Shown: positions 1 to 64,000 of the stretch, one piece after another
How the letters are laid out: each line of letters begins with the position of its first letter
How positions within the stretch are numbered: position 1 is the stretch's first letter
From: Candidatus Aminicenantota bacterium
Lineage (GTDB): Bacteria > Acidobacteriota > Aminicenantia > Aminicenantales > UBA4085
Assembly: GCA_003141555.1 (NCBI GenBank)
Contig: PLMN01000009.1
Coordinates: 127,195-191,194 of the forward strand
DNA length: 64,000 bases
Direction: 5' to 3'
Notes under the pieces: model-generated
What the model was told of the DNA's origin: nothing
Database searches by the model: none
Seen by the model: the letters and a program-made list of their open reading frames with translations, nothing else
Translations under genes and position numbers: made by a program

Positions 1-2
1 CC

Positions 3-575
3 CTCGAGCTGACCTATGCCCAGATGATCAAGCGCCCCGGATTGATCCGGCAGGAGGCCGGCATGCAGGGGCTCACCTCGGTGAGCGCCTACGACGGCGC
101 CGTGGGGTGGCAGATCCAGCCGTTCGGGGGGCGCCTCGACCCGGAAAAGCTGTCCGCCGACGATCTCAAGGGCTACAAGCTTCTTGCTGATCTGGACGGG
201 CCGCTGGTCGACTATGAGACCAAAGGCCACAAGGTGGAATACCTGGGCACCGAAGATGTGGACGGCACCGACGCCCACAAGCTCAGGGTCACGCTCAAGG
301 ACGGGGATGTCGTCTTCATCTACCTCGATCCGGATTACTTCCTTCAGATCCGGATGATCGTCCAATTCAAGATCCGCGGCACCGAATTCGTGGAGGAGGA
401 TGATCTGGGCAACTACGAGCGGGTCGACGGGGTGATGTTGCCCTTCTCGATCGAGTCCGGCCCCAAAGGCCAAGCCAAGACCACGAAGATCACCATCGAA
501 AAGGCCGAAATCAACGGGGCGATGGACGCGAAGCTCTTCCATTATCCGGCGCCGCCGGCGGCCGCGGGCAAGTAG
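3..575 (+). CDS. Outer-membrane lipoprotein-sorting-like protein, 3' part
   Basis: The reading frame is open from the first bases of the window, so the N-terminus and any signal peptide lie outside. About 190 residues are visible. They read as alternating short beta strands with conserved features such as a 'VDGTDAHKLRVTLKDGD' stretch followed by a strand pair ending near a 'VDGVMLPFSIES' segment. This pattern is typical of the half-barrel LolA/LolB-like domain found in periplasmic lipoprotein carriers and in uncharacterised secreted proteins. The protein ends in a Pro/Ala-rich tail. The downstream Asp-box gene begins 19 bases later behind a GGAGG ribosome-binding site, so the two are probably co-transcribed. 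Family assignment is by pattern only; the specific function is unknown. Confidence 0.6.
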   Translation, partial: LELTYAQMIKRPGLIRQEAGMQGLTSVSAYDGAVGWQIQPFGGRLDPEKLSADDLKGYKLLADLDGPLVDYETKGHKVEYLGTEDVDGTDAHKLRVTLKDGDVVFIYLDPDYFLQIRMIVQFKIRGTEFVEEDDLGNYERVDGVMLPFSIESGPKGQAKTTKITIEKAEINGAMDAKLFHYPAPPAAAGK

Positions 576-594
576 ACGCCCGGAGGGAATCCGC

Positions 595-3500
595 ATGAAA
601 CAATCCGCTTTGATCCTCATCCTCCTGGCGGCTCTTCTCGTTTCGGCGCCCGTCCTCCGGACGCAAACGCAGGCCCCGGCTCCGGCCACGCCCGCGCGCT
701 TCGACGCCGGTACGATCTCCGGCCTGGGGGCCCGCAATATCGGCTCCGCGCGCATGAGCGGCCGCATCGCGGCCATCGCCGCCGCGCCCGTCGACGGCAA
801 GACATTGATCTACGTCGGCGCGGCCAGCGGCGGCGTCTGGAAGTCGGACGACGGCGGCACGACCTTCAAGCCGGTCTTCGACAAGAACCCCGTCCAATCC
901 ATCGGCGCCCTGGCCCTCGACCCCTCCAACCCGAAGACCGTCTGGGCGGGAACGGGTGAAGCGTGGACCCGCAATTCCGTATCCGTGGGCGACGGCATCT
1001 ACAAGTCCGTCGACGGCGGCGAGACGTGGACCAACATGGGCCTCGCGGCGTCCGAGCGGATCAGCCAGATCCTGGTCCATCCCCGAAACGGCGACGTGGT
1101 CTACGCCTGCGTTCCGGGCAGGCTATGGAGCGATTCCGCCGACCGCGGCCTGTACAAGACCGTCGACGGCGGCAAGACCTGGGGCCTGATTCTCAAGGGG
1201 GCGAACCTGTCCACGGGCTGTTCCTCGATCGCCATGGATCCGCGGAATCCCGAGGTGATCTACGCGGGGCTGTGGGACTTTCGCCGCCAGGGTTGGACGT
1301 TCCGCTCCGGCGGGGACGGCCCCGAGGCCGCGAGCGGGAGCGGCCTGTTCCGCTCCGAGGACGGCGGCCGGACCTGGGCGGAGCTCGAGGCGGGGAAGAA
1401 CGGCCTGCCATCCAAGCCATACGGCCGCATCGAGGTCCGGTTCGCGCCGTCCAACGGCGCGATCGTCTACGCGTTTATCGAGGGCGTGGACTCCGCCCTG
1501 TATCGCTCCGACGACGGCGGCCGGACCTGGGACAAGCGCGACAAAAGCCAGCAGATGGTCTGGCGGCCCTTCTACTTCGCCAGGCTGGCGGTCGACCCGA
1601 CCAATCCCGACCGCCTCTTCAAGGTGGACTTGGGCCTGATCGTCAGCGAGGACGGGGGCAAAAGCTTCAGCTCCGCCAGCGGCAGCTCTCACGGCGACTG
1701 GCACGATGTCTGGATCGATCCCTCCAATCCCAAGCACCTGGTCGGCGGCGACGACGGGGGTCTCTGGATCTCCCATGATGGCGGTAGCCGCTGGTGGATG
1801 GCCCAGAACCTGCCGATCTCCCAGTTCTACCACGTGAGTCTCGATGACCGGAACCCTTACCAGGTCTACGGCGGGCTGCAGGACAACGGCAACTGGATGG
1901 CCGACTCCGAGTATCCGGGCGGAATTTCCAACGCGCGCTGGGAATCGATACCCGGCGGCGACGGCTTCTGGGTCTTTTCCGATCCGGCCGATCCCGATTA
2001 TGTCTACGCCGAGAGCCAGGGCGGCGCGATCGAGCGCTACAACCGCAGGACCCATGCGGGGCGCGACATCCAGCCCAAGGCCGGCTACCGCGAGAAGCTG
2101 CGCTTCAACTGGAACACGCCGGTCCATATGAGCCCGAATGAAAAAGGCACGATCTACATCGGCGCCCAGTTCCTGTTCCGCTCGCGGGACCACGGCCAGA
2201 GCTGGGAGCGCATCTCGCCGGACCTGACAACCAACGATCCGGCGAAGCAGAAGCAGGAGCAGTCGGGAGGCATCACCGTCGACAATTCGTCGGCCGAGAT
2301 GCACACCACGATCTATTCGATCAGCGAGTCGCCTAAAAACGGACGGGTCATTTGGGTCGGAACGGATGACGGCAACGTGCAGCTGACCCAGGACGGCGGG
2401 GCGACGTGGCGGAATCGGGTGGGCAACATCAAGGGCCTGCCCAAGGCCTCCTGGGTGTCGTGGGTCGAAGCTGGCCGCTTCGATGCGGCCACCGCCTACG
2501 CGGCTTTCGATCGCCACACGTTCGGCGATCTGACGCCCTACGTGTATAAGACCGCCGATGCGGGCGAGACGTGGATTCGCATCGCCGGTCCGGAGCAGGG
2601 GCTCCGGGGCTGGGCGCATGTGATCAAGGAGGATGCGATCAAGCCCGACCTTTTATTCATCGGCACCGAATTCGGCTTGTGGGTCTCTCCCGACGGCGGG
2701 AAGGCGTGGGCGGAATTCAAAGGCGGCAATTTCCCGAGCGTGGCGGTCCGGGACATCATGGTCCACCCCCGGACCGACGATCTCGTCCTGGCGACGCATG
2801 GGCGCGGGATCTGGATCGTCGATGACATCAGCCCGCTCCGCGGATTGAGCGAAGAGGTGCTGCAGAAAGAGGCGGCTTTCCTCGAGGCGCGGCCGACGGT
2901 CCAGCGGATCGAAGGCCAGGGGGGCTATGTCGAAGGCGATGCGACGTTCTTCGGCCCGAATCCACCCGGCGGCGCCGTGATCACATACTGCCAGCGGACG
3001 CGGCATTTATTCGGACCGATCAAGATCGAGATCCTGGGGCCGGACGGCAAGCTCGTGAACACCATCCCGGCCGGCAAACGCCGCGGCATCAACCGCGTGA
3101 GCTGGTCCATGCGGGTGGCGCCGCCCCGAGTGCCCAAGGCCGCTTCGGTCGCCGGCAGCTCTCTTCAAGGCCCGCGCGTCCTTCCGGGCGCTTATGTTGT
3201 GCGGCTGACCAAGGGCCGGGACGTTTACGAAACCAAGCTCGAGATCGGTCTCGACCCTCGCGCCGATTTCACGGCCGCCGACCGCAAAGCGCAGTTTGAA
3301 GCCGCTATGCGGGTCCACGGCATGTTCAACGCCATGTCCACCCTGGTCGACAAGATCACCCTGGTGCGCGCCCGGGCTGATCAGGCCGCCGCCCCGCTGC
3401 CCGCGAAGGAAGCCCTGCGTCGGCAATTGGAGGCCGTCTCGACCGAGGCCGACGGATTCCGCAAGAAGATCGTGGCCACGAAAGAGGGCGGGGCCATCAC

Positions 3501-3714
3501 CGGCGAGGAGCGCCTGCGCGAGCGGATGGACGCGATTTATGGGACGATCCTGTCCTACGAGGGGCGTCCGGCGCAGTACCAGCTGGAAAATATCGACGCG
3601 CTCCAGCGGGAGATGGATGACGTGAGCCGGGAGTTCGATGCCTACACGGCCAAGACTCTGCCCAAGATCAACGAAGGCCTGAAGGCCAAAGGCCTGCGTC
3701 CGATCGGGGGTTGA
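595..3714 (+). CDS. Secreted VPS10/sortilin-type Asp-box (BNR) beta-propeller protein
   Basis: A 1039-residue protein with an N-terminal signal peptide (hydrophobic residues about 5-22, then an Ala/Pro-rich stretch). The body carries at least ten Asp-box motifs of the form DGGxTW (for example near residues 87, 140, 191, 257, 308, 354, 601 and 698), the hallmark of BNR/VPS10 ten-bladed propellers. The last 250 residues are a non-repetitive region, partly helical. Large proteins of this kind are common in Acidobacteria and Bacteroidetes and are usually annotated only as glycosyl hydrolase-like or sortilin-like; no sialidase catalytic set is evident. A GGAGG site sits 8-12 bases before the ATG. 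It is probably exported to the periplasm or cell surface. Substrate unknown. Confidence 0.8.
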   Translation: MKQSALILILLAALLVSAPVLRTQTQAPAPATPARFDAGTISGLGARNIGSARMSGRIAAIAAAPVDGKTLIYVGAASGGVWKSDDGGTTFKPVFDKNPVQSIGALALDPSNPKTVWAGTGEAWTRNSVSVGDGIYKSVDGGETWTNMGLAASERISQILVHPRNGDVVYACVPGRLWSDSADRGLYKTVDGGKTWGLILKGANLSTGCSSIAMDPRNPEVIYAGLWDFRRQGWTFRSGGDGPEAASGSGLFRSEDGGRTWAELEAGKNGLPSKPYGRIEVRFAPSNGAIVYAFIEGVDSALYRSDDGGRTWDKRDKSQQMVWRPFYFARLAVDPTNPDRLFKVDLGLIVSEDGGKSFSSASGSSHGDWHDVWIDPSNPKHLVGGDDGGLWISHDGGSRWWMAQNLPISQFYHVSLDDRNPYQVYGGLQDNGNWMADSEYPGGISNARWESIPGGDGFWVFSDPADPDYVYAESQGGAIERYNRRTHAGRDIQPKAGYREKLRFNWNTPVHMSPNEKGTIYIGAQFLFRSRDHGQSWERISPDLTTNDPAKQKQEQSGGITVDNSSAEMHTTIYSISESPKNGRVIWVGTDDGNVQLTQDGGATWRNRVGNIKGLPKASWVSWVEAGRFDAATAYAAFDRHTFGDLTPYVYKTADAGETWIRIAGPEQGLRGWAHVIKEDAIKPDLLFIGTEFGLWVSPDGGKAWAEFKGGNFPSVAVRDIMVHPRTDDLVLATHGRGIWIVDDISPLRGLSEEVLQKEAAFLEARPTVQRIEGQGGYVEGDATFFGPNPPGGAVITYCQRTRHLFGPIKIEILGPDGKLVNTIPAGKRRGINRVSWSMRVAPPRVPKAASVAGSSLQGPRVLPGAYVVRLTKGRDVYETKLEIGLDPRADFTAADRKAQFEAAMRVHGMFNAMSTLVDKITLVRARADQAAAPLPAKEALRRQLEAVSTEADGFRKKIVATKEGGAITGEERLRERMDAIYGTILSYEGRPAQYQLENIDALQREMDDVSREFDAYTAKTLPKINEGLKAKGLRPIGG

Positions 3715-3755
3715 GGGCCGTTGCCCCCTCAAATTCGGGGGTGACGGGCGGCCTC
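3713..3755. terminator. Possible bidirectional terminator hairpin between convergent genes
   Basis: An inner 5-bp C/G stem (3724-3728 with 3737-3741) is enclosed by an outer GAGGGCCG/CGGCCTC pairing (3713-3720 with 3749-3755, one bulge). It lies exactly between two convergent genes. There is no T-tract on either strand, so a Rho-independent role is uncertain. Confidence 0.35.
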
Positions 3756-5554
3756 TAGGCCTCCGGCGGGACGATCTCGAGCCAAGAAAACCAGATCGGA
3801 TGGCTTTTCTTATACCAGGTCAGGATTTTCAGCAATTTCGTCTGGTTTTCGCGCGAAATGACCTCGGGCAGAATGCGGCCGAAATGGATGCGGATCACCC
3901 CGTTCTTGCGGAACTCCAGGGCCTCCGAGCACAGCGTCTGGAGCTCGTTGCGGATACGCCCCGAATCGGAAATGCGAACCGGACGCGTCTCATAGTCCTC
4001 GCCCGAGAGGAAGCGGATCAGCAATGGGTTGAAGATGAACCGGCTCGCGGCGATCGATTCCTGGAGCTTCAGCGTCAGGGTGATCAGCTTCTCGCCGCAT
4101 CTCGACGACAAGCGGACGCGGACGCGATAGCCGTCGTCGGCCAGCTTTTCCACGCCGGGAGCGCCCGTATACGGGTCGGGATTCATGTAGCCCGTGACGG
4201 CGAGGACATCCCAGTCCTTTTCGGGGAAGAAATCGTCGGCTTCGAGCGATGTCTTTTGGAGCGGGATCCCGGCCTCGACCGCTGCGCGGATCATGGCCTT
4301 GTGCTCGTCGACGGTCTTCCCGTCGACGGGCCGCCCCAAAAGCGTCCCGAGCCGGGACGGGAAATCCGGCGCTTCGGGGTCCAGCCTCATCAGCTGGTTT
4401 TCCTTGTCATAGGAGAGTTTGAAGCTGGAGGTGAAGACGGATAGAAAAGCTCGCAGATTGTGGAGAGGAGCCAGGCTGGCGGCCTGCACGGCCTCGGCCG
4501 AGGCGGCATAGCCGTCGCAGAGAAAGACGTGCCGTTCCCCACGCTCGTCCTTCCAGGCTCCGATGCCGTAGGTCGGCGCGTAGGTTCCCGACTCGGTAAA
4601 CGCGCCCATTCCCGTGGGCAGCTTCCAATCGTCATCGATCAGATGAGCGCCCAGAGCTTCCCACTCCTTCCACAGGCCGCCGATTCGATCCGCGCGGCTC
4701 TTGCCGCGGAGAGTCCAAATATGGATATTCCCCGGTTTGATCCCGGGGTAAGTCTTGCGGATGATCTCCCAGACCAGCGCGCGCGGCGTGCGGTAGTCGA
4801 TGAGGACGGAATCCTCCTCGGCCCTTGCCACGACGGCCTGGGGCAGGATAAAGGTCCCCATATAGCCCTCATAGGGCTTACTGATGCGCAGCGGCTGGTC
4901 GAAGACGTGCAGGACGGTCATCGGGCCGGTGGGATCGCCCTTGGCGAAGCGGGAGGTATTTTCCAGGGTATCAATGGCCGCTCCCCATATGGTGACGCCC
5001 GCCGAGTTGATCTCTTTGTAGAATTCACCCCATCCGTAAGCCGGATCGTTCAGCAGCCTTACGACGCGCTGGTCCAGCGCCTTGGCCACCTCGGGCCGAG
5101 CATAGACGCGGCCGAAGCCCAGTTGCGGATTGGAGCCCATTTCGGGCGTCTCGCCGGCCTTGGGCATCAGACCTTCGCCCAGGCAGACCATGACGGCATG
5201 GTTCTCGGGCACTTGGCGGGTCAGATACCAAAGGCATTCGCTCATGACGTAGGCGGAGATGGCGTCGGCGTCCTTTTTAACCTGGTTGATTCCGGCCTTG
5301 TCCAACGAGGCGCCTTCTCCGAACCGGCCGAAGAGGCGCGTGCCCAGCGCCGTCAGGGCGCCGGTCAGGGCGAATTGCCGTTCCAAGGACCCGTTCAAAA
5401 AGGACAAGTGCGAGGTGAATTCCGAATGCGACTGGCCCCGGACCCACGCGACTTCGACGTCTTCCAGCCAGATGTGGAACCGTCCCAGGATGGATTTGGT
5501 GTCATAGGCCCACTGGGCGATACGGTTTTTCCGGTCCTGACTCATGAGATTCAT
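3755..5554 (-). CDS. Uncharacterised 599-residue protein
   Basis: I do not recognise this family. The 599-residue product has no signal peptide, no clear membrane segment and no nucleotide-binding loop. The N-terminal 120 residues look helical; the middle has several Trp/Gly-rich segments (for example around residues 180-195 and 290-310); the C-terminus contains 'SSRCGEKLITLTLKLQESI' and a 'FGRILPEVISRENQTKLLKILTWYKKSHP' region suggestive of an alpha/beta fold. The start at 5554 is favoured because a GGAGAGGAGGGGG purine run precedes it at normal spacing. It is monocistronic, flanked by convergent and divergent neighbours, and its codon use matches the surroundings. It is probably cytoplasmic. 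No function is proposed. Confidence 0.7.
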   Translation of the reverse strand: MNLMSQDRKNRIAQWAYDTKSILGRFHIWLEDVEVAWVRGQSHSEFTSHLSFLNGSLERQFALTGALTALGTRLFGRFGEGASLDKAGINQVKKDADAISAYVMSECLWYLTRQVPENHAVMVCLGEGLMPKAGETPEMGSNPQLGFGRVYARPEVAKALDQRVVRLLNDPAYGWGEFYKEINSAGVTIWGAAIDTLENTSRFAKGDPTGPMTVLHVFDQPLRISKPYEGYMGTFILPQAVVARAEEDSVLIDYRTPRALVWEIIRKTYPGIKPGNIHIWTLRGKSRADRIGGLWKEWEALGAHLIDDDWKLPTGMGAFTESGTYAPTYGIGAWKDERGERHVFLCDGYAASAEAVQAASLAPLHNLRAFLSVFTSSFKLSYDKENQLMRLDPEAPDFPSRLGTLLGRPVDGKTVDEHKAMIRAAVEAGIPLQKTSLEADDFFPEKDWDVLAVTGYMNPDPYTGAPGVEKLADDGYRVRVRLSSRCGEKLITLTLKLQESIAASRFIFNPLLIRFLSGEDYETRPVRISDSGRIRNELQTLCSEALEFRKNGVIRIHFGRILPEVISRENQTKLLKILTWYKKSHPIWFSWLEIVPPEA

Positions 5555-5716
5555 GATAGCCCCCTCCTCTCCATTTTAATCCATTTTTCTTGTTGATTTC
5601 ATCTTTTTGTCTTGGCCCGGCCCTCCCCGCGGTCATGAAATTGATAATGCGTTCCTCTACTGGAGGAAGGAGCGGATATTCGTCGCTTCGCGGAAAAAAA
5701 TATTTTTTCTACGCTC

Positions 5717-5745
5717 TTGAGTGGACGCCAAGACTATGATATAGA
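5717..5745 (+). promoter_or_regulatory. Sigma70-type promoter for the small lipoprotein gene
   Basis: TTGAGT at 5717-5722, a 17-base spacer and TATAGA at 5740-5745, followed by a GGAGGGGAGG ribosome-binding site just before the ATG at 5777. Confidence 0.6.
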
Positions 5746-5776
5746 AAACTCGAATCTTCATTGGAGGGGAGGAAAA

Positions 5777-6202
5777 ATGAAAAAGCTGTTGATTCTCTGC
5801 GTCATCATCGTCATGGTCTTGTCCGTGACCGCTTGCAAGGGCGGCGATGGGGGGAAGTACGCCGACGTCCAAAAGGTGATGGACAAGTACATCGGGGCGA
5901 ACGAGAATTTCTCCACGGCCCTGGAAGGCGCCAAGTCCGCGGACGACGTCGTTAAAGCTTTGAACGCGCTGACCGAGACGACCAAGGAGGTCGCTCCGAA
6001 GCTCAAGGCGTTCGAGACGAAATATCCCGAATTCAAGAACCAGGACAATCCGCCCGCGGAGCTGAAGCCTATCATGGACCGGATGATGGCCGCGGCGGGC
6101 AAGATGATGAATGCCATGGCGAAGATCGCCCCGTTCGCCTCGGATCCCAAAGTCGTGGAAGCCCAGACCAAATTCCAGGAAGCCATGGCCCTGATGAAAT
6201 AA
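5777..6202 (+). CDS. Small helical lipoprotein
   Basis: A 141-residue protein beginning with a lipoprotein signal peptide: two lysines, a hydrophobic stretch and a lipobox ending at Cys20 (VTAC). The mature part is Lys/Ala/Met-rich and predicted largely helical, resembling small four-helix-bundle lipoproteins of unknown role. The start at 5777 is chosen over upstream in-frame codons because it has a strong GGAGGGGAGG site directly upstream and is the only start giving a proper signal peptide. It probably sits at the outer membrane facing the periplasm. Two further small genes follow on the same strand. Function unknown. Confidence 0.75.
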   Translation: MKKLLILCVIIVMVLSVTACKGGDGGKYADVQKVMDKYIGANENFSTALEGAKSADDVVKALNALTETTKEVAPKLKAFETKYPEFKNQDNPPAELKPIMDRMMAAAGKMMNAMAKIAPFASDPKVVEAQTKFQEAMALMK

Positions 6203-6228
6203 GGGCGGCTGGATCCTAGAATACGGCG

Positions 6229-6600
6229 ATGGACAATACTTCTCTATCGGCCGGGGAGGAAATCCTCGGGTCCTGGTCCGTTTTTCTCGGCGAACCGCGG
6301 CCCAATTCCGAAAAGCTCGCCGGCAAGCTTCATGTGACTAATCAGAACCTCTATTTTGAGTCGAGCATCTCCCTGGATGAGAGCGCGGGCTTGCTCATCT
6401 CGCACAGGCTCCAGGCCTTCGAAAAAGTCAAGAAGCTCGTGGCCCTTCCCTACGCCGAGATCGGCTCGGTAGCCGGCGTCAAGAAGTCCCTGTTCCAGAA
6501 GGCCCTGGCCGTCAAGCTGAAATCGGGCGAGGAGTTCGAATTCCAGTTCGGAGCGGCTTCGCCTCAAAAAGCCTTGGACGCCATCCTGCCGAGACTCTGA
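6229..6600 (+). CDS. GRAM/PH-like domain protein
   Basis: A 123-residue protein without signal peptide. The pattern 'GKLHVTNQNLYFES', then a central 'KLVALPYAEIGSV', then 'ALAVKLKSGEEFEFQFG' matches the beta-strand layout of GRAM/bacterial PH-like domains: a G-x-L-x-V-T-x-x-x-L-x-F core, a strand with the I-x-x-V turn, and a final strand-helix pair. In eukaryotes such domains bind lipids; in bacteria the role is mostly unknown. No Shine-Dalgarno is visible. Instead TAGAAT (6217-6222) lies 6 bases before the ATG, so it may be translated leaderless or by read-through from the lipoprotein gene. Confidence 0.6.
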   Translation: MDNTSLSAGEEILGSWSVFLGEPRPNSEKLAGKLHVTNQNLYFESSISLDESAGLLISHRLQAFEKVKKLVALPYAEIGSVAGVKKSLFQKALAVKLKSGEEFEFQFGAASPQKALDAILPRL

Positions 6601-6647
6601 TTTCGCCCCGGGACTCTCAGGGACATGGGAAAAGAAGGAGGCTCCTC

Positions 6648-7139
6648 ATGAAAAATTCATTTTTCACGGCGATCGTCCTCGTTGTCGCCCTTGTCGGCGG
6701 GTCTCAGGGAGCTCTCGCCTCAGCCAATCCGCAAGCCGGCGAGAAGCTCGCGCCCATCGATCTCTCCAAAGCGTCCACGTCGTTCGCCGTCGTCATGATG
6801 GCCCCCCAAGGAGCGACGGCGGCCGAGGATTTCGGGACTGTCCTCGTCAAGAAGGGCGCGATTTTCCAGGTCGAAGTCAGCTCGAGCGCCAAAGACATCG
6901 CCGCTCTCAAGAAAGAGATCCTGGCCAACACCCTCAATAAGCTCAAAAAGTTCTACGTCGAAACGGCCGACACCCTGCTCTATGAATCGGCGCTCATGGG
7001 CAAATCGGAGTTCCATTTCGTGGCCAACCTCAAGGTCGGAGCTTCCACATACGGCGCCGAAGACACGAAGGGCCCCGTTTATGGCAAGGCCGACGTCGAG
7101 CTGATGTTAAAGTGCTTCCAGACGCTGAAGGCTAAATAA
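6648..7139 (+). CDS. Secreted protein of unknown function
   Basis: A 163-residue protein with a cleavable signal peptide (residues 1-25, ending around 'GALASA'). An AAGGAGG ribosome-binding site lies immediately upstream. The mature domain is mixed alpha/beta: a first strand near 'STSFAVVMMA', a Lys-rich helix around residues 80-105, and two further strands near 'KSEFHFVANLKVG' and 'KADVELMLKC'. No catalytic motif or lipobox is visible. It is probably periplasmic. The preceding two genes are also short and uncharacterised, so this may be a small envelope-protein operon. I do not recognise the family. Confidence 0.7.
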   Translation: MKNSFFTAIVLVVALVGGSQGALASANPQAGEKLAPIDLSKASTSFAVVMMAPQGATAAEDFGTVLVKKGAIFQVEVSSSAKDIAALKKEILANTLNKLKKFYVETADTLLYESALMGKSEFHFVANLKVGASTYGAEDTKGPVYGKADVELMLKCFQTLKAK

Positions 7140-7281
7140 GCGACGATCTCCTTTACCAAAGGACGCAAGCGCCACCCCGGCGAATTTATGGACCATTTCT
7201 GTCGTCTTCTTTGCCTCGTATTTTCTGGTGCTTGCCTATAAAAAAAATTGGGATCGGGCCAAAGGAAGGCTTGTTTTTTGC

Positions 7282-7310
7282 TTGACTATTGGCCTCGATT
7301 CGTCCATAAA
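7282..7310 (+). promoter_or_regulatory. Promoter giving a leaderless start for the P-loop gene
   Basis: TTGACT at 7282-7287, a 17-base spacer and CATAAA at 7305-7310. The ATG at 7319 is only 8 bases beyond the -10 box, so the transcript would begin at or next to the start codon. No Shine-Dalgarno sequence is present. Confidence 0.5.
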
Positions 7311-7318
7311 ATCAGGTC

Positions 7319-8044
7319 ATGAAAGATCATTTTGAGATCATCCTTCTCCTCGGGCGTCCCGCTTCGGGGAAATCGGAAGTCATTGATTTTTTGAAAAAGA
7401 CCCCGATTCCGGAACGATCGAAGCGCTATCACATCCGCGAGTTTGAGGAAATCGACGATTTCCCCATGCTGTGGACCTGGTTCGAGGAAGACGCCATCCT
7501 GGAAAAGATCCTGCACGAGCCGCGCGTCCACTCCGATGCCGAAGGCTATTTCCTCCATTCGTATCAGTGGGATCTGTTGATCGAACGCATCTCCATTGAA
7601 TACGGGAAGAAATTGCGCGACCCGGGCTATGCCGAGAAGATGACGACCCTGATCGAATTCAGCCGGGGCTCCGAGCACGGCGGCTACGAATCGGCCTTCC
7701 GCCACCTCTCGAAGGAAATCCTTGAAAAAGCCTGCATTCTCTATATCGACGTTCCCTATGAGGAATCCCTGCGCAAGAACCGCCGCCGCTTCAACCCGAG
7801 CCGGCCGGATTCGATCCTGGAGCACGGTCTTCCGGACAGCAAATTGGAGCGCTTGTACAAGGAGGTGGACTGGGGGCGGTTCAAGGGAAAAGACCCCGAA
7901 TTCATCCATTTTTCCGGACGCAGGATCCCCTACGCGGTTTTCGACAACATGCCCGAAATCACCGACAAGCCCGACGTGCTGGGTGCCCGCCTGGAAAGCG
8001 CCCTGAACAAGCTGTGGTCCAACCGTCAGGAGGTCCGATCGTGA
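7319..8044 (+). CDS. P-loop NTPase, kinase-like
   Basis: A 241-residue cytoplasmic protein with a Walker A loop at residues 12-19 (GRPASGKS) right after the first beta strand, an 'ILYIDVPYEESLRKNRRRF' segment near residue 140 that resembles the Walker-B strand and lid Arg cluster of nucleoside/nucleotide kinase-type P-loop proteins, and no transmembrane segments. The substrate cannot be read from sequence. It overlaps the downstream transporter by four bases (GTGA), so the two are translationally coupled, which hints at a role in phosphorylating or sensing something the transporter handles. The ATG has no ribosome-binding site and sits 8 bases from a good promoter. Confidence 0.7.
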   Translation: MKDHFEIILLLGRPASGKSEVIDFLKKTPIPERSKRYHIREFEEIDDFPMLWTWFEEDAILEKILHEPRVHSDAEGYFLHSYQWDLLIERISIEYGKKLRDPGYAEKMTTLIEFSRGSEHGGYESAFRHLSKEILEKACILYIDVPYEESLRKNRRRFNPSRPDSILEHGLPDSKLERLYKEVDWGRFKGKDPEFIHFSGRRIPYAVFDNMPEITDKPDVLGARLESALNKLWSNRQEVRS

Positions 8045-9408
8045 GCCTGCTCTCGCGCAACCCGGTCCATCATTCGGCCGCGTTCCGGCGCCGGCGTTTT
8101 CTGAACTGGTTCCCCCTGGGGTTGACCTATGCGACCATGTACATGGGCCGCTACAACTTCAACATTGTCAAGAACGACATCGGCGCCTTGTATCACCTGG
8201 ACAAAGCCCAGATGGGGCTGATCGCCACTCTTGGCTTCTGGACCTATGGGCTGAGCGTCCTCATCAACGGCCCGCTGGCCGACCGATTCGGCGGGCGCAA
8301 GGCGATCCTGATCGGAGCACTGGGGGCCGGGACGCTCAACCTGGGCGTCGGCCTGATGTTCTTCAACGGCTGGACGGGCCACGTCCTCTGGAACATGAGC
8401 TGGCTCTGGAGCCTGAACATGTATTTCCAGAGCTTCGGCGCGCTCTCCGTGGTCAAGGTCAACAGCACCTGGTTCCACGTGCGCGAGCGCGGCATCTTCG
8501 GCGGCATCTTCGGGATCATGATCTCGTCCGGCTATTTCCTGGCCACCACCGTCGGCTCGGTGCTGCTGGCCACCTTCGCCAACTGGAACGTCATCTGGTT
8601 CGTGCCGGCCGCGGCCATGGTCGTGATGTTCCTGGTCGACCTGGTCCTGGTGCGCAACCGCCCCAGCCATGCCGGATACGCCGACTTCGACACCGGCGAC
8701 GGCTCCAACGCCCACCTGGCCGAGGACAAGCCGCTGGCCATCAAGGCTTTGCTGGCCAGGGTTTTCAGCAACCCGGTGATCATTTTCCTGATCTGCGCCG
8801 AATTCTGCACCGGATTCGTCCGCCAGAGCGTGATGCTCTACTTCACCGAATACCTGGCCGAGGTCTATCACCTGCCGAAGACGAACGTGCTCTTCTGGTG
8901 GACCGGCGTGGCCTTCATGCTGGGCGGGATCTTCGGCGGCCTGTTGTGCGGGTGGATGAGCGACAATCTGTTCCAGTCCCGGCGCCCGCCCGTGGCCTTC
9001 TTCTTCTATCTGGTCCAGGTGGTCATGCTGGCCCTGCTGGGCTTCAGCCTGGGCCGCGGCACGTGGCTCGGACAGCTCTGGGCGGTCGTTCTGCTGGGCC
9101 TGACGGCCATGTTCATCTTCGGCGTCCATGGGATGCTTTCGGGAACCGCCTCCATGGACTTCGGCGGCCGCAAGGCGGCGGCCACGGTGGCCGGATTGCT
9201 CGACGGCGTGCAATATGTCGGCAGCGGTTTGACCGGCTTCGGATTGGGCTGGGTGCTGAAGACCTACGGCTGGGACGGCGTCGCCGCCGCGGGCCATGCT
9301 CCCGCGAATGCCTGGATCTGGGTGGTCTGCATCATCCCCTTCAGCCTGGTGGGGGCCTTCATCATGACCCGCATCTGGAAGGCCAAACCCAGCTCCGCGG
9401 CTCATTGA
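8041..9408 (+). CDS. MFS transporter, organophosphate:phosphate antiporter (GlpT/UhpT-like) family
   Basis: A 455-residue membrane protein with about twelve hydrophobic segments. The first loop has a 'YMGRYNFNIVKNDI' signature and the 2-3 loop 'GPLADRFGGRKAIL', matching the OPA branch of the major facilitator superfamily that exchanges glycerol-3-phosphate or hexose phosphates for inorganic phosphate. A second family hallmark, 'MDFGGRKAAATVAGLLDGVQYVG', lies near residue 380. The GTG start at 8041 is chosen because an AGGAGGT site lies 7 bases upstream and the codon overlaps the stop of the P-loop gene (GTGA). It probably imports a phosphorylated sugar or glycerol phosphate; the exact substrate is not deducible. 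Confidence 0.85.
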   Translation: MSLLSRNPVHHSAAFRRRRFLNWFPLGLTYATMYMGRYNFNIVKNDIGALYHLDKAQMGLIATLGFWTYGLSVLINGPLADRFGGRKAILIGALGAGTLNLGVGLMFFNGWTGHVLWNMSWLWSLNMYFQSFGALSVVKVNSTWFHVRERGIFGGIFGIMISSGYFLATTVGSVLLATFANWNVIWFVPAAAMVVMFLVDLVLVRNRPSHAGYADFDTGDGSNAHLAEDKPLAIKALLARVFSNPVIIFLICAEFCTGFVRQSVMLYFTEYLAEVYHLPKTNVLFWWTGVAFMLGGIFGGLLCGWMSDNLFQSRRPPVAFFFYLVQVVMLALLGFSLGRGTWLGQLWAVVLLGLTAMFIFGVHGMLSGTASMDFGGRKAAATVAGLLDGVQYVGSGLTGFGLGWVLKTYGWDGVAAAGHAPANAWIWVVCIIPFSLVGAFIMTRIWKAKPSSAAH

Positions 9409-9448
9409 CGAACGGCGGGCGCCGCCGAATAATGCCCCCCCTGAGGGC

Positions 9449-10051
9449 CTAGAATCCCTTGCGGCTGTTGTAGACCGTTCCCCGCCGACCTTTGTAGAGC
9501 TCCAAGACGGCGACGGCTTCGGCGCGCAAGCGGCCACCTTCGACCTCGATCCCGCGGTTCGACAGCTCCTGCGGCCAAGCCGCGGGCAGCGGCCCTTCGT
9601 CGAAGCCCAGGATCGAGGTCACGTCGACGGCCGTCGCGCCGTAGACGAGCTTCGTGACGCCCGACCATAAGACGGCGCCCAGGCACATCAAACAGGGTTG
9701 AGAGCTGGTCAGCAGCTCGGTGGGAAGGGCGGCGTCATGGCCCAGGTCCCAGTGCCCCAGGCGCTTCTGGGCGAAGGCGATGGCCATGATCTCCGCATGG
9801 GCCGGCGACAAGGTCAGCGGTTCGACGCGGTTGACCCCGGCGGCCAGCAGCCGCCCGCTCGAGGCGGCGAAGACCCCGGCCGCGAACGGCCCGCCGCTCT
9901 CCTCCTCGACGTTTCTCCGCGACAGCCCGATGACCCAGCGCAGGCGCTCTTCGGGATCGGGAAGGACGATGTTCCGGCCGGACGTCATGTCCTCGAGCCA
10001 CGCAGGCAGGGTCAGCAGGACGCCGTCCGCCGGATGAGAGGCTTTATTCAT
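9449..10051 (-). CDS. Nucleoside/nucleobase deaminase (CDA superfamily)
   Basis: A 200-residue zinc deaminase. The HAE zinc/proton-shuttle motif is at residues 85-87 and the PCLMC zinc motif at 119-123, in the order and spacing of the cytidine deaminase superfamily (GuaD/TadA/CodA-like branch). The N-terminal 50 residues precede the domain. The likely role is hydrolytic deamination of a base or nucleoside such as guanine or cytosine; given the neighbouring salvage genes guanine is attractive, but sequence alone does not decide. An ATG at 10051 is preferred to the GTG one codon upstream. TATAAT (10060-10065) lies only 8 bases before this ATG, so the message is probably leaderless. Confidence 0.8.
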   Translation of the reverse strand: MNKASHPADGVLLTLPAWLEDMTSGRNIVLPDPEERLRWVIGLSRRNVEEESGGPFAAGVFAASSGRLLAAGVNRVEPLTLSPAHAEIMAIAFAQKRLGHWDLGHDAALPTELLTSSQPCLMCLGAVLWSGVTKLVYGATAVDVTSILGFDEGPLPAAWPQELSNRGIEVEGGRLRAEAVAVLELYKGRRGTVYNSRKGF

Positions 10052-10160
10052 CACTGATCATTATAGCATGATAGCATGGTCCCGGGCCGGGCGGGAGATC
10101 CCAGGCTACGCTCGGGACAAGGGGCACCTCCCCGTGCCTTTCGGAGTGTTGCCCATCGCC

Positions 10161-10189
10161 TTGACAACACCCGGCGAGTCCCCTAGAAT
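10161..10189 (+). promoter_or_regulatory. Strong sigma70-type promoter for the 5'-nucleotidase operon
   Basis: Consensus TTGACA at 10161-10166, a 17-base spacer and TAGAAT at 10184-10189. The first gene starts 33 bases beyond the -10 box. Confidence 0.75.
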
Positions 10190-10222
10190 CAACTCCCGAT
10201 TCTTCGAAAAAGGGCGCCTGAC

Positions 10223-10441
10223 ATGCAAATACGAGTCAACAGCCAAATGATCGAGATCTTCGCCGGAGCCACGGTCAAGGATGTCCTGCGCAAATACTCC
10301 CGCGAGGAATGGAAGCGCGTCCGGAGCGGCGAGAATACGGTCAGGGACGGGCAAGGCCACGAGGTCGGCCTGGACGGCGAGCTCGGCGGCGGCGAAGAGC
10401 TGTTCATCAAACCCCGCGCCGCCGCGGAGCCCCGCTCATGA
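10223..10441 (+). CDS. Small beta-grasp (ThiS/MoaD-like) protein
   Basis: A 72-residue protein whose layout fits a ubiquitin-like beta-grasp fold: strand 'MQIRVNSQMIEIF', a 'GATVKDVLRKY' helix start, and a C-terminal 'GLDGELGGGEELFIKP' strand. It lacks the C-terminal Gly-Gly used for adenylation by ThiS/MoaD carriers; the chain ends in a short Ala/Arg tail. It is the first gene after a consensus promoter, and its stop overlaps the ATG of the exported 5'-nucleotidase (ATGA), so the two are coupled. The function is unknown; without the diglycine a sulfur-carrier role is unlikely. Confidence 0.6.
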   Translation: MQIRVNSQMIEIFAGATVKDVLRKYSREEWKRVRSGENTVRDGQGHEVGLDGELGGGEELFIKPRAAAEPRS

Positions 10442-11970
10442 GACGCGTCGGCTTCGCCTCCCTTCCGATCGTCCTGGTCTTCGCCGCTCTTATCGGCGCA
10501 TCGGCGACATGGGCGACGTCTTCGACGCCGGCGACGACCAGACCGTCTTTGACGGGCGAGTCGTCTGCGACAACCAGGCCGGCTCAACCGGCCGAGTCGC
10601 ATGTCGTCATATTCCATACCAACGACGTTCACGGCAGGATCGATAACTTCGCCAAGGTCGCGGCGATCCTCGATGCCGAGAGGAAGACCGGCGCCGACGT
10701 CTTTTTCTTTTCCGCCGGCGACAATTTCACCGGCGATCCGGTCATCGACCGCTACGACCCGCCCGGCGAGCCGATCGTGGAGCTGCTCGACCGCCTGCAC
10801 GTCGACGTCATTTCCATCGGCAACCACGAGTTCGATTACGGACTCGAGGCGGTCCGCAAGCTGACGGCCCGCTTCCGCACGGTCTCGGCCAACATCGAAA
10901 CCAAGGGCCTGCTTCCGGGGCTGCAGCCGTATATCGTCCTGACCGCCAAGGACGGGATCAAGATCGTCGTCTTCGGAATCATCCAGATCGAACCCGGCAA
11001 CGGCCTGCCCTCGACCCATCCCGACAAGGTCAAGGGCCTGAGCTTCAGCGAGCCGCTGGCCAAGGCCCTGGAGCTGAAGAATCTCCGCGCCCAGGGTCAG
11101 ATCTTCGTCGGATTGACCCATATCGGCTTCGACCAGGACCTTCTCTTGGCCAAGGAGATGCCGGAGATCGACGTGATCATCGGCGGCCATTCCCATACGC
11201 GCGTCGACCCCGCGGAAACCGTCAACGGCGTGCTGGTCGCCCAAGCGGGAGCCGAAAACCAGTTCCTGGGCCGCATCGACCTGCTGCTCAGGGACGGCAA
11301 AGTGGTCGAAAAGAAAGGCCGGCTGATCGATTTGAGCAAGGTCCGGGACGAGGACCCGGAAATCAAGGCCCTGATCGCCAAGTTCCATCAGAGCCCGGCG
11401 ATGGCCCGCGTCATCGCCCATGCTCCTGTGGAAATCACCGGCAAGAACGCCCTGGGGAGCCTGATGACCGACGCCATCTGCAAGATGCACGGCCTGGACA
11501 TCGCCTTCCAGAACAACGGCGGCATCCGGATCAACCGCCTGCCCCGGGCCATCACCCTCAATGACGTGTACACCCTCGATCCGTTCGGCAACCAGATCGT
11601 CCGCATCGATATGACCCCGGACGAAATCCGCGGCCTGATCTGGAGCTCGTGCGAAAGGCGGCATGACATCGATCTGCAGGTCTCGGGAATATCCTATTTC
11701 GTCCGGGACGAAGGAGTTCTCCGGCTCCAGGACATCGAGCTTCGCCGTCCGGATGGGTCCCCGCTGCCGGAAGACCGGACCTACAAGGTCGGATTGTCCA
11801 GCTACATCGCCAGCTCCTACCAATTCGCCCACAAGGACCCCGGCCGGACGCTGGGAATCACGACCGCCGAGGCCCTGATCAGCTACTTGGAGAGCAGCCC
11901 GGACTTGAGCGTTTACCGCGAAGTGCAGCGGGCGCACTATCAGAAATCCGCCGGATCCCCCCGGGATTGA
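10438..11970 (+). CDS. Exported 5'-nucleotidase / UDP-sugar hydrolase family metallophosphatase
   Basis: A 510-residue protein with an N-terminal signal segment (residues 1-25) and a Thr/Ser-rich linker. The calcineurin-like metal-binding blocks follow in order: the 'HTNDVHGR' block, 'GDNFTGD', 'GNHEFDYG' and 'GGHSHT', forming the dinuclear site. The C-terminal 5_nucleotid_C domain begins around residue 310 ('NALGSLMTDAICKM', 'QNNGGIR'). Such enzymes dephosphorylate nucleoside 5'-monophosphates outside the cytoplasm so that nucleosides can be imported, which fits the salvage genes that follow. The start at 10438 overlaps the upstream stop. It lies 18 bases before the thymidine kinase gene. 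Confidence 0.9.
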   Translation: MRRVGFASLPIVLVFAALIGASATWATSSTPATTRPSLTGESSATTRPAQPAESHVVIFHTNDVHGRIDNFAKVAAILDAERKTGADVFFFSAGDNFTGDPVIDRYDPPGEPIVELLDRLHVDVISIGNHEFDYGLEAVRKLTARFRTVSANIETKGLLPGLQPYIVLTAKDGIKIVVFGIIQIEPGNGLPSTHPDKVKGLSFSEPLAKALELKNLRAQGQIFVGLTHIGFDQDLLLAKEMPEIDVIIGGHSHTRVDPAETVNGVLVAQAGAENQFLGRIDLLLRDGKVVEKKGRLIDLSKVRDEDPEIKALIAKFHQSPAMARVIAHAPVEITGKNALGSLMTDAICKMHGLDIAFQNNGGIRINRLPRAITLNDVYTLDPFGNQIVRIDMTPDEIRGLIWSSCERRHDIDLQVSGISYFVRDEGVLRLQDIELRRPDGSPLPEDRTYKVGLSSYIASSYQFAHKDPGRTLGITTAEALISYLESSPDLSVYREVQRAHYQKSAGSPRD

Positions 11971-11988
11971 CGGGCGCAGGAGACCCCC

Positions 11989-12558
11989 ATGGCTCAGCTC
12001 TATTTCCGCTACTCGACCATGAACGCCGGCAAGTCTACCGAGATCCTCAAGATCGCCCACAACTACGAGGAGCAGAACAAGCACGTCCTCCTGTTCACCC
12101 CGGCCCTCGACGACCGATTCGGCCGCGGCCAGATCACCTCGCGGATGGGCTTCCAGCGCGAGGCGCAGATCATCGACGCCGGCACCGACATGCTCGGCCT
12201 GGCCCGGGAGGCCAAGCCCGATTGCTTGCTGGTCGACGAGGGCCAGTTCCTGACCCGCGCCCAGGTGATCCTCTTGACCCGCATCGTCGACGAGCTGAAC
12301 ATCCCGGTCATCGTCTACGGCCTGAAAAACGACTACCGCAACCGCCTCTTCAGCGGGAGCGAAGCGCTCCTCCTCCTCGCCGACAAGATCGAGGAAGTGA
12401 AAGCCGTCTGCTGGTACTGCACCAAGAAGGCGACCATGCTCCTCAAGCTCAAGGACGGCCGGCCGGTGGGCGAAGGCCCCCAGATCGAGATCGGCGGCAA
12501 CGACAAGTACATCTCGGTCTGCCGCAAGTGCTACGGGCAGAAGCTGGAGATCAAGTAG
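11989..12558 (+). CDS. tdk: Thymidine kinase (type II)
   Basis: A 189-residue enzyme with the P-loop at residues 9-17 ('STMNAGKST'), a 'VDEGQFL' Walker-B-type segment near residue 74, and the lasso/zinc region with paired cysteines ('CWYC' near residue 137 and 'CRKC' near 178) that marks the tetrameric type II thymidine kinases. It phosphorylates thymidine (and deoxyuridine) with ATP in the pyrimidine salvage pathway. It is full length for the family. A GCAGGAG site precedes the ATG. It sits downstream of the exported nucleotidase and upstream of deoB. Confidence 0.93.
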
Positions 12559-12589
12559 ATCACCGCTCCCGCGCCGGACGCCGCCGCCT

Positions 12590-12618
12590 TTGACTATCTT
12601 CCGGCCCTGTGTTAATTG
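12590..12618 (+). promoter_or_regulatory. Promoter with leaderless geometry in front of deoB
   Basis: TTGACT at 12590-12595, a 17-base spacer and TAATTG at 12613-12618. The deoB ATG is 9 bases after the -10 box, implying a transcript with almost no leader; no Shine-Dalgarno sequence is visible. Confidence 0.55.
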
Positions 12619-12627
12619 TCTTAGGGC

Positions 12628-13818
12628 ATGGCTAAAACCGAAATCGACCGCGTCTTCCTGATCGTTCTCGATTCCGTGGGCGTCGGCAGCCTGCCCGATG
12701 CCGCCGCATACGGCGACGAAGGGGCCGACACCCTGGGCCACATCGCCGAGCGCCTCGGCGGATTGAAGCTGCCCCATCTGGCGGCGTTCGGGTTGGGGAA
12801 CATCCTCCCTCTCCCGGGAGTCCCCCCCGCCCCGGCTCCGCGGGCCTCCTGGGGACGCATGGCCGAAATGGCGCGCGGCAAGGATACCCTGGCCGGCCAC
12901 TGGGAGATGATGGGCCTCCCCCTGGACAAGCCGTTTTCCCTGTTCCCCCAGGGGTTCCCGCCGGAGCTGCTCTCCGAATTCAAGCGGCGGACGGGGGCGG
13001 CCGGCATCCTGGGCAACAAGGCCGCCTCGGGCACGGAGATCATCGCCGAGCTCGGAGCCGAACACGTGCGCACCGGCTTCCCCATCGTTTACACCTCGGC
13101 CGACAGCGTGTTCCAGATCGCGGCGCACGAGGACGTCATCCCCCTCGTGGAGCTCTACGAGATGTGCCGGCAGGCGAGAACTCTCTGCGACGCTTGGCTG
13201 ATCGGCCGGGTCATCGCCCGGCCCTTTGTCGGCCGGCCCGGGAATTTCAGCCGCACGGCCAACCGCCGCGACTTTTCGATGCGCCCGCCCGGAAAAACGG
13301 CGTTGGACATCCTCCAAGAGGGCGGATGGACCGTGACGGGCATCGGCAAGATCGAGAACATCTTCGCCGGGCAGGGCATCAGCCGCTCGCGGCCCAGCCA
13401 CGACAATGCCGAAGGGATGAGGCTGGTGCGCGAGGAAGCGGCGGCCGCGGGACGGGGATTGATCTTCGCCAACCTGGTCGATTTCGACATGCTCTACGGC
13501 CACCGCAACGACGTCGCCGGCTACGGGGCGGCCCTGGAGGCGTTCGATCGCGAGCTCGGCGGCCTGCTGCCCGCGCTCGGCCCCCGCGACCTGCTGATCA
13601 TCACGGCCGACCATGGCTGCGATCCGACCTATCCCGGCACCGACCACACCCGGGAATACGTCCCCCTCCTGGTCTACGGCCCGGATCTTCCGGCCCGGCC
13701 GCTCGGCGTGCGGGGCACGTTCGCCGACGTCGGCGCGTCCGTCTTGGACGCGTTCGGATTGAAACCCGTTTTTCCCGGAGCGAGCTTTATGCCCGAAATA
13801 CGCTCCGCCCGGGCCTGA
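12628..13818 (+). CDS. deoB: Phosphopentomutase
   Basis: A 396-residue alkaline-phosphatase-superfamily enzyme. The first metal ligand is Asp15 in 'VLDSVGVG'; the family block '[10 protein letters not shown]' follows; the cap region has '[13 protein letters not shown]'; and the second metal set appears as '[22 protein letters not shown]' residues near the C-terminus (Asp, His, Asp-His-Thr). It interconverts (deoxy)ribose 1-phosphate and 5-phosphate, linking nucleoside phosphorolysis to DeoC and the pentose phosphate pathway. It is followed after 9 bases by the purine nucleoside phosphorylase. The promoter immediately upstream suggests separate control from tdk. Confidence 0.95.
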
Positions 13819-13827
13819 GGAGGCAGC

Positions 13828-14649
13828 ATGGATCTCTACGAGCGCATCACGGAAGCGGCCGGCTTCATCAAGTCGAGGGATCCCCGGATTCCCCAGGTCG
13901 GGGTGGTCTTAGGCTCGGGGCTGGGCATTTTCGCCGAATCGGTCGCCGAGCCGGTCATCCTCCCTTATGTCGATATCCCCCACTTCAAAAAGGCGGGGGT
14001 GGCCGGCCACGCCGGCCGGCTGGTGCTGGGCAGGGTCGGCCCGGCCTCCGTCGCCGTCCTGCAGGGCCGCATCCACTATTATGAAGGCCATGAGATCGGG
14101 GAGGTCGTCTTCCCCCTGCGCGTTCTGGCCGGGCTGGGCATACGCAGCCTGCTGCTGACCAACGCCGCCGGGGGAATCAACCGCGAGTTCAAGTCCGGGG
14201 ATCTCATGATCATCCGCGACCACCTCAACCTGACGGGCCTCAACCCGCTGCGCGGGGTCAACGACGAGCGCCTCGGGCCCCGCTTCCCGGACATGAGCGC
14301 CGCCTACGACCCGGCCTTCCAGGAGATCATCGCCGCAGCGCTCGTGGCGGACGGCCGCCCGGCGCGCCGCGGGGTCTATGCCGGCCTGATCGGGCCGTCT
14401 TACGAAACCCCGGCCGAAATCCGCATGCTCGCGACCCTGGGGGCCGACGCGGTGGGTATGTCCACCGTTTCCGAGGCCATCTGCGCCCGCCACCTGGGAC
14501 TGCGCCTGGCGGGCATTTCCTGCATCACCAATCTGGCCGCGGGCATCTCGGCGACCCCCCTCAGCCACCGGGAAGTGACCGAGACCGGCGAACGGGTGGA
14601 AGCCGATTTCATCCGTCTGCTGAACCAGGTCGTCCCCCGGATGGCCTGA
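13828..14649 (+). CDS. punA: Purine nucleoside phosphorylase (trimeric, PNP/MTAP family)
   Basis: A 273-residue enzyme with the phosphate-binding 'LGSGLG' at residues 29-34, 'QGRIHYYEGH' near 75, the base-site segment 'TNAAGGI' near 110, the 'GPSYETPAE' block near 190 and 'VGMSTVSEA' near 210, all diagnostic of trimeric PNPs that cleave inosine and guanosine (and their deoxy forms) to base plus (deoxy)ribose 1-phosphate. The product feeds DeoB immediately upstream. A GAGGAGG site precedes the ATG. The next gene is convergent, separated by a strong hairpin. Confidence 0.93.
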   Translation: MDLYERITEAAGFIKSRDPRIPQVGVVLGSGLGIFAESVAEPVILPYVDIPHFKKAGVAGHAGRLVLGRVGPASVAVLQGRIHYYEGHEIGEVVFPLRVLAGLGIRSLLLTNAAGGINREFKSGDLMIIRDHLNLTGLNPLRGVNDERLGPRFPDMSAAYDPAFQEIIAAALVADGRPARRGVYAGLIGPSYETPAEIRMLATLGADAVGMSTVSEAICARHLGLRLAGISCITNLAAGISATPLSHREVTETGERVEADFIRLLNQVVPRMA

Positions 14650-14652
14650 GCC

Positions 14653-14688
14653 GAAAAAAAAGCCCCCCGGCCGTTCGGCCGGGGGGCT
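14653..14688 (-). terminator. Rho-independent terminator of the TonB-dependent receptor gene
   Basis: A near-perfect GC hairpin (12-bp stem, 14661-14688, TTCG loop) is followed on the minus strand by eight T residues (A-run at 14654-14661). On the plus strand only a short non-T tail follows, so it chiefly stops minus-strand transcription but may also slow transcription from punA. Confidence 0.85.
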
Positions 14689-14727
14689 GTAAAAAACGTA
14701 TTCTTTGAGGTCGGCCTAGGGCTTACC

Positions 14728-17700
14728 TCAATTGAACTTGTAGCGCACGCCGATCTGGATCTGCCACCGCGAGCCGAGCTGGCTCATCGCGTAGCGGTTG
14801 GGGCGCGGCGTCCAGACGATTCTCTGCTGGCCGGTAGTAGGGTCGACGCCGAAGTTGGTGCCGTAGAGCGCCCAGGGAACGTCGTTCTGGCTGCTGACGT
14901 ACCAGGACTTGCCCCAGTCGCTGTTGATCAGGTTGAGGACGTTGATGACGTCGACGGTGAGCTGGAGAGCATTGTTGTCCAGCGCCGGAACCGGGATGTC
15001 CTGGGCAAGGCGCGCATCGAGGCCGTTGTACCAAGGAGTGCGGCTCGAGTTGCGCGGGACGATCTTGCCGCGGTAGTCGTTCAAGCCCGGATCACCTTTG
15101 ATGAACGAGTCGAACGTCGCCCACAAGCCGGCCTGGTCGGCCATGACCGCGCCGCTGCTGCTCACGAAGACAACCTCGCTCTGGCTGGCGGGCACATAGA
15201 CCAGATCGTTGCCCGTGGCGCCGTCGCCGTTGGCGTCGAAGTAGTTGTACGTGGTCGAATACGGCCGGCCGGAAACTCCGGTGTAGAACATGCTGAGGCT
15301 GGTCGGGGCGTTCTTGATGAAATGGAATTCCCAGTTGAAGGCGATGCCGATCCGATGGCGGACGTCGTAGTTGGACCAGGTCAGCTCGGGGTCGTTGACG
15401 TTGTAGCGGATCGGGTTGTAGACGAAGTTGGACGCAGCCTGCGACGACGTGCCGGAGTTGACGTCCTTGGACTGGCCGTAGGTGTAGTAGGCGCTGATCC
15501 AGGAGCGGTTGCTGAAGCTCTTCTGCAGCTGGGCCGACAGGGTATACTGGTAGCCCTTGTTGGTATTGGTCAGGTAGATGACATCGGTATAATACGACGT
15601 CCCGAGGGCCACCTTATCGACGTCGCGGGCATAGGTGGTGCGCCCGCCCGCGGTCGTCGTCCCGAGGTTGCGCTCGTTAAGATCCTGGTAGAGGATTTCG
15701 TTCAGGTTCTTGGAGTAGATGAACTCCAGCGTCCCGATAATTCCGAAGGGCAGCTCGTGGTCGACGGCCAAGTTGGTCCGCAGAAGCTGGGGATAGGTGA
15801 AATTCTTGTCGATCAGGTCGACTTCGGTGGTGAGCGCGGCGACCCCCGTGGGAACAGGCTGGTTCAAGGGATCCGCCACGAAGGGGAAGGACGGGTTCCT
15901 GATGGCGAGCCGGGTGAAGTCCATCCCCGAGTTGGAGAACTGGTTGGAGATCCAGACATAGGGCGTCCGGCCGGAGAAGAGGCCGATGCCGCCGCGAATC
16001 TGGGTAATCTTGTCATTGAACACGTCCCAGTTGAAGCCGACGCGGGGCGACCAGAGGACATTGCCCGTCGCCGCCTGGTTGGTCGGGACGCCGTAGACGC
16101 TCTGGACCGTCGGGTTAGCGGTCGGCGTGCTGTTGATGATGGGCACGTCGACGCGCACGCCGTAGGTCAGGCTGAAATTGGGCAGGAGCGCCCACTTGTC
16201 GCCGATGTAGCCGCCGAGCTGGGCGACGCTGAACTTGGCCCACCATTGCTGGGCGGGCGCGTTCGTGTAGAAGTCATGGTAGTAATACGACGAAATGCCG
16301 TTCTCGAAGTTGTCCAGGCTCGCAAACTCCCAGTAGCCGTAGAGGTTGCGGATGTAGAGGTTGGCGAACTGGTAGAACTCGTTGTGCGTCCCGACGGTGA
16401 TCATGTGATCGCCGACCGCCCAGGTCAGGTTGTCGGTGAGCTCGAGGACGTCCTGGTTCAGGCCGTTGGCGCCCGAATACTGCTCGGTGCCGGCCGTCAG
16501 GCGGTAGCCGCCGTTGACGAGGACGTTGACCTGCGGGAAGAGCGTGCTGCCGACCTCGCGATGGTCGCGGATAGTGGTGTAGTTGAAGATCAGTTCGTTG
16601 AAAAGCGAATTGCTGATCGTGCTCTGCAGCTGCAGGACGGTGGAATTGGTCTTGTTCACCAGGCGGTAGTAGTCGTCTCCAAAGGGGAAGACGGAGCTCG
16701 ACGCCTTGGAGGGCTGGTTGTCCTGGAGACCGCTGATATAATTGTTGCGGATCGTCAGCCGGTTCTTGTTGTCGATGTTGTAGTCGAGGCGGAAGAAGAT
16801 CTTGTCGTTGTTGGCCAGGATGCTCTTGTAGCCGTTGCCGAAGCCGGTCGTGGTATAGCCGTATTTGTTCTTCAGGATGTCGACGAACCGCTGGGCGTCG
16901 GCGACGCTGATGTTGGCCCCGCCGAAATCGTTGGACGAACCGCTGTCGTTGATGACATAGGTCGTCGGGTTCGTCTGCCGGCCGGATTCGACGCTGAGGA
17001 AGAAGAAGAGCTTGTCCTTGATGATCGGCCCGCCCAGGCGGAGCCCGTACTGCGATTGGGAGAAGGTGCCGTACTTCGTATTATCGGGGCCGTTGCCGAC
17101 GTAGTTTTGGTTGCGGCCGTAGAAATAGGCCGAGCCGGAGAAGGAGTTGGTGCCGTAGCGGGTGATCGCGTTCAGGCCGCCCCCGGTGAAGCCGCCATAG
17201 CGGACGTCGTACGGCGCGAGGACGAGCTGGAATTCCTGGACGGCGTCGAGCGAGATCGGGGCGGACAAGCCGGGCGTGCCGCTGCTGTTCAGGCCGAACA
17301 GGTCGTTGTCTACGGCGCCGTCGATCTGGATGCTGTTGTACTTGTTGTTCCGGCCGGCCACATTGAAGCCGCTGCCGTTCGAGTCGACCTGCGGGGACAG
17401 GCGGGCGAAGTCGCCGAACGTGCGGGAGATCGAGGGCATGCTCTCGATGACGGCCGTGCTCACGTTCTGGGCGGCGCCCGTGCGCGATTGGCTGATCACG
17501 GGATTGGGCGCGGTGACGGTGACGCCGACTTCGATCTTGGCCTGCTCCAGCTTGAAGGTGAGGCTGCGGTTTTCACCCAGCTTGAGGGTGATGTCGGTCA
17601 GCGTTTGGGGGGCGAAGCCGGTGAGCGTCGCCGAGATCGTGTAGGGACCGCCGACCAGGGCCGCGGGGATGTCGAATCGCCCGTCGAGCCGGGTCGTCGT

Positions 17701-17874
17701 TTCCAGCACGGTTCCGGTCGGCACGTGCCTGGCCGAGACCGTGACGCCCGGGAGCCCCTTGCCCTCGGCGTCGACGACCGTGCCGCTGATGGCGGCGCTG
17801 GTCACGCCTTGGGCCAGGATCAGCGTGGGTAGGATCAGCAAACTCAGGATGACCGCGACGAACAGTTTTTTCAT
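14728..17874 (-). CDS. TonB-dependent receptor with N-terminal carboxypeptidase-regulatory-like domain
   Basis: A 1048-residue outer-membrane protein. A signal peptide (MKK start, cleavage after about residue 22) is followed by a CarboxypepD_reg-like beta sandwich (residues about 28-105, 'ISGTVVDAEGKGLPGVTV'), then a plug domain with 'NVAGRNNKYNSIQIDGAVDND' elements and a long beta-barrel rich in Tyr/Asn, ending in 'QIQIGVRYKFN', whose terminal aromatic-x-Asn is typical of barrels. Such Oar/SusC-like receptors import or bind large substrates in Acidobacteria and Bacteroidetes. The start at 17874 has GGAGGG 9-14 bases upstream and yields the signal peptide. It is monocistronic; no substrate is deducible. 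Confidence 0.9.
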   Translation of the reverse strand: MKKLFVAVILSLLILPTLILAQGVTSAAISGTVVDAEGKGLPGVTVSARHVPTGTVLETTTRLDGRFDIPAALVGGPYTISATLTGFAPQTLTDITLKLGENRSLTFKLEQAKIEVGVTVTAPNPVISQSRTGAAQNVSTAVIESMPSISRTFGDFARLSPQVDSNGSGFNVAGRNNKYNSIQIDGAVDNDLFGLNSSGTPGLSAPISLDAVQEFQLVLAPYDVRYGGFTGGGLNAITRYGTNSFSGSAYFYGRNQNYVGNGPDNTKYGTFSQSQYGLRLGGPIIKDKLFFFLSVESGRQTNPTTYVINDSGSSNDFGGANISVADAQRFVDILKNKYGYTTTGFGNGYKSILANNDKIFFRLDYNIDNKNRLTIRNNYISGLQDNQPSKASSSVFPFGDDYYRLVNKTNSTVLQLQSTISNSLFNELIFNYTTIRDHREVGSTLFPQVNVLVNGGYRLTAGTEQYSGANGLNQDVLELTDNLTWAVGDHMITVGTHNEFYQFANLYIRNLYGYWEFASLDNFENGISSYYYHDFYTNAPAQQWWAKFSVAQLGGYIGDKWALLPNFSLTYGVRVDVPIINSTPTANPTVQSVYGVPTNQAATGNVLWSPRVGFNWDVFNDKITQIRGGIGLFSGRTPYVWISNQFSNSGMDFTRLAIRNPSFPFVADPLNQPVPTGVAALTTEVDLIDKNFTYPQLLRTNLAVDHELPFGIIGTLEFIYSKNLNEILYQDLNERNLGTTTAGGRTTYARDVDKVALGTSYYTDVIYLTNTNKGYQYTLSAQLQKSFSNRSWISAYYTYGQSKDVNSGTSSQAASNFVYNPIRYNVNDPELTWSNYDVRHRIGIAFNWEFHFIKNAPTSLSMFYTGVSGRPYSTTYNYFDANGDGATGNDLVYVPASQSEVVFVSSSGAVMADQAGLWATFDSFIKGDPGLNDYRGKIVPRNSSRTPWYNGLDARLAQDIPVPALDNNALQLTVDVINVLNLINSDWGKSWYVSSQNDVPWALYGTNFGVDPTTGQQRIVWTPRPNRYAMSQLGSRWQIQIGVRYKFN

Positions 17875-17908
17875 CAAATATACCCTCCAATAATATAGAT
17901 CAAGGGAG

Positions 17909-17937
17909 ATAATATTATAGGAAAAGAGGAAAATCAA
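17909..17937 (-). promoter_or_regulatory. Promoter of the TonB-dependent receptor gene
   Basis: On the minus strand TTGATT (17932-17937), a 17-base spacer and TATTAT (17909-17914). The start codon lies 34 bases downstream behind a GGAGGG site. Confidence 0.65.
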
Positions 17938-18005
17938 CCTGAATGTGAAAGAATTTTTTCATCAATATCTCCAACCTGCGCCTGAATAAATAAAAAACGA
18001 TTTTT

Positions 18006-18034
18006 TTGCCTCGCCACGGCCGTTGTGCTATCCT
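18006..18034 (+). promoter_or_regulatory. Promoter with leaderless geometry for udk operon
   Basis: TTGCCT at 18006-18011, a 17-base spacer and TATCCT at 18029-18034, six bases before the ATG at 18041. No ribosome-binding site is present, consistent with a leaderless message. Confidence 0.5.
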
Positions 18035-18040
18035 GTCGCC

Positions 18041-18709
18041 ATGAAGAGAAAGCCGCTGATCATCGGGGTTGCCGGCGGAACGGCCTCGGGGAAGACCACG
18101 ATTGCCAATGCCATCATGGAGTCCATCAACCATCCCCAGATGGTGGTAATCCAGCACGACTCCTATTATAAAGACGTCAGCCATATGCCCTTGGTCGAGA
18201 GGGCCAAGATCAATTTCGACCATCCCGACGCCCTGGAAACCGATCTGATGGTTCGCCATCTGCGGGAGCTGATCGCCGGCCGCTCGATCGAAATGCCGGT
18301 CTATGATTTCTCCACCCATACCCGCCTGTCCAAGGGGATCGTCAAGAACCCGGCCAAAGTGATCATCCTCGAGGGGATCCTGATCTTTTGCGAACAGGCC
18401 CTCCGCGAGCTGATGGACGTCAAGATCTTCGTGGACACGGACAGCGACCTGCGCTTCATCCGCCGGCTGAAGCGCGATATCCAGGAGCGCCAGCGCAGCC
18501 TGGAGTCGGTGATCGGCCAATACCTCGGAACGGTGCGGCCCATGCACATCGCCTTCGTCGAGCCGAGCCGCAAGTACGCCGACATCATCATCCCCGAGGG
18601 CCACAACCCGGTTTCCACGGCCCTGGTCGTCACCATGATCCGCCAGCGCCTGCGCAAGGGAAACCAGGAGGAGAGCTTCAAACCCGGCCCGGAGATCGCC
18701 CATGGCTGA
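18041..18709 (+). CDS. udk: Uridine kinase
   Basis: A 222-residue P-loop kinase with Walker A 'GGTASGKTT' at residues 11-19, the 'HDSYYKD' nucleoside-binding block near 40, 'NFDHPDALET' near 58 and 'VIILEGILIF' near 107, the classical uridine/cytidine kinase set. It phosphorylates uridine and cytidine with ATP or GTP. The ATG at 18041 is preferred over an in-frame GTG at 18023 because the latter lies within the promoter and the homologous start is at 'MKRKPLIIGV'. The 3' end overlaps the phosphoribosyltransferase gene by 8 bases; adenosine deaminase follows, forming a three-gene salvage operon. Confidence 0.93.
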   Translation: MKRKPLIIGVAGGTASGKTTIANAIMESINHPQMVVIQHDSYYKDVSHMPLVERAKINFDHPDALETDLMVRHLRELIAGRSIEMPVYDFSTHTRLSKGIVKNPAKVIILEGILIFCEQALRELMDVKIFVDTDSDLRFIRRLKRDIQERQRSLESVIGQYLGTVRPMHIAFVEPSRKYADIIIPEGHNPVSTALVVTMIRQRLRKGNQEESFKPGPEIAHG

Positions 18710-19268
18710 AAAGCAGTACATCGAGGCCCAGGACCTGCTGGACGATTCCTTCCGGCTCGGCCTCAAGGTCCTGGACAGCGGGTTCCTGCCCGATTTCATC
18801 GTCGGCATCTGGCGGGGCGGCACGCCGGTGGGCATCGCCGTCCAGGAGCTGTTCGAGCATCGAGGCATCGCCAGCGATCACATCGCCATCCGGACATCGT
18901 CCTACGAAAGCATCGAGCAGCGGGGCAAGACGATCCGGGTCCACGGCCTGAACTATATCGTCAAGAAGGCCGACGCGGGGGACCGCCTCCTGATCGTGGA
19001 CGACGTCTACGATACCGGCTTGAGCATCCAGGCCGTGATCGATGCCCTGAACCGCCTTTCGCGGCGCAACGCGCCCCGCGACATCCGCATCGCCACGGTC
19101 TACTTCAAGCCCGGCAACAACCGCACCGACCGCCGGCCCGATTACTATATCCATGAAACCGACAAATGGCTGGTCTTTCCCCATGAATTGAAAGGTCTCA
19201 CCCCGGAGGAGATCGCCCAAAACAAGCCCGAGATCGCCCGGATCATCCAAGGACACGGCCCCAAATGA
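18702..19268 (+). CDS. Purine-type phosphoribosyltransferase
   Basis: A 188-residue type I PRTase. The PRPP-binding loop 'LLIVDDVYDTG' lies near residues 96-106, and 'IWRGGTPVG' near 36 supplies the pyrophosphate loop. The domain resembles hypoxanthine/xanthine-guanine phosphoribosyltransferases, and the C-terminal hood ('YYIHETDKWLVFPHE') contains a Trp-Leu-Val-Phe-Pro stretch like that of purine enzymes. It likely converts a purine base plus PRPP into the nucleotide in the cytoplasm. It overlaps udk at the start and add at the end (ATGA), so it is translated as part of the operon. Base preference cannot be assigned with confidence. Confidence 0.8.
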   Translation: MAEKQYIEAQDLLDDSFRLGLKVLDSGFLPDFIVGIWRGGTPVGIAVQELFEHRGIASDHIAIRTSSYESIEQRGKTIRVHGLNYIVKKADAGDRLLIVDDVYDTGLSIQAVIDALNRLSRRNAPRDIRIATVYFKPGNNRTDRRPDYYIHETDKWLVFPHELKGLTPEEIAQNKPEIARIIQGHGPK

Positions 19269-20509
19269 TCATCAGCCAGGAATTCATCCAAAAGATCCCC
19301 AAGACAGATCTGCACCTGCATCTGGACGGCTCGCTCCGCCTTTCGACCCTGATCGAGCTCGCCCGGGAACAGAAGGTCAAGCTGCCGGCCTATGACGAGA
19401 AGGGCCTGCTCCGGCTGGTGTTCAGGAAGAAATATGCCAACCTGAACGAATATCTGGAGGGGTTCAAGTACACGACGGCGGTCCTCCAGACCGCTTCCGC
19501 CCTGGAGCGGGTGGGCTACGAGCTGGCCCAGGACAACCAGGCCGAAGGAGTGCGCTACATCGAGGTCCGCTTCGCCCCCCAGCTGCATCAGAACGCCAAC
19601 CTGACGTGCATCGAGGCCATGGCCGCGCTCAATGCCGGCCTCGTCCGGGCCAAGGAGGAATTCAACGCCCGGCCGGAAGTGGCGAGCGGGACCGAACCGC
19701 CCTTCGAATACGGCATCATCGCCTGCGCCATGCGGATGTTCGATTACGGATTCTCCTACTATTACGACACCCTCCTTCGCGTCCACGCCCATTCCGGGCG
19801 CAAGGAAGTATTTTCCCTGGCCTCACAGGAGCTGGTTCGCGCGGCGGTGGTAGCCAAAACGCAGCTCAAGCTGCCCATCGTCGGGTTCGATCTGGCCGGC
19901 GCCGAGGCCGGGTTCCCGGCCGAGGACCACGCCCAAGCTTACGCCCTGGCCCACAAGAACTTCCTGAACAAGACCGTTCACGCCGGTGAAGCCTACGGGC
20001 CGGAGAGCATCTTCCAGGCCATCACCGACCTGCACGCCGACCGCCTGGGCCATGCCGTCTATCTCTTCGACGCGGACATGATCAAGAGCGCGGAGATCAA
20101 GGACAAGAAGGCCTACGTCGCCAACCTGGTTCAGTTCATCGCCAACCACCGGATCACCATCGAAGTCTGCCTGACCTCGAACATGCAGACGAACCCGGCC
20201 ATTCGCCGTCTATCCCAGCACTCGTTCCGTCTCATGCGCAAGGCGAAGCTCTCGGCGACGTTCTGCACCGACAACCGGACCGTGTCGCGCACCACGGTCA
20301 GCGCCGAGATCCTCAAGGCGGTCCGGGCCTTCGACATCACCCCCCACGAGCTCAAGAATTTCATCATCTACGGTTTCAAGCGCAGCTTTTTCCCCGGGAC
20401 CTACATCAAGAAAAGGGAATATGTCCGCCAGATCATCGACTACTATGAGAAGATCGAGAGGCAATTCGCGAAAGTGCGGCGCGGCCGGCCGATGAAAATC
20501 AAGGGCTGA
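19265..20509 (+). CDS. add: Adenosine deaminase family amidohydrolase
   Basis: A 414-residue TIM-barrel amidohydrolase. The first metal motif 'DLHLHLDGSL' is at residues 15-24; the catalytic His-Ala-Gly-Glu block 'VHAGEAYGPE' near residue 240; 'DRLGHAVYL' near 258; and the last metal Asp is in 'CTDNRTVS' near 335. It would deaminate adenosine or deoxyadenosine to inosine, which punA can then cleave. At 414 residues it is longer than the usual 330-350; the extra sequence is mostly in the N-terminal third and a Lys-rich C-terminus. It overlaps the upstream PRTase gene by four bases. Confidence 0.88.
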   Translation: MIISQEFIQKIPKTDLHLHLDGSLRLSTLIELAREQKVKLPAYDEKGLLRLVFRKKYANLNEYLEGFKYTTAVLQTASALERVGYELAQDNQAEGVRYIEVRFAPQLHQNANLTCIEAMAALNAGLVRAKEEFNARPEVASGTEPPFEYGIIACAMRMFDYGFSYYYDTLLRVHAHSGRKEVFSLASQELVRAAVVAKTQLKLPIVGFDLAGAEAGFPAEDHAQAYALAHKNFLNKTVHAGEAYGPESIFQAITDLHADRLGHAVYLFDADMIKSAEIKDKKAYVANLVQFIANHRITIEVCLTSNMQTNPAIRRLSQHSFRLMRKAKLSATFCTDNRTVSRTTVSAEILKAVRAFDITPHELKNFIIYGFKRSFFPGTYIKKREYVRQIIDYYEKIERQFAKVRRGRPMKIKG

Positions 20510-20547
20510 TCGCCCCGCCGGGCGGGAGCCGTTTTCCGGAGCGATTC

Positions 20548-21813
20548 CTAAGGATGGATGTTCTGCATCTGCCGGCCGTCGTGCTTGTGCCGGAATAGCA
20601 CGGCAAACAGGACCGCCACCACGAGCGAATACGCGGCGAACGTCGTCCAAATCGCCTTCCAGTTGAACTGGACGGCGTTGGGATCGGCGCTGATCTTGAA
20701 ATATTTGTCGATGAGGATTCCGCTGATCCGGCCGCCGAAGAAAGCGCCGAAGCCGTTCGTCATCATCATGAACAGCCCCTGGGCGCTGGCCCTGATCCTC
20801 GGCTCGCTCTGCGTTTCCACGAAAAGAGAGCCCGAGATATTAAAAAAGTCGAAGGCCATTCCGTAGATGATGCAGGACAGGACGATCATCCACAGTCTTT
20901 GGGCGGGATCGCCGTAGGCGAACAGGCCGAACCTCAAGACCCAGGCGATCATGCTGAAGAGCATCACTCTCTTGATCCCGAATTTCCTGAGGAAGAAGGG
21001 AATGGCCAGGATGAAGAGCGTCTCGGATATTTGGGAAATAGACATGATGATGGCCGGAAACCGGACGGCGATGGTGTTCTTGAAGATGTCGATCTTCGCG
21101 AAGTCGTGCAAAAACGTGTCCCCGTAGGCGTTCGTCAGCTGCAGGGACGCGCCGAGGAGCATGGCGAAGATGAAGAACAGGGCCATTTTCGAGCTCTTGA
21201 ACAATTTGAACGCGTCCAGCCCCAGGGCCTGGACGAAGGACCTCTTGTGGCCCTTCCCCAGGGGGGGGCACTTCGGCAGGCTGAACGCATACAAGCCCAG
21301 GAAGAGCGACGCGGCCGAAGCCACGTAAAACTGGGCCGGCGATTTTTCGAAGCCCGCGAGGCTGATGATCCACAAGGCGACGATGAAGCCGATCGTCCCG
21401 AAGACCCGGATGGGAGGGTACTCCTTGATGATATCCAGGCCCTGGGCTTTCAGGGAGGAATACCCGACCGTAATCGCGAGGGCGATGGTCGGCATGTAGA
21501 AGATCATGCTGGCCAGCATCACCCAGAAGAAAAGCGACGGATCGTTGATGAGGGGGATGCAAAAGAGAATGACCGCGCCGATCAAATGGAAGCAGCCGTA
21601 CAGCCGTTCGGCATTGACCCACCGGTCGGCGATGATGCCGGCGATCGCGGGCATGAACAGGGAGGCGATGCCCATGGTCGAGAAAATCGCGCCGAATTCC
21701 GTGCCGGACCAATGCTTCGTCTGGAACCAATAGGCCCCGACCGTCAGAAGCCAGGTCCCCCAGATGAAGAACTGCAGGAAATTCATGGCGATCAATCTTG
21801 TTTTGAGTTTCAT
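20548..21813 (-). CDS. nupG: Nucleoside:H+ symporter, NupG-type MFS transporter
   Basis: A 421-residue polytopic protein with twelve hydrophobic segments. The first helix carries 'MNFLQFFIWGTWLLTVGAYW', loop 2-3 has 'IIADRWVNAERLY', and 'EYPPIRVFGTIGFIVALW' and 'FFNISGSLFVE' are hallmarks of the NupG/XapB nucleoside:proton symporter family. It is the last gene of the minus-strand deoxynucleoside operon and would import the nucleosides the upstream enzymes degrade. The start at 21813 has an AGAGGG site 5-8 bases upstream and overlaps the HAD gene's stop (ATGA-type coupling). Confidence 0.9.
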   Translation of the reverse strand: MKLKTRLIAMNFLQFFIWGTWLLTVGAYWFQTKHWSGTEFGAIFSTMGIASLFMPAIAGIIADRWVNAERLYGCFHLIGAVILFCIPLINDPSLFFWVMLASMIFYMPTIALAITVGYSSLKAQGLDIIKEYPPIRVFGTIGFIVALWIISLAGFEKSPAQFYVASAASLFLGLYAFSLPKCPPLGKGHKRSFVQALGLDAFKLFKSSKMALFFIFAMLLGASLQLTNAYGDTFLHDFAKIDIFKNTIAVRFPAIIMSISQISETLFILAIPFFLRKFGIKRVMLFSMIAWVLRFGLFAYGDPAQRLWMIVLSCIIYGMAFDFFNISGSLFVETQSEPRIRASAQGLFMMMTNGFGAFFGGRISGILIDKYFKISADPNAVQFNWKAIWTTFAAYSLVVAVLFAVLFRHKHDGRQMQNIHP

Positions 21814-22538
21814 GGAACCCTCTTTTCTCGGATTTGCCATCCTTCGATCAACCCGGGAAGCTCTTTGATGTCGGCGATGATGAACCGGGCCGCCTGGCCG
21901 GGGGGCACGGGCGCCCTGTGCGGGTTGAGCCAGCAGAAATCCATGCCCGCGTTGCGGGCGGCGGCCATGTCGGAGGTCACGCTGTCGCCGACGTAGAGGA
22001 CGTCGCCGGCGGCGACGCCGACCGCCTTCAGGGCGGGGGCGAAAATCCGCGGATCGGGCTTGGCGATGCCGACCTCCTCGGAGATGACCACGGCCTGAAA
22101 ATGGCGGGTGATGGGCGAAGCGGCGAAGCGCTTCCGCTGCACCAGGGCGATCCCGTTGGTGATCAGGGCCAGGGGGTATTTCTTCGCCAGGGCTCGGACC
22201 GTGGCCAGGGCGCCGGGATACAGCTGCGGTTGGCCGGCCAAGGTTTCGAGGTAAAAGGCGCTGACCCTCTCCACGGGCAGATCCGGGAGGCTGAATTCGG
22301 CGGCCACCCGGCGGAAGCGCTCGACGCGGAGCGTGGCCTGGTCGGTCTCACCCCGCTCGAAGGCCCGCCACACGTCGCGGTTGTGGCGGCGGTAGGCGTC
22401 GATGAAAATTCCCGAGGCGATGCGAACCCGGAATTCCCGGAGGCAGGCCCGCACGGCCGCCCGTTCGGCCCGGGGATAATCGAAGAGGGTATCGTCGGCG
22501 TCAAAAAAGACCGCCTTGTATTTCGCCCCCATCGTCAT
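21810..22538 (-). CDS. yjjG: HAD-family pyrimidine 5'-nucleotidase, YjjG-like
   Basis: A 242-residue haloacid-dehalogenase-superfamily phosphatase. Motif I is 'FFDADDTLFDY' near residue 12, motif II the Thr of 'LALITNGI' near 110, motif III the Lys of 'GIAKPDPRIF' near 150, and motif IV 'VGDSVTSDM' near 175. The motif I context and the length match YjjG, which dephosphorylates dUMP, dTMP and non-canonical pyrimidine nucleotides. In this operon it could produce deoxynucleosides for DeoA or limit toxic nucleotides. The ATG at 22538 overlaps the deoA stop (ATGA); a second ATG at 22532 is possible. Confidence 0.82.
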   Translation of the reverse strand: MTMGAKYKAVFFDADDTLFDYPRAERAAVRACLREFRVRIASGIFIDAYRRHNRDVWRAFERGETDQATLRVERFRRVAAEFSLPDLPVERVSAFYLETLAGQPQLYPGALATVRALAKKYPLALITNGIALVQRKRFAASPITRHFQAVVISEEVGIAKPDPRIFAPALKAVGVAAGDVLYVGDSVTSDMAAARNAGMDFCWLNPHRAPVPPGQAARFIIADIKELPGLIEGWQIREKRVP

Positions 22539-23878
22539 GAATACGTCCAAGGACGGGCGCCGTCCTTGTCCACCAGATGCAAAATCATTTTCGGCTCGGC
22601 CACGGGCCGGGGTCCGATCCGGATCGCCTCGCTCAGCCGTTCCAGGACGATCGGCGTCTGTTCGGGGCGGTCGCTGTGGACGGTCACGATCGTCCGGCCT
22701 TTTTCGACCCTATCGCCGACCTTGGCTTGGAAGACGAAACCGCTTCCGTAGCCGACCGCATCTTCTTTCTTGCGCCGGCCGGCCCCGGTATCTATGGCCG
22801 CCATGCCGACGAGCAACGAATCGATGGCCTCGATGAACCCGGACGCCGGCGCCGCCCATTCCACCTGTTGGGGGCTGGCGGGCAGCAACGAATAATCGTC
22901 GCAGACGCGCGGGTCGCCGCCCTGGGCGGCGATGAACCGCCGGAAGACGCTCAAAGCCCGGCCCGAGGCGATGGCCTCCCCGAACCGATCGATCGCCTGG
23001 GCATAGCTCGTCTCGATGCCGGCCGCCCGCAGCATGCAGAAGCCGAGGGCAGAGGTGACCTGCATGATGTCCTCGGGCCCCTTCCCTTTCAGAGCTTCGA
23101 TGGATTCGATGATCTCCAGGCTGTTGCCCACGGCCCGGCCGAGGGGCTGGTCCATGTTGGAAATGATGCCCAGCGTGGGGCGGCCGGTCTTTTCGCCGAT
23201 GGCGACCATGGCCCGGCATAAGCGCAGGGCGTCCTGTTCGTCTTTCATGAAGGCGCCGCTGCCGGTCTTTACGTCGAGGACGATGCCGTCCGTGCCCAGG
23301 GCCAGCTTCTTGCTCATGATCGAGGAGGCGATGAGGGGGATCGAGGAGACCGTGGCCGTGGCATCGCGCAGGGCGTAAAGCTTCTTGTCGGCCGGCACGA
23401 TGCTGTCCGTCTGGCCGCAGATGACCATGCCGGTCTCGGCCAGGACGCTGCGGAGTTGGGCGGGAATGAGGAAGACATTCATGCCCGGGATGGCTTCCAG
23501 CTTGTCGAGGGTGCCGCCGGTGTGGCCCAGGCCGCGGCCGGACAGCATGGGCACGCGCACGCCGCAGGCGGCGACCAGGGGGGCCACGACGAAGCTGATC
23601 TTGTCGCCGACCCCTCCGGTGCTGTGCTTGTCGATCTTGATGCCGGGCACCCCGTCCAGGGGGATGCGATCGCCGGAGGCGAGCATGATTTCGGTCAGGT
23701 CGGCCAGCTCCCGCTCGTTCAGGCCGCGGATATAGATGGCCATCAGCCAGGCCGCGATCTGGTAGTCGGGGATTCCGCCCCCGACGTAGCCGGAGATTAC
23801 GTAGGAGATCTCTTCCCGGGTGAGCTCCAAGCCGTCCCGCTTTTTGGAGATGATTTCGTACATTCCGTTGGTCATCAT
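22535..23878 (-). CDS. deoA: Thymidine / pyrimidine-nucleoside phosphorylase
   Basis: A 447-residue enzyme with the family signature around residues 80-120 ('KHSTGGVGDKIS', then 'GRGLGHTGGTLDKLE'), a central phosphate/base site ('TGSGAFM' near 190) and the C-terminal barrel-sandwich domain with 'VGYGSGFVFQAKVGDRVEKG'. It splits thymidine, deoxyuridine (and possibly uridine) into base and (deoxy)ribose 1-phosphate. It is full length compared with Bacillus Pdp and E. coli DeoA. The start is ATG at 23878 or 23875, placed 1 base after the MoaD-like stop, so translation is coupled. In-frame upstream codons belong to the overlapping gene. Confidence 0.95.
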   Translation of the reverse strand: MMTNGMYEIISKKRDGLELTREEISYVISGYVGGGIPDYQIAAWLMAIYIRGLNERELADLTEIMLASGDRIPLDGVPGIKIDKHSTGGVGDKISFVVAPLVAACGVRVPMLSGRGLGHTGGTLDKLEAIPGMNVFLIPAQLRSVLAETGMVICGQTDSIVPADKKLYALRDATATVSSIPLIASSIMSKKLALGTDGIVLDVKTGSGAFMKDEQDALRLCRAMVAIGEKTGRPTLGIISNMDQPLGRAVGNSLEIIESIEALKGKGPEDIMQVTSALGFCMLRAAGIETSYAQAIDRFGEAIASGRALSVFRRFIAAQGGDPRVCDDYSLLPASPQQVEWAAPASGFIEAIDSLLVGMAAIDTGAGRRKKEDAVGYGSGFVFQAKVGDRVEKGRTIVTVHSDRPEQTPIVLERLSEAIRIGPRPVAEPKMILHLVDKDGARPWTYS

Positions 23879-23879
23879 G

Positions 23880-24167
23880 TCACCCGCCGCCCGCCGGGGA
23901 AAAAAGGTCGAGGCGATCGCCGGCCTTGACCATGGTCTGGAGGGCCTGCCGCAAACGGATATTCTCCCCATTGATCAGGATGATGGTCCCGGCGAGCAGG
24001 CCCGTCTCCCGGTCGAGCAGCTCGTCCATGAAGCTTTGCCCGGACTGCTCCTCGGTCCGGCGCAACAGGGCCAAGACCGTCAGATCCTCGCCGGCGACCT
24101 CGACGGTCGCGGCCCGCAGGCGCCGGCGGAGCAGCCCGTAGAACTTGACCACGATCGTCCCCGCCAA
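23880..24167 (-). CDS. MoaD/ThiS-family sulfur-carrier-like protein linked to the oxidoreductase
   Basis: A 95-residue beta-grasp protein: strand 'GTIVVKFYGLLRRRL', a central 'TVLALLRRTEEQSG' helix, 'GTIILINGENI', and the terminal strand 'AGDRLDLFSPAGGG'. It ends in three glycines, so a Gly-Gly tail (plus one residue) suited to adenylation and thiocarboxylation is present, unlike the beta-grasp protein at 10223. MoaD donates sulfur when molybdopterin, the ligand for tungsten or molybdenum in aldehyde oxidoreductases, is built. It sits directly between the AOR gene and deoA. The start is TTG at 24167, or GTG at 24152, which has a GGCGGGG run upstream. Confidence 0.75.
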   Translation of the reverse strand: MAGTIVVKFYGLLRRRLRAATVEVAGEDLTVLALLRRTEEQSGQSFMDELLDRETGLLAGTIILINGENIRLRQALQTMVKAGDRLDLFSPAGGG

Positions 24168-24168
24168 A

Positions 24169-25938
24169 TTACAGCCCCAGCTCCGCCAGAGTTTCCGGCC
24201 GCGGCGCGCCGTTCCGGTCCCAGCCGCGCACGGCGTAATAGTCGTCCAGCATCTCCTCGAGCCGGACCCGGCGGTGGCGCGACGGCCCGGTCTGGAATTC
24301 CTCGTTGAAAAAGCGGGGCGGCAGGGTGTCGTCGCCCCGATTGAATCCGGCCCGGTTGTTGAAGAGCCGCTCCAGGGTGTAAATGCGGCGGCCGATCGTC
24401 ATCAGCTCCTCGTCGCTGAAATCCAGGCCCGTGACCGTGCGCAGCATCTCGGTGAAGGTGGAGATCCCCACGGCAAACTGCAGGAAGCGGCAGAGGACGG
24501 CCGAATCCACCACGGCCGAGACGTCCTGGAACAGGGCCACGAGCTCGGCCTTGCCCGCGGTGGAGAAACGGTCCAGGAAGACGGGATGGCCGAGGATCTC
24601 GGGGCCGATCATGTAGGCCCGCATATGGCAGCCGCCGCGGTTGGACGTCGCGTAGGACAAGGCCATGCCCTGCGCGCCGCGCGGATCATAAGCCGGGATC
24701 TCCAGGCCCTTGACTTGCATGGCCAGCTCGGGACGGCCGTATTTGGCCGCCAGCCGCTTCGAGCCCAGGGCGAGCTCGGCCCCGATCCCCCGCCGGTAGG
24801 CCGTATCCGTCACCCATTCCAGCAGCTTGCCGGACTCGCCCCAGCGCAAGGTTTCCTTCCAGGCTCCCGTTTCGCTGAGCTCCATGGCGCAGCCGAGGGT
24901 GCTGCCCATGGTGATGGTATCGAGCCCCAGCTCATTGCAGGCGTAATTGGCCTCGGTAATGGCCGGGAGGTCGCTGATGCCCAGGTGGGCCCCGAACGCC
25001 CAGACCGTCTCGTATTCGGGCCCTTCGCCCTGCTTGTCCCGGGTCCGGGTGGTGCGGCCGCAGCCGATCGGGCACTTATAGCAGGCGCTCTGGCGCTGCA
25101 GCAGCGTTTCGGCGATCTTCTCCCCGCTCGTGCCCTCGGCATCGTTGAACACGCCCCGGCGGAAGTTCTCGACCGGGAACATGCCGTGGGCGTTGATGAT
25201 GTTGACCAGGACCGATGTCCCCAGGACCTGAAGCGATTTCCCGGTTACCGGGTTCTTGTCGACGATGCGCTCGAGGCGGTCCGCCAACGCCTTGTACTCT
25301 TCCGGATCGCTGATGGCCACGGGCCGGCTGCCGGAGGCGGCGATGGCCTTCAAGTTCTTGCCGCCCATGATCGCGCCCAATCCGCCGCGTCCCGCGGCCC
25401 GGTCCTTGTCGTTCATGATGGCGGCGAAGAGGATCCGGTTTTCGCCGGCCGGGCCGATGCAAGCCACCGACGCCTTGGACGAGAGCTCCGCTTGGATGCC
25501 CTTTTGGGTCTTCTGGGTATCGAGCCCCCAAAACGCCGAAGCGTTGCGGACGTCGACCTCGCCGTCATGGACCGAGAGGTAGACGGGCCCCGCCGCCCGG
25601 CCCTGGATGATCAGCCCGTCGATTCCGGCTCCCTTGAGCGCCGCGCCGAACTGGCCGCCGGAGCTCGAATCGCAGATGGTCCCGGTCAGGGGCGAGCGCG
25701 AAACGACCTGGTAGCGGCCGGAGGTCATCAGCGTGCCGGTCAGCGGACCGGTCATGAAGATCAGGGCATTGTCGTCGTCGAAGGGATCCGTCGCGCTCGA
25801 GCACAGATCACTGTACAGCTTGACGCCCAGCCCCCGGCCGCCGAGGTAACGGCGCCGCATCTCGTCGCTGACGGCAACGGTCTCCCGCTTCAAATTGCCC
25901 AGGTCGATCCTGACGATTTTCCCCATCCAGCCGTTCAT
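24169..25938 (-). CDS. aor: Aldehyde:ferredoxin oxidoreductase (tungsten AOR family)
   Basis: A 589-residue AOR-family protein. The N-terminal domain has the tungstopterin-binding pattern 'GPLTGTLMTSGRYQVVSRSPLTG' residues 64-86, the [4Fe-4S] ligands are Cys286, Cys289, Cys293 and Cys483, a spacing that matches Pyrococcus AOR, and 'SNRGGCHMR' lies near 432. Such enzymes oxidise aldehydes to carboxylates while reducing ferredoxin. Here the gene is 10 bases downstream of deoC, whose reaction releases acetaldehyde, so acetaldehyde is the obvious substrate (inference). The start at 25938 begins at the family-conserved 'MNGWMGKIVRIDL'; longer upstream frames lie inside deoC. The adjacent MoaD-like gene may serve its cofactor. 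Confidence 0.93.
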   Translation of the reverse strand: MNGWMGKIVRIDLGNLKRETVAVSDEMRRRYLGGRGLGVKLYSDLCSSATDPFDDDNALIFMTGPLTGTLMTSGRYQVVSRSPLTGTICDSSSGGQFGAALKGAGIDGLIIQGRAAGPVYLSVHDGEVDVRNASAFWGLDTQKTQKGIQAELSSKASVACIGPAGENRILFAAIMNDKDRAAGRGGLGAIMGGKNLKAIAASGSRPVAISDPEEYKALADRLERIVDKNPVTGKSLQVLGTSVLVNIINAHGMFPVENFRRGVFNDAEGTSGEKIAETLLQRQSACYKCPIGCGRTTRTRDKQGEGPEYETVWAFGAHLGISDLPAITEANYACNELGLDTITMGSTLGCAMELSETGAWKETLRWGESGKLLEWVTDTAYRRGIGAELALGSKRLAAKYGRPELAMQVKGLEIPAYDPRGAQGMALSYATSNRGGCHMRAYMIGPEILGHPVFLDRFSTAGKAELVALFQDVSAVVDSAVLCRFLQFAVGISTFTEMLRTVTGLDFSDEELMTIGRRIYTLERLFNNRAGFNRGDDTLPPRFFNEEFQTGPSRHRRVRLEEMLDDYYAVRGWDRNGAPRPETLAELGL

Positions 25939-25948
25939 CGTCGCATCT

Positions 25949-26779
25949 CTACTCGTAGAATTTGTTGTATTTGTCCACGTTCGGACAGGCCAGGCACTTT
26001 TTTTTGTAATACGCGTAAACGGCCTTGGGTTGCTTGTCGAGGTTGGCGAAGCGCGCCGGGCAGATGTGGCAGGGAATTTCCTCCTCCAGCCAAGCGGTCG
26101 GGGCGAATTTGTAAAGCGACAGCCCTTCGACAACGCCCACGCTGGAGCTGAGCCCCAGGCGCGAGGCCCCGGCCTGGATCAGCCGCCAGGCGTCCTTGAA
26201 GTTTCGGATCCCGCCCGCCGCCTTGACCCCGATCTCCGGCCCCACGGTCTGGCGCATGAGCCGGACGTGGGCCGGGAAAGCCCCGAACGGCCCGAACCCC
26301 GTCGAAGTCTTCACGAATCCGGCCCCGGCCTCGACGGAGAGCTTGCAGCCGGTTATGATCTCCTCGTCGGTCAGGTAGCACGTTTCCAGGATGACTTTGA
26401 CCAGCGCCGGCCGGCTGGCTTCGACCACGGCCCGGACGTCGTCGCGGACCAGGTCGTGCCTCTTGTCCCGCAGGGCGCCGACGTTGATCACCATGTCGAC
26501 CTCGGCGGCCCCGTTCCGCACGGCGTCCCCGGCTTCAAACGCTTTGGCCGCGCTCGTGCCGGCCCCGAGCGGGAAGCCGGCCACGGTGCAGACCAGGACG
26601 CCGCTGCCCGCGAGCAGCTCCTTGGCGTAGCGCGTGTAGGCGCCGTTGATGCAGACGGTATAGAAGCCGAAGCTGCGCGCCTCGCTGCAGAGGTTGGCGA
26701 TCTTCTTTTCGCCGGAGTGGGCGTTGAGCTCGGTATGGTCGATCATCTTGACCAGCGTTTCCCGGTCTAGATCGATCAT
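25949..26779 (-). CDS. deoC: Deoxyribose-phosphate aldolase with extra four-cysteine C-terminal tail
   Basis: A 276-residue enzyme. The class I aldolase core is complete: Asp95 in 'EVDMVINVG', the Schiff-base Lys157 in 'FVKTSTGFG' and Lys186 in 'GVKAAGGIRN'. It cleaves deoxyribose 5-phosphate to glyceraldehyde 3-phosphate and acetaldehyde. After the normal barrel end (about residue 228) there is a tail of roughly 45 residues with Cys237, Cys240, Cys262 and Cys265 in two CxxC pairs, which could bind zinc or a [4Fe-4S] cluster. Typical DeoC proteins end near 220-250 and lack this. The next gene is AOR, so the tail may touch the oxidoreductase or its ferredoxin partner (speculative). Confidence 0.93.
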   Translation of the reverse strand: MIDLDRETLVKMIDHTELNAHSGEKKIANLCSEARSFGFYTVCINGAYTRYAKELLAGSGVLVCTVAGFPLGAGTSAAKAFEAGDAVRNGAAEVDMVINVGALRDKRHDLVRDDVRAVVEASRPALVKVILETCYLTDEEIITGCKLSVEAGAGFVKTSTGFGPFGAFPAHVRLMRQTVGPEIGVKAAGGIRNFKDAWRLIQAGASRLGLSSSVGVVEGLSLYKFAPTAWLEEEIPCHICPARFANLDKQPKAVYAYYKKKCLACPNVDKYNKFYE

Positions 26780-26821
26780 GGTCGTTCTTCTCGGTATCCT
26801 ATTCTTAACGGCGCGGCTTGG

Positions 26822-27223
26822 CTAAGAGCCTTTTTTCAGGTGGAAGGTAAACGGCATCAGCTCGGCCACGGTGGCGTCGCGGCAGGCGCCCGCCTTGTTG
26901 CACATGTGGATGACGGCGGAAGGGGGCGCGAATTCGGCGATGACCTGCCGGCAGGCGCCGCAGGGCGGGAGGAAGTCTTCGATGTCGCCGATGACCAGGA
27001 TCTCCCGGATCTCCCTTTCGCCCGCGGCGACCATGGCGAAAATGGCGTTGCGCTCTGCGCAGCAGGTCAGCCCCAAGGAGGAGTTCTCCACGTTGCAGCC
27101 GCTGTAGATCCGGCCATTGGAGCCGAGGACGGCCGCGCCCACGGGGAAATTCGAATGCGGGGCATAGGCTTTATCGCGCGCCCGCCTAGCCGCGGCCAGT
27201 AATTCCTTTTTTTTATCAGCCAT
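26822..27223 (-). CDS. cdd: Cytidine deaminase
   Basis: A 133-residue tetrameric-type cytidine deaminase. The zinc motif 'CAE' is at residues 55-57 and 'PCGAC' at 87-91, with 'FPVGAAVL' and 'GCNVENSSLGLTCCAERNA' framing the substrate site. It converts (deoxy)cytidine to (deoxy)uridine, the substrate of DeoA downstream. It is the first gene of the minus-strand operon cdd-deoC-aor-moaD-deoA-yjjG-nupG, with a CCGGAGGA ribosome-binding site and a near-consensus promoter upstream. Forty-two bases separate it from deoC. Confidence 0.95.
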   Translation of the reverse strand: MADKKKELLAAARRARDKAYAPHSNFPVGAAVLGSNGRIYSGCNVENSSLGLTCCAERNAIFAMVAAGEREIREILVIGDIEDFLPPCGACRQVIAEFAPPSAVIHMCNKAGACRDATVAELMPFTFHLKKGS

Positions 27224-27258
27224 GTTCCTCCGGCGCCTTTAAAGGGCTGCAGGCAACG

Positions 27259-27287
27259 ATTTTAGATGCACGGAGAGAATAAATCAA
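27259..27287 (-). promoter_or_regulatory. Promoter of the cdd-deoC-aor-deoA-nupG operon
   Basis: On the minus strand TTGATT (27282-27287), a 17-base spacer and TAAAAT (27259-27264), 35 bases before the cdd start. No clear dyad for a DeoR/CytR-type regulator is visible around it. Confidence 0.7.
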
Positions 27288-27346
27288 GCGACGGCCTACC
27301 GGATTTCAGGTAATCTTGAAGCGACTTCAGGCGCGGAGGAGCGAAT

Positions 27347-27590
27347 ATGCCGGACAAAGCGGCCCAAAATTCCGATTCCACTCAGCGCTTCAATGACGGC
27401 GAAGGCGAACGTCCGACAGGCTGGCCCTACGACCGTTTCCGGATGTGCTACGACAAGCACTCCTGTCATCAAGTGGATTCTCGAAAATACCTTCAACGGG
27501 CGATTCATCGCCAATATCGAACAAAAGGGAAAGCCGAGCAAGTGGATTACGCTTAAAGCCTTGCAGGTTTTGAAGTTTTATCGGGGTTGA
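27347..27590 (+). pseudogene. Decayed alpha/alpha-toroid (prenyltransferase/squalene-oxidase-repeat-like) gene
   Basis: An ATG at 27347 behind a GCGGAGGAG site opens a frame containing 'TGWPYDRFRMCYDKHSCH'. Around 27465 the recognisable sequence switches frame and continues as 'KWILENTFNGRF' and 'GKPSKWITLKALQVLKFYRG' up to a stop at 27590. From memory, both blocks belong to one family of secreted toroid proteins, the first from an internal repeat and the second from the extreme C-terminus, so a large internal part is missing and the remainder is frameshifted. The plus-strand purine promoter begins inside its last codons. The family call rests on motif recall and needs a search. Confidence 0.4.
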
Positions 27591-27619
27591 CATCATCCGG
27601 CCCCGAATTTATGCTTGTC
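27587..27619 (+). promoter_or_regulatory. Promoter/operator element A of the purine-degradation operon
   Basis: Consensus TTGACA (27587-27592), a 17-base spacer and TATGCT (27610-27615), then TGTC. The whole 33-base element matches 58064-58096 at 30 of 33 positions, including 14 of 17 spacer bases and the bases after the -10 box. That is more conservation than a promoter alone needs. The first gene starts about 75 bases downstream of the expected transcription start. Confidence 0.75.
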
Positions 27620-27695
27620 AAAAGCCATTTTTGATCCGCGGCCGGATTCGTGACCAGGAGCGTCGCCGGCCGGCGGCAAAGGACGGAAGACACGC

Positions 27696-30182
27696 ATGAG
27701 GCAAAACGGCGAATTCCTGACCGAGGCCCAGCTCAGGGCCGAGATCGAAGCGTGTGAATACTGCCGGGAGAAGCCCTGCCGCGAGGCCTGCCCGGCCGAC
27801 GTCTCCCCGGCCGACTTCATCATGGCCGTGCGATTAGGCGCGCCCTCCGATTATCGGCGCGCCGCGGCCCTGATCCTGGGCGCCAACCCCCTCGGCGGCG
27901 TGTGCGGCGCCGTCTGCCCCGATAAGTACTGCGTCCAGGCCTGCGCCAAAGCACCCGTGGACCGCCCGGTTCGCATCCCGGCGGTCCAAGCCGAGATCGT
28001 CCGCCGGGCCAAAAAGCTGAAGGCCCTGCCCAGTTTCCCTGCCGCGCCGGAATCGGGCCAGCGCGCCGCCGTGATCGGCGCCGGGCCGGCCGGGCTCGCG
28101 GCGGCGGCCCTTCTGGCCCGGAGCGGGCTGGCCGTGGACGTCTTTGAGCGCGAAGCCCGCGCCGGCGGCATGGCCAACCTCATTCCCGACGACCGGCTGC
28201 CCAAGGAAGTCCTGCGCTCGGACATCCGCTTCCTTGCCGGGCTGGGCCGCATCCGCATCCGCTTCCGCCGGCCCGTGGACGATCCCCGCTCCCTCCTTGA
28301 GCAGGGCTTCGCCGCCGTCGTCGTCGCCACCGGGCTGGACGTTCCTCTGCGCCTGGGGATTCCCGGCGAAGAGCAGGCCCAAGACTGGATCCGCTTTTTA
28401 TCCCAATCGACCCGCAAGTCCCCGGCCGGCCGCCGACTGGCCGTCATCGGCGGCGGAGCCGTGGCCGCCGACTGTGCCGAGACGGCCGCCCGTCAGAGAG
28501 CCTCGGTCGAGATGATCTGCCTGGAAACCCCCGGGGAGATGCCCCTGACGCCCGAGGAGCGAGACGGTCTGCTGAAGGCCGGCGTGCTGATCACCGGCCG
28601 CTCCGCCGTGACCGCGATCCGCGCCGCCGCCGGCGGGAATCTCGCCCGCATCCAGCCGATGCGCCTGCCGCCGGGCCGGACTTTCAGCCCTCGCCTCATG
28701 ACCCCTGATCCCCGCCAGCCGGCCTTTTCTCGGAGCTACGACGAGATCGTCGTCGCCATCGGCGCCCGCTCCCGGCTCACCGTTCAGGATGGCCCCGGGC
28801 TCTATTATGCCGGGGACATGGCCGAGGGGCCGGGCACGGTCGTCGCCGCCGTGGCCTCGGGCAAGAACGCCGCCCAACGCGCGCTCGACGGGCTCGCCCG
28901 CAAGCGCACTCCGAAGCAAACCGCGGGCAAGAGCCGCATCATCCTGCCCGGCCACAACCTGCGACCCGTCCCCCTCGATGCGGATTTCTTCGGCCGGACG
29001 ATCCTTTCGCCGTTCCTGCTCTCGGCCTCGCCGGCCAGCGACGGCGCCGACCAGCTCCGCCTCGCCTATCGGGCCGGCTGGGCGGGCGGCGTCCTGAAGA
29101 CGGCCTTTGACGGCGTGCCGATCCACATTCCCGCCGACTATATGTTCGTCTTTAACCAAGGCACCTACGGTAATTGCGATAACGTCTCGGGGCACGCTCT
29201 GGACCGCGTCTGCCGCGAGATTGAAGAGCTCGGCCGCGAGTTCCCCGAGCGGCTGACCGTGGCTTCGACCGGCGGCCCGGTCACGGGAGCCGCCGAGGCC
29301 GACCGCGCGGTCTGGCAGGCCAATACGCGAAAGTTCGAGGCGGCGGGAGCCATGGCCATCGAATACAGCCTGTCCTGCCCCCAAGGCGGGGACGGCACGC
29401 GCGGCGATATCGTCTCCCAGGACGCCGATTTGACCGCCCAAATCATCGAATGGGTTCTGTCGGGGGCTTCGCGGCCGGAGGTGCCGAAGCTCTTCAAACT
29501 GACCGGGGCGGTGACGGCTATCGCCCCGATCCTGAAGGCCATCCGGGCCGTTTTCGACCGCCACCCCCAGCATAGCGCCGGGGTGACGCTGGCCAACTCC
29601 TTCCCCGGCCTCGCCTTCCGGCCGGGAGCGAAGAAAAAATGGGACGAGGGGATCGTCATCGGCATGTCCGGCGAGGGTATCCTTCCCATCAGTTGCCTGA
29701 CCCTGGCCAAGGCGGCCGGCCTCGGCGTCCCCATTTCGGGCAACGGCGGCCCGATGAACTATCGCCAGGCCGCCGATTTCCTAGCCCTCGGGGCCGAAAC
29801 GGTCCAGTTCTGCACGCTCGTCCTGCACTATGGAGTCGAGATCGTCGAGGACCTGCACGCCGGGCTGAGCGGCCTCCTGGAAAGCCTGGGCCTCGGCTCC
29901 GTCTCCGAGCTGATCGGGCGGGCCCTGCCCCATCCGATCCGCGATTTCCCCGACCTGACTGCGGAGAAACGGATTTCGACCGTTGAGCGCCGCCTCTGCG
30001 TCCACTGCGGCAATTGCAGCCGCTGCCCCTATCAGGCGATCGAGCTCAGCCGCCGCGGGATCCCTCATACCGATCCGGCGCGCTGCATCGGCTGCTCGCT
30101 CTGCGTTCAGCGCTGCTTCGCCGGGGCGCTTTCGATGCGCGAGCGGAGCGCCGCCGAGCGCGCCGCACTTCGGGAGGATTAA
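27696..30182 (+). CDS. Dihydropyrimidine-dehydrogenase-like flavo-iron-sulfur oxidoreductase (PreT-PreA fusion)
   Basis: An 828-residue fusion with the domain order of dihydropyrimidine dehydrogenase. An N-terminal helical domain has two [4Fe-4S] Cys sets (20, 23, 28, 32 and 70, 74, 79, 83). An FAD fold follows ('GAGPAG' near 128), then an NAD(P)H fold ('GGGAVAADC' near 252). A dihydroorotate-dehydrogenase-like FMN barrel (about 430-745) carries the catalytic loop 'SLSCPQGGDGTRG' with Cys561. A two-cluster ferredoxin tail has Cys 768, 771, 774, 777 and 797, 800, 803, 807; the first set is spaced x2-x2-x2 instead of x2-x2-x3. DPD reduces pyrimidine rings. As the first gene of a purine operon, where E. 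coli has the multi-domain YgfK, this enzyme may reduce a purine or its ring-opened product (inference). Confidence 0.85.
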   Translation: MRQNGEFLTEAQLRAEIEACEYCREKPCREACPADVSPADFIMAVRLGAPSDYRRAAALILGANPLGGVCGAVCPDKYCVQACAKAPVDRPVRIPAVQAEIVRRAKKLKALPSFPAAPESGQRAAVIGAGPAGLAAAALLARSGLAVDVFEREARAGGMANLIPDDRLPKEVLRSDIRFLAGLGRIRIRFRRPVDDPRSLLEQGFAAVVVATGLDVPLRLGIPGEEQAQDWIRFLSQSTRKSPAGRRLAVIGGGAVAADCAETAARQRASVEMICLETPGEMPLTPEERDGLLKAGVLITGRSAVTAIRAAAGGNLARIQPMRLPPGRTFSPRLMTPDPRQPAFSRSYDEIVVAIGARSRLTVQDGPGLYYAGDMAEGPGTVVAAVASGKNAAQRALDGLARKRTPKQTAGKSRIILPGHNLRPVPLDADFFGRTILSPFLLSASPASDGADQLRLAYRAGWAGGVLKTAFDGVPIHIPADYMFVFNQGTYGNCDNVSGHALDRVCREIEELGREFPERLTVASTGGPVTGAAEADRAVWQANTRKFEAAGAMAIEYSLSCPQGGDGTRGDIVSQDADLTAQIIEWVLSGASRPEVPKLFKLTGAVTAIAPILKAIRAVFDRHPQHSAGVTLANSFPGLAFRPGAKKKWDEGIVIGMSGEGILPISCLTLAKAAGLGVPISGNGGPMNYRQAADFLALGAETVQFCTLVLHYGVEIVEDLHAGLSGLLESLGLGSVSELIGRALPHPIRDFPDLTAEKRISTVERRLCVHCGNCSRCPYQAIELSRRGIPHTDPARCIGCSLCVQRCFAGALSMRERSAAERAALRED

Positions 30183-31535
30183 ATGGCGAAACCGACGGAC
30201 CGGCAACCCGAACGCCTGCTGATCATTAACGGCCCGATCTTCACCGGCGGCGCGGATTTCGCCCTGCTCGAAGGGCACGGCCTCCTGCTCGAGGAGGGCC
30301 GTATCGCCAAGATCGCCCCGCTGCGCAAGCTTCGGTCCCAGGGCACGCGCCAGATCGACGCCCGGGGCAAGCTGATCATGCCCGGCCTGATCAACGCCCA
30401 TATGCATTTCTATAGCACGCTGGTGCGCGGGCTGGGCAAGGCCGCGCCGGCCCACGATTTCGACGGCGTGCTGCACAACCTCTGGTGGCGGCTCGACCGC
30501 AAGCTGACGCTCGAAGACACCTACTACAGCGCCTTGATCATGATGCTGGCCGCCGTGCGCAGCGGTACGACGACCTTGATCGACCACCACGCCAGCCCCG
30601 GGGCGATCCCGGGCTCCCTGAAGCGGATCGCCCGGGCGGGATCGGAGACCGGCCTGCGCATCGGCTTGGCATACGAAATTTCGGACCGGGACGGCGCTAA
30701 AGCCGCCGCTGAAGGACTAACCGAGAACGCCGAAGCCGTGCTCTATTGCCGTGATCACGGCGGCGAACACCTGCGGGCCTTGGTCGGCCTGCACGCCTCG
30801 TTCACCCTCTCGGATCTGACCCTGGCGCGCGCCGCAACCCTGGCCGCCGATTTGGGCGTAGGCTGCCATATCCACTGCGCCGAGGCGGCGAGCGACCAGG
30901 AGGACTGCCTGGCGAAGCACAAGATGCGCGTCGTTGAGCGCCTGAAGCGCCGCGGCATCCTCGGCCCGAAGACGATCGCCGCTCATGCCGTGCATGTCGA
31001 CAGGATCGAAATCGAGACGCTGGCCGACTCCGACACCATGGTCGTCCACAACCCGCAGTCCAACCTGAACAACGCCGTGGGCATCGCCGACATCGTGGCC
31101 ATGAAGGCCGCCGGGGTCCTGGTCGGGCTGGGCACGGACGCCATGACCGTGGATATGCTCGAAGAGCTGCGGGTGGCGCTCTGGGCCCAGCATTACGGCC
31201 GGCGCGACCCCGCCCAGGGCTTTGCGGAGGCGACCGGAGCCCTGTTCTCGGGCAACCCGGCCATCGCCGAGCGCATCTGGGGACTGCCTTTGGGCAGGAT
31301 CCGCGAGGGAGGGCCGGCCGACGTGATCCTGGTCGACTACGATCCGCCCACGCCGCTCGACGCCGGCTCCGTCCTGGGACATATCGTCTTCGGCGTGTCT
31401 CAGTCGGCGGTGGACACCACGATCGTCGCCGGGCGCGTCCTGATGGAAAACAAGGCCTTGAAGCTGGACATCGACGAGGGGCGCGTCGCCGCCCGCAGCC
31501 GCGAGCTGGCGACGGCCCTCTGGCAGCGTTTCTGA
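30183..31535 (+). CDS. ssnA: SsnA-like amidohydrolase
   Basis: A 450-residue amidohydrolase of the guanine-deaminase/chlorohydrolase branch: metal ligands His73 and His75 in 'NAHMHFYS', a later His in 'GCHIHCAEA' near residue 235, 'HAVHVD' near 263 and the Asp of 'GLGTDAM' near 318. Its layout matches SsnA, the putative aminohydrolase of the E. coli uric-acid/xanthine degradation region, which is thought to hydrolyse a purine-derived ring. The ATG follows the upstream stop without a gap (TAAATG) with GGGAGG upstream, so translation is coupled to the DPD-like gene. Confidence 0.85.
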   Translation: MAKPTDRQPERLLIINGPIFTGGADFALLEGHGLLLEEGRIAKIAPLRKLRSQGTRQIDARGKLIMPGLINAHMHFYSTLVRGLGKAAPAHDFDGVLHNLWWRLDRKLTLEDTYYSALIMMLAAVRSGTTTLIDHHASPGAIPGSLKRIARAGSETGLRIGLAYEISDRDGAKAAAEGLTENAEAVLYCRDHGGEHLRALVGLHASFTLSDLTLARAATLAADLGVGCHIHCAEAASDQEDCLAKHKMRVVERLKRRGILGPKTIAAHAVHVDRIEIETLADSDTMVVHNPQSNLNNAVGIADIVAMKAAGVLVGLGTDAMTVDMLEELRVALWAQHYGRRDPAQGFAEATGALFSGNPAIAERIWGLPLGRIREGGPADVILVDYDPPTPLDAGSVLGHIVFGVSQSAVDTTIVAGRVLMENKALKLDIDEGRVAARSRELATALWQRF

Positions 31536-31551
31536 AAGGCGAGGCGAAGCA

Positions 31552-32820
31552 ATGATCGATTATGCGGCGATCCTGGAGCGGGCCCATAAAGGCGAACAAG
31601 AGCTGGTCGATTTCCTGGTCGACCTGTTGGCCATCCCCTCCCCTTCCGGCAAGGAAGGGCGGGTCACGGAGCGGATCGCCGCCGAAATGCGCCGGCTCGG
31701 CTTCGACGAGGCGCGCATCGACGGGCTGGGCAACGTGATCGGCCGCATCGGGAACGGCCCGCGCCTTGTCGCCTTCGATGCCCACGTGGATACCGTCGAG
31801 GCCGGCGACCGGACGCAGTGGTCGTTCGATCCCTTCCAGCCGCGCGTCTCCGAGGGCAAAGTCTGGGGACGCGGTGCCGCCGACCAGAAGAGCGGCCTGG
31901 CGAGCATGGTCCACGCCGGACGCATCATCCGGGAGCTGGGCCTGGGTCGGAGTTTCACCCTGCTCTTCGTCGGCAGCGTCCAGGAAGAAGATTGCGAAGG
32001 GATGGCCTGGAAATACCTGGTCGAGGAGGAGAAAATCCGGCCGGAGCTGGTCGTGCTCACCGAGCCGACCAGCCTCGCCATCTACCGCGGCCACCGCGGC
32101 CGGATGGAGATCGAGGTCGAGGTCCGCGGCCGGAGCTGCCACGCCTCGGCGCCGGAGCGTGGCGACAACGCCGCTTACAAGGGCGCCCGTATCGCCTTGG
32201 AGATCGAGAAGTTGAACGAGAGGCTGGCAACCGACGTCTTCCTCGGCAAGGGCACGGTCGCCGTGACCGAGATCGCCTCCGGCTCGCCTTCGCTCTGCGC
32301 CGTGCCCGACACCACCCGCCTGCACCTCGACCGGCGCCTGACCGCCGGCGAGACCAAGACGAGCGCCGTCGCCGAAGTGCGCGAAGCGGCCGGCCGGGCC
32401 GGCATCCCCGAGGCCGAAGTGATCGTGCCCGAGTATCGCGTTCCCTCCTACACGGGGAAGATCGTTCCTTATGAAAAGTATTTTCCCACGTGGGTTCTCG
32501 AGGAAAGCTCCTCCTGGCTGAAGTCCGCCGCCGCGGCCTACGCCAGTCTCTTCGGAAAGGAGCCGAAAATCGACAAGTGGACCTTCAGCACCAACGGCGT
32601 CGGCATCATGCCCGTCTATGGCATCCCCTGCCTGGGATTCGGCCCCGGACACGAGCCGCAGGCACACGCCGCCGACGAGTACTGCCCCGTCCGGCATCTC
32701 CCCCTCGCCGCGGCCTTCTATGCGGCCCTGGTGGCTGCACTATCGGATAAAAGCGCGGCGCTTTCGGGCAAAGCCGCGCCGATGCCGGCTAAAGACCCGG
32801 CATCGGTGGGCAAGGGCTGA
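31552..32820 (+). CDS. ygeY: YgeY-like M20 peptidase/deacylase
   Basis: A 422-residue zinc hydrolase of the M20/ArgE-DapE family. 'FDAHVDTV' near residue 77 holds the first His-Asp pair, 'GRGAADQKSG' near 106 the bridging Asp, 'SVQEEDCEG' near 145 the catalytic Glu-Glu, and a C-terminal His is in 'GPGHEPQAH'. It most closely fits YgeY, found with ygeX and ygeW in purine-degradation clusters and thought to remove an acyl or carbamoyl group from a late intermediate. It ends with an Ala/Lys-rich tail of about 25 residues not expected for the family. It is 16 bases after ssnA. Confidence 0.82.
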   Translation: MIDYAAILERAHKGEQELVDFLVDLLAIPSPSGKEGRVTERIAAEMRRLGFDEARIDGLGNVIGRIGNGPRLVAFDAHVDTVEAGDRTQWSFDPFQPRVSEGKVWGRGAADQKSGLASMVHAGRIIRELGLGRSFTLLFVGSVQEEDCEGMAWKYLVEEEKIRPELVVLTEPTSLAIYRGHRGRMEIEVEVRGRSCHASAPERGDNAAYKGARIALEIEKLNERLATDVFLGKGTVAVTEIASGSPSLCAVPDTTRLHLDRRLTAGETKTSAVAEVREAAGRAGIPEAEVIVPEYRVPSYTGKIVPYEKYFPTWVLEESSSWLKSAAAAYASLFGKEPKIDKWTFSTNGVGIMPVYGIPCLGFGPGHEPQAHAADEYCPVRHLPLAAAFYAALVAALSDKSAALSGKAAPMPAKDPASVGKG

Positions 32821-32831
32821 TCCCGCACATC

Positions 32832-34058
32832 ATGACCGAATTTCAATATCGCTGCAGCCGCTGCGGCCGGACCTACGGACGGGACGAGGTCCGCTACTTG
32901 TGTCCCGAGTGCGGCCGCGACTATGCGCCCGGGATGCCGCTCATCGGCGTGCTCGAGGTCGAATTCGACTACCGCGACATCGCCAGACGCTTCGATCGCT
33001 CCAGGCCCGACTGGGACCTCTTCTCTCCGGTGGAGTGGGAATATTTCCCCGTCTATCCGGCGGGCAACACGCCCTTCGCCCCGGCGCCGCGGCTGGGCGA
33101 ACGCCTGGGCCGGCCGCGGCTCTGGATCAAGAACGACGGCCTCAATCCCAGCGGCTCGCTCAAGGACCGCGCCTCGCTCCTCGTCGTGGCCGAGGCGGCG
33201 CGCCTCAACGAAACGAAGGTCGTCTGCGCCTCGACCGGCAATGCCGCGAGCTCCCTGGCCGCCGTCTGCGCCGCCGCCGGCCGCCGGGCCGTCATCTTCG
33301 TCCCCCAGTCGGCGCCCCGGGCCAAGCTCATCCAGATGCTGATCTGCGGCGCCCGCGTCATTCCGGTGCGCGGCAGCTACGACGACGCCTTCCGGTTATC
33401 CCTTGAATACACGCAGCTGCGCGGCGGCCTGAACCGCAACACCGCTTATCACCCGCTGACGATCGAGGGCAAGAAGACCGCCGGCCTGGAGATTTTCGCC
33501 CAGAACGGGTTGCGCGTTCCCGATGCCATTCTGGTGCCCGTGGGCGACGGCGTCATCATCAGCGGTATTTACAAGGCCTTCCACGACCTGCGCGCCGCCG
33601 GGCTCTGCGAGCATCTGCCGCGGCTCGTCGCCGTGCAGGCCGAGACCTCGGCCGCGATCCATGACTACATCGTCAGCGGGATCTTCCGTCCGGCGGTCTC
33701 CCCCACGACCATCGCCGATTCGATTTCCGTCTCCGTGCCGAGCAACCCGGACTTGGCCCGCCGCGCCGTGCTGGAGAGCGGCGGGTTTTCGCTCACGGTC
33801 AGCGACGAGCGCATCCTGGAGGCGCAGGCGCTGCTGGCCGGCCGGACGGGGGTTTTCGCCGAGCCCGCCGCGGCGGCGGCTGCAGCCGCCCTCCTCTCCG
33901 ACGAAGCCCGCCAACGGCTCGATCCCGATTGGCAGGTCGTCCTCCTGGTCACCGGCCACGGATTGAAAGACATCGAAGCTCCGCTTTCGCGCTTACGCAT
34001 TCCCGAGGCGGTGCCGGCCGATTTCGCGGCGCTGCCCGAAGACATGCCGGAGAATTAG
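32832..34058 (+). CDS. Threonine-synthase-like PLP enzyme with zinc-ribbon N-terminus
   Basis: A 408-residue fold-type II PLP protein. Residues 7-30 form a rubredoxin-like ribbon (Cys8, Cys11, Cys24, Cys27). The PLP lysine is Lys111 in 'NPSGSLKDRAS', and a glycine/serine phosphate loop appears as 'CASTGNAASS' near residue 135. It resembles threonine synthase, but no homoserine-pathway gene lies nearby; in this operon it more likely performs an elimination or substitution on a purine-derived amino acid such as 2,3-diaminopropionate (inference). It is followed immediately by the hydantoinase gene (the ATG comes right after the stop). No ygeX-type diaminopropionate ammonia-lyase is present in the operon. 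Confidence 0.82.
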   Translation: MTEFQYRCSRCGRTYGRDEVRYLCPECGRDYAPGMPLIGVLEVEFDYRDIARRFDRSRPDWDLFSPVEWEYFPVYPAGNTPFAPAPRLGERLGRPRLWIKNDGLNPSGSLKDRASLLVVAEAARLNETKVVCASTGNAASSLAAVCAAAGRRAVIFVPQSAPRAKLIQMLICGARVIPVRGSYDDAFRLSLEYTQLRGGLNRNTAYHPLTIEGKKTAGLEIFAQNGLRVPDAILVPVGDGVIISGIYKAFHDLRAAGLCEHLPRLVAVQAETSAAIHDYIVSGIFRPAVSPTTIADSISVSVPSNPDLARRAVLESGGFSLTVSDERILEAQALLAGRTGVFAEPAAAAAAAALLSDEARQRLDPDWQVVLLVTGHGLKDIEAPLSRLRIPEAVPADFAALPEDMPEN

Positions 34059-35414
34059 ATGAAGACCCTGGTGCGCGGCGGCACGATCTATTCGCGGGGG
34101 CAAGCGGCTTCCGGAGACGTGCTGATCGAGGACGGCGTCATCGTCGCCGTCGGAGACTGCCGCGGATTGACCGGAGGCGCGCGCATCGTCGAGGCCGGCG
34201 GTTGCCATGTGCTGCCGGGGCTCATCGACCTGCACGTCCATATCGACGACACCATCGGCCGCTTTCGCCTGGCGGACACCTGGGCAAGCGCGAGCCGCAC
34301 CGCGGCTGCCGCGGGGATCACCACCCTCGGCGGCTTCATCACCCAAAGGCCGGAAGAGTCGCTCTCCTCGGCCGTCGAGCGCGCCTTCGAACGGGCCGCC
34401 GGCCGCTCCTTCTGCGACTACCTCTGGCACCTGACGCCGACCCGCTTTGCCGCGGACGATTGGACGGAAATCGAGCGGCACCTCGAGTCGGGCTGGCTCA
34501 CCTTCAAGTTCTACACGACCTACCGCGAGATCGGCCTCTACACGTCCTACGAGCGTCTGGCCGAGATCGCCGAGCGCCTGTCGCCGGGCGGGGCGCGCCT
34601 CCTGGTCCACGCCGAGGACGAGGATATCCTGGCCGAGGCACGGGCTTTGATCGGCAACGGGCCGCTTCGCGCGGCGGACCACGGCCGTCTGCGACCGCCC
34701 GAGGCCGAGCTGCGGGCGGTCGAGCTCGTGGCCGAAATCGCGGATGAGACCGGGGCCTGGTTCCACATCGTCCACGTTTCGACGCCGGAGGCGGCGGAGG
34801 CCATCGGCCCCGGCCGCGACGGGGCGCGCCTCACTTGCGAGACCGCGCCGCACTATCTTTTTCTCGACGACTCCTGGCTGAAGCGCCCCGACGGCCACCG
34901 CTGGCTGTGCACTCCGCCGCTGCGCGACGCGGCCCGCGCCGCCCGCCTGCGCGAGATGGCGCGCGAGGGCGCCTTCGACACCTTCGCCACCGACCACTGC
35001 CCCTACACCCTCGAGGACAAGGACAGCGGCCGAGGGGACCTGCGCTCCGCGCCGATGGGCTTGGCCGGGATCGGGGCGATGCCCCGGCTGATCTTCGCCC
35101 TGGATCGGGAGCTCCCGGAGCAGGCCTTCGCCAGGATGAGCCTCCATCTGGCGGATAATCCCGCGCGCCTGGCCGGCCTCGAGGGACGCAAGGGCGCGCT
35201 GGCCCCGGGCTTGGACGCGGACGTGGCCGTGTTCGAGGTGGCGGACCGCGAAGAGCCCTTGCATTCGGGAGGCGTCGGCAGCCCGGAAACGTACCCCGGT
35301 TTCCACAGCCCGTTGTGGCTGCGCCATCTTTTCCTGCGCGGCCGGCCGCTGGTCTCCGACGGCGCATGGAGCGGGACCGATCCGGCCCCGGGTAGGTGCC
35401 TATGGACGATCTGA
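34059..35414 (+). CDS. hyuA: Dihydropyrimidinase / hydantoinase-family amidohydrolase
   Basis: A 451-residue cyclic amidohydrolase. His59 and His61 ('DLHVHIDD') and Lys150 ('TFKFYTTY', carbamylated in the family) form the binuclear zinc site with later His residues ('LVHAEDED' near 183, 'HIVHVST' near 236) and the Asp of 'FATDHCPY' near 316. The product resembles HyuA/YgeZ of the E. coli purine cluster, as well as allantoinases and dihydropyrimidinases. It would hydrolyse a hydantoin- or dihydropyrimidine-type ring made by the upstream reductase and SsnA. Its last codons overlap the start of the molybdenum subunit gene. Confidence 0.88.
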   Translation: MKTLVRGGTIYSRGQAASGDVLIEDGVIVAVGDCRGLTGGARIVEAGGCHVLPGLIDLHVHIDDTIGRFRLADTWASASRTAAAAGITTLGGFITQRPEESLSSAVERAFERAAGRSFCDYLWHLTPTRFAADDWTEIERHLESGWLTFKFYTTYREIGLYTSYERLAEIAERLSPGGARLLVHAEDEDILAEARALIGNGPLRAADHGRLRPPEAELRAVELVAEIADETGAWFHIVHVSTPEAAEAIGPGRDGARLTCETAPHYLFLDDSWLKRPDGHRWLCTPPLRDAARAARLREMAREGAFDTFATDHCPYTLEDKDSGRGDLRSAPMGLAGIGAMPRLIFALDRELPEQAFARMSLHLADNPARLAGLEGRKGALAPGLDADVAVFEVADREEPLHSGGVGSPETYPGFHSPLWLRHLFLRGRPLVSDGAWSGTDPAPGRCLWTI

Positions 35415-37648
35415 AGGACAAGGCCTGGAGGAACGACGCCGCGGCCAAGGTAACCGGGCGCGCCCGCTACACCGATGACCTCAAGCTGCCGGGCATGCTC
35501 CATGCCGTTCCCGTCTACAGCGAATTCGTCCACGCCAGGCTGATCGAGGTCGACTCGGCGGCCGCGGCGAAATCGCCCGGCGTCGTGCGCATCATCACCG
35601 CGCGCGACGTCCCCGGCGTCAACCGGTGCGGACAGATCCTGAAGGACCTCCATGTTCTGGCCGACGACAAGATCCGCTACAACGGCGACGTCGCGGCCGT
35701 GGTCGTAGCCGAAACTCGGGCCCAGGCCGTCGCCGCCGCGCGGCGCGTGCGCGTGCTCGCCGCGCCGTGGCCGGAGGTCCTCGATCCCGAGCAGGCCCTG
35801 CTTCCGGGCGCGCCGCTCGTCCACGAGGAGCACGGCTCGAACCTCATCCACCGCCACGTGATCCGACGCGGCGACATCGACCGCGGTTTCGCTGAGTCGG
35901 CCCACATCATCGAACAGGAGTTCCGCACGCCTTTCGTCGAGCACGCCTATCTCGAGCCCGAGGCCGCACTCTGCCGCGTGCGCGGCGACGGCATCGTCGA
36001 GGTGCGGGGCAGCATGCAGCACCCCTATTCCACCCGCCGTTTCGTCTCCGAATTCCTCGGCTTGCCCCTGGCCCGCGTCGAGGTCGTGGGCACGCCCATG
36101 GGCGGCGGCTTCGGCGGCAAGGACGACACGGCGGCGCTCGTCTGCGCCCGAACCGCCCTCGCCGCGCTCCTGACCGGGCGGCCGGTCAAAATGACCTACG
36201 ACCGCGAGTGGTCGATGCGCGAGAGCTACAAGCGGCATCCTTATCTTATGCGCTACCGCATGGGCGTCGGTGCCGACGGCCTCATCAAAGCCGTGTACGT
36301 CCGCATGGTGGCCGACGGCGGCGCCTACTGCTCGGTCTCGCCCTGGGTGACCTGGCGCTCGACCGTGCAGTGCTGCGGCCCCTACGTCGTCCCAAACGTG
36401 GACGGCGAGGTCTCGAGCGTCTACACGAATAACGTCTTCACCGGCGCCATGCGCGGCTTCGGCTCGCCGCAGGTGAATTTTGCGATCGAGCAGCTCGTCG
36501 AGATGGCAGCCGAGAAGGCGGGCCTGTCCGGCGTCGAATTCCGCCGGCGGAACATGGTCCGCCAGGGCAGCACGACGATCACGGGCCAGGTCCTCGAGGG
36601 CCACGTCGTCAGCCTGTCCCAGGTCTTCGACCGCGTGCTGGCCGAGAGCGGCTACGAAGAGAAGCTCAAGCGCGCGTCCCGCGGCCGGGGCGAGGACGAT
36701 TATTACGGCATCGGCCTGGCCCTGAGCTACCGGGGCGTCAGCCTCGGCGCCGAGGGTACGGATTTCTGCGCCGCCGTGGTCAGCGTCCAGTATGACGGCT
36801 CGGTCCTTCTCGAGACCGGGGTCCACGAAAACGGCCAGGGCGCCGAGAGCGCCATGATCCTGATCCTGGCCGAAGAGCTTGGCGTGGAGCGCGGCCGCAT
36901 CGTCTATCGCCGCTCGTCGACCTCGAGCGTCCCCGACAGCGCCACGACGGTCGCTTCGCGGGGGACGATCATGGGCGGCGGGGCCGTCAGCCGCGCTGCA
37001 GCCGCAGTGCGCTTGCAGATGGCGGGCGCCATCGCCGCCGAGCTCGGCTGCGCGCCCGAAGAAGTTCGATTTGCCGGCGGCCGCCTGACCGCGCCGAACG
37101 GTAAGAGCGTCGATTTCACCGAAGCGGCGCGGCGCCTCTACCGCGACCAGAAATATCCCTACGCGCTCGGCGTTTTCCCCGCCCCGCACGTGACCTGGGA
37201 CGAGCACACGGGCCAGGGCAAAGCCTATTTCACCTGGGTCTATGGCTGCCAGGCCGTGGAATTGACGGTCGGCCGCCGAACCGGCCGGATCAAGCTCCTC
37301 AACGCCTGGGCCGCACACGATGTCGGCCGGGCCGTCAACAGCGCCGCGCTCCTCGGCCAGTTCTATGGCGGCATGGCCATGGGTGCCGGCTATGGCCTGT
37401 TCGAGGAACTGGCGATGAAAGACGGCCATCTGACTTCCCTCAACTACGACACCTACCGCATCCCGCGCGCGACCGACATGCCCGAGATGACGGCCATCAT
37501 CCTCGAAAACCGCGATCCCCTGTCGCCCTCGGGCGCGAAGAGCATCGGCGAGCCGGCCAACGAACTCATGGCGCCGGCCATCGCCAACGCCTATTTCCAC
37601 GCCACGGGGCAAAGGCGCTTCGAGCTCCCCGTCGGGAGGGTCAGATGA
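35402..37648 (+). CDS. Xanthine-dehydrogenase-family molybdenum-binding subunit (XdhD-like)
   Basis: A 748-residue molybdopterin subunit of the xanthine oxidase family: the N-terminal aldehyde-oxidase/xanthine-dehydrogenase 'hammerhead' domain, then 'GGGFGGKDD' near residue 236, 'GAMRGFGSPQ' near 345 and 'SIGEPANELMAPA' near 717, where the Glu is the catalytic base. It hydroxylates purines (hypoxanthine, xanthine or related) with electrons leaving by the small iron-sulfur subunit encoded next. Its active-site segment differs from the paralogue at 59543 ('VGEPPL'), so substrate scope may differ. The start at 35402 lies inside the hydantoinase 3' end, and its stop overlaps the next ATG. Confidence 0.88.
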   Translation: MDDLKDKAWRNDAAAKVTGRARYTDDLKLPGMLHAVPVYSEFVHARLIEVDSAAAAKSPGVVRIITARDVPGVNRCGQILKDLHVLADDKIRYNGDVAAVVVAETRAQAVAAARRVRVLAAPWPEVLDPEQALLPGAPLVHEEHGSNLIHRHVIRRGDIDRGFAESAHIIEQEFRTPFVEHAYLEPEAALCRVRGDGIVEVRGSMQHPYSTRRFVSEFLGLPLARVEVVGTPMGGGFGGKDDTAALVCARTALAALLTGRPVKMTYDREWSMRESYKRHPYLMRYRMGVGADGLIKAVYVRMVADGGAYCSVSPWVTWRSTVQCCGPYVVPNVDGEVSSVYTNNVFTGAMRGFGSPQVNFAIEQLVEMAAEKAGLSGVEFRRRNMVRQGSTTITGQVLEGHVVSLSQVFDRVLAESGYEEKLKRASRGRGEDDYYGIGLALSYRGVSLGAEGTDFCAAVVSVQYDGSVLLETGVHENGQGAESAMILILAEELGVERGRIVYRRSSTSSVPDSATTVASRGTIMGGGAVSRAAAAVRLQMAGAIAAELGCAPEEVRFAGGRLTAPNGKSVDFTEAARRLYRDQKYPYALGVFPAPHVTWDEHTGQGKAYFTWVYGCQAVELTVGRRTGRIKLLNAWAAHDVGRAVNSAALLGQFYGGMAMGAGYGLFEELAMKDGHLTSLNYDTYRIPRATDMPEMTAIILENRDPLSPSGAKSIGEPANELMAPAIANAYFHATGQRRFELPVGRVR

Positions 37649-38127
37649 AGCCCGCCGCCCCTCCCGCCCTCGTCGTCAACGGCCGCGGCATGCGCGTCTC
37701 CGCCGCGGATAAGCGCAAGAACCTCCTGACGTTCCTCCGCGAGGACCTGGACCTGACCGGCGCCAAGCGCGGCTGCGGCATCGGCCAATGCGGGGCATGC
37801 ACCGTCCTCGCCGACAACCGGCCGCTGCGCTCCTGCCACGCGCTCGTGGCCGATGTCCTCGGCCGCAGCCTGACGACCATCGAGGGGCTGGCCGCGCCGG
37901 ACGGCAGCCTGCATCCGTTGCAGCAGGCGTTCATCGATCACGGCGCGATCCAGTGCGGCTTCTGCACGCCGGGGATGGTCCTCACCGCCCACGCCTTCCT
38001 GCTCAAGCACCCCGCGCCGACCCGCGAGGAAGCTCGCAAGGCCATCGGCTCCAACCTTTGCCGCTGCACTGGCTACCAGCAGATCATCGACGCCATCCTG
38101 GCCGCCGCCCCCCACTACAAGAAATAG
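37645..38127 (+). CDS. Xanthine-dehydrogenase-family [2Fe-2S] subunit
   Basis: A 160-residue iron-sulfur subunit. The N-terminal plant-type cluster has Cys44, Cys49, Cys52 and Cys64, and the C-terminal four-helix domain carries the second cluster (Cys104, Cys107, Cys139, Cys141). It passes electrons from the molybdenum subunit upstream. No separate FAD-binding subunit is encoded in this operon, in contrast to 58101, so the electron acceptor could be ferredoxin, the DPD-like protein, or the FAD chain of the other operon (inference). The ATG overlaps the upstream stop (ATGA). Confidence 0.92.
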   Translation: MKPAAPPALVVNGRGMRVSAADKRKNLLTFLREDLDLTGAKRGCGIGQCGACTVLADNRPLRSCHALVADVLGRSLTTIEGLAAPDGSLHPLQQAFIDHGAIQCGFCTPGMVLTAHAFLLKHPAPTREEARKAIGSNLCRCTGYQQIIDAILAAAPHYKK

Positions 38128-38136
38128 GAGTCATTC

Positions 38137-39339
38137 ATGAAGGATATCCCTCTCGACGCCGCACTGCGGGAGCTCGACGGATTGAAGGCCGATCTCAATC
38201 TCTCCAACCGCGATTTTCTGCTGACCTGGGAACACTCCCTGGCCGAGCTCCGTTCGGTCCTGCTCACGGCCCGCATCCTCCGCGCCCTCCACGACGCTGG
38301 ACGCTCCCTGCGCGTGTTCGACACGGGGCTCGCCGTCTCGATCTTCCGCGACCAGTCGACGCGCACCCGCTTCAGCTTCGCCTCGGCCGCGAGCGCCCTG
38401 GGGCTTACGGTCTCCGACCTCGACGAGACCAAATCGCAGATCGCCCACGGCGAGACCGTGCGCGAAACGGCCGTCATGATCTCCTTCCTGGCCGAGGCCA
38501 TCGGCATCCGCGATGATATCTATCTCGGGGAGGGCGACCGCTACATGCGCGAGGTGGCTGCCGCCCTGCAGGAGGCACACGAGCAAGGCGTGCTTTCCCG
38601 GCGGCCGGCGGTGATCAACCTCCAGTCCGACCTCGACCACCCCACGCAGACGCTGGCCGACCTGCTGCATCTCGAGGACCGCTTCGGCGGGCTCGACAAG
38701 TTGCGGGGCCGGAAGTTCGTCATCTCCTGGGCCTATTCACCGAGCTACGGCAAGCCGCTCTCCGTGCCGCAGGGCCTGATCGGCCTCTTCCCCCGCTTCG
38801 GGATGGACGTGACGCTCGCTTATCCCGAAGGCTACGACCTGCTGCCCGAGGTCGTGGAACTGGCTGAAAAACAGGCGGCGGCCGCGGGCGGCGGCGCGCT
38901 CCGCATCAGCCACGACATGGCCGAGGCTTTCGACGACGCCGAGATCGTCTATCCCAAGTCCTGGGCGCCGATGCAAGTCGCGCGGCGGCGGACCGAGCTG
39001 CTGAAGAAAGGCGACAAAGCCGGGCTGCAGGCGCTCGAGAAGGAGTGCCTGGCGGAGAACGCGAAGCACGCGGACTGGGAGTGCGATGCGGCCAGGATGA
39101 AGCGCACGGCCAAAGGCGCCGCGCTCTACATGCACTGCCTGCCGGCGGACATCAGCGGCGTGTCGTGCGAGCGGGGCGAGGTGAGCAAGGACGTTTTCGA
39201 GCGCTATCGCCTCGAGACCTACCGCGAGGCGGCCTGGAAGCCCTTCGTCATCGCCGCCCTGATTTTCCTGACGCGCGTCCCGGATCCGCAGGCGGCGCTG
39301 CGGCGGCTGGTCGAGAACGGCGCGCCGCGCATCCGTTGA
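38137..39339 (+). CDS. ygeW: YgeW-like knotted carbamoyltransferase
   Basis: A 400-residue carbamoyltransferase. The carbamoyl-phosphate loop is 'STRTRFS' at residues 74-80, the 'DHPTQTLADL' block is near residue 168, and 'HCLPADISG' near 330 marks the second substrate site. Lengthened C-terminal segments and the overall pattern match YgeW/YgeW-like enzymes of purine clusters rather than OTCase or ATCase. It would work in the direction that yields carbamoyl phosphate from a carbamoylated intermediate, allowing ATP formation by a carbamate kinase (not encoded in the window). It starts 9 bases after the iron-sulfur subunit gene with a GGAG site. Confidence 0.88.
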   Translation: MKDIPLDAALRELDGLKADLNLSNRDFLLTWEHSLAELRSVLLTARILRALHDAGRSLRVFDTGLAVSIFRDQSTRTRFSFASAASALGLTVSDLDETKSQIAHGETVRETAVMISFLAEAIGIRDDIYLGEGDRYMREVAAALQEAHEQGVLSRRPAVINLQSDLDHPTQTLADLLHLEDRFGGLDKLRGRKFVISWAYSPSYGKPLSVPQGLIGLFPRFGMDVTLAYPEGYDLLPEVVELAEKQAAAAGGGALRISHDMAEAFDDAEIVYPKSWAPMQVARRRTELLKKGDKAGLQALEKECLAENAKHADWECDAARMKRTAKGAALYMHCLPADISGVSCERGEVSKDVFERYRLETYREAAWKPFVIAALIFLTRVPDPQAALRRLVENGAPRIR

Positions 39340-39347
39340 GGTATGAC

Positions 39348-40802
39348 ATGTCGAAAATCATCAAGCATATGAACGAGGCGGTCATCAAGAAGACGGCGGC
39401 CCGCTGCCGCGAGCGGGGCATCGTCATCCCCACGTTCGCCGAGCTCCGCGATCCGGAGAAGATTCCGGCGGCGATCAAGAAGCGACTGCCGGCCGTCGGC
39501 ATGGACGACATCAATCCGCTCAACCTCTTCCGCATCAGCTGGAAGAACGATGTCCGCTCGGGGCTCTACGGACCGGTCAATGCCCTCGAGCTTCCGCCCG
39601 CGGTCACCGGCGTGGCGGCCCGGATCGTCGGCTTGGTCGGCAAGCATTTTCCCACCGGCGCCCACAAGGTCGGCGCCGCCTTCGGCTGCCTGGTGCCGCG
39701 CCTCGTCTCGGGCGAGTTCGATCCCCAGGTCCACAAGGCGGTCTGGCCGTCGACCGGCAACTACTGCCGCGGCGGGGCGTTCGACTGTGCCCTGCTCGGC
39801 TGCCGGGCCGTGGCCATCCTCCCGGAAGAGATGTCCCGGGAGCGCTTCGAGTGGCTGAAGGCCATCGGCGCCGAGGTCATCGCCACCCCCGGTTGCGAGT
39901 CCAACGTCAAGGAGATCTACGACAAGTGCGACGAGCTTGCCGCCGATCCCTTGAACATGATCTTCAACCAGTTCGCCGAGTTCGGCAATCCGATCTTCCA
40001 CTACCAGGTCACCGGCCCCGCGGCCGAGGAGGCTTATCCGGCGCGCCGGAAGGACAAGGCGCGCCTGGCGGCGTTCATCAGCGCGACCGGATCGGCCGGG
40101 ACCATCGCCGCCGGCGACTATCTCAAAACCCTGCACCCGCAGCTGCGCATCGTCGCCACCGAGGCGAAGCAGTGCCCGACGCTCTTTCTGAACGGCTTCG
40201 GCGGCCACCGCATCGAGGGCATCGGCGACAAACACGTGCCCTGGGTGCACAACGTGCGGAACACGGACGCCGTGGCCGCGATCGACGACGAGGACTGCCT
40301 GCGCCTCCTCCGGCTCTTCAACGAGGAGGCGGGGCATCGCTATCTGCAGGGGCTAGGCGTGTCCGAAGCCGAATGCAAGAGCCTGGCGCTGCTGGGAATT
40401 TCGGGCATCTGCAACACGCTGGCGGCAGTCAAAACGGCCCGTTATTTCGAGCTAGGCCCGGACGATGTGATCTGCACGATTTTCACGGATTCGGTCGAAT
40501 TATACCGCTCACGCCTAGAAGAGATGCGCCGTGATCGCGGCCCCTACCGCGAGATCGACGCCGCCCGCGACCACGCGGCGGTCATCGGCCACCAGGGAAT
40601 CGACTGGTTCAAGGAGCTGGGCTATTACGACCGCAAGGCGATCCATAACCTCAAGTATTTCACCTGGATCGAGCAACAGGGCAAGACAAGCGAGGAGCTG
40701 AACGCCCAGTGGCAGCCGGAATACTGGCAGGAGATGTTCGAGGGCGAGATCGAAAATTTCGAGCGGCTGATCGCCGAGTTTAATCGGCAGGTAGGGTTCT
40801 AG
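39348..40802 (+). CDS. Fold-type II PLP-dependent lyase of the cysteine-synthase type
   Basis: A 484-residue PLP enzyme. The likely PLP lysine is Lys107 in 'KHFPTGAHKVGAAF', with the phosphate-binding 'WPSTGNYCRGG' block at 133-143 and 'ATGSAGT' near 245. It is longer than cysteine synthase (about 310) and is not a YgeX diaminopropionate ammonia-lyase, whose sequence I expected here. The C-terminal 130 residues hold an extra helical segment. As the last gene of the operon it probably deaminates the final amino-acid-like intermediate, giving a 2-oxo acid and ammonia (inference). The ATG at 39348 is chosen over longer frames that overlap ygeW. Confidence 0.75.
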   Translation: MSKIIKHMNEAVIKKTAARCRERGIVIPTFAELRDPEKIPAAIKKRLPAVGMDDINPLNLFRISWKNDVRSGLYGPVNALELPPAVTGVAARIVGLVGKHFPTGAHKVGAAFGCLVPRLVSGEFDPQVHKAVWPSTGNYCRGGAFDCALLGCRAVAILPEEMSRERFEWLKAIGAEVIATPGCESNVKEIYDKCDELAADPLNMIFNQFAEFGNPIFHYQVTGPAAEEAYPARRKDKARLAAFISATGSAGTIAAGDYLKTLHPQLRIVATEAKQCPTLFLNGFGGHRIEGIGDKHVPWVHNVRNTDAVAAIDDEDCLRLLRLFNEEAGHRYLQGLGVSEAECKSLALLGISGICNTLAAVKTARYFELGPDDVICTIFTDSVELYRSRLEEMRRDRGPYREIDAARDHAAVIGHQGIDWFKELGYYDRKAIHNLKYFTWIEQQGKTSEELNAQWQPEYWQEMFEGEIENFERLIAEFNRQVGF

Positions 40803-40938
40803 GCGTCGAGGCCTAACTTTGCTGTTAGAAAGTCAAAACTGAAAATTATGCATCTTTTGCTGGCCGAACGCTCGGCCCCGCCGGCGGCTAGTCAACAGAG
40901 CGCTTGTCGAATAAGTAAAGGCCGTTGATCGGTAAATC

Positions 40939-42621
40939 CTATTTCAGTGGCCATGTTTTTACAGCAAGATCGGCCAGATGTGATTGACGTTTGTCGATTG
41001 TTGTTCTGTCCCACTTTATCTCCGCTGCAAGCGATTTGGTAAGTTTGAAATCGGATTTGGCGTAAAAAGCCTTCTTGAATGCAAAGCTATCGTTGCCGGC
41101 CCTAACATTTATCTTCGTCTTCATCAGCGCCATGTTCCCAAGGCGTTTGAGAAGAATTAGCTGCTCATCAACAGCCATGTGCCCCCATGAAGAGGACGGA
41201 TTCTGCGGCAATACGTGTTCGAGATTTACGACTTCAGCATTCGGATTGGGAACAAGCTCCGATTCCGCGTCCCCATTCTCTTGGCGCTCCAGTGCTCTAA
41301 GGTAGTACCTCGCAAGGTAGCTCTTGGAAACTGTCGCGATAGCGAATGATTCCCGAAAGTGCGCGTCGCTGGGAAGAACACTCTTCAGCCGTTGAAAGAT
41401 TTGAGATGCAGAAGTGATCTTTTTATCGCGGACCTCTTTCGCCGCGGCGCAATTTTGCGTCTCAATAGCACCGCCTCCAAGGCCGCCATGAATCAAAAAT
41501 CGTACAGACCATGAGACGATGTTTTTGATGGCGGCCCTTACTTCTCTATCGGAGAACGCGTCGAGAACAGACAGAATAAGTGGGCGCACCTGAACCATTC
41601 GTAGGGTGTTAATGGTCTCCATGTGTTGTCGGCACGTATCGCCATACTTTGCCCATAGGCTATTAGCGGTATTCGCCATGGCGACATAGATATGAGCGTT
41701 TCGGGCCAATTCGGCGGTGAAGGACACCGCTCGCGCTGCATTATTAATTTTCTTTTTAATGTCTGCGTAAAGGTCCTTCTCTCTGACCAATCCCTGACGG
41801 GAAGACCAGTAATGACGGAGATATGTTAATACTGCTTCTTCTTCCTCAAGCGCTTCAAGCGCGCTCAGCATCGAAATCCAAGAAGCCTGGACTTCGCTTA
41901 GCCTGGATCCAGCTAAGCCAAAGAGGTGATTTTTCAGAAGATCCGTGATGGCCAATTCAAGTCCGCGATCATTTAACGTCTCAAAGACCATAAAGGCATT
42001 TGTATCATCGGGGACTCGTACCCAGATGACCTTCACATTATCGGTCAAATAGCTAACAAGTTCGGTGAGCTGTTCCACCCAATCTCCGGAATGTGCTATT
42101 GCCTGGACGTGAGCCCTTGCGATCGTGGCGGCCTTATCAATTCGGAGATGGGACGGTATGGTCGGAACAGTGGCACGTTTAGGATCATCGGGCAAGAGAA
42201 GAACCCTTCTCACGAAGAATTCATTGTCCGCATCATTGAGCTGCAACTTTGGAATCAATGCCAGTGTTTTCAGATCTTTCTTGTGGAGGAGCTCTCCCGT
42301 AATAGCTGATGCGCGTTCCTTGTCCTCAGATTCATAGAAAAAATCACGAATTGCGGCTAAAACTATAGTCACGGTTGCCAATCGTTGCTGACCGTCGGCA
42401 ACTTCCGCACGAGCGGCTTGATTCTTGGTCGTTACAATTGACCCGATAAAATATTCAGGCGCCCCATCGGATATCGCGGTCGCAACATCATTGAGAAGGT
42501 CCTGGACGTGCTCGTCCTCCCAGGCATATGAGCGTTGGTAAATGGGAACGGCGAGATTGCGATTCAGAAGAATTCTTCCTATCCCTTCGAGCTCAATCGC
42601 AATAGCTGACATAGTACCCAT
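40939..42621 (-). CDS. DUF262/DUF1524 (GmrSD-like) defence protein
   Basis: A 560-residue protein. The N-terminal DUF262 domain shows 'VPIYQRSYAW' at residues 25-34, 'YFIGSIV' and the nucleotide-associated 'VADGQQRL' at 74-81, then 'FETLNDRG' near 205. The C-terminal DUF1524 part has the HNH-type 'VNLEHVLPQN' near residue 460. This is the architecture of the type IV restriction protein GmrSD, whose fused form senses modified DNA and cleaves it, with NTP use by DUF262. The ATG at 42621 follows GGGAGGGG at good spacing. A stand-alone or restriction-linked role in phage defence is inferred from its neighbours. Confidence 0.85.
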   Translation of the reverse strand: MGTMSAIAIELEGIGRILLNRNLAVPIYQRSYAWEDEHVQDLLNDVATAISDGAPEYFIGSIVTTKNQAARAEVADGQQRLATVTIVLAAIRDFFYESEDKERASAITGELLHKKDLKTLALIPKLQLNDADNEFFVRRVLLLPDDPKRATVPTIPSHLRIDKAATIARAHVQAIAHSGDWVEQLTELVSYLTDNVKVIWVRVPDDTNAFMVFETLNDRGLELAITDLLKNHLFGLAGSRLSEVQASWISMLSALEALEEEEAVLTYLRHYWSSRQGLVREKDLYADIKKKINNAARAVSFTAELARNAHIYVAMANTANSLWAKYGDTCRQHMETINTLRMVQVRPLILSVLDAFSDREVRAAIKNIVSWSVRFLIHGGLGGGAIETQNCAAAKEVRDKKITSASQIFQRLKSVLPSDAHFRESFAIATVSKSYLARYYLRALERQENGDAESELVPNPNAEVVNLEHVLPQNPSSSWGHMAVDEQLILLKRLGNMALMKTKINVRAGNDSFAFKKAFYAKSDFKLTKSLAAEIKWDRTTIDKRQSHLADLAVKTWPLK

Positions 42622-42786
42622 ATTTTTCCCCTCCCTTATTGGCTGGCCTTGTCGCATTCAAGGGGCGCTGTTTAGCGTCGTCTACACCTTCAGATTCAAC
42701 TTCCATCCTTAGATGATTCTTACATCCATGAGAGGACGCGTTCTTTAATTGGTCCCTGAATTATTCTTTCAGCCATTTCAAATAAA

Positions 42787-43824
42787 TTACCTCTTTTGGG
42801 TACGAAATTGCGATAGTGCCGAATTATCCACAAGCCTTACCAGTGTCTTCGGTGTGAACACCTTGCCTTTAGTATGAACTATCATCTGGCGCATATCTTC
42901 ACGGCGGACACCGAAGCCCCGTCCTGCCAAACAGGCGATGACCTGATAGCCAGATTTGCCTTCACGAAGTCGTTGCTCTGACATCTGGCACGAGCGAATT
43001 ATTCGAGTGGCTTTGTCCCTCGCCGTGCCATCATCTTCAGTCAACTTTGCCTCAATGATAACGGAGGGCTGGAACTCATCGGGAACGATAAAATCCGGTG
43101 CCTGATCGAAACCCGCAAGGCGTTCGGCCCTCTTCGTCTTACGGAAGGTCACCCCGGCCAAAGTCAACTGTTCCTCAATTGCCGACTCAAGGCCGTCTCC
43201 CACCAACTCACTTACGGAGTCTCGATGCCCAGCGAACGGTCTTCCAAGAAATCGTTCGTAAAGCAACATTGCATAAGGCGCACCAAGACCCGCCAGGCGC
43301 TGCAAGGACGAGAGTCCCTCCAGACTGTCCGCCTTGAAGAATCGGTGCAGCCTATCCGCAGGCACATTAGGGCAACCTTCTACAATCAGATCGCAGGCTG
43401 TTTCAACCATGGCAGTGATTCTCGCGAGCGTTATGCTGCCCGGTTTCAATATCCGATTAGGATTAGACCGGATACTCCGGTCGAGGGTCCTTGCGGCATT
43501 CTGCGGAACATCCACTTTTTTACGGCTAGAAGTGATGTAGGCCCATTCCGGAGGAGTGAATCCAAGTATCGTCCTGAGCACGATTAAAACGACAGGGCAT
43601 TCGAGCGTTACAGAGATTATGGCGGCGCTCTCAAACCGGGCGAACCCATTTGAGGCTTTCTTTAGCTTCTCATACCCAGCAGCAAATACGGGATAATCAA
43701 GAAAGCCATCTCCCTTGGGCATAACTAGGAACTCTGATGCCAAGCTCGAAAATACAGCATCAACAAATATGTCTGGGTTGGCCAATACCTCGTCCTGATC
43801 GGCTTCAAAAGGGAATCTCATCAT
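42787..43824 (-). CDS. Probable restriction endonuclease with PD-(D/E)XK core
   Basis: A 345-residue protein. A nuclease core is readable in the C-terminal half: a Glu in 'SAIEEQL' near residue 217, Asp244 ('PDFIVP'), and Glu258-Ala-Lys260 ('IIEAK'), the PD-x(n)-E-x-K pattern of PD-(D/E)XK nucleases. The N-terminal 200 residues are helical and may be a target-recognition region. The gene overlaps the 3' end of the methyltransferase by 20 bases and starts with an ATGATG behind a GGAGGC site, so the two form an operon as expected for a restriction-modification pair. Its specificity is unknown. Confidence 0.75.
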   Translation of the reverse strand: MMRFPFEADQDEVLANPDIFVDAVFSSLASEFLVMPKGDGFLDYPVFAAGYEKLKKASNGFARFESAAIISVTLECPVVLIVLRTILGFTPPEWAYITSSRKKVDVPQNAARTLDRSIRSNPNRILKPGSITLARITAMVETACDLIVEGCPNVPADRLHRFFKADSLEGLSSLQRLAGLGAPYAMLLYERFLGRPFAGHRDSVSELVGDGLESAIEEQLTLAGVTFRKTKRAERLAGFDQAPDFIVPDEFQPSVIIEAKLTEDDGTARDKATRIIRSCQMSEQRLREGKSGYQVIACLAGRGFGVRREDMRQMIVHTKGKVFTPKTLVRLVDNSALSQFRTQKR

Positions 43825-46006
43825 ATGCCTCCGAAGTCTCGCGCACAATTCCAGCCGGTATCCAATCCTGTTTTTGCGGCGCAGAGGAAAATCTTGATTC
43901 CAAATTGGCTAGGACGGCCGCCAACCCACCAAAACCTGAGTACCACGCTTGTACGGCTGCCATCTTCTCGATTGTGGGCTTTTCACTTTTCCAGTCAGTG
44001 CGAAGATACCACACGGCTAGCCGGGTCAGATGACCGCACGAGATACAACGAATGTCCCCCTGTGTCGCTTCCAGTCCACCTTGTGCCAAGTCTTCGATCT
44101 CTTTCTGAATTAGATCGGCAAGCCCTTTAGTGGAATTCACAACCCACCGGCGCGGGACCAGTCCAGTCTGACGGCATACGAATACCGTATCGATCACCGA
44201 TGATCTGGTACCATTGATATGGATCGAAGCTCCCATTTCGGCCGGGCACGGGAGCGAAGCCGAACAAGTCAATCCCGCGTCAAGAATAGCGACAGCGAGC
44301 GGCACATAAGCATCCAATTTGTTATGATGAAAAGTAAATACCAACGGGCATCCTGATCTCAACCGTGCCGCCGCCATACTGAAGGCCGCAGAGATCCCCT
44401 CCGCAAAATGAACAAGATCCCTGCCCATGTTGACGTTGCCGGTTAGCTCTTTCGTGTTTCGCGTCGTCAGGCTCGAAAACTCCGGGTGCGCGGCACCCAC
44501 CAATTTCCGCAACCATACGTAGCAAAAATCCATCAACTCGGCGTATTGCACATTACCGAAATAAGGCGGATCGGTGAAAACCCCATCGAAAATTGCCGTT
44601 CCTTGCAACGCTGAGGAATCCCCGCAAATTAAATCAACCTGACGATGTTCCGTCGGATGCGAACTGCTGTTAGATGTGCCGATCCACTCCCCAGCAATCG
44701 GCACCTCGATTTTTCTGTTCCCTTCATGACGAACCTCAAACGGCTGGCGGCAGTAACGTTTCGCTTTCGCAAACTTTTCTGTAATATTCAGCCAGCCGCC
44801 GCTGCCTACCGGTAGGCCGCTTGTCCCTTCAATGCCGAGGATATTGGATTCGCACTGAATCAGCCCGACCGGGAAGCCGTGAACCGAAAAGATATCGAGT
44901 GATTTCAGAGCCATGATATCGTATCGGCAGAGCATGTTTTGATAGCGAAGCAGGTCGGACAGATTTGTCGCCAACGCTTCTCGTATCCGCTCATCCGGAT
45001 AATTTGCTATCCACCGGCAACTTAATTCTAGGCCGACTAACTGACGCGCGTTGAATAACTCCTTGTAGCTTCGGTAACCCCACCGATGAAGTCGCCCGGT
45101 CTCGTCGCCTTTTGGAATCGCGTCTTCCGGAATGAACCGCGGCCGCATCTCCCGTAGTCGAAGTTCTGCTTCAGCGAATTTCGCCAGGTCCTCAGCGTCC
45201 GGAGCCTTGAAGTGTCGCCCCTTCCGCCGTTCATTTTCCTGTGAATATGGAACATGGTATTCGATGGCGAACAAGCGGTGATCCGGAGGGAATCCCGTCG
45301 GATAGGTGACTTGCGCATTACAATGGAGGCAGCGCGAACGATTACGCCCGGCCACATGTTCAATAGGCAGATGCATGCCGCAATAAGGACACTGTCCCGG
45401 GTGCGTTCTGTCCTTAGATTCGAATAATGAACCGCAATAGCCGCAAACAAAGACATTAGCAGTATGCCGCACATCCTGGGCAATTAGATGGTTCGGAAAC
45501 AAATCGTGCTCCTTCCCGCACGATCCGCATTTGACTTTCTTGACCCACAGAAAGTACTTCGCCTCCGAAATCATGCCCGTCGTTGGGCACTTCGTGAGGA
45601 ATAAATGTCCGATTTCTTTCCGTAAATCCTCTCGCATTGCTGCAGCCGCCTCAGCATAAGCTTCTAGTTTTAAATCCTGAATCTCCTGCCGGACGATCCA
45701 CCATGCCATCGGGTTAATGTCTGCGGCCGTGACCTTGCACCCGAGGCGATTGGCTTCCACCACGGTGGTTCCGCCTCCCATAAACGGGTCGAGAATATGT
45801 TTGTCCGGGAAACGATGTCCATGGAAGTACGTCTGCTCTATGCGCTGCTCTTCTAATTCCGAAAGGATCAGCGCCCGAAACAATGTGCCCGGCCTCCGCG
45901 CGAACCATTTGTGCACTGCAATCAATGGACGGTAATTCTGCTGTATTTGTTTCTCTGCCAATGCAAGGCGTGCAACGAAAGGGATTTGGAAGTGGCGCTC
46001 AATCAT
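43805..46006 (-). CDS. DNA adenine/cytosine-N4 methyltransferase, DUF1156-type, with zinc ribbons
   Basis: A 733-residue methyltransferase. The N-terminal 'HKWFARRP' region (about 30-40) matches DUF1156; the SAM-binding motif I is 'DPFMGGGTT' at 73-81, and the catalytic 'DPPY' is at 479-482, so the two halves of the methylase fold are separated by a long insert. The insert carries four CxxC/CxxxC pairs (Cys160-163, 188-191, 206-209, 226-229), forming zinc ribbons, and another lies near the C-terminus. DPPY indicates amino-group methylation (N6-adenine or N4-cytosine). It precedes the nuclease gene, which it probably protects against. DUF1156 methylases occur in several defence systems. Confidence 0.88.
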   Translation of the reverse strand: MIERHFQIPFVARLALAEKQIQQNYRPLIAVHKWFARRPGTLFRALILSELEEQRIEQTYFHGHRFPDKHILDPFMGGGTTVVEANRLGCKVTAADINPMAWWIVRQEIQDLKLEAYAEAAAAMREDLRKEIGHLFLTKCPTTGMISEAKYFLWVKKVKCGSCGKEHDLFPNHLIAQDVRHTANVFVCGYCGSLFESKDRTHPGQCPYCGMHLPIEHVAGRNRSRCLHCNAQVTYPTGFPPDHRLFAIEYHVPYSQENERRKGRHFKAPDAEDLAKFAEAELRLREMRPRFIPEDAIPKGDETGRLHRWGYRSYKELFNARQLVGLELSCRWIANYPDERIREALATNLSDLLRYQNMLCRYDIMALKSLDIFSVHGFPVGLIQCESNILGIEGTSGLPVGSGGWLNITEKFAKAKRYCRQPFEVRHEGNRKIEVPIAGEWIGTSNSSSHPTEHRQVDLICGDSSALQGTAIFDGVFTDPPYFGNVQYAELMDFCYVWLRKLVGAAHPEFSSLTTRNTKELTGNVNMGRDLVHFAEGISAAFSMAAARLRSGCPLVFTFHHNKLDAYVPLAVAILDAGLTCSASLPCPAEMGASIHINGTRSSVIDTVFVCRQTGLVPRRWVVNSTKGLADLIQKEIEDLAQGGLEATQGDIRCISCGHLTRLAVWYLRTDWKSEKPTIEKMAAVQAWYSGFGGLAAVLANLESRFSSAPQKQDWIPAGIVRETSEAYDEIPF

Positions 46007-46371
46007 ACTTTGTCTTCATTCTTCTGTAGCCGGACTATGATTATACAGATTATACTAAACAGAAAATATATCTGACGGTCTCTTTCTGAATATTTATCTT
46101 TCTCTCTTTTTTGCTTTTCATTAAACTCCTCGCCTTTCTATCATTTTTTAATGCTTGGCTAATCTTGTTTTAAAAGCTGTTTCACCCTGTGGCGTTTGAA
46201 GATCTTTTCATCGGCCAGCGCACGGAGTTCTCAGCCGAAACTCTCGCTCGATGTTGATGTCATACGCCGATAACGGTCGGCCGGCGACCAGGCGATTACC
46301 GCGGAGTGCGCCGAACGAAGTAACGTTCGACCACACACGGTCGGGGCAATGTCTCGAGGGCTCGCCCATTT
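46007..46371. other. AT-rich gap between methyltransferase and PIN toxin
   Basis: A 365-base gap without an intact gene. Its left half (46020-46180) is markedly AT-rich and probably holds the methyltransferase promoter, although no convincing -35/-10 pair was found. Its right half contains the toxin relic at 46208-46330. A CTTTTCATTAAACTCC-type polypyrimidine stretch gives no hairpin. Confidence 0.5.
46208..46330 (-). pseudogene. Possible relic of a VapC-type PIN toxin
   Basis: The minus frame ending at a TGA (46208-46210) reads 'ALRGNRLVAGRPLSAYDINI', followed by 'EREFRLRTP'. The first part resembles the 'G-R-P-x-x-x-Y-D-x-x-I-A' segment of VapC toxins and the second the 'R-E-F-x-R-V' strand that normally comes some 20 residues later, so an internal piece seems deleted. 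There is no start codon of its own. It lies just downstream of an intact PIN/RHH pair. Weakly supported. Confidence 0.3.
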
Positions 46372-46776
46372 CTATTTCAAAAGGAATTCCTCCGGGCAGA
46401 CGGCTGTGTCCGGGAAAGCGGCAAGAAGCGCCTTGTCGCGCGTAATGAGGGAGATTCGGAGAGATTGGGCCAACGCGACGTACTCGCAATCGTAAGCCGA
46501 ACAACCGCTCCGCGCGCAAAGCTCGAGGACAGCCTCTGATTTAACCTCGAATTCGTTTCGGTCGAGAATCATCTCCGCTTCGGCCATGGCCGAAAAGGCC
46601 TCTTCGAGAGAGATGCTTTTCAGCCTCAGCTGAACGGCCAGGACATTCCGAAATTCGCTTCTGAGCAGAAGGGGAACGGCCCAATCCGGATCTTTTTTTA
46701 GCAGAGCCTCCGAATCAGCCGTCTTTGGACCGGGAATGAGAAGCGGTACGAGAATATTGGCATCAATGACGATCAA
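46372..46776 (-). CDS. PIN-domain ribonuclease toxin (VapC-like)
   Basis: A 134-residue PIN domain. The acidic residues are placed as in VapC toxins: Asp5 ('VIDANIL'), Glu41 ('RSEFRNVL'), Asp96 ('SAYDCEYVALA') and Asp114 ('ITRDKALL'). Such toxins cleave tRNA or rRNA when released from their antitoxin. The start codon overlaps the stop of the antitoxin gene (ATGA), giving the usual antitoxin-first, coupled order. The length and full acidic set indicate an intact, probably active toxin. Its target is unknown. Confidence 0.9.
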   Translation of the reverse strand: MIVIDANILVPLLIPGPKTADSEALLKKDPDWAVPLLLRSEFRNVLAVQLRLKSISLEEAFSAMAEAEMILDRNEFEVKSEAVLELCARSGCSAYDCEYVALAQSLRISLITRDKALLAAFPDTAVCPEEFLLK

Positions 46777-47018
46777 AGCCGGCCCTCGCGCTTGGCTTGA
46801 TCGATTTTCAGGTCGTCGAGCCAGACATTCTTCAATCTTTCGCGTATCACGCGGGCGGAGGCGAGAATGTCATTCGCCGTTCTCCGCCGTGGACGGAGTC
46901 CTTCATCGAGAATCGCGAGGATTTCGCTGTTGATGCTACGTCGGTGACGGACCGCGCTGGCCTTAATGTCCTTGTGCAGGCCGGCGGGAATTTTTTTTAG
47001 AGTAATGTTGGTTGCCAT
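46773..47018 (-). CDS. Ribbon-helix-helix antitoxin (FitA/Arc-like)
   Basis: An 81-residue protein whose N-terminus 'ATNITLKKIPAGLHKDIK' followed by 'SINSEILAIL' fits the beta-strand plus two-helix ribbon-helix-helix DNA-binding fold of FitA/VapB-type antitoxins; the Arg/Lys-rich C-terminal half would wrap the toxin. The ATG at 47018 has a GGAGGG site at normal distance; a longer start at 47030 lies over the operator. It should repress its own promoter by binding the dyad at 47032-47050. Confidence 0.85.
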   Translation of the reverse strand: MATNITLKKIPAGLHKDIKASAVRHRRSINSEILAILDEGLRPRRRTANDILASARVIRERLKNVWLDDLKIDQAKREGRL

Positions 47019-47031
47019 GGCGCCCTCCAAA

Positions 47032-47079
47032 TGGTTCCATTATGAAACCATAATAGCACCACTCGCATCTATCCGTCAA
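47032..47079 (-). promoter_or_regulatory. Promoter and palindromic operator of the toxin-antitoxin pair
   Basis: On the minus strand TTGACG (47074-47079), an 18-base spacer and TATTAT (47050-47055). A 19-base dyad (47032-47050; arms TGGTTCCAT and TGGTTTCAT on opposite strands, one mismatch, single central base) covers the expected transcription start, the position expected for an RHH operator. Confidence 0.75.
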
Positions 47080-47151
47080 ATAGATAGACGGCGAAAACCA
47101 ATGGAATTCTCATCGCTTTTGAGCAGACGCAGATCTTTGCAAGCGGGAACC

Positions 47152-48987
47152 TTACTTCAACCGGACGTTGTCGATTGTCAGCCTGAACTTGCCCTCGTCC
47201 GTGACGGCGCCGATGAAGATGGCCATGAGGCCGCTTCCGTCGACCTTAAAATCCGCGAAGGGGAAAACATATTCCTTCCACTCCGGCCCTGGCGTGAAAT
47301 TCCGGGTCGCCGGGATGAAGCCCAGGCTCTGGACGAAGATCTCGACGGCGCATGGGCGCTTGTCGCCCTTGGCCCAGAAACTGATCGCCTTCTTGGAGGA
47401 GAGGTTGACCGGCGCCATCATCGACGGCCCCGGCGAGAACATCGCCCCGGCCCACTTGAACGGCGCGCCCGGCAGGATCTCGCCCGTGATCTCGAGCGCC
47501 CCCCGGCTTCCTTCCGCTCCGCCCGCGACGAGCTTCATCGCGGCCTGGGACTTGCCTTGGTAGAGCGTGTCCGTCGAGACGATCCAGCCCGCCCCGAACG
47601 TCGAAGCGATCTTGTCGCCGTCGAAGTCGCTGATCAGGCCCGTCTCCGAACCCTCGGGCGCGGACACACTCTTCGCCTGCTCGGCCTGCTTCCGGTCCGC
47701 GGCCGCGGCCGTCGCGTATGCGGCGCGGTCCACGCGATGCCCTTCCTTCCAGATCGCGGCGATCCTGCGCGTGGCCATGATGTCGACGGTCGGATCGCCG
47801 GAGACGAGCAGCAGATCGGCCGTGAAACCCGGCTTGACGCGACCGCGCATCTTCAAACCGAATTTGTCCGCGGGGAGGGACGTCGCCGCCCGCAGGGCTT
47901 CGAGCGGGGTCAGGCCGGCCGAGACGAGGAGGACGAGCTCACGCTGGAGGCTCCCGCCGAAGATCGTGCTGGGATTGGGCGCATCGGTACCGGCAAGGAT
48001 CGGCACTCCGGCCGCCTTGAGCTGGCCCAGTGCCCGCACGGCCGCGTCGTAGGCCGCTTTCCGGGTGATGAACGAGACGCCGGTCTTCATCGCCTGGAGA
48101 TCGGCCGTCTTGAAATACGGCGCCAGGTCGGGATCGCCCGACAGCGTCTCGGTGTCGACCGTCCCCGACATGGTCCGCAGGATGCTGAGCGTCGGGATGA
48201 CGAACGCCTTCTTCCGGGCGGCGAGCCGGCCGAAATCGGGATCGAACGCGTCCTCGAAATAAAGATGCGCGAGGCCGTCCACACCGGCATTCAGCGCATC
48301 CTCGCAATTCTTGAGGGTGGCGGCGTGGATGACCGCCATCTTCCCTTTCTTGTGGGCGGCGTCGATCAGGGCCGCGACCTCGGCGTCGGTCACGGTCGGC
48401 CGCGGCATCCTATAGGCCGAACCGTCGTCGTGGATGATCTTGATGAAGTCCGAGCCCTCGGCGACCCGTTGATCGACGAAGGCGGCCGCATCGGCCGGCG
48501 ACGAGATCACGGGGATCTTCAAGCCGTATTCCGTGCCGTGGCCGCCGGCAACCGTGGCCAGCGTCCCGGAGGAAACGAGGAAGGCCTGGTCGGGAGCCTT
48601 GCCCTCGGCCTGGGCCTTCTTGACGGCCTGCATCACCGTCACGTCCATGAACATGTCGACGACCGCCGTGACGCCGAAGACGAGCGCCTGCTTGAGCATG
48701 TCGGCGCTGATCACATGGACGTGCGCGTCGATCAGGCCGGGCAGAATGGTCTTGCCCGTGCCGTCGATGATCTCGGCGCCGGCCGGGATCGCCGCGCCGG
48801 GTCCGCAGGCCACGATCTTCCCGCCGGCGATGACGACGTTTCCGACAGGGACGACGCGCTCGCCGTCGAAGATGCGGACGTTCGTGATAGCCGTCGCGCT
48901 GGCCGGTGCCGGCGCCTGCGGCCGGGCGACGGAGACAAGGCCGGTGAGCGAGATGCTTAATAGCGAAATCAAGATGAGGCGTTTCAT
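47152..48987 (-). CDS. Secreted amidohydrolase with C-terminal CIA30/jelly-roll-like domain
   Basis: A 611-residue protein with a signal peptide (residues 1-24). The amidohydrolase barrel follows: 'GLIDAHVHV' near residue 90, a likely Lys ligand in 'SDFIKIIHDD' near 185, 'VIHAATL' near 220, 'GLAHLYF' near 240 and the Asp of 'LAGTDAPN' near 337. The last 170 residues form a separate domain ('SDFDGDKIASTFGAGW', 'ISFWAKGDKRP', 'KEYVFPFADF') resembling CIA30/CBM11-type jelly rolls. The order resembles imidazolonepropionase- or prolidase-like amidohydrolases of Acidobacteria, whose substrates are mostly unknown. The ATG overlaps the stop of the upstream ATPase gene and has GGGGAGGGG in front. Confidence 0.82.
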   Translation of the reverse strand: MKRLILISLLSISLTGLVSVARPQAPAPASATAITNVRIFDGERVVPVGNVVIAGGKIVACGPGAAIPAGAEIIDGTGKTILPGLIDAHVHVISADMLKQALVFGVTAVVDMFMDVTVMQAVKKAQAEGKAPDQAFLVSSGTLATVAGGHGTEYGLKIPVISSPADAAAFVDQRVAEGSDFIKIIHDDGSAYRMPRPTVTDAEVAALIDAAHKKGKMAVIHAATLKNCEDALNAGVDGLAHLYFEDAFDPDFGRLAARKKAFVIPTLSILRTMSGTVDTETLSGDPDLAPYFKTADLQAMKTGVSFITRKAAYDAAVRALGQLKAAGVPILAGTDAPNPSTIFGGSLQRELVLLVSAGLTPLEALRAATSLPADKFGLKMRGRVKPGFTADLLLVSGDPTVDIMATRRIAAIWKEGHRVDRAAYATAAAADRKQAEQAKSVSAPEGSETGLISDFDGDKIASTFGAGWIVSTDTLYQGKSQAAMKLVAGGAEGSRGALEITGEILPGAPFKWAGAMFSPGPSMMAPVNLSSKKAISFWAKGDKRPCAVEIFVQSLGFIPATRNFTPGPEWKEYVFPFADFKVDGSGLMAIFIGAVTDEGKFRLTIDNVRLK

Positions 48988-50156
48988 GGTCGATACTCCC
49001 CTCCCCACAAGGCTTCCAGGAATAGCTTCCAGGGAAGGATGGAGATTTCCTCTGCCTTCCGCGGGCGCGGTTCCAACGAGACACAAATATAGCGCTTGAA
49101 TTTCTTTTCCTCGGCCAGCGCCTTCAGTGATTTCAAGTCCTGGGGCGAGACGTTTGCCTTAGCCTTGACCTCCACCGCGGTGTGGTCTCCTAGGAGGAAA
49201 TCGACCTCGAATCCGGAAGTCGAGCGCCAAAAGCTGAGGCTTTCTGAGGAAACATAATCCACGTAGCTGGACAGTTCGTGCATGAGATAGGTTTCGAAAG
49301 CATCGCCGAATTCCGGAGTCCCCGGCCGAAACTCCCGCTCCTGGAGGGCGGCCACGACCCCGACGTCGAAGAAATAGTACTTGGAAGACGAAAAAGGCTT
49401 CCTTTTCTTCGATTGTTTCCAAGCCGGCAGCTCGCGAAGGACAAGCGTATCCTTCAAGATCTCGAAATATTCATAGACGGTCGTCCGCGCCACCTGGGCG
49501 TCGTTGGCCAGATTGGTGAAGTTCACGATGGTCGCGTTGCAATAGGCGGCGACTTTCAGGAAACGGCTGAAAGCCGGGACGTTGCGAGCCGCGCCCTCAG
49601 CGACGATTTCCTGTTGGAGATAAGCGCCCGCATAGGCTTCGAGGTCGGCCCGCGGATCATCCGAAAAATAGATCGACGGCAAGAGCCCCCTATTCACGGC
49701 CCGGTTCAGATCGAAGCGATCGCCGAGCTCTCTCCACGTGAGCGGGTGGAGGTGTTTGATCCTGGCCCGCCCGCCGAGCAGGTTGACGCCTCCGCGCCGG
49801 AGCTTCCGGGAGCTCGAACCCGTCAGGAGGAATCGAACCCCGCGGCTTTCGATCAGGCGGTGCACTTCGTTGAGCAGGCTCGGCAGCCGCTGGATCTCAT
49901 CGATGACGACGATCGAATCTTCCGGTCCCAGCTCCTCCTCGAGCCGGCCGGGATTCCGGCCGAAGGCCAGAAAGACCGAGCTGTCCAGGAGATCGTAGAT
50001 TTTCGCCTTGGGGAGCGAATGGCGGACGAGCGACGTTTTTCCCGTCTGTCGCGGGCCGAACAGAAAATGGGACCGCTTAGCCAGGAGAGCGGGGAGATCA
50101 AGCAGACGGGGAATCCAGACCGGAGAAGGAGCTTGGGGTGTCGACATTGTCGTCAT
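48984..50156 (-). CDS. AAA ATPase with DUF4143 domain
   Basis: A 390-residue protein. Walker A 'GPRQTGKT' is at residues 34-41 and Walker B 'IVVIDEIQ' at 82-89, followed by sensor 'LLTGSSS' near 111. The C-terminal DUF4143 region includes a winged-helix-like segment ('DAQVARTTVYEYFEIL') and a PD-(D/E)XK-like 'FEVDFLLGDHTAVEVKAK'. Proteins of this AAA_14/DUF4143 group are widespread, often horizontally moved, and of unknown function. Its stop overlaps the amidohydrolase start, but the functional connection is doubtful. The ATG is at 50156, or possibly at 50147. Confidence 0.88.
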   Translation of the reverse strand: MTTMSTPQAPSPVWIPRLLDLPALLAKRSHFLFGPRQTGKTSLVRHSLPKAKIYDLLDSSVFLAFGRNPGRLEEELGPEDSIVVIDEIQRLPSLLNEVHRLIESRGVRFLLTGSSSRKLRRGGVNLLGGRARIKHLHPLTWRELGDRFDLNRAVNRGLLPSIYFSDDPRADLEAYAGAYLQQEIVAEGAARNVPAFSRFLKVAAYCNATIVNFTNLANDAQVARTTVYEYFEILKDTLVLRELPAWKQSKKRKPFSSSKYYFFDVGVVAALQEREFRPGTPEFGDAFETYLMHELSSYVDYVSSESLSFWRSTSGFEVDFLLGDHTAVEVKAKANVSPQDLKSLKALAEEKKFKRYICVSLEPRPRKAEEISILPWKLFLEALWGGEYRP

Positions 50157-50217
50157 TTATCATGCCAAATGACGACTCCGATGTCAATAGGGCAGGCGGC
50201 AGATCGCCTGGCAGGCG

Positions 50218-50271
50218 CTACCGATGATTCACGGCAAAAGTGATCGCGTCCTTGCGCCGGGCGGCCGAAGC
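50218..50271 (-). pseudogene. Relic of the 3' end of a LOG-family gene
   Basis: The minus frame ending in TAG at 50218-50220 reads ASAARRKDAITFAVNHR, directly after an in-frame TAA at 50272-50274. This lines up with the last residues of the intact LOG-family protein at 56103 (NSASWSKDAINFAVNRR), 11 of 17 identical. The rest of the gene is gone. It sits between the ATPase gene and the DUF5703-like gene. The remaining part of the gap up to 50389 shows no gene. Confidence 0.5.
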
Positions 50272-50389
50272 TTAAAAGCGGAAGAATGGATTTTTAATTC
50301 CGACGGTGATACCCTGACCACCATCTGGGTCAAGCGGATTGCCATAAGCTGGATGTCCCGAGCAAATCAGGTACGATGCGGAGAGCAGA

Positions 50390-52699
50390 ATGAAAGCAAA
50401 TCAAGTAACGCGTCCCCTCTTTCTGTCGATTTTCGCCGCGCTCTTTACGTTACTCGTCCTTGAGCCGGCCTTGGCCTCCGGCCAACGCGCCACACCCGAC
50501 GCCTACAACGTGATCTGGAACTCTCCCAGCAAGGACGCGCTCGGGTCCATGCCGCTCGGTAACGGCGATATCGGCCTGAACGTCTGGGCGGAGGCCTCGG
50601 GCGATATCCTTTTCTATATCGGAAAGACCGATTCCTGGGACGACAACAACCGCCTGGTCAAGGTCGGACGCGTTCGCGTTTCGCTGCGGCCCAACCCCTT
50701 CGCCGGGCCGGGCTTTCGCCAGGAGCTGCGCCTGCGGCAGGGCGAGATCATGATCAATGGCTTGGTCGAGGGCAAGCCGGTCAAGGCCCGCATCTGGGTC
50801 GAAGCGGATAATCCGGTTGTCCACGTCGAGACCGAAGGCGATATCCCGCTGACCGTGACGGCGGCCATCGAGCTATGGCGGACCGAGCGGACCGCCATGC
50901 CCGTGATTGAGGTCAGCGACACCTTTTATTCCGCCCCCGCGGACAAGCTCCAACCCACCGTGGTCGAACCCGACCTCGTCTTCCCCGGCTTAGCGGATGA
51001 GATCGCCTGGTGCCACCACAACGTCAAGTCGGTCGGCCCCGAGCTGTCCATGCGTTTCCAGGACCTGATGGACGCGCCGTGGAAAGACCCGCTCCTCAAC
51101 CGGACGTTTGGAGCGCTGGTCCGCGCCGAGAAAGGAAAGCGGCTCGACGACCGGCGCCTGGAGACGACACCCGCTCTCCGTCAGCACATCAGCGTCTATG
51201 TCCTGACGCGGCAACCGGTCACCTCGGAGTCCTGGCTCGCCTCGATCCGAGAGAAAGCCGGCGAAGTCAGCTCCATCCCCCTCGAGAAGCGCCGCGCCGC
51301 TCACTTGGCCTGGTGGGAAGCCTTTTGGGACCGCAGCCATATCGACATCCGCGACGCCTCACGCGGCGGCAGCCGCCCCGAATCCGCGACTGCCGGATTC
51401 GACGTCTCGCGCGGCTACGCCCTCCAGAGGTTCATCAACGCCTGCTCCGGCCGCGGCGCCTATCCGATCAAGTTCAACGGCAATATCTTCACGGTCGGCC
51501 GGCCCGGCAAGCCCGGCGACGCCGACTATCGCCTCTGGGGCCCCGGCTACTGGTGGCAAAACTCCCGCCTGCCCTACATCGGCTCGTGCGCCTCGGGGGA
51601 CTTCGACCTGATGCAGCCGTTTTTCCGGATGTTCGGCGGCGAGATCTTCGAGGTCTCCAAGTATCGGACCCGCCGGTATTTCGGCCATCCCGGCGCCTAC
51701 TTTGCCGAATGCGTCTTCCCCTGGGGCGCGGTCTTCATGCAATCGTACGGCTGGGAAGTCCCGGCCGCGGAACGCACCGACAAGCTGCAAACGGCCGGAT
51801 GGCACAAGTGGGAGTGGGTGGCCGGCCCCGAGCTGGCCTGGATGATGCTCGAGTACTTCGACTATACCGGGGACGCCGCCTTCCTCAGGAGCAAGGCCGT
51901 GCCGCTTTCGCTCGAAGTCATGACCTTCTTCGACCGCCACTACAAGACGGACGCCGCCGGGAAAATGGTCATGCATCCCTCGCAGGCCCTCGAGACCTGG
52001 TGGGACTGCACGAATCCCATGCCCGAGATCGCCGGGCTGAGGGCCATCGCAGCGCGCCTGCGGACCTTGCCGGAGGGAAGCCTCTCGGCCTCCGAGCGGG
52101 AATTCGTCCTCGCCTTCGAGAAGAAGATCCCCGAGCTTCCCGTCCGCGAGATGAACGGGGTCAAGATGCTCGCGCCGGCTGATAAGTTCGCGGACAAGAA
52201 GAACGTCGAGAATCCCGAGCTTTACGCCGTCTTTCCGTTCCGCCTTTGCTCCTTCGAGAAGACCAACGCCGGGCTCGGGCGGGAGGCCCTGCTCCACGTT
52301 CAGGACCAGGGCGCTTTCGGCTGGCGGCAGGATGACGTCTTCAAGGCCTATCTCGGCCTTGCCGCCGAGGCCCGGGAGAACGTGGTCCTGCGCGCCGGAA
52401 AGAGCGACCCCGACTGCCGCTTCCCGGCTTTCTGGGGCCCGAACTACGACTGGACGCCCGACCAGGACCACGGCGGAATACTGATCAAGGCCGTCCAGTC
52501 GATGCTGGTCCAGACCGAGGGCCGGAAGATCTTCCTCCTGCCGGCCTGGCCGCGCGATTGGGACGCGGACTTCAAGCTGCACGCGCCGTTCCAGACCGTG
52601 ATCGAGGGCCGCGTCAAGGACGGCAAGCTCCAGAATTGGACGGTCACGCCGGCCTCGCGCCGGGTGGATGTCGTCCTCGGCGAAGGATGGAAGCGCTGA
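50390..52699 (+). CDS. Secreted glycoside-hydrolase-like protein (DUF5703/GH95-like)
   Basis: A 769-residue exported protein (signal peptide residues 1-29). 'DAYNVIWNSPSKDALGSMPLGNGDIGLNVW' opens an N-terminal beta-sandwich region, as in GH95/GH65-like enzymes. The central alpha/alpha barrel is marked by 'FINACSGRGAYPIKFNGNIFTV' near residue 345 and 'LWGPGYWWQNSRLPY' near 380, with acidic residues close by. From memory this matches the family annotated as DUF5703, often beside fucosidases. Here the next gene, convergent, is a GH29 alpha-L-fucosidase, so a role in fucosylated or related glycan breakdown is inferred. The exact substrate and catalytic residues are not assigned. Confidence 0.72.
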   Translation: MKANQVTRPLFLSIFAALFTLLVLEPALASGQRATPDAYNVIWNSPSKDALGSMPLGNGDIGLNVWAEASGDILFYIGKTDSWDDNNRLVKVGRVRVSLRPNPFAGPGFRQELRLRQGEIMINGLVEGKPVKARIWVEADNPVVHVETEGDIPLTVTAAIELWRTERTAMPVIEVSDTFYSAPADKLQPTVVEPDLVFPGLADEIAWCHHNVKSVGPELSMRFQDLMDAPWKDPLLNRTFGALVRAEKGKRLDDRRLETTPALRQHISVYVLTRQPVTSESWLASIREKAGEVSSIPLEKRRAAHLAWWEAFWDRSHIDIRDASRGGSRPESATAGFDVSRGYALQRFINACSGRGAYPIKFNGNIFTVGRPGKPGDADYRLWGPGYWWQNSRLPYIGSCASGDFDLMQPFFRMFGGEIFEVSKYRTRRYFGHPGAYFAECVFPWGAVFMQSYGWEVPAAERTDKLQTAGWHKWEWVAGPELAWMMLEYFDYTGDAAFLRSKAVPLSLEVMTFFDRHYKTDAAGKMVMHPSQALETWWDCTNPMPEIAGLRAIAARLRTLPEGSLSASEREFVLAFEKKIPELPVREMNGVKMLAPADKFADKKNVENPELYAVFPFRLCSFEKTNAGLGREALLHVQDQGAFGWRQDDVFKAYLGLAAEARENVVLRAGKSDPDCRFPAFWGPNYDWTPDQDHGGILIKAVQSMLVQTEGRKIFLLPAWPRDWDADFKLHAPFQTVIEGRVKDGKLQNWTVTPASRRVDVVLGEGWKR

Positions 52700-52711
52700 G
52701 CTGACCGCCGC

Positions 52712-54067
52712 TTATTTCATAAAGAGCTCCAGCACGGGAATCTCGACGGGCGGCTTCAGCGTGGGAAGCGTGAACGAAAGGTCATTGGGATTTTCCTTGC
52801 TCACGGGGCTGAACCGGATCTCGGAGGCATCGTGCAGGAACTGGGCGTATTTGACCTTCCCGGCGATGCCCGCGAAATTCAGCCTCTCGAGCGGATAGGC
52901 GAGCAGGTGGACATAGAGCCGGCGTGTCACCGGATTCCAGGTCAACAGCGTGTTCGGCGGCGCGACGAATTCCGCCGGGGCTTCCGTGCATCCGTAGATC
53001 GACCGGTTGTTGAGCTTCATCCATTCGCCCATGGCCTTCAGCCGGGCCTGGGCCCGTTCGTCGAACGTCCCTCTCGCCGTGGGACCGACGTTGAGGAGGA
53101 GATTGCCGCCCTTGCTCACCGACTCGGCAAGGAGCTCGATGAGCTGGGCCGGGCTCTTCCAGGACGTTTCGTCGCGGTAATATCCCCACGACCCGGAGAA
53201 GGTCTGGCATGTTTCCCAGGGGATCCGCTTGCCGTTGCGCTCGGGCCACTTGGCCACTTTTTCCTGTTCCGGCGTCGTGAAATCCCAGCCGCCTTCGACA
53301 TCCTCCAGGTCGAGCCGGTCGTCGACGATGATCCCGGGCTGCAGCGATCGGGCCAGCTTGAGCAGATTCTCGGAGTCCCAATCGGCCCGGCCCTTCCCGT
53401 TCTTTCCCGGGAAGGAGAAATCGAACCAGATGATGCTGATCTCGCCGTAATTCGTGAGCAGCTCCCGGACCTCGTTCTTGATGTACTCGCGGTATTTGTT
53501 CATGTCCTTGCCCGCGTTCAGCTTTGCGTAATCGGTGTCCTTCTCCTGGCCCTGCGGGTGGACCCGGTCGATCGTGTAATCGGGGTGATGCCAGTCGATG
53601 AGCGAATAGTAGAAGCCGACCTTCAGGCCTTCGGCCCGGAACGCCTCGACGTACTCCTTGACCACGTCCCTCCCGAAGGGCGTGTTCGTCACCTTGTAAT
53701 CGGTGTATTTCGAATCCCACTGGCAGAAGCCCTCGTGGTGCTTGGCGGTCAGGACGACGTATTTCATCCCGGCCGCCTTGGCCATCTTGGCCCATTCCTT
53801 GGGGTTGTAGAGGTCGGGGTTGAACGATTCGAAATATTTTTGGTACTGCTCGTTGGTCAGCCGCTCGTAGTTCTTGACCCACTCGTGCCTCGCCGGCAGG
53901 GCGTAAAGCCCCCAGTGGATGAACATTCCGAACCGGGCGTCGGTCCACCATTTCATCCGTTCGGCTTTCTGGGCTTCGGTCTCCTTCGGCAGCTGGGCCG
54001 TCGCGATCAAGGCCATCGTCGACAGGAGAATTCCCACGATCAGGAGTCTCAGGATTTTTGATTTCAT
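52712..54067 (-). CDS. Secreted GH29 alpha-L-fucosidase
   Basis: A 451-residue exported enzyme with a signal peptide (residues 1-24). The (beta/alpha)8 barrel is recognised by 'RFGMFIHWG' at 45-53, 'VVLTAKHHEGF' at 104-114 and 'IIWFDFSF' at 212-219, where Asp216 is the expected retaining nucleophile. The C-terminal beta domain follows from about residue 360. It removes terminal alpha-L-fucose from glycans outside the cytoplasm. It is convergent with the DUF5703-like gene and divergent from the toroid-like gene. A GGAACAATG-type start has only a weak ribosome-binding site. Confidence 0.92.
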   Translation of the reverse strand: MKSKILRLLIVGILLSTMALIATAQLPKETEAQKAERMKWWTDARFGMFIHWGLYALPARHEWVKNYERLTNEQYQKYFESFNPDLYNPKEWAKMAKAAGMKYVVLTAKHHEGFCQWDSKYTDYKVTNTPFGRDVVKEYVEAFRAEGLKVGFYYSLIDWHHPDYTIDRVHPQGQEKDTDYAKLNAGKDMNKYREYIKNEVRELLTNYGEISIIWFDFSFPGKNGKGRADWDSENLLKLARSLQPGIIVDDRLDLEDVEGGWDFTTPEQEKVAKWPERNGKRIPWETCQTFSGSWGYYRDETSWKSPAQLIELLAESVSKGGNLLLNVGPTARGTFDERAQARLKAMGEWMKLNNRSIYGCTEAPAEFVAPPNTLLTWNPVTRRLYVHLLAYPLERLNFAGIAGKVKYAQFLHDASEIRFSPVSKENPNDLSFTLPTLKPPVEIPVLELFMK

Positions 54068-54159
54068 TGTTCCGTCCTCATTTCCGAATTGGAATCCGCG
54101 TCCGGGATCCGTCTCGGATCAACATACCACAGGAGGACCGGAGGGGCCAAGGGAATTGC

Positions 54160-54187
54160 TTGTCCAAAGGGAGCCCGATAATATAAG
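54160..54187 (+). promoter_or_regulatory. Promoter with leaderless geometry for the toroid-like gene
   Basis: TTGTCC at 54160-54165, a 16-base spacer and TATAAG at 54182-54187; the ATG at 54197 follows after 9 bases, with no Shine-Dalgarno sequence between. Confidence 0.45.
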
Positions 54188-54196
54188 ATTTGCGCG

Positions 54197-56116
54197 ATGG
54201 ACCGCCGCGAAAAAACAACCTGCCTTCGGATGATTCCACTCCTGACCGCCGGGCTGATTTTGGCCGGGGCGATTATTCCCTCGTCTCCCCAGCGACCTGC
54301 CCCCTATCCGCTGGAAAAGACGGTTCAAGACCTCGTCCGCCCGGACGCCGCGTTCAAGGACTGGAAGCCGACCGGGGTGGACGAGCGCCTCTATGCCGAT
54401 CTGAGCGAGCCCATCGTCCGCCAGGCCGTCGCCTGGCAGGATGGAACCGGGCGGATCATCGACCCCTTTGTCCATACTGAGACCCCGACCGCGATGCCCC
54501 GCTTCGTCGGAGCCCTGGCCGGACTCATCCTACGCGGCCGCTGCCTGGATCTGGCGGACAATTGCCGCCGGGCGCTGACCGCCGCCGCCGAGGATCTGGC
54601 CGCGTCCGACCGCAAGCCGGTCGCCGGGGCGGAGTTTTACACCAAGGAGCTGATGCTCGGATATCTCGCCCTCAAGGACGGGACGGACGCCGCCACGGTC
54701 GCGCGCTGGAAGCGCCTCCTCGGCGGTTTCGATCCGGCCAAAAATTATGGCGTCGTCCTGGGCAAGCTCCCGGCGTCGGACCTGCAAAACTACACCACGT
54801 TCGGCCTGGCCGGAGAGATGTTCAAGACGAGCCAGGGGATCGCCGACAACCGGGCTTTCATCGAGGAGCATCTGGCCACCCAGCTTCCCCGCTTCACGGC
54901 GTTCGGAATGTATCGGGATCCCGCGAATCCGATGCTTTATGACGCGGTCCCGCGGATGAACCTGAGCCTGTTTGACTTTTTCGGATATGTAGGTCCCCGC
55001 CGCGGCGACCTCGACGAGCTCCTCCGGCGCGGCGCGCTCACGATGCTGTTGACGATGTCGCCGTCGGGAGAGGCGCCCTACGGGGGGCGCAGCAACCAAC
55101 AGAATTTCGCCGAGGCCATGGCCGCGATCATCTTCGAGTTCGAAGCCGCCCGATACAAGAAAGAGGGAGACCTCGTCCTGGCCGGCGTGTTCAAGCGGGC
55201 CGCCCGCCTGTCCACCCTTTCAGTCAGGCGCTGGCTCGACCTTCGGCCGGTCCGGTTCATCAAGAACGAATTCCCACCCGAGTCCCAGCACGGCCGGCAG
55301 AAGAGCTACGGCTACTATGGAGCCTACTCCCTCTTGATCGCCAGCCAATTCGGATTCGCCGGCCTCGTGGCCGACCCGTCGATCGAAGAGCGGCCGCTTC
55401 CCGTCGAGCGGGGAAGTTATGCCTTCGCCCTGGATGACGATTTTCACAAGGTCTTCGCCACGTGCGCCGGCTATCACCTCGAAATCGACACCCGGGCCGA
55501 CCTCCATTACGACGCCACGGGCCTGGGTCGGATCCAAAAGGCCGGAGTGCCCACCGAGACGGCCCTCTCGACGCCGATCGCGGCCAAGCCCGAGTTCCTG
55601 GTCTCGTCCCCCGAAGCGCCGCGCAACGTGGCGATCGGACCGGGTTGGGAAGAGGGCGGCCGCGCCCATTGGCTCTCCGATTGTTCATCCGAGATCGGAG
55701 GCGTGGAGTTCAAGTCTCTAGAACAAGGACCCCAGGGGGTAAAATTCGAGGTGATTTATAAAGGGCTTCCGGGATGCGACCGGTTGGTCGAGACCTACAC
55801 GTTGGGCAAGACGGGCCTCACGGTGATCTATGAGGCCGTCGGGCCGGTGGACGCCATTCTCGTCCAGGTTCCCATCATCATGACCGACGGCAGCCGGTCT
55901 TCAACGATCAAGGCCGGAAAGAATTCAATCCAGGTTTCCTACCGGGGGCATGTCTATGAGGTCGAATGTCTGAAGCCGTCCCAGGCGGCGGCGTCATTCG
56001 AGGCTTTCACCGCCCCCAACCGGAACGGCCTCTACAAGGTCGCGGTCTTCAAGTCGTCCGGCAAATCGATGACCTGCCGCTTCTCCCTCGAAACGGCGGG
56101 CGTTAGCGGCGATTGA
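54197..56116 (+). CDS. Exported protein of probable alpha/alpha-toroid fold
   Basis: A 639-residue protein with an N-terminal hydrophobic segment (about 12-28) serving as signal peptide. The first 390 residues look like paired helices, with conserved-looking 'TAMPRFVGALAGL', 'NYTTFGLAGEMFK' and 'PYGGRSNQQNFAEAMAAI' blocks; the last 240 residues are strand-rich. This two-part plan is seen in polysaccharide lyases and unsaturated glucuronyl hydrolase-like proteins, but I cannot name a family. It lies beside fucosidase and DUF5703-like genes, so glycan processing is plausible. Its 3' end overlaps the convergent LOG gene by 14 bases. Confidence 0.6.
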   Translation: MDRREKTTCLRMIPLLTAGLILAGAIIPSSPQRPAPYPLEKTVQDLVRPDAAFKDWKPTGVDERLYADLSEPIVRQAVAWQDGTGRIIDPFVHTETPTAMPRFVGALAGLILRGRCLDLADNCRRALTAAAEDLAASDRKPVAGAEFYTKELMLGYLALKDGTDAATVARWKRLLGGFDPAKNYGVVLGKLPASDLQNYTTFGLAGEMFKTSQGIADNRAFIEEHLATQLPRFTAFGMYRDPANPMLYDAVPRMNLSLFDFFGYVGPRRGDLDELLRRGALTMLLTMSPSGEAPYGGRSNQQNFAEAMAAIIFEFEAARYKKEGDLVLAGVFKRAARLSTLSVRRWLDLRPVRFIKNEFPPESQHGRQKSYGYYGAYSLLIASQFGFAGLVADPSIEERPLPVERGSYAFALDDDFHKVFATCAGYHLEIDTRADLHYDATGLGRIQKAGVPTETALSTPIAAKPEFLVSSPEAPRNVAIGPGWEEGGRAHWLSDCSSEIGGVEFKSLEQGPQGVKFEVIYKGLPGCDRLVETYTLGKTGLTVIYEAVGPVDAILVQVPIIMTDGSRSSTIKAGKNSIQVSYRGHVYEVECLKPSQAAASFEAFTAPNRNGLYKVAVFKSSGKSMTCRFSLETAGVSGD

Positions 56117-56684
56117 CCGCAAAGTTGATCGCATCCTTGCTCCAAGAGGCCGAATTTCGAAGAGCGGGGATCACGCCTTCCGGCTCGTCGACGAACGCCC
56201 ACATCTCCAGATGCCGCGGATGCATGAAGTTCTCGCGGACGCACTTCTCGAGCATCTGCCGCAACGGCTCGTAATACCCGTTGGTGTTCAGGATGACGAT
56301 GGGCTTCGTGAACTGGCCCAGTCGCTTCAGGGTAATGGCTTCCAACAATTCCTCGAGCGTTCCGGTTCCCCCGGGAAGAGCCACGAGACCGTCGACGCCT
56401 TCCAGGAACCTCGCCTTCCGCTCATGCATCGTTTCGGTGAACTCGAAGTCCGAGATGCCCTTGTGGGCCCATTCCACCTCGTTCATGAACTTGGGCATGA
56501 TGGCTTTGATTTTCCCGCCCCCGGCGAGAATCGTATCGGCGAGCTGGCCCATGAGCCCGACCGCTCCGCCGCCGCAAACGACGTCGATTTTTTCCTTGAG
56601 GAACTCTTTGGCCAGCCGCTCCGTCGCGCTGAAATACGACTTGTCGACCATGGCGCTCGAGGCGCAATAGACGCAGATTTTCAT
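56103..56684 (-). CDS. LOG-family nucleotide 5'-monophosphate phosphoribohydrolase
   Basis: A 193-residue Rossmann-type protein. 'CVYCASS' opens the first strand, 'VCGGGAVGLMG' near residue 36 is the phosphate loop, Arg in 'TMHERKARF' near 95 and 'LPGGTGTLEE' near 108 are the LOG hallmarks (PGGxGTxxE). LOG proteins cleave cytokinin or purine nucleoside monophosphates to base and ribose 5-phosphate; they were once misnamed lysine decarboxylases. The start at 56684, 'MKICVYC', has GAGGG 5 bases upstream and lies 11 bases after the nucleoside-hydrolase-like gene, suggesting an operon. A decayed copy of its 3' end is at 50218-50271. Confidence 0.9.
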   Translation of the reverse strand: MKICVYCASSAMVDKSYFSATERLAKEFLKEKIDVVCGGGAVGLMGQLADTILAGGGKIKAIMPKFMNEVEWAHKGISDFEFTETMHERKARFLEGVDGLVALPGGTGTLEELLEAITLKRLGQFTKPIVILNTNGYYEPLRQMLEKCVRENFMHPRHLEMWAFVDEPEGVIPALRNSASWSKDAINFAVNRR

Positions 56685-56695
56685 GCGGCCCTCGA

Positions 56696-57868
56696 TCACG
56701 GCAACGAGCAAAGAAGCGTTCTGAGGGCCGCCGTCAAGGCCGCCGGATAGCGTCCGGAGTCCCGGACGTGAAAAAGGAAACGGTTCCGAGAGCCCGAATC
56801 GGGGGACCATTCCGTGATGCCGTCGGCCCCGCACCGGACGCGGACGGGGTCGAAAGAATAAACCGCCGCCGACGCGGAGTTCTTGCCCTCACGAATTTGC
56901 CCGTCAGCCGCAATGGAGAACCCCGCGGCGTGGAAGAAGCCGGCCGTGCTCCACACGTTCCGATAATTGCGGCCCTGCCTCTCCAGGAGCGCTTCGTCCC
57001 GCGGTCCTTCCAGGTAGCGGAGCCAGCTCGGGCGGAGGGCCTCCGCTTCGGATTGGAAGCCCTTGTCCGAATCCCCCTGCTTGAACATGAAAGCGAAATA
57101 GTTCTGAAGATGGGGGGAAAGCCGCGGCAGGAAGTCCTTTTGCAGAAAACGATAATAAGTGCCGAACTCGCCGGCGGCCATGGGCTGATTTCCGCCCGGG
57201 ACGACCTCGAAACAGGGCAGCCAATAGAGCGGGCAGGGAAGATCGAAGAGGGCCGCGTAGGAGACGGGGTCCAGACTGACGTTGTATTCGAGACGGGCCG
57301 CCTTGGCCCGATCCGGCGTGCCGGATCCGGAATTGAGGTAGACGCCGGCGCATTTTTCAGCGAATAACTTCGGCTCCAGCCGCGCCGCGAGGGCCACGTC
57401 CCGGGACGATCCGACGATCGAAATTACAACGGGCAATCGCGAGGCGCGCATGAGCTTCAGCAGGGCCGTCACGCCGGTGGTCCCGGCCCGATTCTCGGGA
57501 CGCAGGGCCTCGGCCGGGTCCAGACGCCTCGGACATCCGGTCAGAACCGGCACCGCAACGCCCGTGATCCGGTTCATCTGGGCGACGGCGAGCACGTCGG
57601 GATCCGCCTTGAGATCCGACGGGGGATGATCGATCATGACGGCCAGAAGTTCGAATCGGCCTTGGGCGGCCAAGGCGAAAACGGTGGCCAGGTCGAAATG
57701 GTCGTCAGGGTCGGCGTGGGGGCGGAAGAGATCGGTGCAATGGATCAAGGCGAACTCGGGGTTCGCCGCCTCCGTGGCGGGCGGGAGCGCGGCCCGGGCC
57801 GATCCCCAATATGCCGCCACACCTCCGCCGACAGCTCCAAAAAATCCCCGGCGCGATAACGGAGTCAT
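56696..57868 (-). CDS. Tat-exported nucleoside-hydrolase-like protein
   Basis: A 390-residue protein beginning with a twin-arginine signal ('SRRGFFGAVGGG', residues 5-16). The mature start, 'HCTDLFRPHADPDDHFDLATVFALA' around residues 43-68, resembles the Asp-rich calcium site of inosine-uridine nucleoside hydrolases but is spaced differently. 'VISIVGSSRDVALA' near 147 matches the second conserved block ('GPLTNVALA' in the family). It is longer than cytoplasmic nucleoside hydrolases (about 310). It may split nucleosides in the periplasm. It shares an operon with the LOG protein, which splits nucleotides to the same kind of products. The ATG has an AAGGAGG site. Confidence 0.7.
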   Translation of the reverse strand: MTPLSRRGFFGAVGGGVAAYWGSARAALPPATEAANPEFALIHCTDLFRPHADPDDHFDLATVFALAAQGRFELLAVMIDHPPSDLKADPDVLAVAQMNRITGVAVPVLTGCPRRLDPAEALRPENRAGTTGVTALLKLMRASRLPVVISIVGSSRDVALAARLEPKLFAEKCAGVYLNSGSGTPDRAKAARLEYNVSLDPVSYAALFDLPCPLYWLPCFEVVPGGNQPMAAGEFGTYYRFLQKDFLPRLSPHLQNYFAFMFKQGDSDKGFQSEAEALRPSWLRYLEGPRDEALLERQGRNYRNVWSTAGFFHAAGFSIAADGQIREGKNSASAAVYSFDPVRVRCGADGITEWSPDSGSRNRFLFHVRDSGRYPAALTAALRTLLCSLP

Positions 57869-57942
57869 TCGCGATTCCTCCTTGATATTGACTATCCTCG
57901 GCCGATGCGCTAGACGAGCCCATCGCCTAATCCGTGAGGAGA

Positions 57943-57971
57943 GTGTAAGACCGGCCGCCCGGCGGTGTCAA
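57943..57971 (-). promoter_or_regulatory. Possible promoter of the nucleoside-hydrolase-like gene
   Basis: On the minus strand TTGACA (57966-57971), a 17-base spacer and TTACAC (57943-57948). The -10 box is poor. The start codon is 75 bases downstream. Confidence 0.4.
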
Positions 57972-58063
57972 TCGTCGGTCCTTTCGGGTTTCCGCGAACA
58001 GGTCTTTTCGAGCATGGCCGGGAAAATCGCCGGCTTCACGATCCGGATTCGGCGATCCTCGTA

Positions 58064-58096
58064 TTGACATCATCCCGACCGGAATTTATGCTTGTC
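58064..58096 (+). promoter_or_regulatory. Promoter/operator element B of the second xanthine dehydrogenase operon
   Basis: TTGACA (58064-58069), a 17-base spacer and TATGCT (58087-58092), then TGTC. It is 30/33 identical to the element at 27587-27619. The ATG at 58101 comes 8 bases after the -10 box, so here the message should be leaderless, whereas the other operon has a leader of about 75 bases. Confidence 0.75.
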
Positions 58097-58100
58097 GGCG

Positions 58101-59546
58101 ATGGCAGGCAAATCGTTTTTCCTCAACGACCGGGAGCAAGCGTATTCCGGGAGCCGTGGGGCTCTGCTCCTGGACGTCCTGCGGGACGATCTCGGGCTCA
58201 CGGGGACCAAGGACGGCTGCCGCGAGGGCGACTGCGGGACGTGCGTGGTCCTGCTCGGCGAATCGCAGCCGGACGGCATCTGCTATCGGACGGTCAACTC
58301 CTGCCTGCTCCCGATGGGCGACGTAAATGGACGCCACGTCGTAACCATCGAAGGGCTCAATCAGCCGGACCTCAGCCCGGTTCAACAAGCCCTGCTCGAC
58401 GAGGGCGCGATCCAATGCGGATTCTGCACGCCCGGCCTCGTCATCTCGCTCACCGGCTTTCTCCTCGGCGGCGCCCTCATTTCCGAAGCCGACGGAATCG
58501 CCGCACTGGGCGGCAACATCTGCCGCTGCACCGGACACGTGGCCATTCGGCGGGCGATCGCCCGGTTGTGCGAGCAATTCCGGGATCTCGAGCCAACGGA
58601 AGGAAAGCCCTCGTCGGAGCGAATCGCCGCCCTCGTAGCGGCGAAAGTCCTGCCCCCCTATTTCCTCGATGTCCCCAAGCGCCTCCGAAATCTGACCGAG
58701 GCGGCCTCAACGCAAGTCCCTGGCAGGGCGGGCGAAGCTCGCTCCTCCATCCCGGTCGGTGGCGGGACGGATCTCTTCGTCACCCAAGCCGATAAGCTTC
58801 GCGATGCGGAGCTGACCTTCCTTTCTCAGCGCGCGGATCTCCAAGGGATTCGCCTCAAGGGCGACGTCTGTTGCATCGGAGCGGCTACCCCCCTGAGCGC
58901 GATCGAAGCCTCCCCCATCATCCGGCGGATGCTCCCCGATCTCGGCCGCCACTTCTCCCGGATCGCCTCGCAGCCCATCCGGAATCGCGCGACGCTTGCG
59001 GGCAATATCGTCAACGCCTCGCCGGCGGGCGACCTGTCCGTGATGTTATTGGCCTTGAACGCATCCGCGGTTCTCGCACGCCGGGATCGGCAGAGGACGG
59101 TCTTGCTGCGGGATTTTTTCCGGGGCTACAAAGTCCTCGACCTGGCCGCGGACGAGATCATCGTCGAGATCCGCTTTCCAATCCCAGAGGCCGACACCCA
59201 TTTCAACTTCGAGAAAGTCGGCCGCCGCGAGTATCTGGACATCGCCGGCGCCAGCTCGGCTATCCGGCTTCGTGTCCAGGACGCTCGCATTGTCGAGGCG
59301 CATGTAGCGGCGGGGAGCGTTGCCCCCATACCGCTCTATCTTCGAAACACATCCGCGTTTCTCCAGGGCAAACCCATTTCCGCAACGACCGCGCGCGAAG
59401 CGGCGGCCATCGCGGCCGGCGAGATTTCGCCTATGAGCGACGTCCGCGGCTCGGCAGAGTACAGACGAGCCCTGTTGCCGCGCCTGATTCTGGCTCACTT
59501 CCTCACGCTCTTCCCCGAGCGCGTCCGCGAGGAGGAGCTCGTATGA
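58101..59546 (+). CDS. xdhA: Xanthine dehydrogenase small subunit ([2Fe-2S] + FAD)
   Basis: A 481-residue subunit combining two iron-sulfur clusters (Cys40, Cys45, Cys48 and Cys68; Cys106, Cys109, Cys141, Cys143) with an FAD domain from about residue 185 ('PVGGGTDLFV' near 215, 'ASQPIRNRATLAGNIVNASPAGD' near 295). The arrangement equals XdhA of Rhodobacter-type enzymes, which passes electrons from the molybdenum subunit to NAD+. The ATG at 58101 is preferred over an in-frame TTG at 58092 because that codon is part of the -10 box. The stop overlaps the ATG of the large subunit (ATGA). Confidence 0.92.
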   Translation: MAGKSFFLNDREQAYSGSRGALLLDVLRDDLGLTGTKDGCREGDCGTCVVLLGESQPDGICYRTVNSCLLPMGDVNGRHVVTIEGLNQPDLSPVQQALLDEGAIQCGFCTPGLVISLTGFLLGGALISEADGIAALGGNICRCTGHVAIRRAIARLCEQFRDLEPTEGKPSSERIAALVAAKVLPPYFLDVPKRLRNLTEAASTQVPGRAGEARSSIPVGGGTDLFVTQADKLRDAELTFLSQRADLQGIRLKGDVCCIGAATPLSAIEASPIIRRMLPDLGRHFSRIASQPIRNRATLAGNIVNASPAGDLSVMLLALNASAVLARRDRQRTVLLRDFFRGYKVLDLAADEIIVEIRFPIPEADTHFNFEKVGRREYLDIAGASSAIRLRVQDARIVEAHVAAGSVAPIPLYLRNTSAFLQGKPISATTAREAAAIAAGEISPMSDVRGSAEYRRALLPRLILAHFLTLFPERVREEELV

Positions 59547-61789
59547 AACACGACGACACCCTCCTGCATGTGCGCGGCACAGCCCGATACGTCCGCGACA
59601 TCCCTGTTCCCCAAGGGACGCTTTACGCCGCCCCCGTCCCCTCGCCGATCGCGCATGGAAAGATCAAGCGGCTCGATACGTCCGCAGCCGCGGCCCACGA
59701 CGGCGTGGTGGCTGTTTTGACGGCCCGCGATATTCCGGGACAAAACCAGATCGGCAACATCATCCAGGACGAGCCCCTGCTGGCGGCGGGCGAGGTCGAC
59801 TACGCGGGTCAGCCCCTGGCCCTGATCGTCGCGGAAAGCATGGCGGCCGCCCGCGGCGCCCGGCCGCTGATCGAGATCGAGATTGAATCGCTTCCGCCCA
59901 CGCTCGACCCGCGGCAAGCCTTTGCGCGCGGCGAAATCATCGGCGTGCCCCGCACCTTCGCCTTAGGCGATGTGGATCAGGCGTGGTCCCGCTGCCATGT
60001 CGTGGTCAACGGCCGGGCCGATTCCGGCGGTCAGGAACACGTCTATCTGGAGACGCAGTCGGCGCTCGCCGTTCGCCAAGACCACGGCGGGGTGAAGGTC
60101 TATTCGGCGACGCAGTCCCCGACCGTGGTCCAGCGGACCATCGCTCGCGTGCTGGGACTAGCCATGCATCAAGTGGAGGTTGATGTACCGCGCCTCGGCG
60201 GCGCCTTCGGCGGTAAGGAGGACCAAGCCACGGCTTGGGCCGCGTTGGCCGCCCTCGCCTCCTTCCGGCTGGGCCGCCCCGTTAAGCTGACCCTGAATCG
60301 CCACGAGGACGTGGGCTGGACCGGCAAGCGCCATCCCTATTCGTCGGATTACAAGATCGGACTGACGGAAGACGGCAAGATCCTGGCCTATGAAGTGACG
60401 TTCTACCAGAACGCGGGCGCCAGCGCGGATCTTTCGCCCGCCATCCTGGAGCGGACGCTGTTCCACGCGACCAACAGCTATTTCATTCCCCATGTCAGGG
60501 CCACGGCCGCGAGCTGCCGGACGAATCTCCCGCCGTTCACCGCGTTCCGCGGCTTCGGCGGGCCGCAGGCCATGTTCGTCCTGGAGGCGGCCATCACCCA
60601 GGCCGCCGCGGCGCTTCATGTCCCGGCCGCCGAGATCCAGCGCAAAAACCTCCTCCGCCAGGGCGACGAGCTGCCTTACGGCATGGGACTCGAAACGGAC
60701 AGCTTGGTCCGCAGCTGGGACGAGCTCGACAAGCGCCACGACCTCAAGGCCTGCCGGGCCCGCGTGGCGGCGTTCAACCGCAGCCATGCGCTGACCAAGA
60801 AGGGGCTGGCCGTGATGCCGGTCTGCTTCGGGATTTCGTTCACGACCACCCACCTCAATCAGGCGGTCAGTCTGGTGCATGTCTATACCGACGGCAGCGT
60901 CGGCATCTCGACCGCGGCCGTAGAGATGGGGCAGGGCGTCCATCGCAAGATCCGCCGGGTCGCGGCCCGCACGCTGGGCATCGGGCTCGATCGGATCCGG
61001 ATGGAGAGCACCAACACCTCGCGCGTGGCGAATACCTCGCCCACCGCCGCGAGCAGCGGGGCCGACCTCAACGGCCAGGCGACGCGGCTGGCCTGCCTCC
61101 AGATTTTGGAGCGCTTGAGGCAGGCGATCGCCGCGGACCGCGGCTGTCTGGTGGAGCAAATCCATATCGACCGCGAGGAGGTGCTCCGCGGCCATGAGCG
61201 GTTGGATCTCTCCTGGGAGGAGCTCATCGCCTGGGCCTACGCCCGCCGCGTTCCCCTATCGGCGTATGCGGGCTACGCCACGCCGGGCATTCACTTCGAC
61301 AAGGTCAAGGAGAAGGGCCGCCCCTTCGCCTATCATGCCGTCGGGACCGCCGTGGTCGAAGCGACCGTCGACGGACTGCGCGGCGTCCCCCGCATCGATT
61401 CCGTCAAGATCGTCCACGACGTCGGCCAAAGCCTCGATCCGGCGACCGACCGCGGGCAGATCGAAGGCGGCCTCATGCAGGGCATCGGCTGGATGACGTG
61501 CGAAGAGCTCGTTTACTCGCCCGAGGGAAAGATTCAGACCGACAGCCTGGCCACGTACAAGGTCCCCGACATCGGCGCGACGCCCGAGGTGACCGTCCAT
61601 TTCTTGGAAGATGCGCCGCAGCAGGTTGGAATCCTGGGCGCCAAGACCGTGGGCGAGCCGCCGCTGATGTACGGGATTGGGGCGTACTTTGCGATTCTCG
61701 ACGCTCTGCGGGCCTTTCGCCCCGAGCTTCCCTTGATTATCCAGGCCCCTATGACGGCCGAGCGGACGTTCCGGGCTCTCCGGCCCTGA
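59543..61789 (+). CDS. xdhB: Xanthine dehydrogenase large (molybdenum) subunit
   Basis: A 748-residue molybdopterin subunit. 'GGAFGGKED' near residue 218 and 'FTAFRGFGGPQ' near 335 form the cofactor and substrate site, and 'KTVGEPPLMYGIGAY' near 708 holds the catalytic Glu, in the form typical of genuine xanthine dehydrogenases. Arg in the 'FRGFGGPQ' segment would orient the purine. It hydroxylates hypoxanthine and xanthine, giving urate. A GAGGAGGAG site lies 7 bases before the ATG. Compared with the paralogue at 35402 it has the standard active-site sequence, so the two may act on different purines or in different directions. Confidence 0.92.
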   Translation: MKHDDTLLHVRGTARYVRDIPVPQGTLYAAPVPSPIAHGKIKRLDTSAAAAHDGVVAVLTARDIPGQNQIGNIIQDEPLLAAGEVDYAGQPLALIVAESMAAARGARPLIEIEIESLPPTLDPRQAFARGEIIGVPRTFALGDVDQAWSRCHVVVNGRADSGGQEHVYLETQSALAVRQDHGGVKVYSATQSPTVVQRTIARVLGLAMHQVEVDVPRLGGAFGGKEDQATAWAALAALASFRLGRPVKLTLNRHEDVGWTGKRHPYSSDYKIGLTEDGKILAYEVTFYQNAGASADLSPAILERTLFHATNSYFIPHVRATAASCRTNLPPFTAFRGFGGPQAMFVLEAAITQAAAALHVPAAEIQRKNLLRQGDELPYGMGLETDSLVRSWDELDKRHDLKACRARVAAFNRSHALTKKGLAVMPVCFGISFTTTHLNQAVSLVHVYTDGSVGISTAAVEMGQGVHRKIRRVAARTLGIGLDRIRMESTNTSRVANTSPTAASSGADLNGQATRLACLQILERLRQAIAADRGCLVEQIHIDREEVLRGHERLDLSWEELIAWAYARRVPLSAYAGYATPGIHFDKVKEKGRPFAYHAVGTAVVEATVDGLRGVPRIDSVKIVHDVGQSLDPATDRGQIEGGLMQGIGWMTCEELVYSPEGKIQTDSLATYKVPDIGATPEVTVHFLEDAPQQVGILGAKTVGEPPLMYGIGAYFAILDALRAFRPELPLIIQAPMTAERTFRALRP

Positions 61790-61805
61790 GCACCTTATCC
61801 TATCG

Positions 61806-62594
61806 CTACGGCTTCGCCTCCGGCTTGGCCTCGCCCCCATCCCCCATCACCGGCATCACCGGCATCCGCGGATGCTTGGCGAACGAAAAGGCGAGCTGCT
61901 CGTACCAGGAATCGGACGACATCGCCATCCGCAGGATCTGCTTCCAGACGTCCACCGGCGGGCCGAACTCCTTCCAGTCGATAATCATCACCCGCACGCC
62001 GCGGCGGCGCATCTCCTGGAGCAGCAGCTTGTAGTTCTTGTCGAGATGCTGGAGATAGTCGAGGGGAACGCCCTCCTCCTCGCCGCGGGCCCGGACCTCC
62101 ATCCGGCGGTGGCACTCCTCGGGCGAGACGTCGAGGTAGACGAAGATGTCGGGCGGCATCACGTCCCGGCTCATGTTGCGGAACACGTCGACGTAGAGCT
62201 CGAACTCCTGGCGGGTCATGAAGCCGCGCTCCATGGCCGTCGTGGCGAACACGGTATCGCCGTAGATCGGACGGTCCTGGATGACGACCTGACCCTGCGG
62301 ACCCCAGGCCATCTCCACGGCCAGCCGGTGCTGCTCGTAGCGCTGGCAGAGCATGAACATCTGCATCGAGAAGCCGCCGCCGGTGTTGGTGCCGGTGCGG
62401 AGGTCGTCGTAATAGTGGTTGAGGAAATAGGTAAACTTGGGATGGTGGGTCGGCTCCTCGAGCACGCGGGCCGGCCAGCCGCTGGCCGTGGCAGCCGAGG
62501 CTATCGCGTGGCAGGCGTTGGTCTTGCCCGCCCCGATATTAGCGTCAATGGTGACGAACAGCCCTTGCTTGCGGGGATTCTCGGCCACGTCCAT
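61806..62594 (-). CDS. Deoxynucleoside kinase
   Basis: A 262-residue kinase of the dCK/dGK family. Walker A 'ANIGAGKT' is at residues 18-25, the base-binding 'MFMLCQRYEQH' near 80, the 'QDRPIYGDT' (DRS-like) motif near 107, and the lid Arg segment 'CHRRMEVRARGEE' near 160. It phosphorylates deoxyadenosine, deoxyguanosine and/or deoxycytidine, salvaging imported deoxynucleosides. It is longer than usual at the C-terminus, with about 25 Pro/Met/Lys-rich residues. A GAAAGGA site precedes the ATG at 62594. Confidence 0.9.
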   Translation of the reverse strand: MDVAENPRKQGLFVTIDANIGAGKTNACHAIASAATASGWPARVLEEPTHHPKFTYFLNHYYDDLRTGTNTGGGFSMQMFMLCQRYEQHRLAVEMAWGPQGQVVIQDRPIYGDTVFATTAMERGFMTRQEFELYVDVFRNMSRDVMPPDIFVYLDVSPEECHRRMEVRARGEEEGVPLDYLQHLDKNYKLLLQEMRRRGVRVMIIDWKEFGPPVDVWKQILRMAMSSDSWYEQLAFSFAKHPRMPVMPVMGDGGEAKPEAKP

Positions 62595-62657
62595 GGTATG
62601 TTCCTTTCGGCGCGTCAGGGACGGCCCCCCCGGAATTTCGGGACTCCGGACGGCCCA

Positions 62658-62686
62658 TAATTACACGCAATCGCCCCGAAAATCAA
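62658..62686 (-). promoter_or_regulatory. Promoter of the deoxynucleoside kinase gene
   Basis: On the minus strand TTGATT (62681-62686), a 17-base spacer and TAATTA (62658-62663); the ATG is 63 bases downstream of the -10 box. Confidence 0.6.
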
Positions 62687-62846
62687 GTCCGGGAATCCGG
62701 ACATCAGATAAACGTCTTTTTCTATTGATCGGCCAGGATCAGCGTGCTGAGATAGGCCAGGCGGATGATCTTGGCCAGGAAGCCCGGAAGGTCGCCGCGG
62801 TATTTCGGACCCTCTCGTTTTCAGAGGAAAATCAGAGGGAACAGAG

Positions 62847-62892
62847 TGCCGGGGACGGGAGTCGAACCCGTATACGCCTTACGGAGGCGAGG
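62847..62892 (-). pseudogene. 3' fragment of a class II tRNA (tRNA-Leu type)
   Basis: On the minus strand there is a 4-bp variable-arm hairpin with a 7-base loop (62875-62889), a complete T arm (5-bp stem, TTCGACT loop, 62855-62871) and the 3' acceptor half CCCCGGC plus discriminator A (62847-62854). The long variable arm points to tRNA-Leu or tRNA-Ser. No matching 5' acceptor half, D arm or anticodon arm exists upstream, so it is a fragment, as integrases leave at att sites. No CCA is encoded. Confidence 0.7.
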
Positions 62893-63197
62893 GTATCGAT
62901 TCTGAATGTATCGCTGCCGTCGAAAGATCCTATTTATTGGGAATTGTGCTGTTTTAATGTTCAATTTCTTTGCCAGGATAACGGCTCAAGATGTCTATCC
63001 GGACGTTTTGAATCGCCGGTCGCCTGATATTCCGCCTTTTCCAGGGAGAAAATCAATTGTCTGACATTCTGAGAACTCTGAAAGAGCCTGGCATGAAAAC
63101 TGCAAGTAAGGAGTTTAGTTTCTCCCTTGTCTGTCATGCCTCCCGCAAACGGCGGGGAGCAGGATAACGAGAAACATATGTAAAAAAGGAGGTTGGC

Positions 63198-63347
63198 ATG
63201 CTTGAGACAATTATCGTCATCCTGGTCGTTCTATGGGCTCTGGGATTTTTCGCGTTCCACATCAGCAGCGGCCTGATCCACATTCTCATCGTCATTGCCA
63301 TAATCGTGCTGATCATACGATTGGTGCAGGGCCGAAGAGTCGTTTAG
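63198..63347 (+). CDS. Small lmo0937-family membrane protein
   Basis: A 49-residue protein, easily missed because of its size. It has two hydrophobic helices (residues 3-20 and 26-41) separated by 'FHISSGLIH' and ends in 'RLVQGRRVV'. This matches the small lmo0937 family of two-helix membrane proteins, known mainly from stress-related expression, function unknown. An AAGGAGG site lies 6 bases before the ATG. An imperfect GC hairpin at 63140-63170 lies in front of it. Confidence 0.85.
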   Translation: MLETIIVILVVLWALGFFAFHISSGLIHILIVIAIIVLIIRLVQGRRVV

Positions 63348-63388
63348 CCAGCGGTCATTCGGCCCTGTGGGCAACTCCGTCGGAGCTT

Positions 63389-63924
63389 ATGCCGAAACGG
63401 TCAGGTTGGGTTGTCGTGAAGTCAAAGAGCCCGAATCTCTGGATTGCCGCGATCGTTCTTCTGCCAGCGCTTTTCTGCATCGATTGCGGGCGGCCGGAAA
63501 AAGGCTTGCCGGCCAAACCTCCGAAATCGGTCGCTGTTTCCGTCGAGGTCATGCGCAACCTTTCTCCTGTTGGCGTCCCATTTGGAATAATGTCCCCGTC
63601 GAGCGCCGGATCGATCAGATCAAAGCGAACTTGGAGCGATGGCGGTGGCTTCCCTCGGATTTCGGGGACCGCTATATTCTGGTCAATATCGCCTCATATA
63701 CCCTGAACGTCAAACTCTCCCGGCCCATCCCCGTTTTCGTCGTCTATCTAACGGCGTGGGTCGACGGTTGGGGAGCCGTACATTTTCAACGGGACGTTTA
63801 TGACCGGGACAGCCCGCTCATCCGGGCGCTCGCCGAGCCGCCCCCATCACCACGTCCGGACGGGACCGACATCAACGTGGACAAAGTCGGATTGAGGGTA
63901 GTACCCCACGCCTCCGGCTTTTAA
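63389..63924 (+). pseudogene. Broken YcbB-type L,D-transpeptidase gene
   Basis: An ATG at 63389 opens a frame with a hydrophobic signal segment ('LWIAAIVLLPALFCIDCG') that runs on for about 60 residues. Further on, a different frame carries 'RIDQIKANLERWRWLP' and 'RYILVNIASYTLNVKL', the start of the YcbB catalytic region, then jumps at once to 'PVFVVYLTAWVDGWGAVHF', which is the far C-terminus of that family. The intervening part, including the YkuD catalytic Cys/His region, is absent, and the N-terminal frame is out of phase. So at least two deletions have destroyed the gene. Its end overlaps the convergent DUF882 gene by 78 bases. Confidence 0.7.
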
Positions 63925-64000
63925 CGCGAGCGCCGCGTTGCGCAAGGAAACCAGCGAGATCCCCGGCAGGCGGATATCGACCGCTTGTCCCGCTATGTGG
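63847..64000 (-). CDS. YcbK/DUF882 (M15-type) murein endopeptidase, 3' end
   Basis: The visible 50 C-terminal residues read 'HIAGQAVDIRLPG', then 'ALALKAGGVGYYPQSDFVHVDVG' residues ending in 'VRTW' and a TGA at 63847-63849. 'H-x-x-G-x-A-V-D' and 'HVD' are the zinc-site motifs of the M15/DUF882 family (YcbK/MepK), which cuts peptidoglycan cross-links. In E. coli the ycbB and ycbK genes are neighbours; here the partner is the broken gene opposite. The N-terminus lies beyond the window. Confidence 0.85.
   Translation of the reverse strand, partial: HIAGQAVDIRLPGISLVSLRNAALALKAGGVGYYPQSDFVHVDVGPVRTW

Follow-up and report, generated by a model that had tools for sequence, protein, structure and literature searches.

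An SsnA-linked reductase family with dihydropyrimidine dehydrogenase architecture, a probable dearomatase of the reductive uric acid pathway

A nine-gene operon headed by a DPD-type reductase

The window analyzed here, a stretch of 64,000 nucleotides from a metagenome-derived lineage, carries nine genes that lie close together in one direction. The first encodes an 828-amino-acid reductase with the architecture of dihydropyrimidine dehydrogenase (DPD), and the second, an SsnA aminohydrolase, follows at a distance of 0 nt. The features of the operon, in window coordinates, are:

27587..27615, plus strand: promoter-like TTGACA-17-TATGCT upstream of the operon, weakly supported
27696..30182, plus strand: DPD-architecture reductase, 828 aa, ATG open reading frame, candidate yanthine (2,8-dioxopurine) reductase
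27717..28013, plus strand: its N-terminal two-cluster Fe-S domain, residues 8-106 (Pfam Fer4_20, 54.4 bits)
28056..28895, plus strand: its FAD and NAD(P)H domains, approximately residues 121-400 (Pyr_redox_2)
28968..29930, plus strand: its FMN (DHOD-type) barrel, approximately residues 425-745 (PreA model 427-820; DHODH structures, Z ~33)
29367..29387, plus strand: its catalytic loop S558-L-S-C561-P-Q-G, present in 82/82 family members
29982..30134, plus strand: its C-terminal ferredoxin, first motif shortened, second canonical (C797-C807)
30183..31535, plus strand: SsnA aminohydrolase, ring opening of the dearomatized purine (NF005540, 485 bits; TIGR03314, 459.9 bits; both above cut-off)
31552..32820, plus strand: YgeY-family hydrolase, ureido cleavage (TIGR03526 and NF009555 above cut-off)
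32832..34058, plus strand: PLP enzyme A, threonine-synthase-like (TIGR00260, 172.7 bits, cut-off 167.1)
34059..35414, plus strand: D-hydantoinase/dihydropyrimidinase-like amidohydrolase, HyuA role (TIGR02033, 248 bits, below the cut-off of 393; D-hydantoinase structures, E 3e-51)
35396..37648, plus strand: large subunit of a molybdenum hydroxylase, putative XdhD role (MoCoBD_1, MoCoBD_2); its start overlaps the preceding gene
37645..38127, plus strand: 2Fe-2S subunit of the molybdenum hydroxylase (Fer2_2)
38137..39339, plus strand: YgeW knotted carbamoyltransferase (TIGR03316 and NF005538 above cut-off)
39348..40802, plus strand: PLP enzyme B, cysteine-synthase-like, 484 aa, last gene of the operon (NF006058, E 3e-4)

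A sequence-only reading of this DNA had assigned the first protein the full DPD order (Fe-S, FAD, NAD(P)H, FMN barrel, ferredoxin) within 828 residues, with a catalytic loop around Cys561, and Pfam, phmmer and structure prediction all agree with that assignment. Pfam places Pyr_redox_2 at residues 124-360, DHO_dh at 541-726 (24.4 bits, slightly below the cut-off of 27) and Fer4_21 at 763-813. With phmmer, pig DPD matches in three collinear blocks that set Cys561 on DPD Cys671, and S558 aligns with DPD Asn668. Structure prediction was the check proposed for that reading, and the AlphaFold2 model, built with 75 family sequences, has the DPD fold (mean pLDDT 91.5, pTM 0.90) and resembles pig DPD from end to end: every one of its top 39 Foldseek matches in the PDB is a pig DPD structure (TM 0.82, normalized to query length), and VIA-align against 1gt8 gives a Z of 38.3 with 780 aligned residues at 3.4 A.

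The N-terminal Fe-S domain carries the canonical motif CX2CX4CX3C, and its residues C20, C23, C28, C32, C70, C74, C79 and C83 are invariant in 75/75 sequences, as is Q98, which aligns with Gln156 of DPD, a cluster ligand. The 3-3-3 cysteine spacing noticed earlier proved to be a family trait. It belongs to the first motif of the C-terminal ferredoxin, CX2CX2CX2C (C768-C771-C774-C777, 29997-30026), which is unvarying in 75/75 relatives; the counterpart in PreA and UacX is CX2CX2CX3C. After the second Rossmann motif, the second Rossmann strand ends with Glu277 in 65/75 members, which points to NADH as the cofactor; Arg/Lys types at this position in 10/75 suggest NADPH in those proteins.

The remainder of the operon is best read against the reductive route of uric acid breakdown described by Li et al. 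in 2025, which is of interest for gout and has been the subject of a commentary (PMC12990295). In this route XdhD reduces urate to 2,8-dioxopurine (yanthine); yanthine is dearomatized by YgfK or, in C. difficile, by the PydA homologue UacX; SsnA opens the ring; and HyuA, YgeW, YgeY and YgeX complete the route to pyruvate and ammonia (PMC12507026). YgfK with SsnA, and UacX with SsnA, convert yanthine in vitro, the two genes acting as a couple (PMC12507026). The earlier placement of our reductase at the operon head, in the slot held by YgfK in E. coli, is borne out, as its gene abuts ssnA and YgfK directly precedes SsnA in an E. coli record. SsnA, YgeY and YgeW of the window all score above curated cut-offs. 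For the large hydroxylase subunit no NCBIfam XDH model scored above cut-off, the column of XdhD Glu606, a residue held to orient urate, falls in an insertion missing from this protein and is not clearly conserved, and the operon contains no FAD subunit for the hydroxylase. YgeX/DpaL above cut-off is absent from all nine genomes searched, the window genome and eight others with the same operon. By position the last gene could have been taken for YgeX, an identity ruled out by family models, which show that it is not DpaL. PLP enzymes A and B possibly stand in for YgeX/DpaL, with one of the two as a candidate for a new diaminopropionate lyase.

A divergent operon encodes cytidine deaminase, DeoC, an aldehyde ferredoxin oxidoreductase, pyrimidine-nucleoside phosphorylase and a nucleoside permease; the oxidoreductase gene (24169-26133, minus strand) lies within this pyrimidine/deoxynucleoside salvage operon (cdd, deoC, pdp), and the gene order is conserved in two relatives. 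A second xanthine-dehydrogenase-type molybdenum subunit of 972 aa at 58871-61789 (TIGR02965, 773 bits, below the cut-off of 849.5) begins with ~220 residues of no known family. Downstream of the reductase operon, a defense-like group (40939-46006, minus strand) comprises a protein of the HEC-06/Orf5 type (646 bits), an unknown protein of 353 aa and either a fragment or a variant of a DUF1156-type methyltransferase.

A single clade and its linkage to SsnA

A scan of GTDB representatives recovered at least 80 full-length homologues. The 80 considered here, one of them (L090) from Candidatus Syntrophosphaera thermopropionivorans, are 48-81% identical and fall, by record title, into ~15 phylum-level groups, including Elusimicrobiota, Cloacimonadota, Chloroflexota, Ignavibacteriota, Eisenbacteria, Verrucomicrobiota, Myxococcota and Bacillota, so that the DPD architecture of the window protein is not a product of chance. 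The family forms one clade of 82 rows, supported at 100/100 in a careful tree.

For locus analysis, genes were called with a homology-weighted caller on high-GC loci. SsnA lies within 5 kb of the reductase in 43 of the 80 family loci and within 1 kb in 38; full-length SsnA is encoded elsewhere in 27 of 35 further genomes tested. Eight of 78 tested genomes had no full-length SsnA, seven of them giving partial or paralogous hits and one, a small bin, none. Among 99 relatives, four genomes encode the reductase, and these four and no others have SsnA above cut-off, a coincidence expected once in 3.8 million if the two were independent and relatedness is ignored. YgfK scored above cut-off in only one of 49 family genomes (G282, at locus L089). 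That myxococcal locus (G282:C189:86766-93589) carries YgfK, SsnA and the DPD-type protein side by side.

Full operons like that of the window occur at loci L036, L046, L047, L052, L053, L054, L060 and L075, and partial ones at L040, which reaches a contig end in relative G011, and at the rearranged L058. Copies of PLP enzyme B with 58-71% identity end the operon in L046, L047, L052, L053, L060 and L075. In many other loci SsnA is present and the downstream genes are not nearby. In four Elusimicrobia loci (L066, L099, L103 and L109) the reductase gene is immediately preceded by genes for a PanD-like aspartate decarboxylase and a hydantoinase, a different context that may reflect a varied end of the pathway. 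The L046 genome also encodes, at a separate locus (L194, G287:C32), a PreT-PreA fusion of 871 aa whose residues are of the canonical pyrimidine type, which provides a natural control beside a family member.

Surveys of the pathway mark its dearomatizing step by YgfK, by PF01180 (DHO_dh), the published marker for UacX, or by F420-reductase families, and Chloroflexota have been stated to lack YgfK and UacX and to possess an F420-dependent reductase instead (PMC12507026). Several Chloroflexota loci carry the present family directly before SsnA, with F420-biosynthesis and luciferase-like genes adjoining (names read by eye). In L069, L070, L071, L076, L081, L082 and L118, CofD, CofC, other F420 genes, the reductase family, SsnA and a luciferase-like F420 enzyme form one run. 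Among ten family members scanned, PF01180 was above threshold in four, and the Chloroflexota member gave no hit. Because the domain falls below threshold in 6/10 members, such surveys would miss the family or fold it into UacX, and this may explain the stated lack of such an enzyme in Chloroflexota.

How the family relates to UacX decides whether it is a separate solution to the dearomatizing step. Our UacX reference is a single sequence, Cetobacterium L188:17925-19025, from a C. difficile-type plasmid cluster (dpaL, ygeY, D-aminoacylase, ssnA, hydA); in a sampled Bacillota-related phylum we found YgfK-type reductases or no adjacent reductase, and UacX was not found. The barrel of the window protein is 23% identical to this UacX (E 4e-10) as against 31% to PreA (E 3e-42), and on these values a straightforward orthology with UacX was set aside. 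The family could still be orthologous to UacX but divergent, with an FAD/NADH module that was retained or acquired, and hence no independent solution. Both are PydA-related and found in SsnA clusters, a joint clade of the two is not rejected (AU p 0.18, with the single UacX sequence), and UacX also seems to have no Asn at the N668 column, though its loop is missing there. Against this, UacX does not possess the Cys loop, and the family branches with PreA/DPD and apart from UacX with support of 96/91, a placement obtained with one long-branch UacX sequence. Taken together, we regard divergent orthology as unlikely. Because of the AU value and the single UacX on a long branch, independent origin of the family, as judged from alignments and trees, is likely rather than proved.

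Substrate pocket and proposed reaction

We propose that the window protein acts in the slot of YgfK and UacX, dearomatizing yanthine in the reductive anaerobic uric acid pathway as a member of a separate DPD-type family, and we hold this to be probable. The sequence-only reading had suggested a dearomatizing reductase for urate, xanthine or a derived ring. Preference for a urate-derived ring over pyrimidines is supported; the likeliest substrate is yanthine rather than urate or xanthine, since YgfK/UacX act in the published pathway once urate has been reduced to yanthine (PMC12507026).

It is also conceivable, though quite unlikely in our estimate, that the family reduces another purine-derived ring (xanthine, urate, 8-oxo- or amino-purines) or serves a different SsnA-linked route in lineages where YgeW and YgeY are not adjacent. 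The many loci in which SsnA stands without the downstream genes nearby point in this direction, as does the unclear conservation of XdhD Glu606. The latter also counts against the yanthine reading itself, together with the myxococcal genome in which YgfK, SsnA and a family protein are neighbors and the eight genomes that gave no full-length SsnA. Yet the window operon holds almost the full published set, and the published partner enzymes of SsnA act on yanthine (PMC12507026).

The pocket was compared with that of DPD by alignment, on which all statements about it rest. In DPD, contacts to a uracil analogue are made by N609, N668, S670, N736 and T737 (PMC10970046). Conservation of the full set, which would have counted against the earlier reading, is not seen in the family: N668 is replaced by Ser and E611 by Asp in 82/82 members, whereas Asn668 and Glu611 are found in 11/11 PreA/PydA sequences compared. 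In DPD numbering, N609, S670, C671, N736, K574 and K709 are retained in 82/82, and position 737 is Thr in 50 and Ser in 32 of the 82. C561 and the FMN-site lysines K468 and K601 are present in 82/82, and N493 and N634 are kept. The exclusion of pyrimidines claimed from sequence thus draws support from the two exchanges, but with N609, S670, C671, N736 and T/S737 kept it is to be taken as probable rather than established.

The protein could also be an ordinary dihydropyrimidine dehydrogenase, reducing uracil or thymine, with the hydantoinase-like protein as dihydropyrimidinase and YgeY as ureidopropionase. Its substrates would then be supplied through the divergent operon, which encodes cytidine deaminase and pyrimidine-nucleoside phosphorylase. 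This would agree with the DPD fold and Cys, with most uracil-binding residues being kept and with this genome having no other PreA above cut-off, but we consider it quite unlikely given that two residues invariant in the pyrimidine-type sequences are exchanged throughout a separate single clade, that the partner is SsnA and not only a dihydropyrimidinase, and that genomes G102, G282, G287, G300 and G301 encode a canonical PreA-type protein as well.

In the chemistry of DPD, hydride is delivered to C6 and a proton from Cys to C5. By analogy, the yanthine reductase proposed here would be a self-contained flavin/iron-sulfur enzyme, NAD(P)H-dependent and most likely using NADH, in which electrons from NADH would enter at FAD and reach FMN by way of the [4Fe-4S] clusters of the N- and C-terminal domains. 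Hydride transfer from FMN to C6 of the purine would be accompanied by protonation of C5, presumably by Cys561. SsnA, encoded by the next gene, would hydrolyze the dihydro-product and so pull the reaction forward, and ring opening would lead, if DPD chemistry applies, to the published ureidomethyl-hydantoin and 5-ureido-dihydrouracil.

The pathway itself is already known; the new element is a family of enzymes, apparently unrecognized, that would carry out one step of it. We lean toward the broader view that this family is a self-sufficient, NADH-driven purine dearomatase derived from the DPD lineage by two pocket-residue exchanges, a further non-orthologous yanthine reductase serving anaerobic purine breakdown in ~15 phylum-level groups, mostly uncultured, from operons where other PLP enzymes also take the place of YgeX. 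If true, anaerobic purine breakdown extends past gut bacteria to sediment and groundwater lineages, the family is a natural experiment in which a DPD pocket (N668S, E611D) was switched from pyrimidine to purine, and a one-polypeptide alternative becomes available for engineered uric-acid-degrading probiotics.

Comparison with known reductases

With mammalian DPD and bacterial PreT-PreA (PydA) the family shares domain order, fold, catalytic Cys and the Gln-ligated N-terminal cluster (Q98/Q156), as well as K574, K709, N609, S670 and N736. It differs from these enzymes in length (828 versus 1025 aa), in sequence (22-31% identity), in the N668S and E611D exchanges, in its shortened ferredoxin motif and in its partnership with SsnA. 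UacX likewise has a PydA-related FMN barrel and a C-terminal ferredoxin and resides in SsnA clusters, but at 366 aa it possesses neither the FAD/NAD(P)H module nor the Cys loop, and its identity to the family is 23%. YgfK, known here from E. coli, Enterococcus and Collinsella, is also encoded beside ssnA, combines FAD/NAD(P)H, Fe-S and FMN-type domains and is predicted to catalyze the same reaction; in contrast, it is ~1000 aa long, and its other catalytic part precedes the FAD module in the chain. Against the YgfK model (TIGR03315) only residues 23-299 of the window protein match, to YgfK 442-722, with 151 bits where the cut-off is 835, and identity as YgfK was rejected on this score and on the different domain order. 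For the same step in Chloroflexota, a putative F420-dependent reductase of a luciferase-like family has been proposed as an alternative (PMC12507026).
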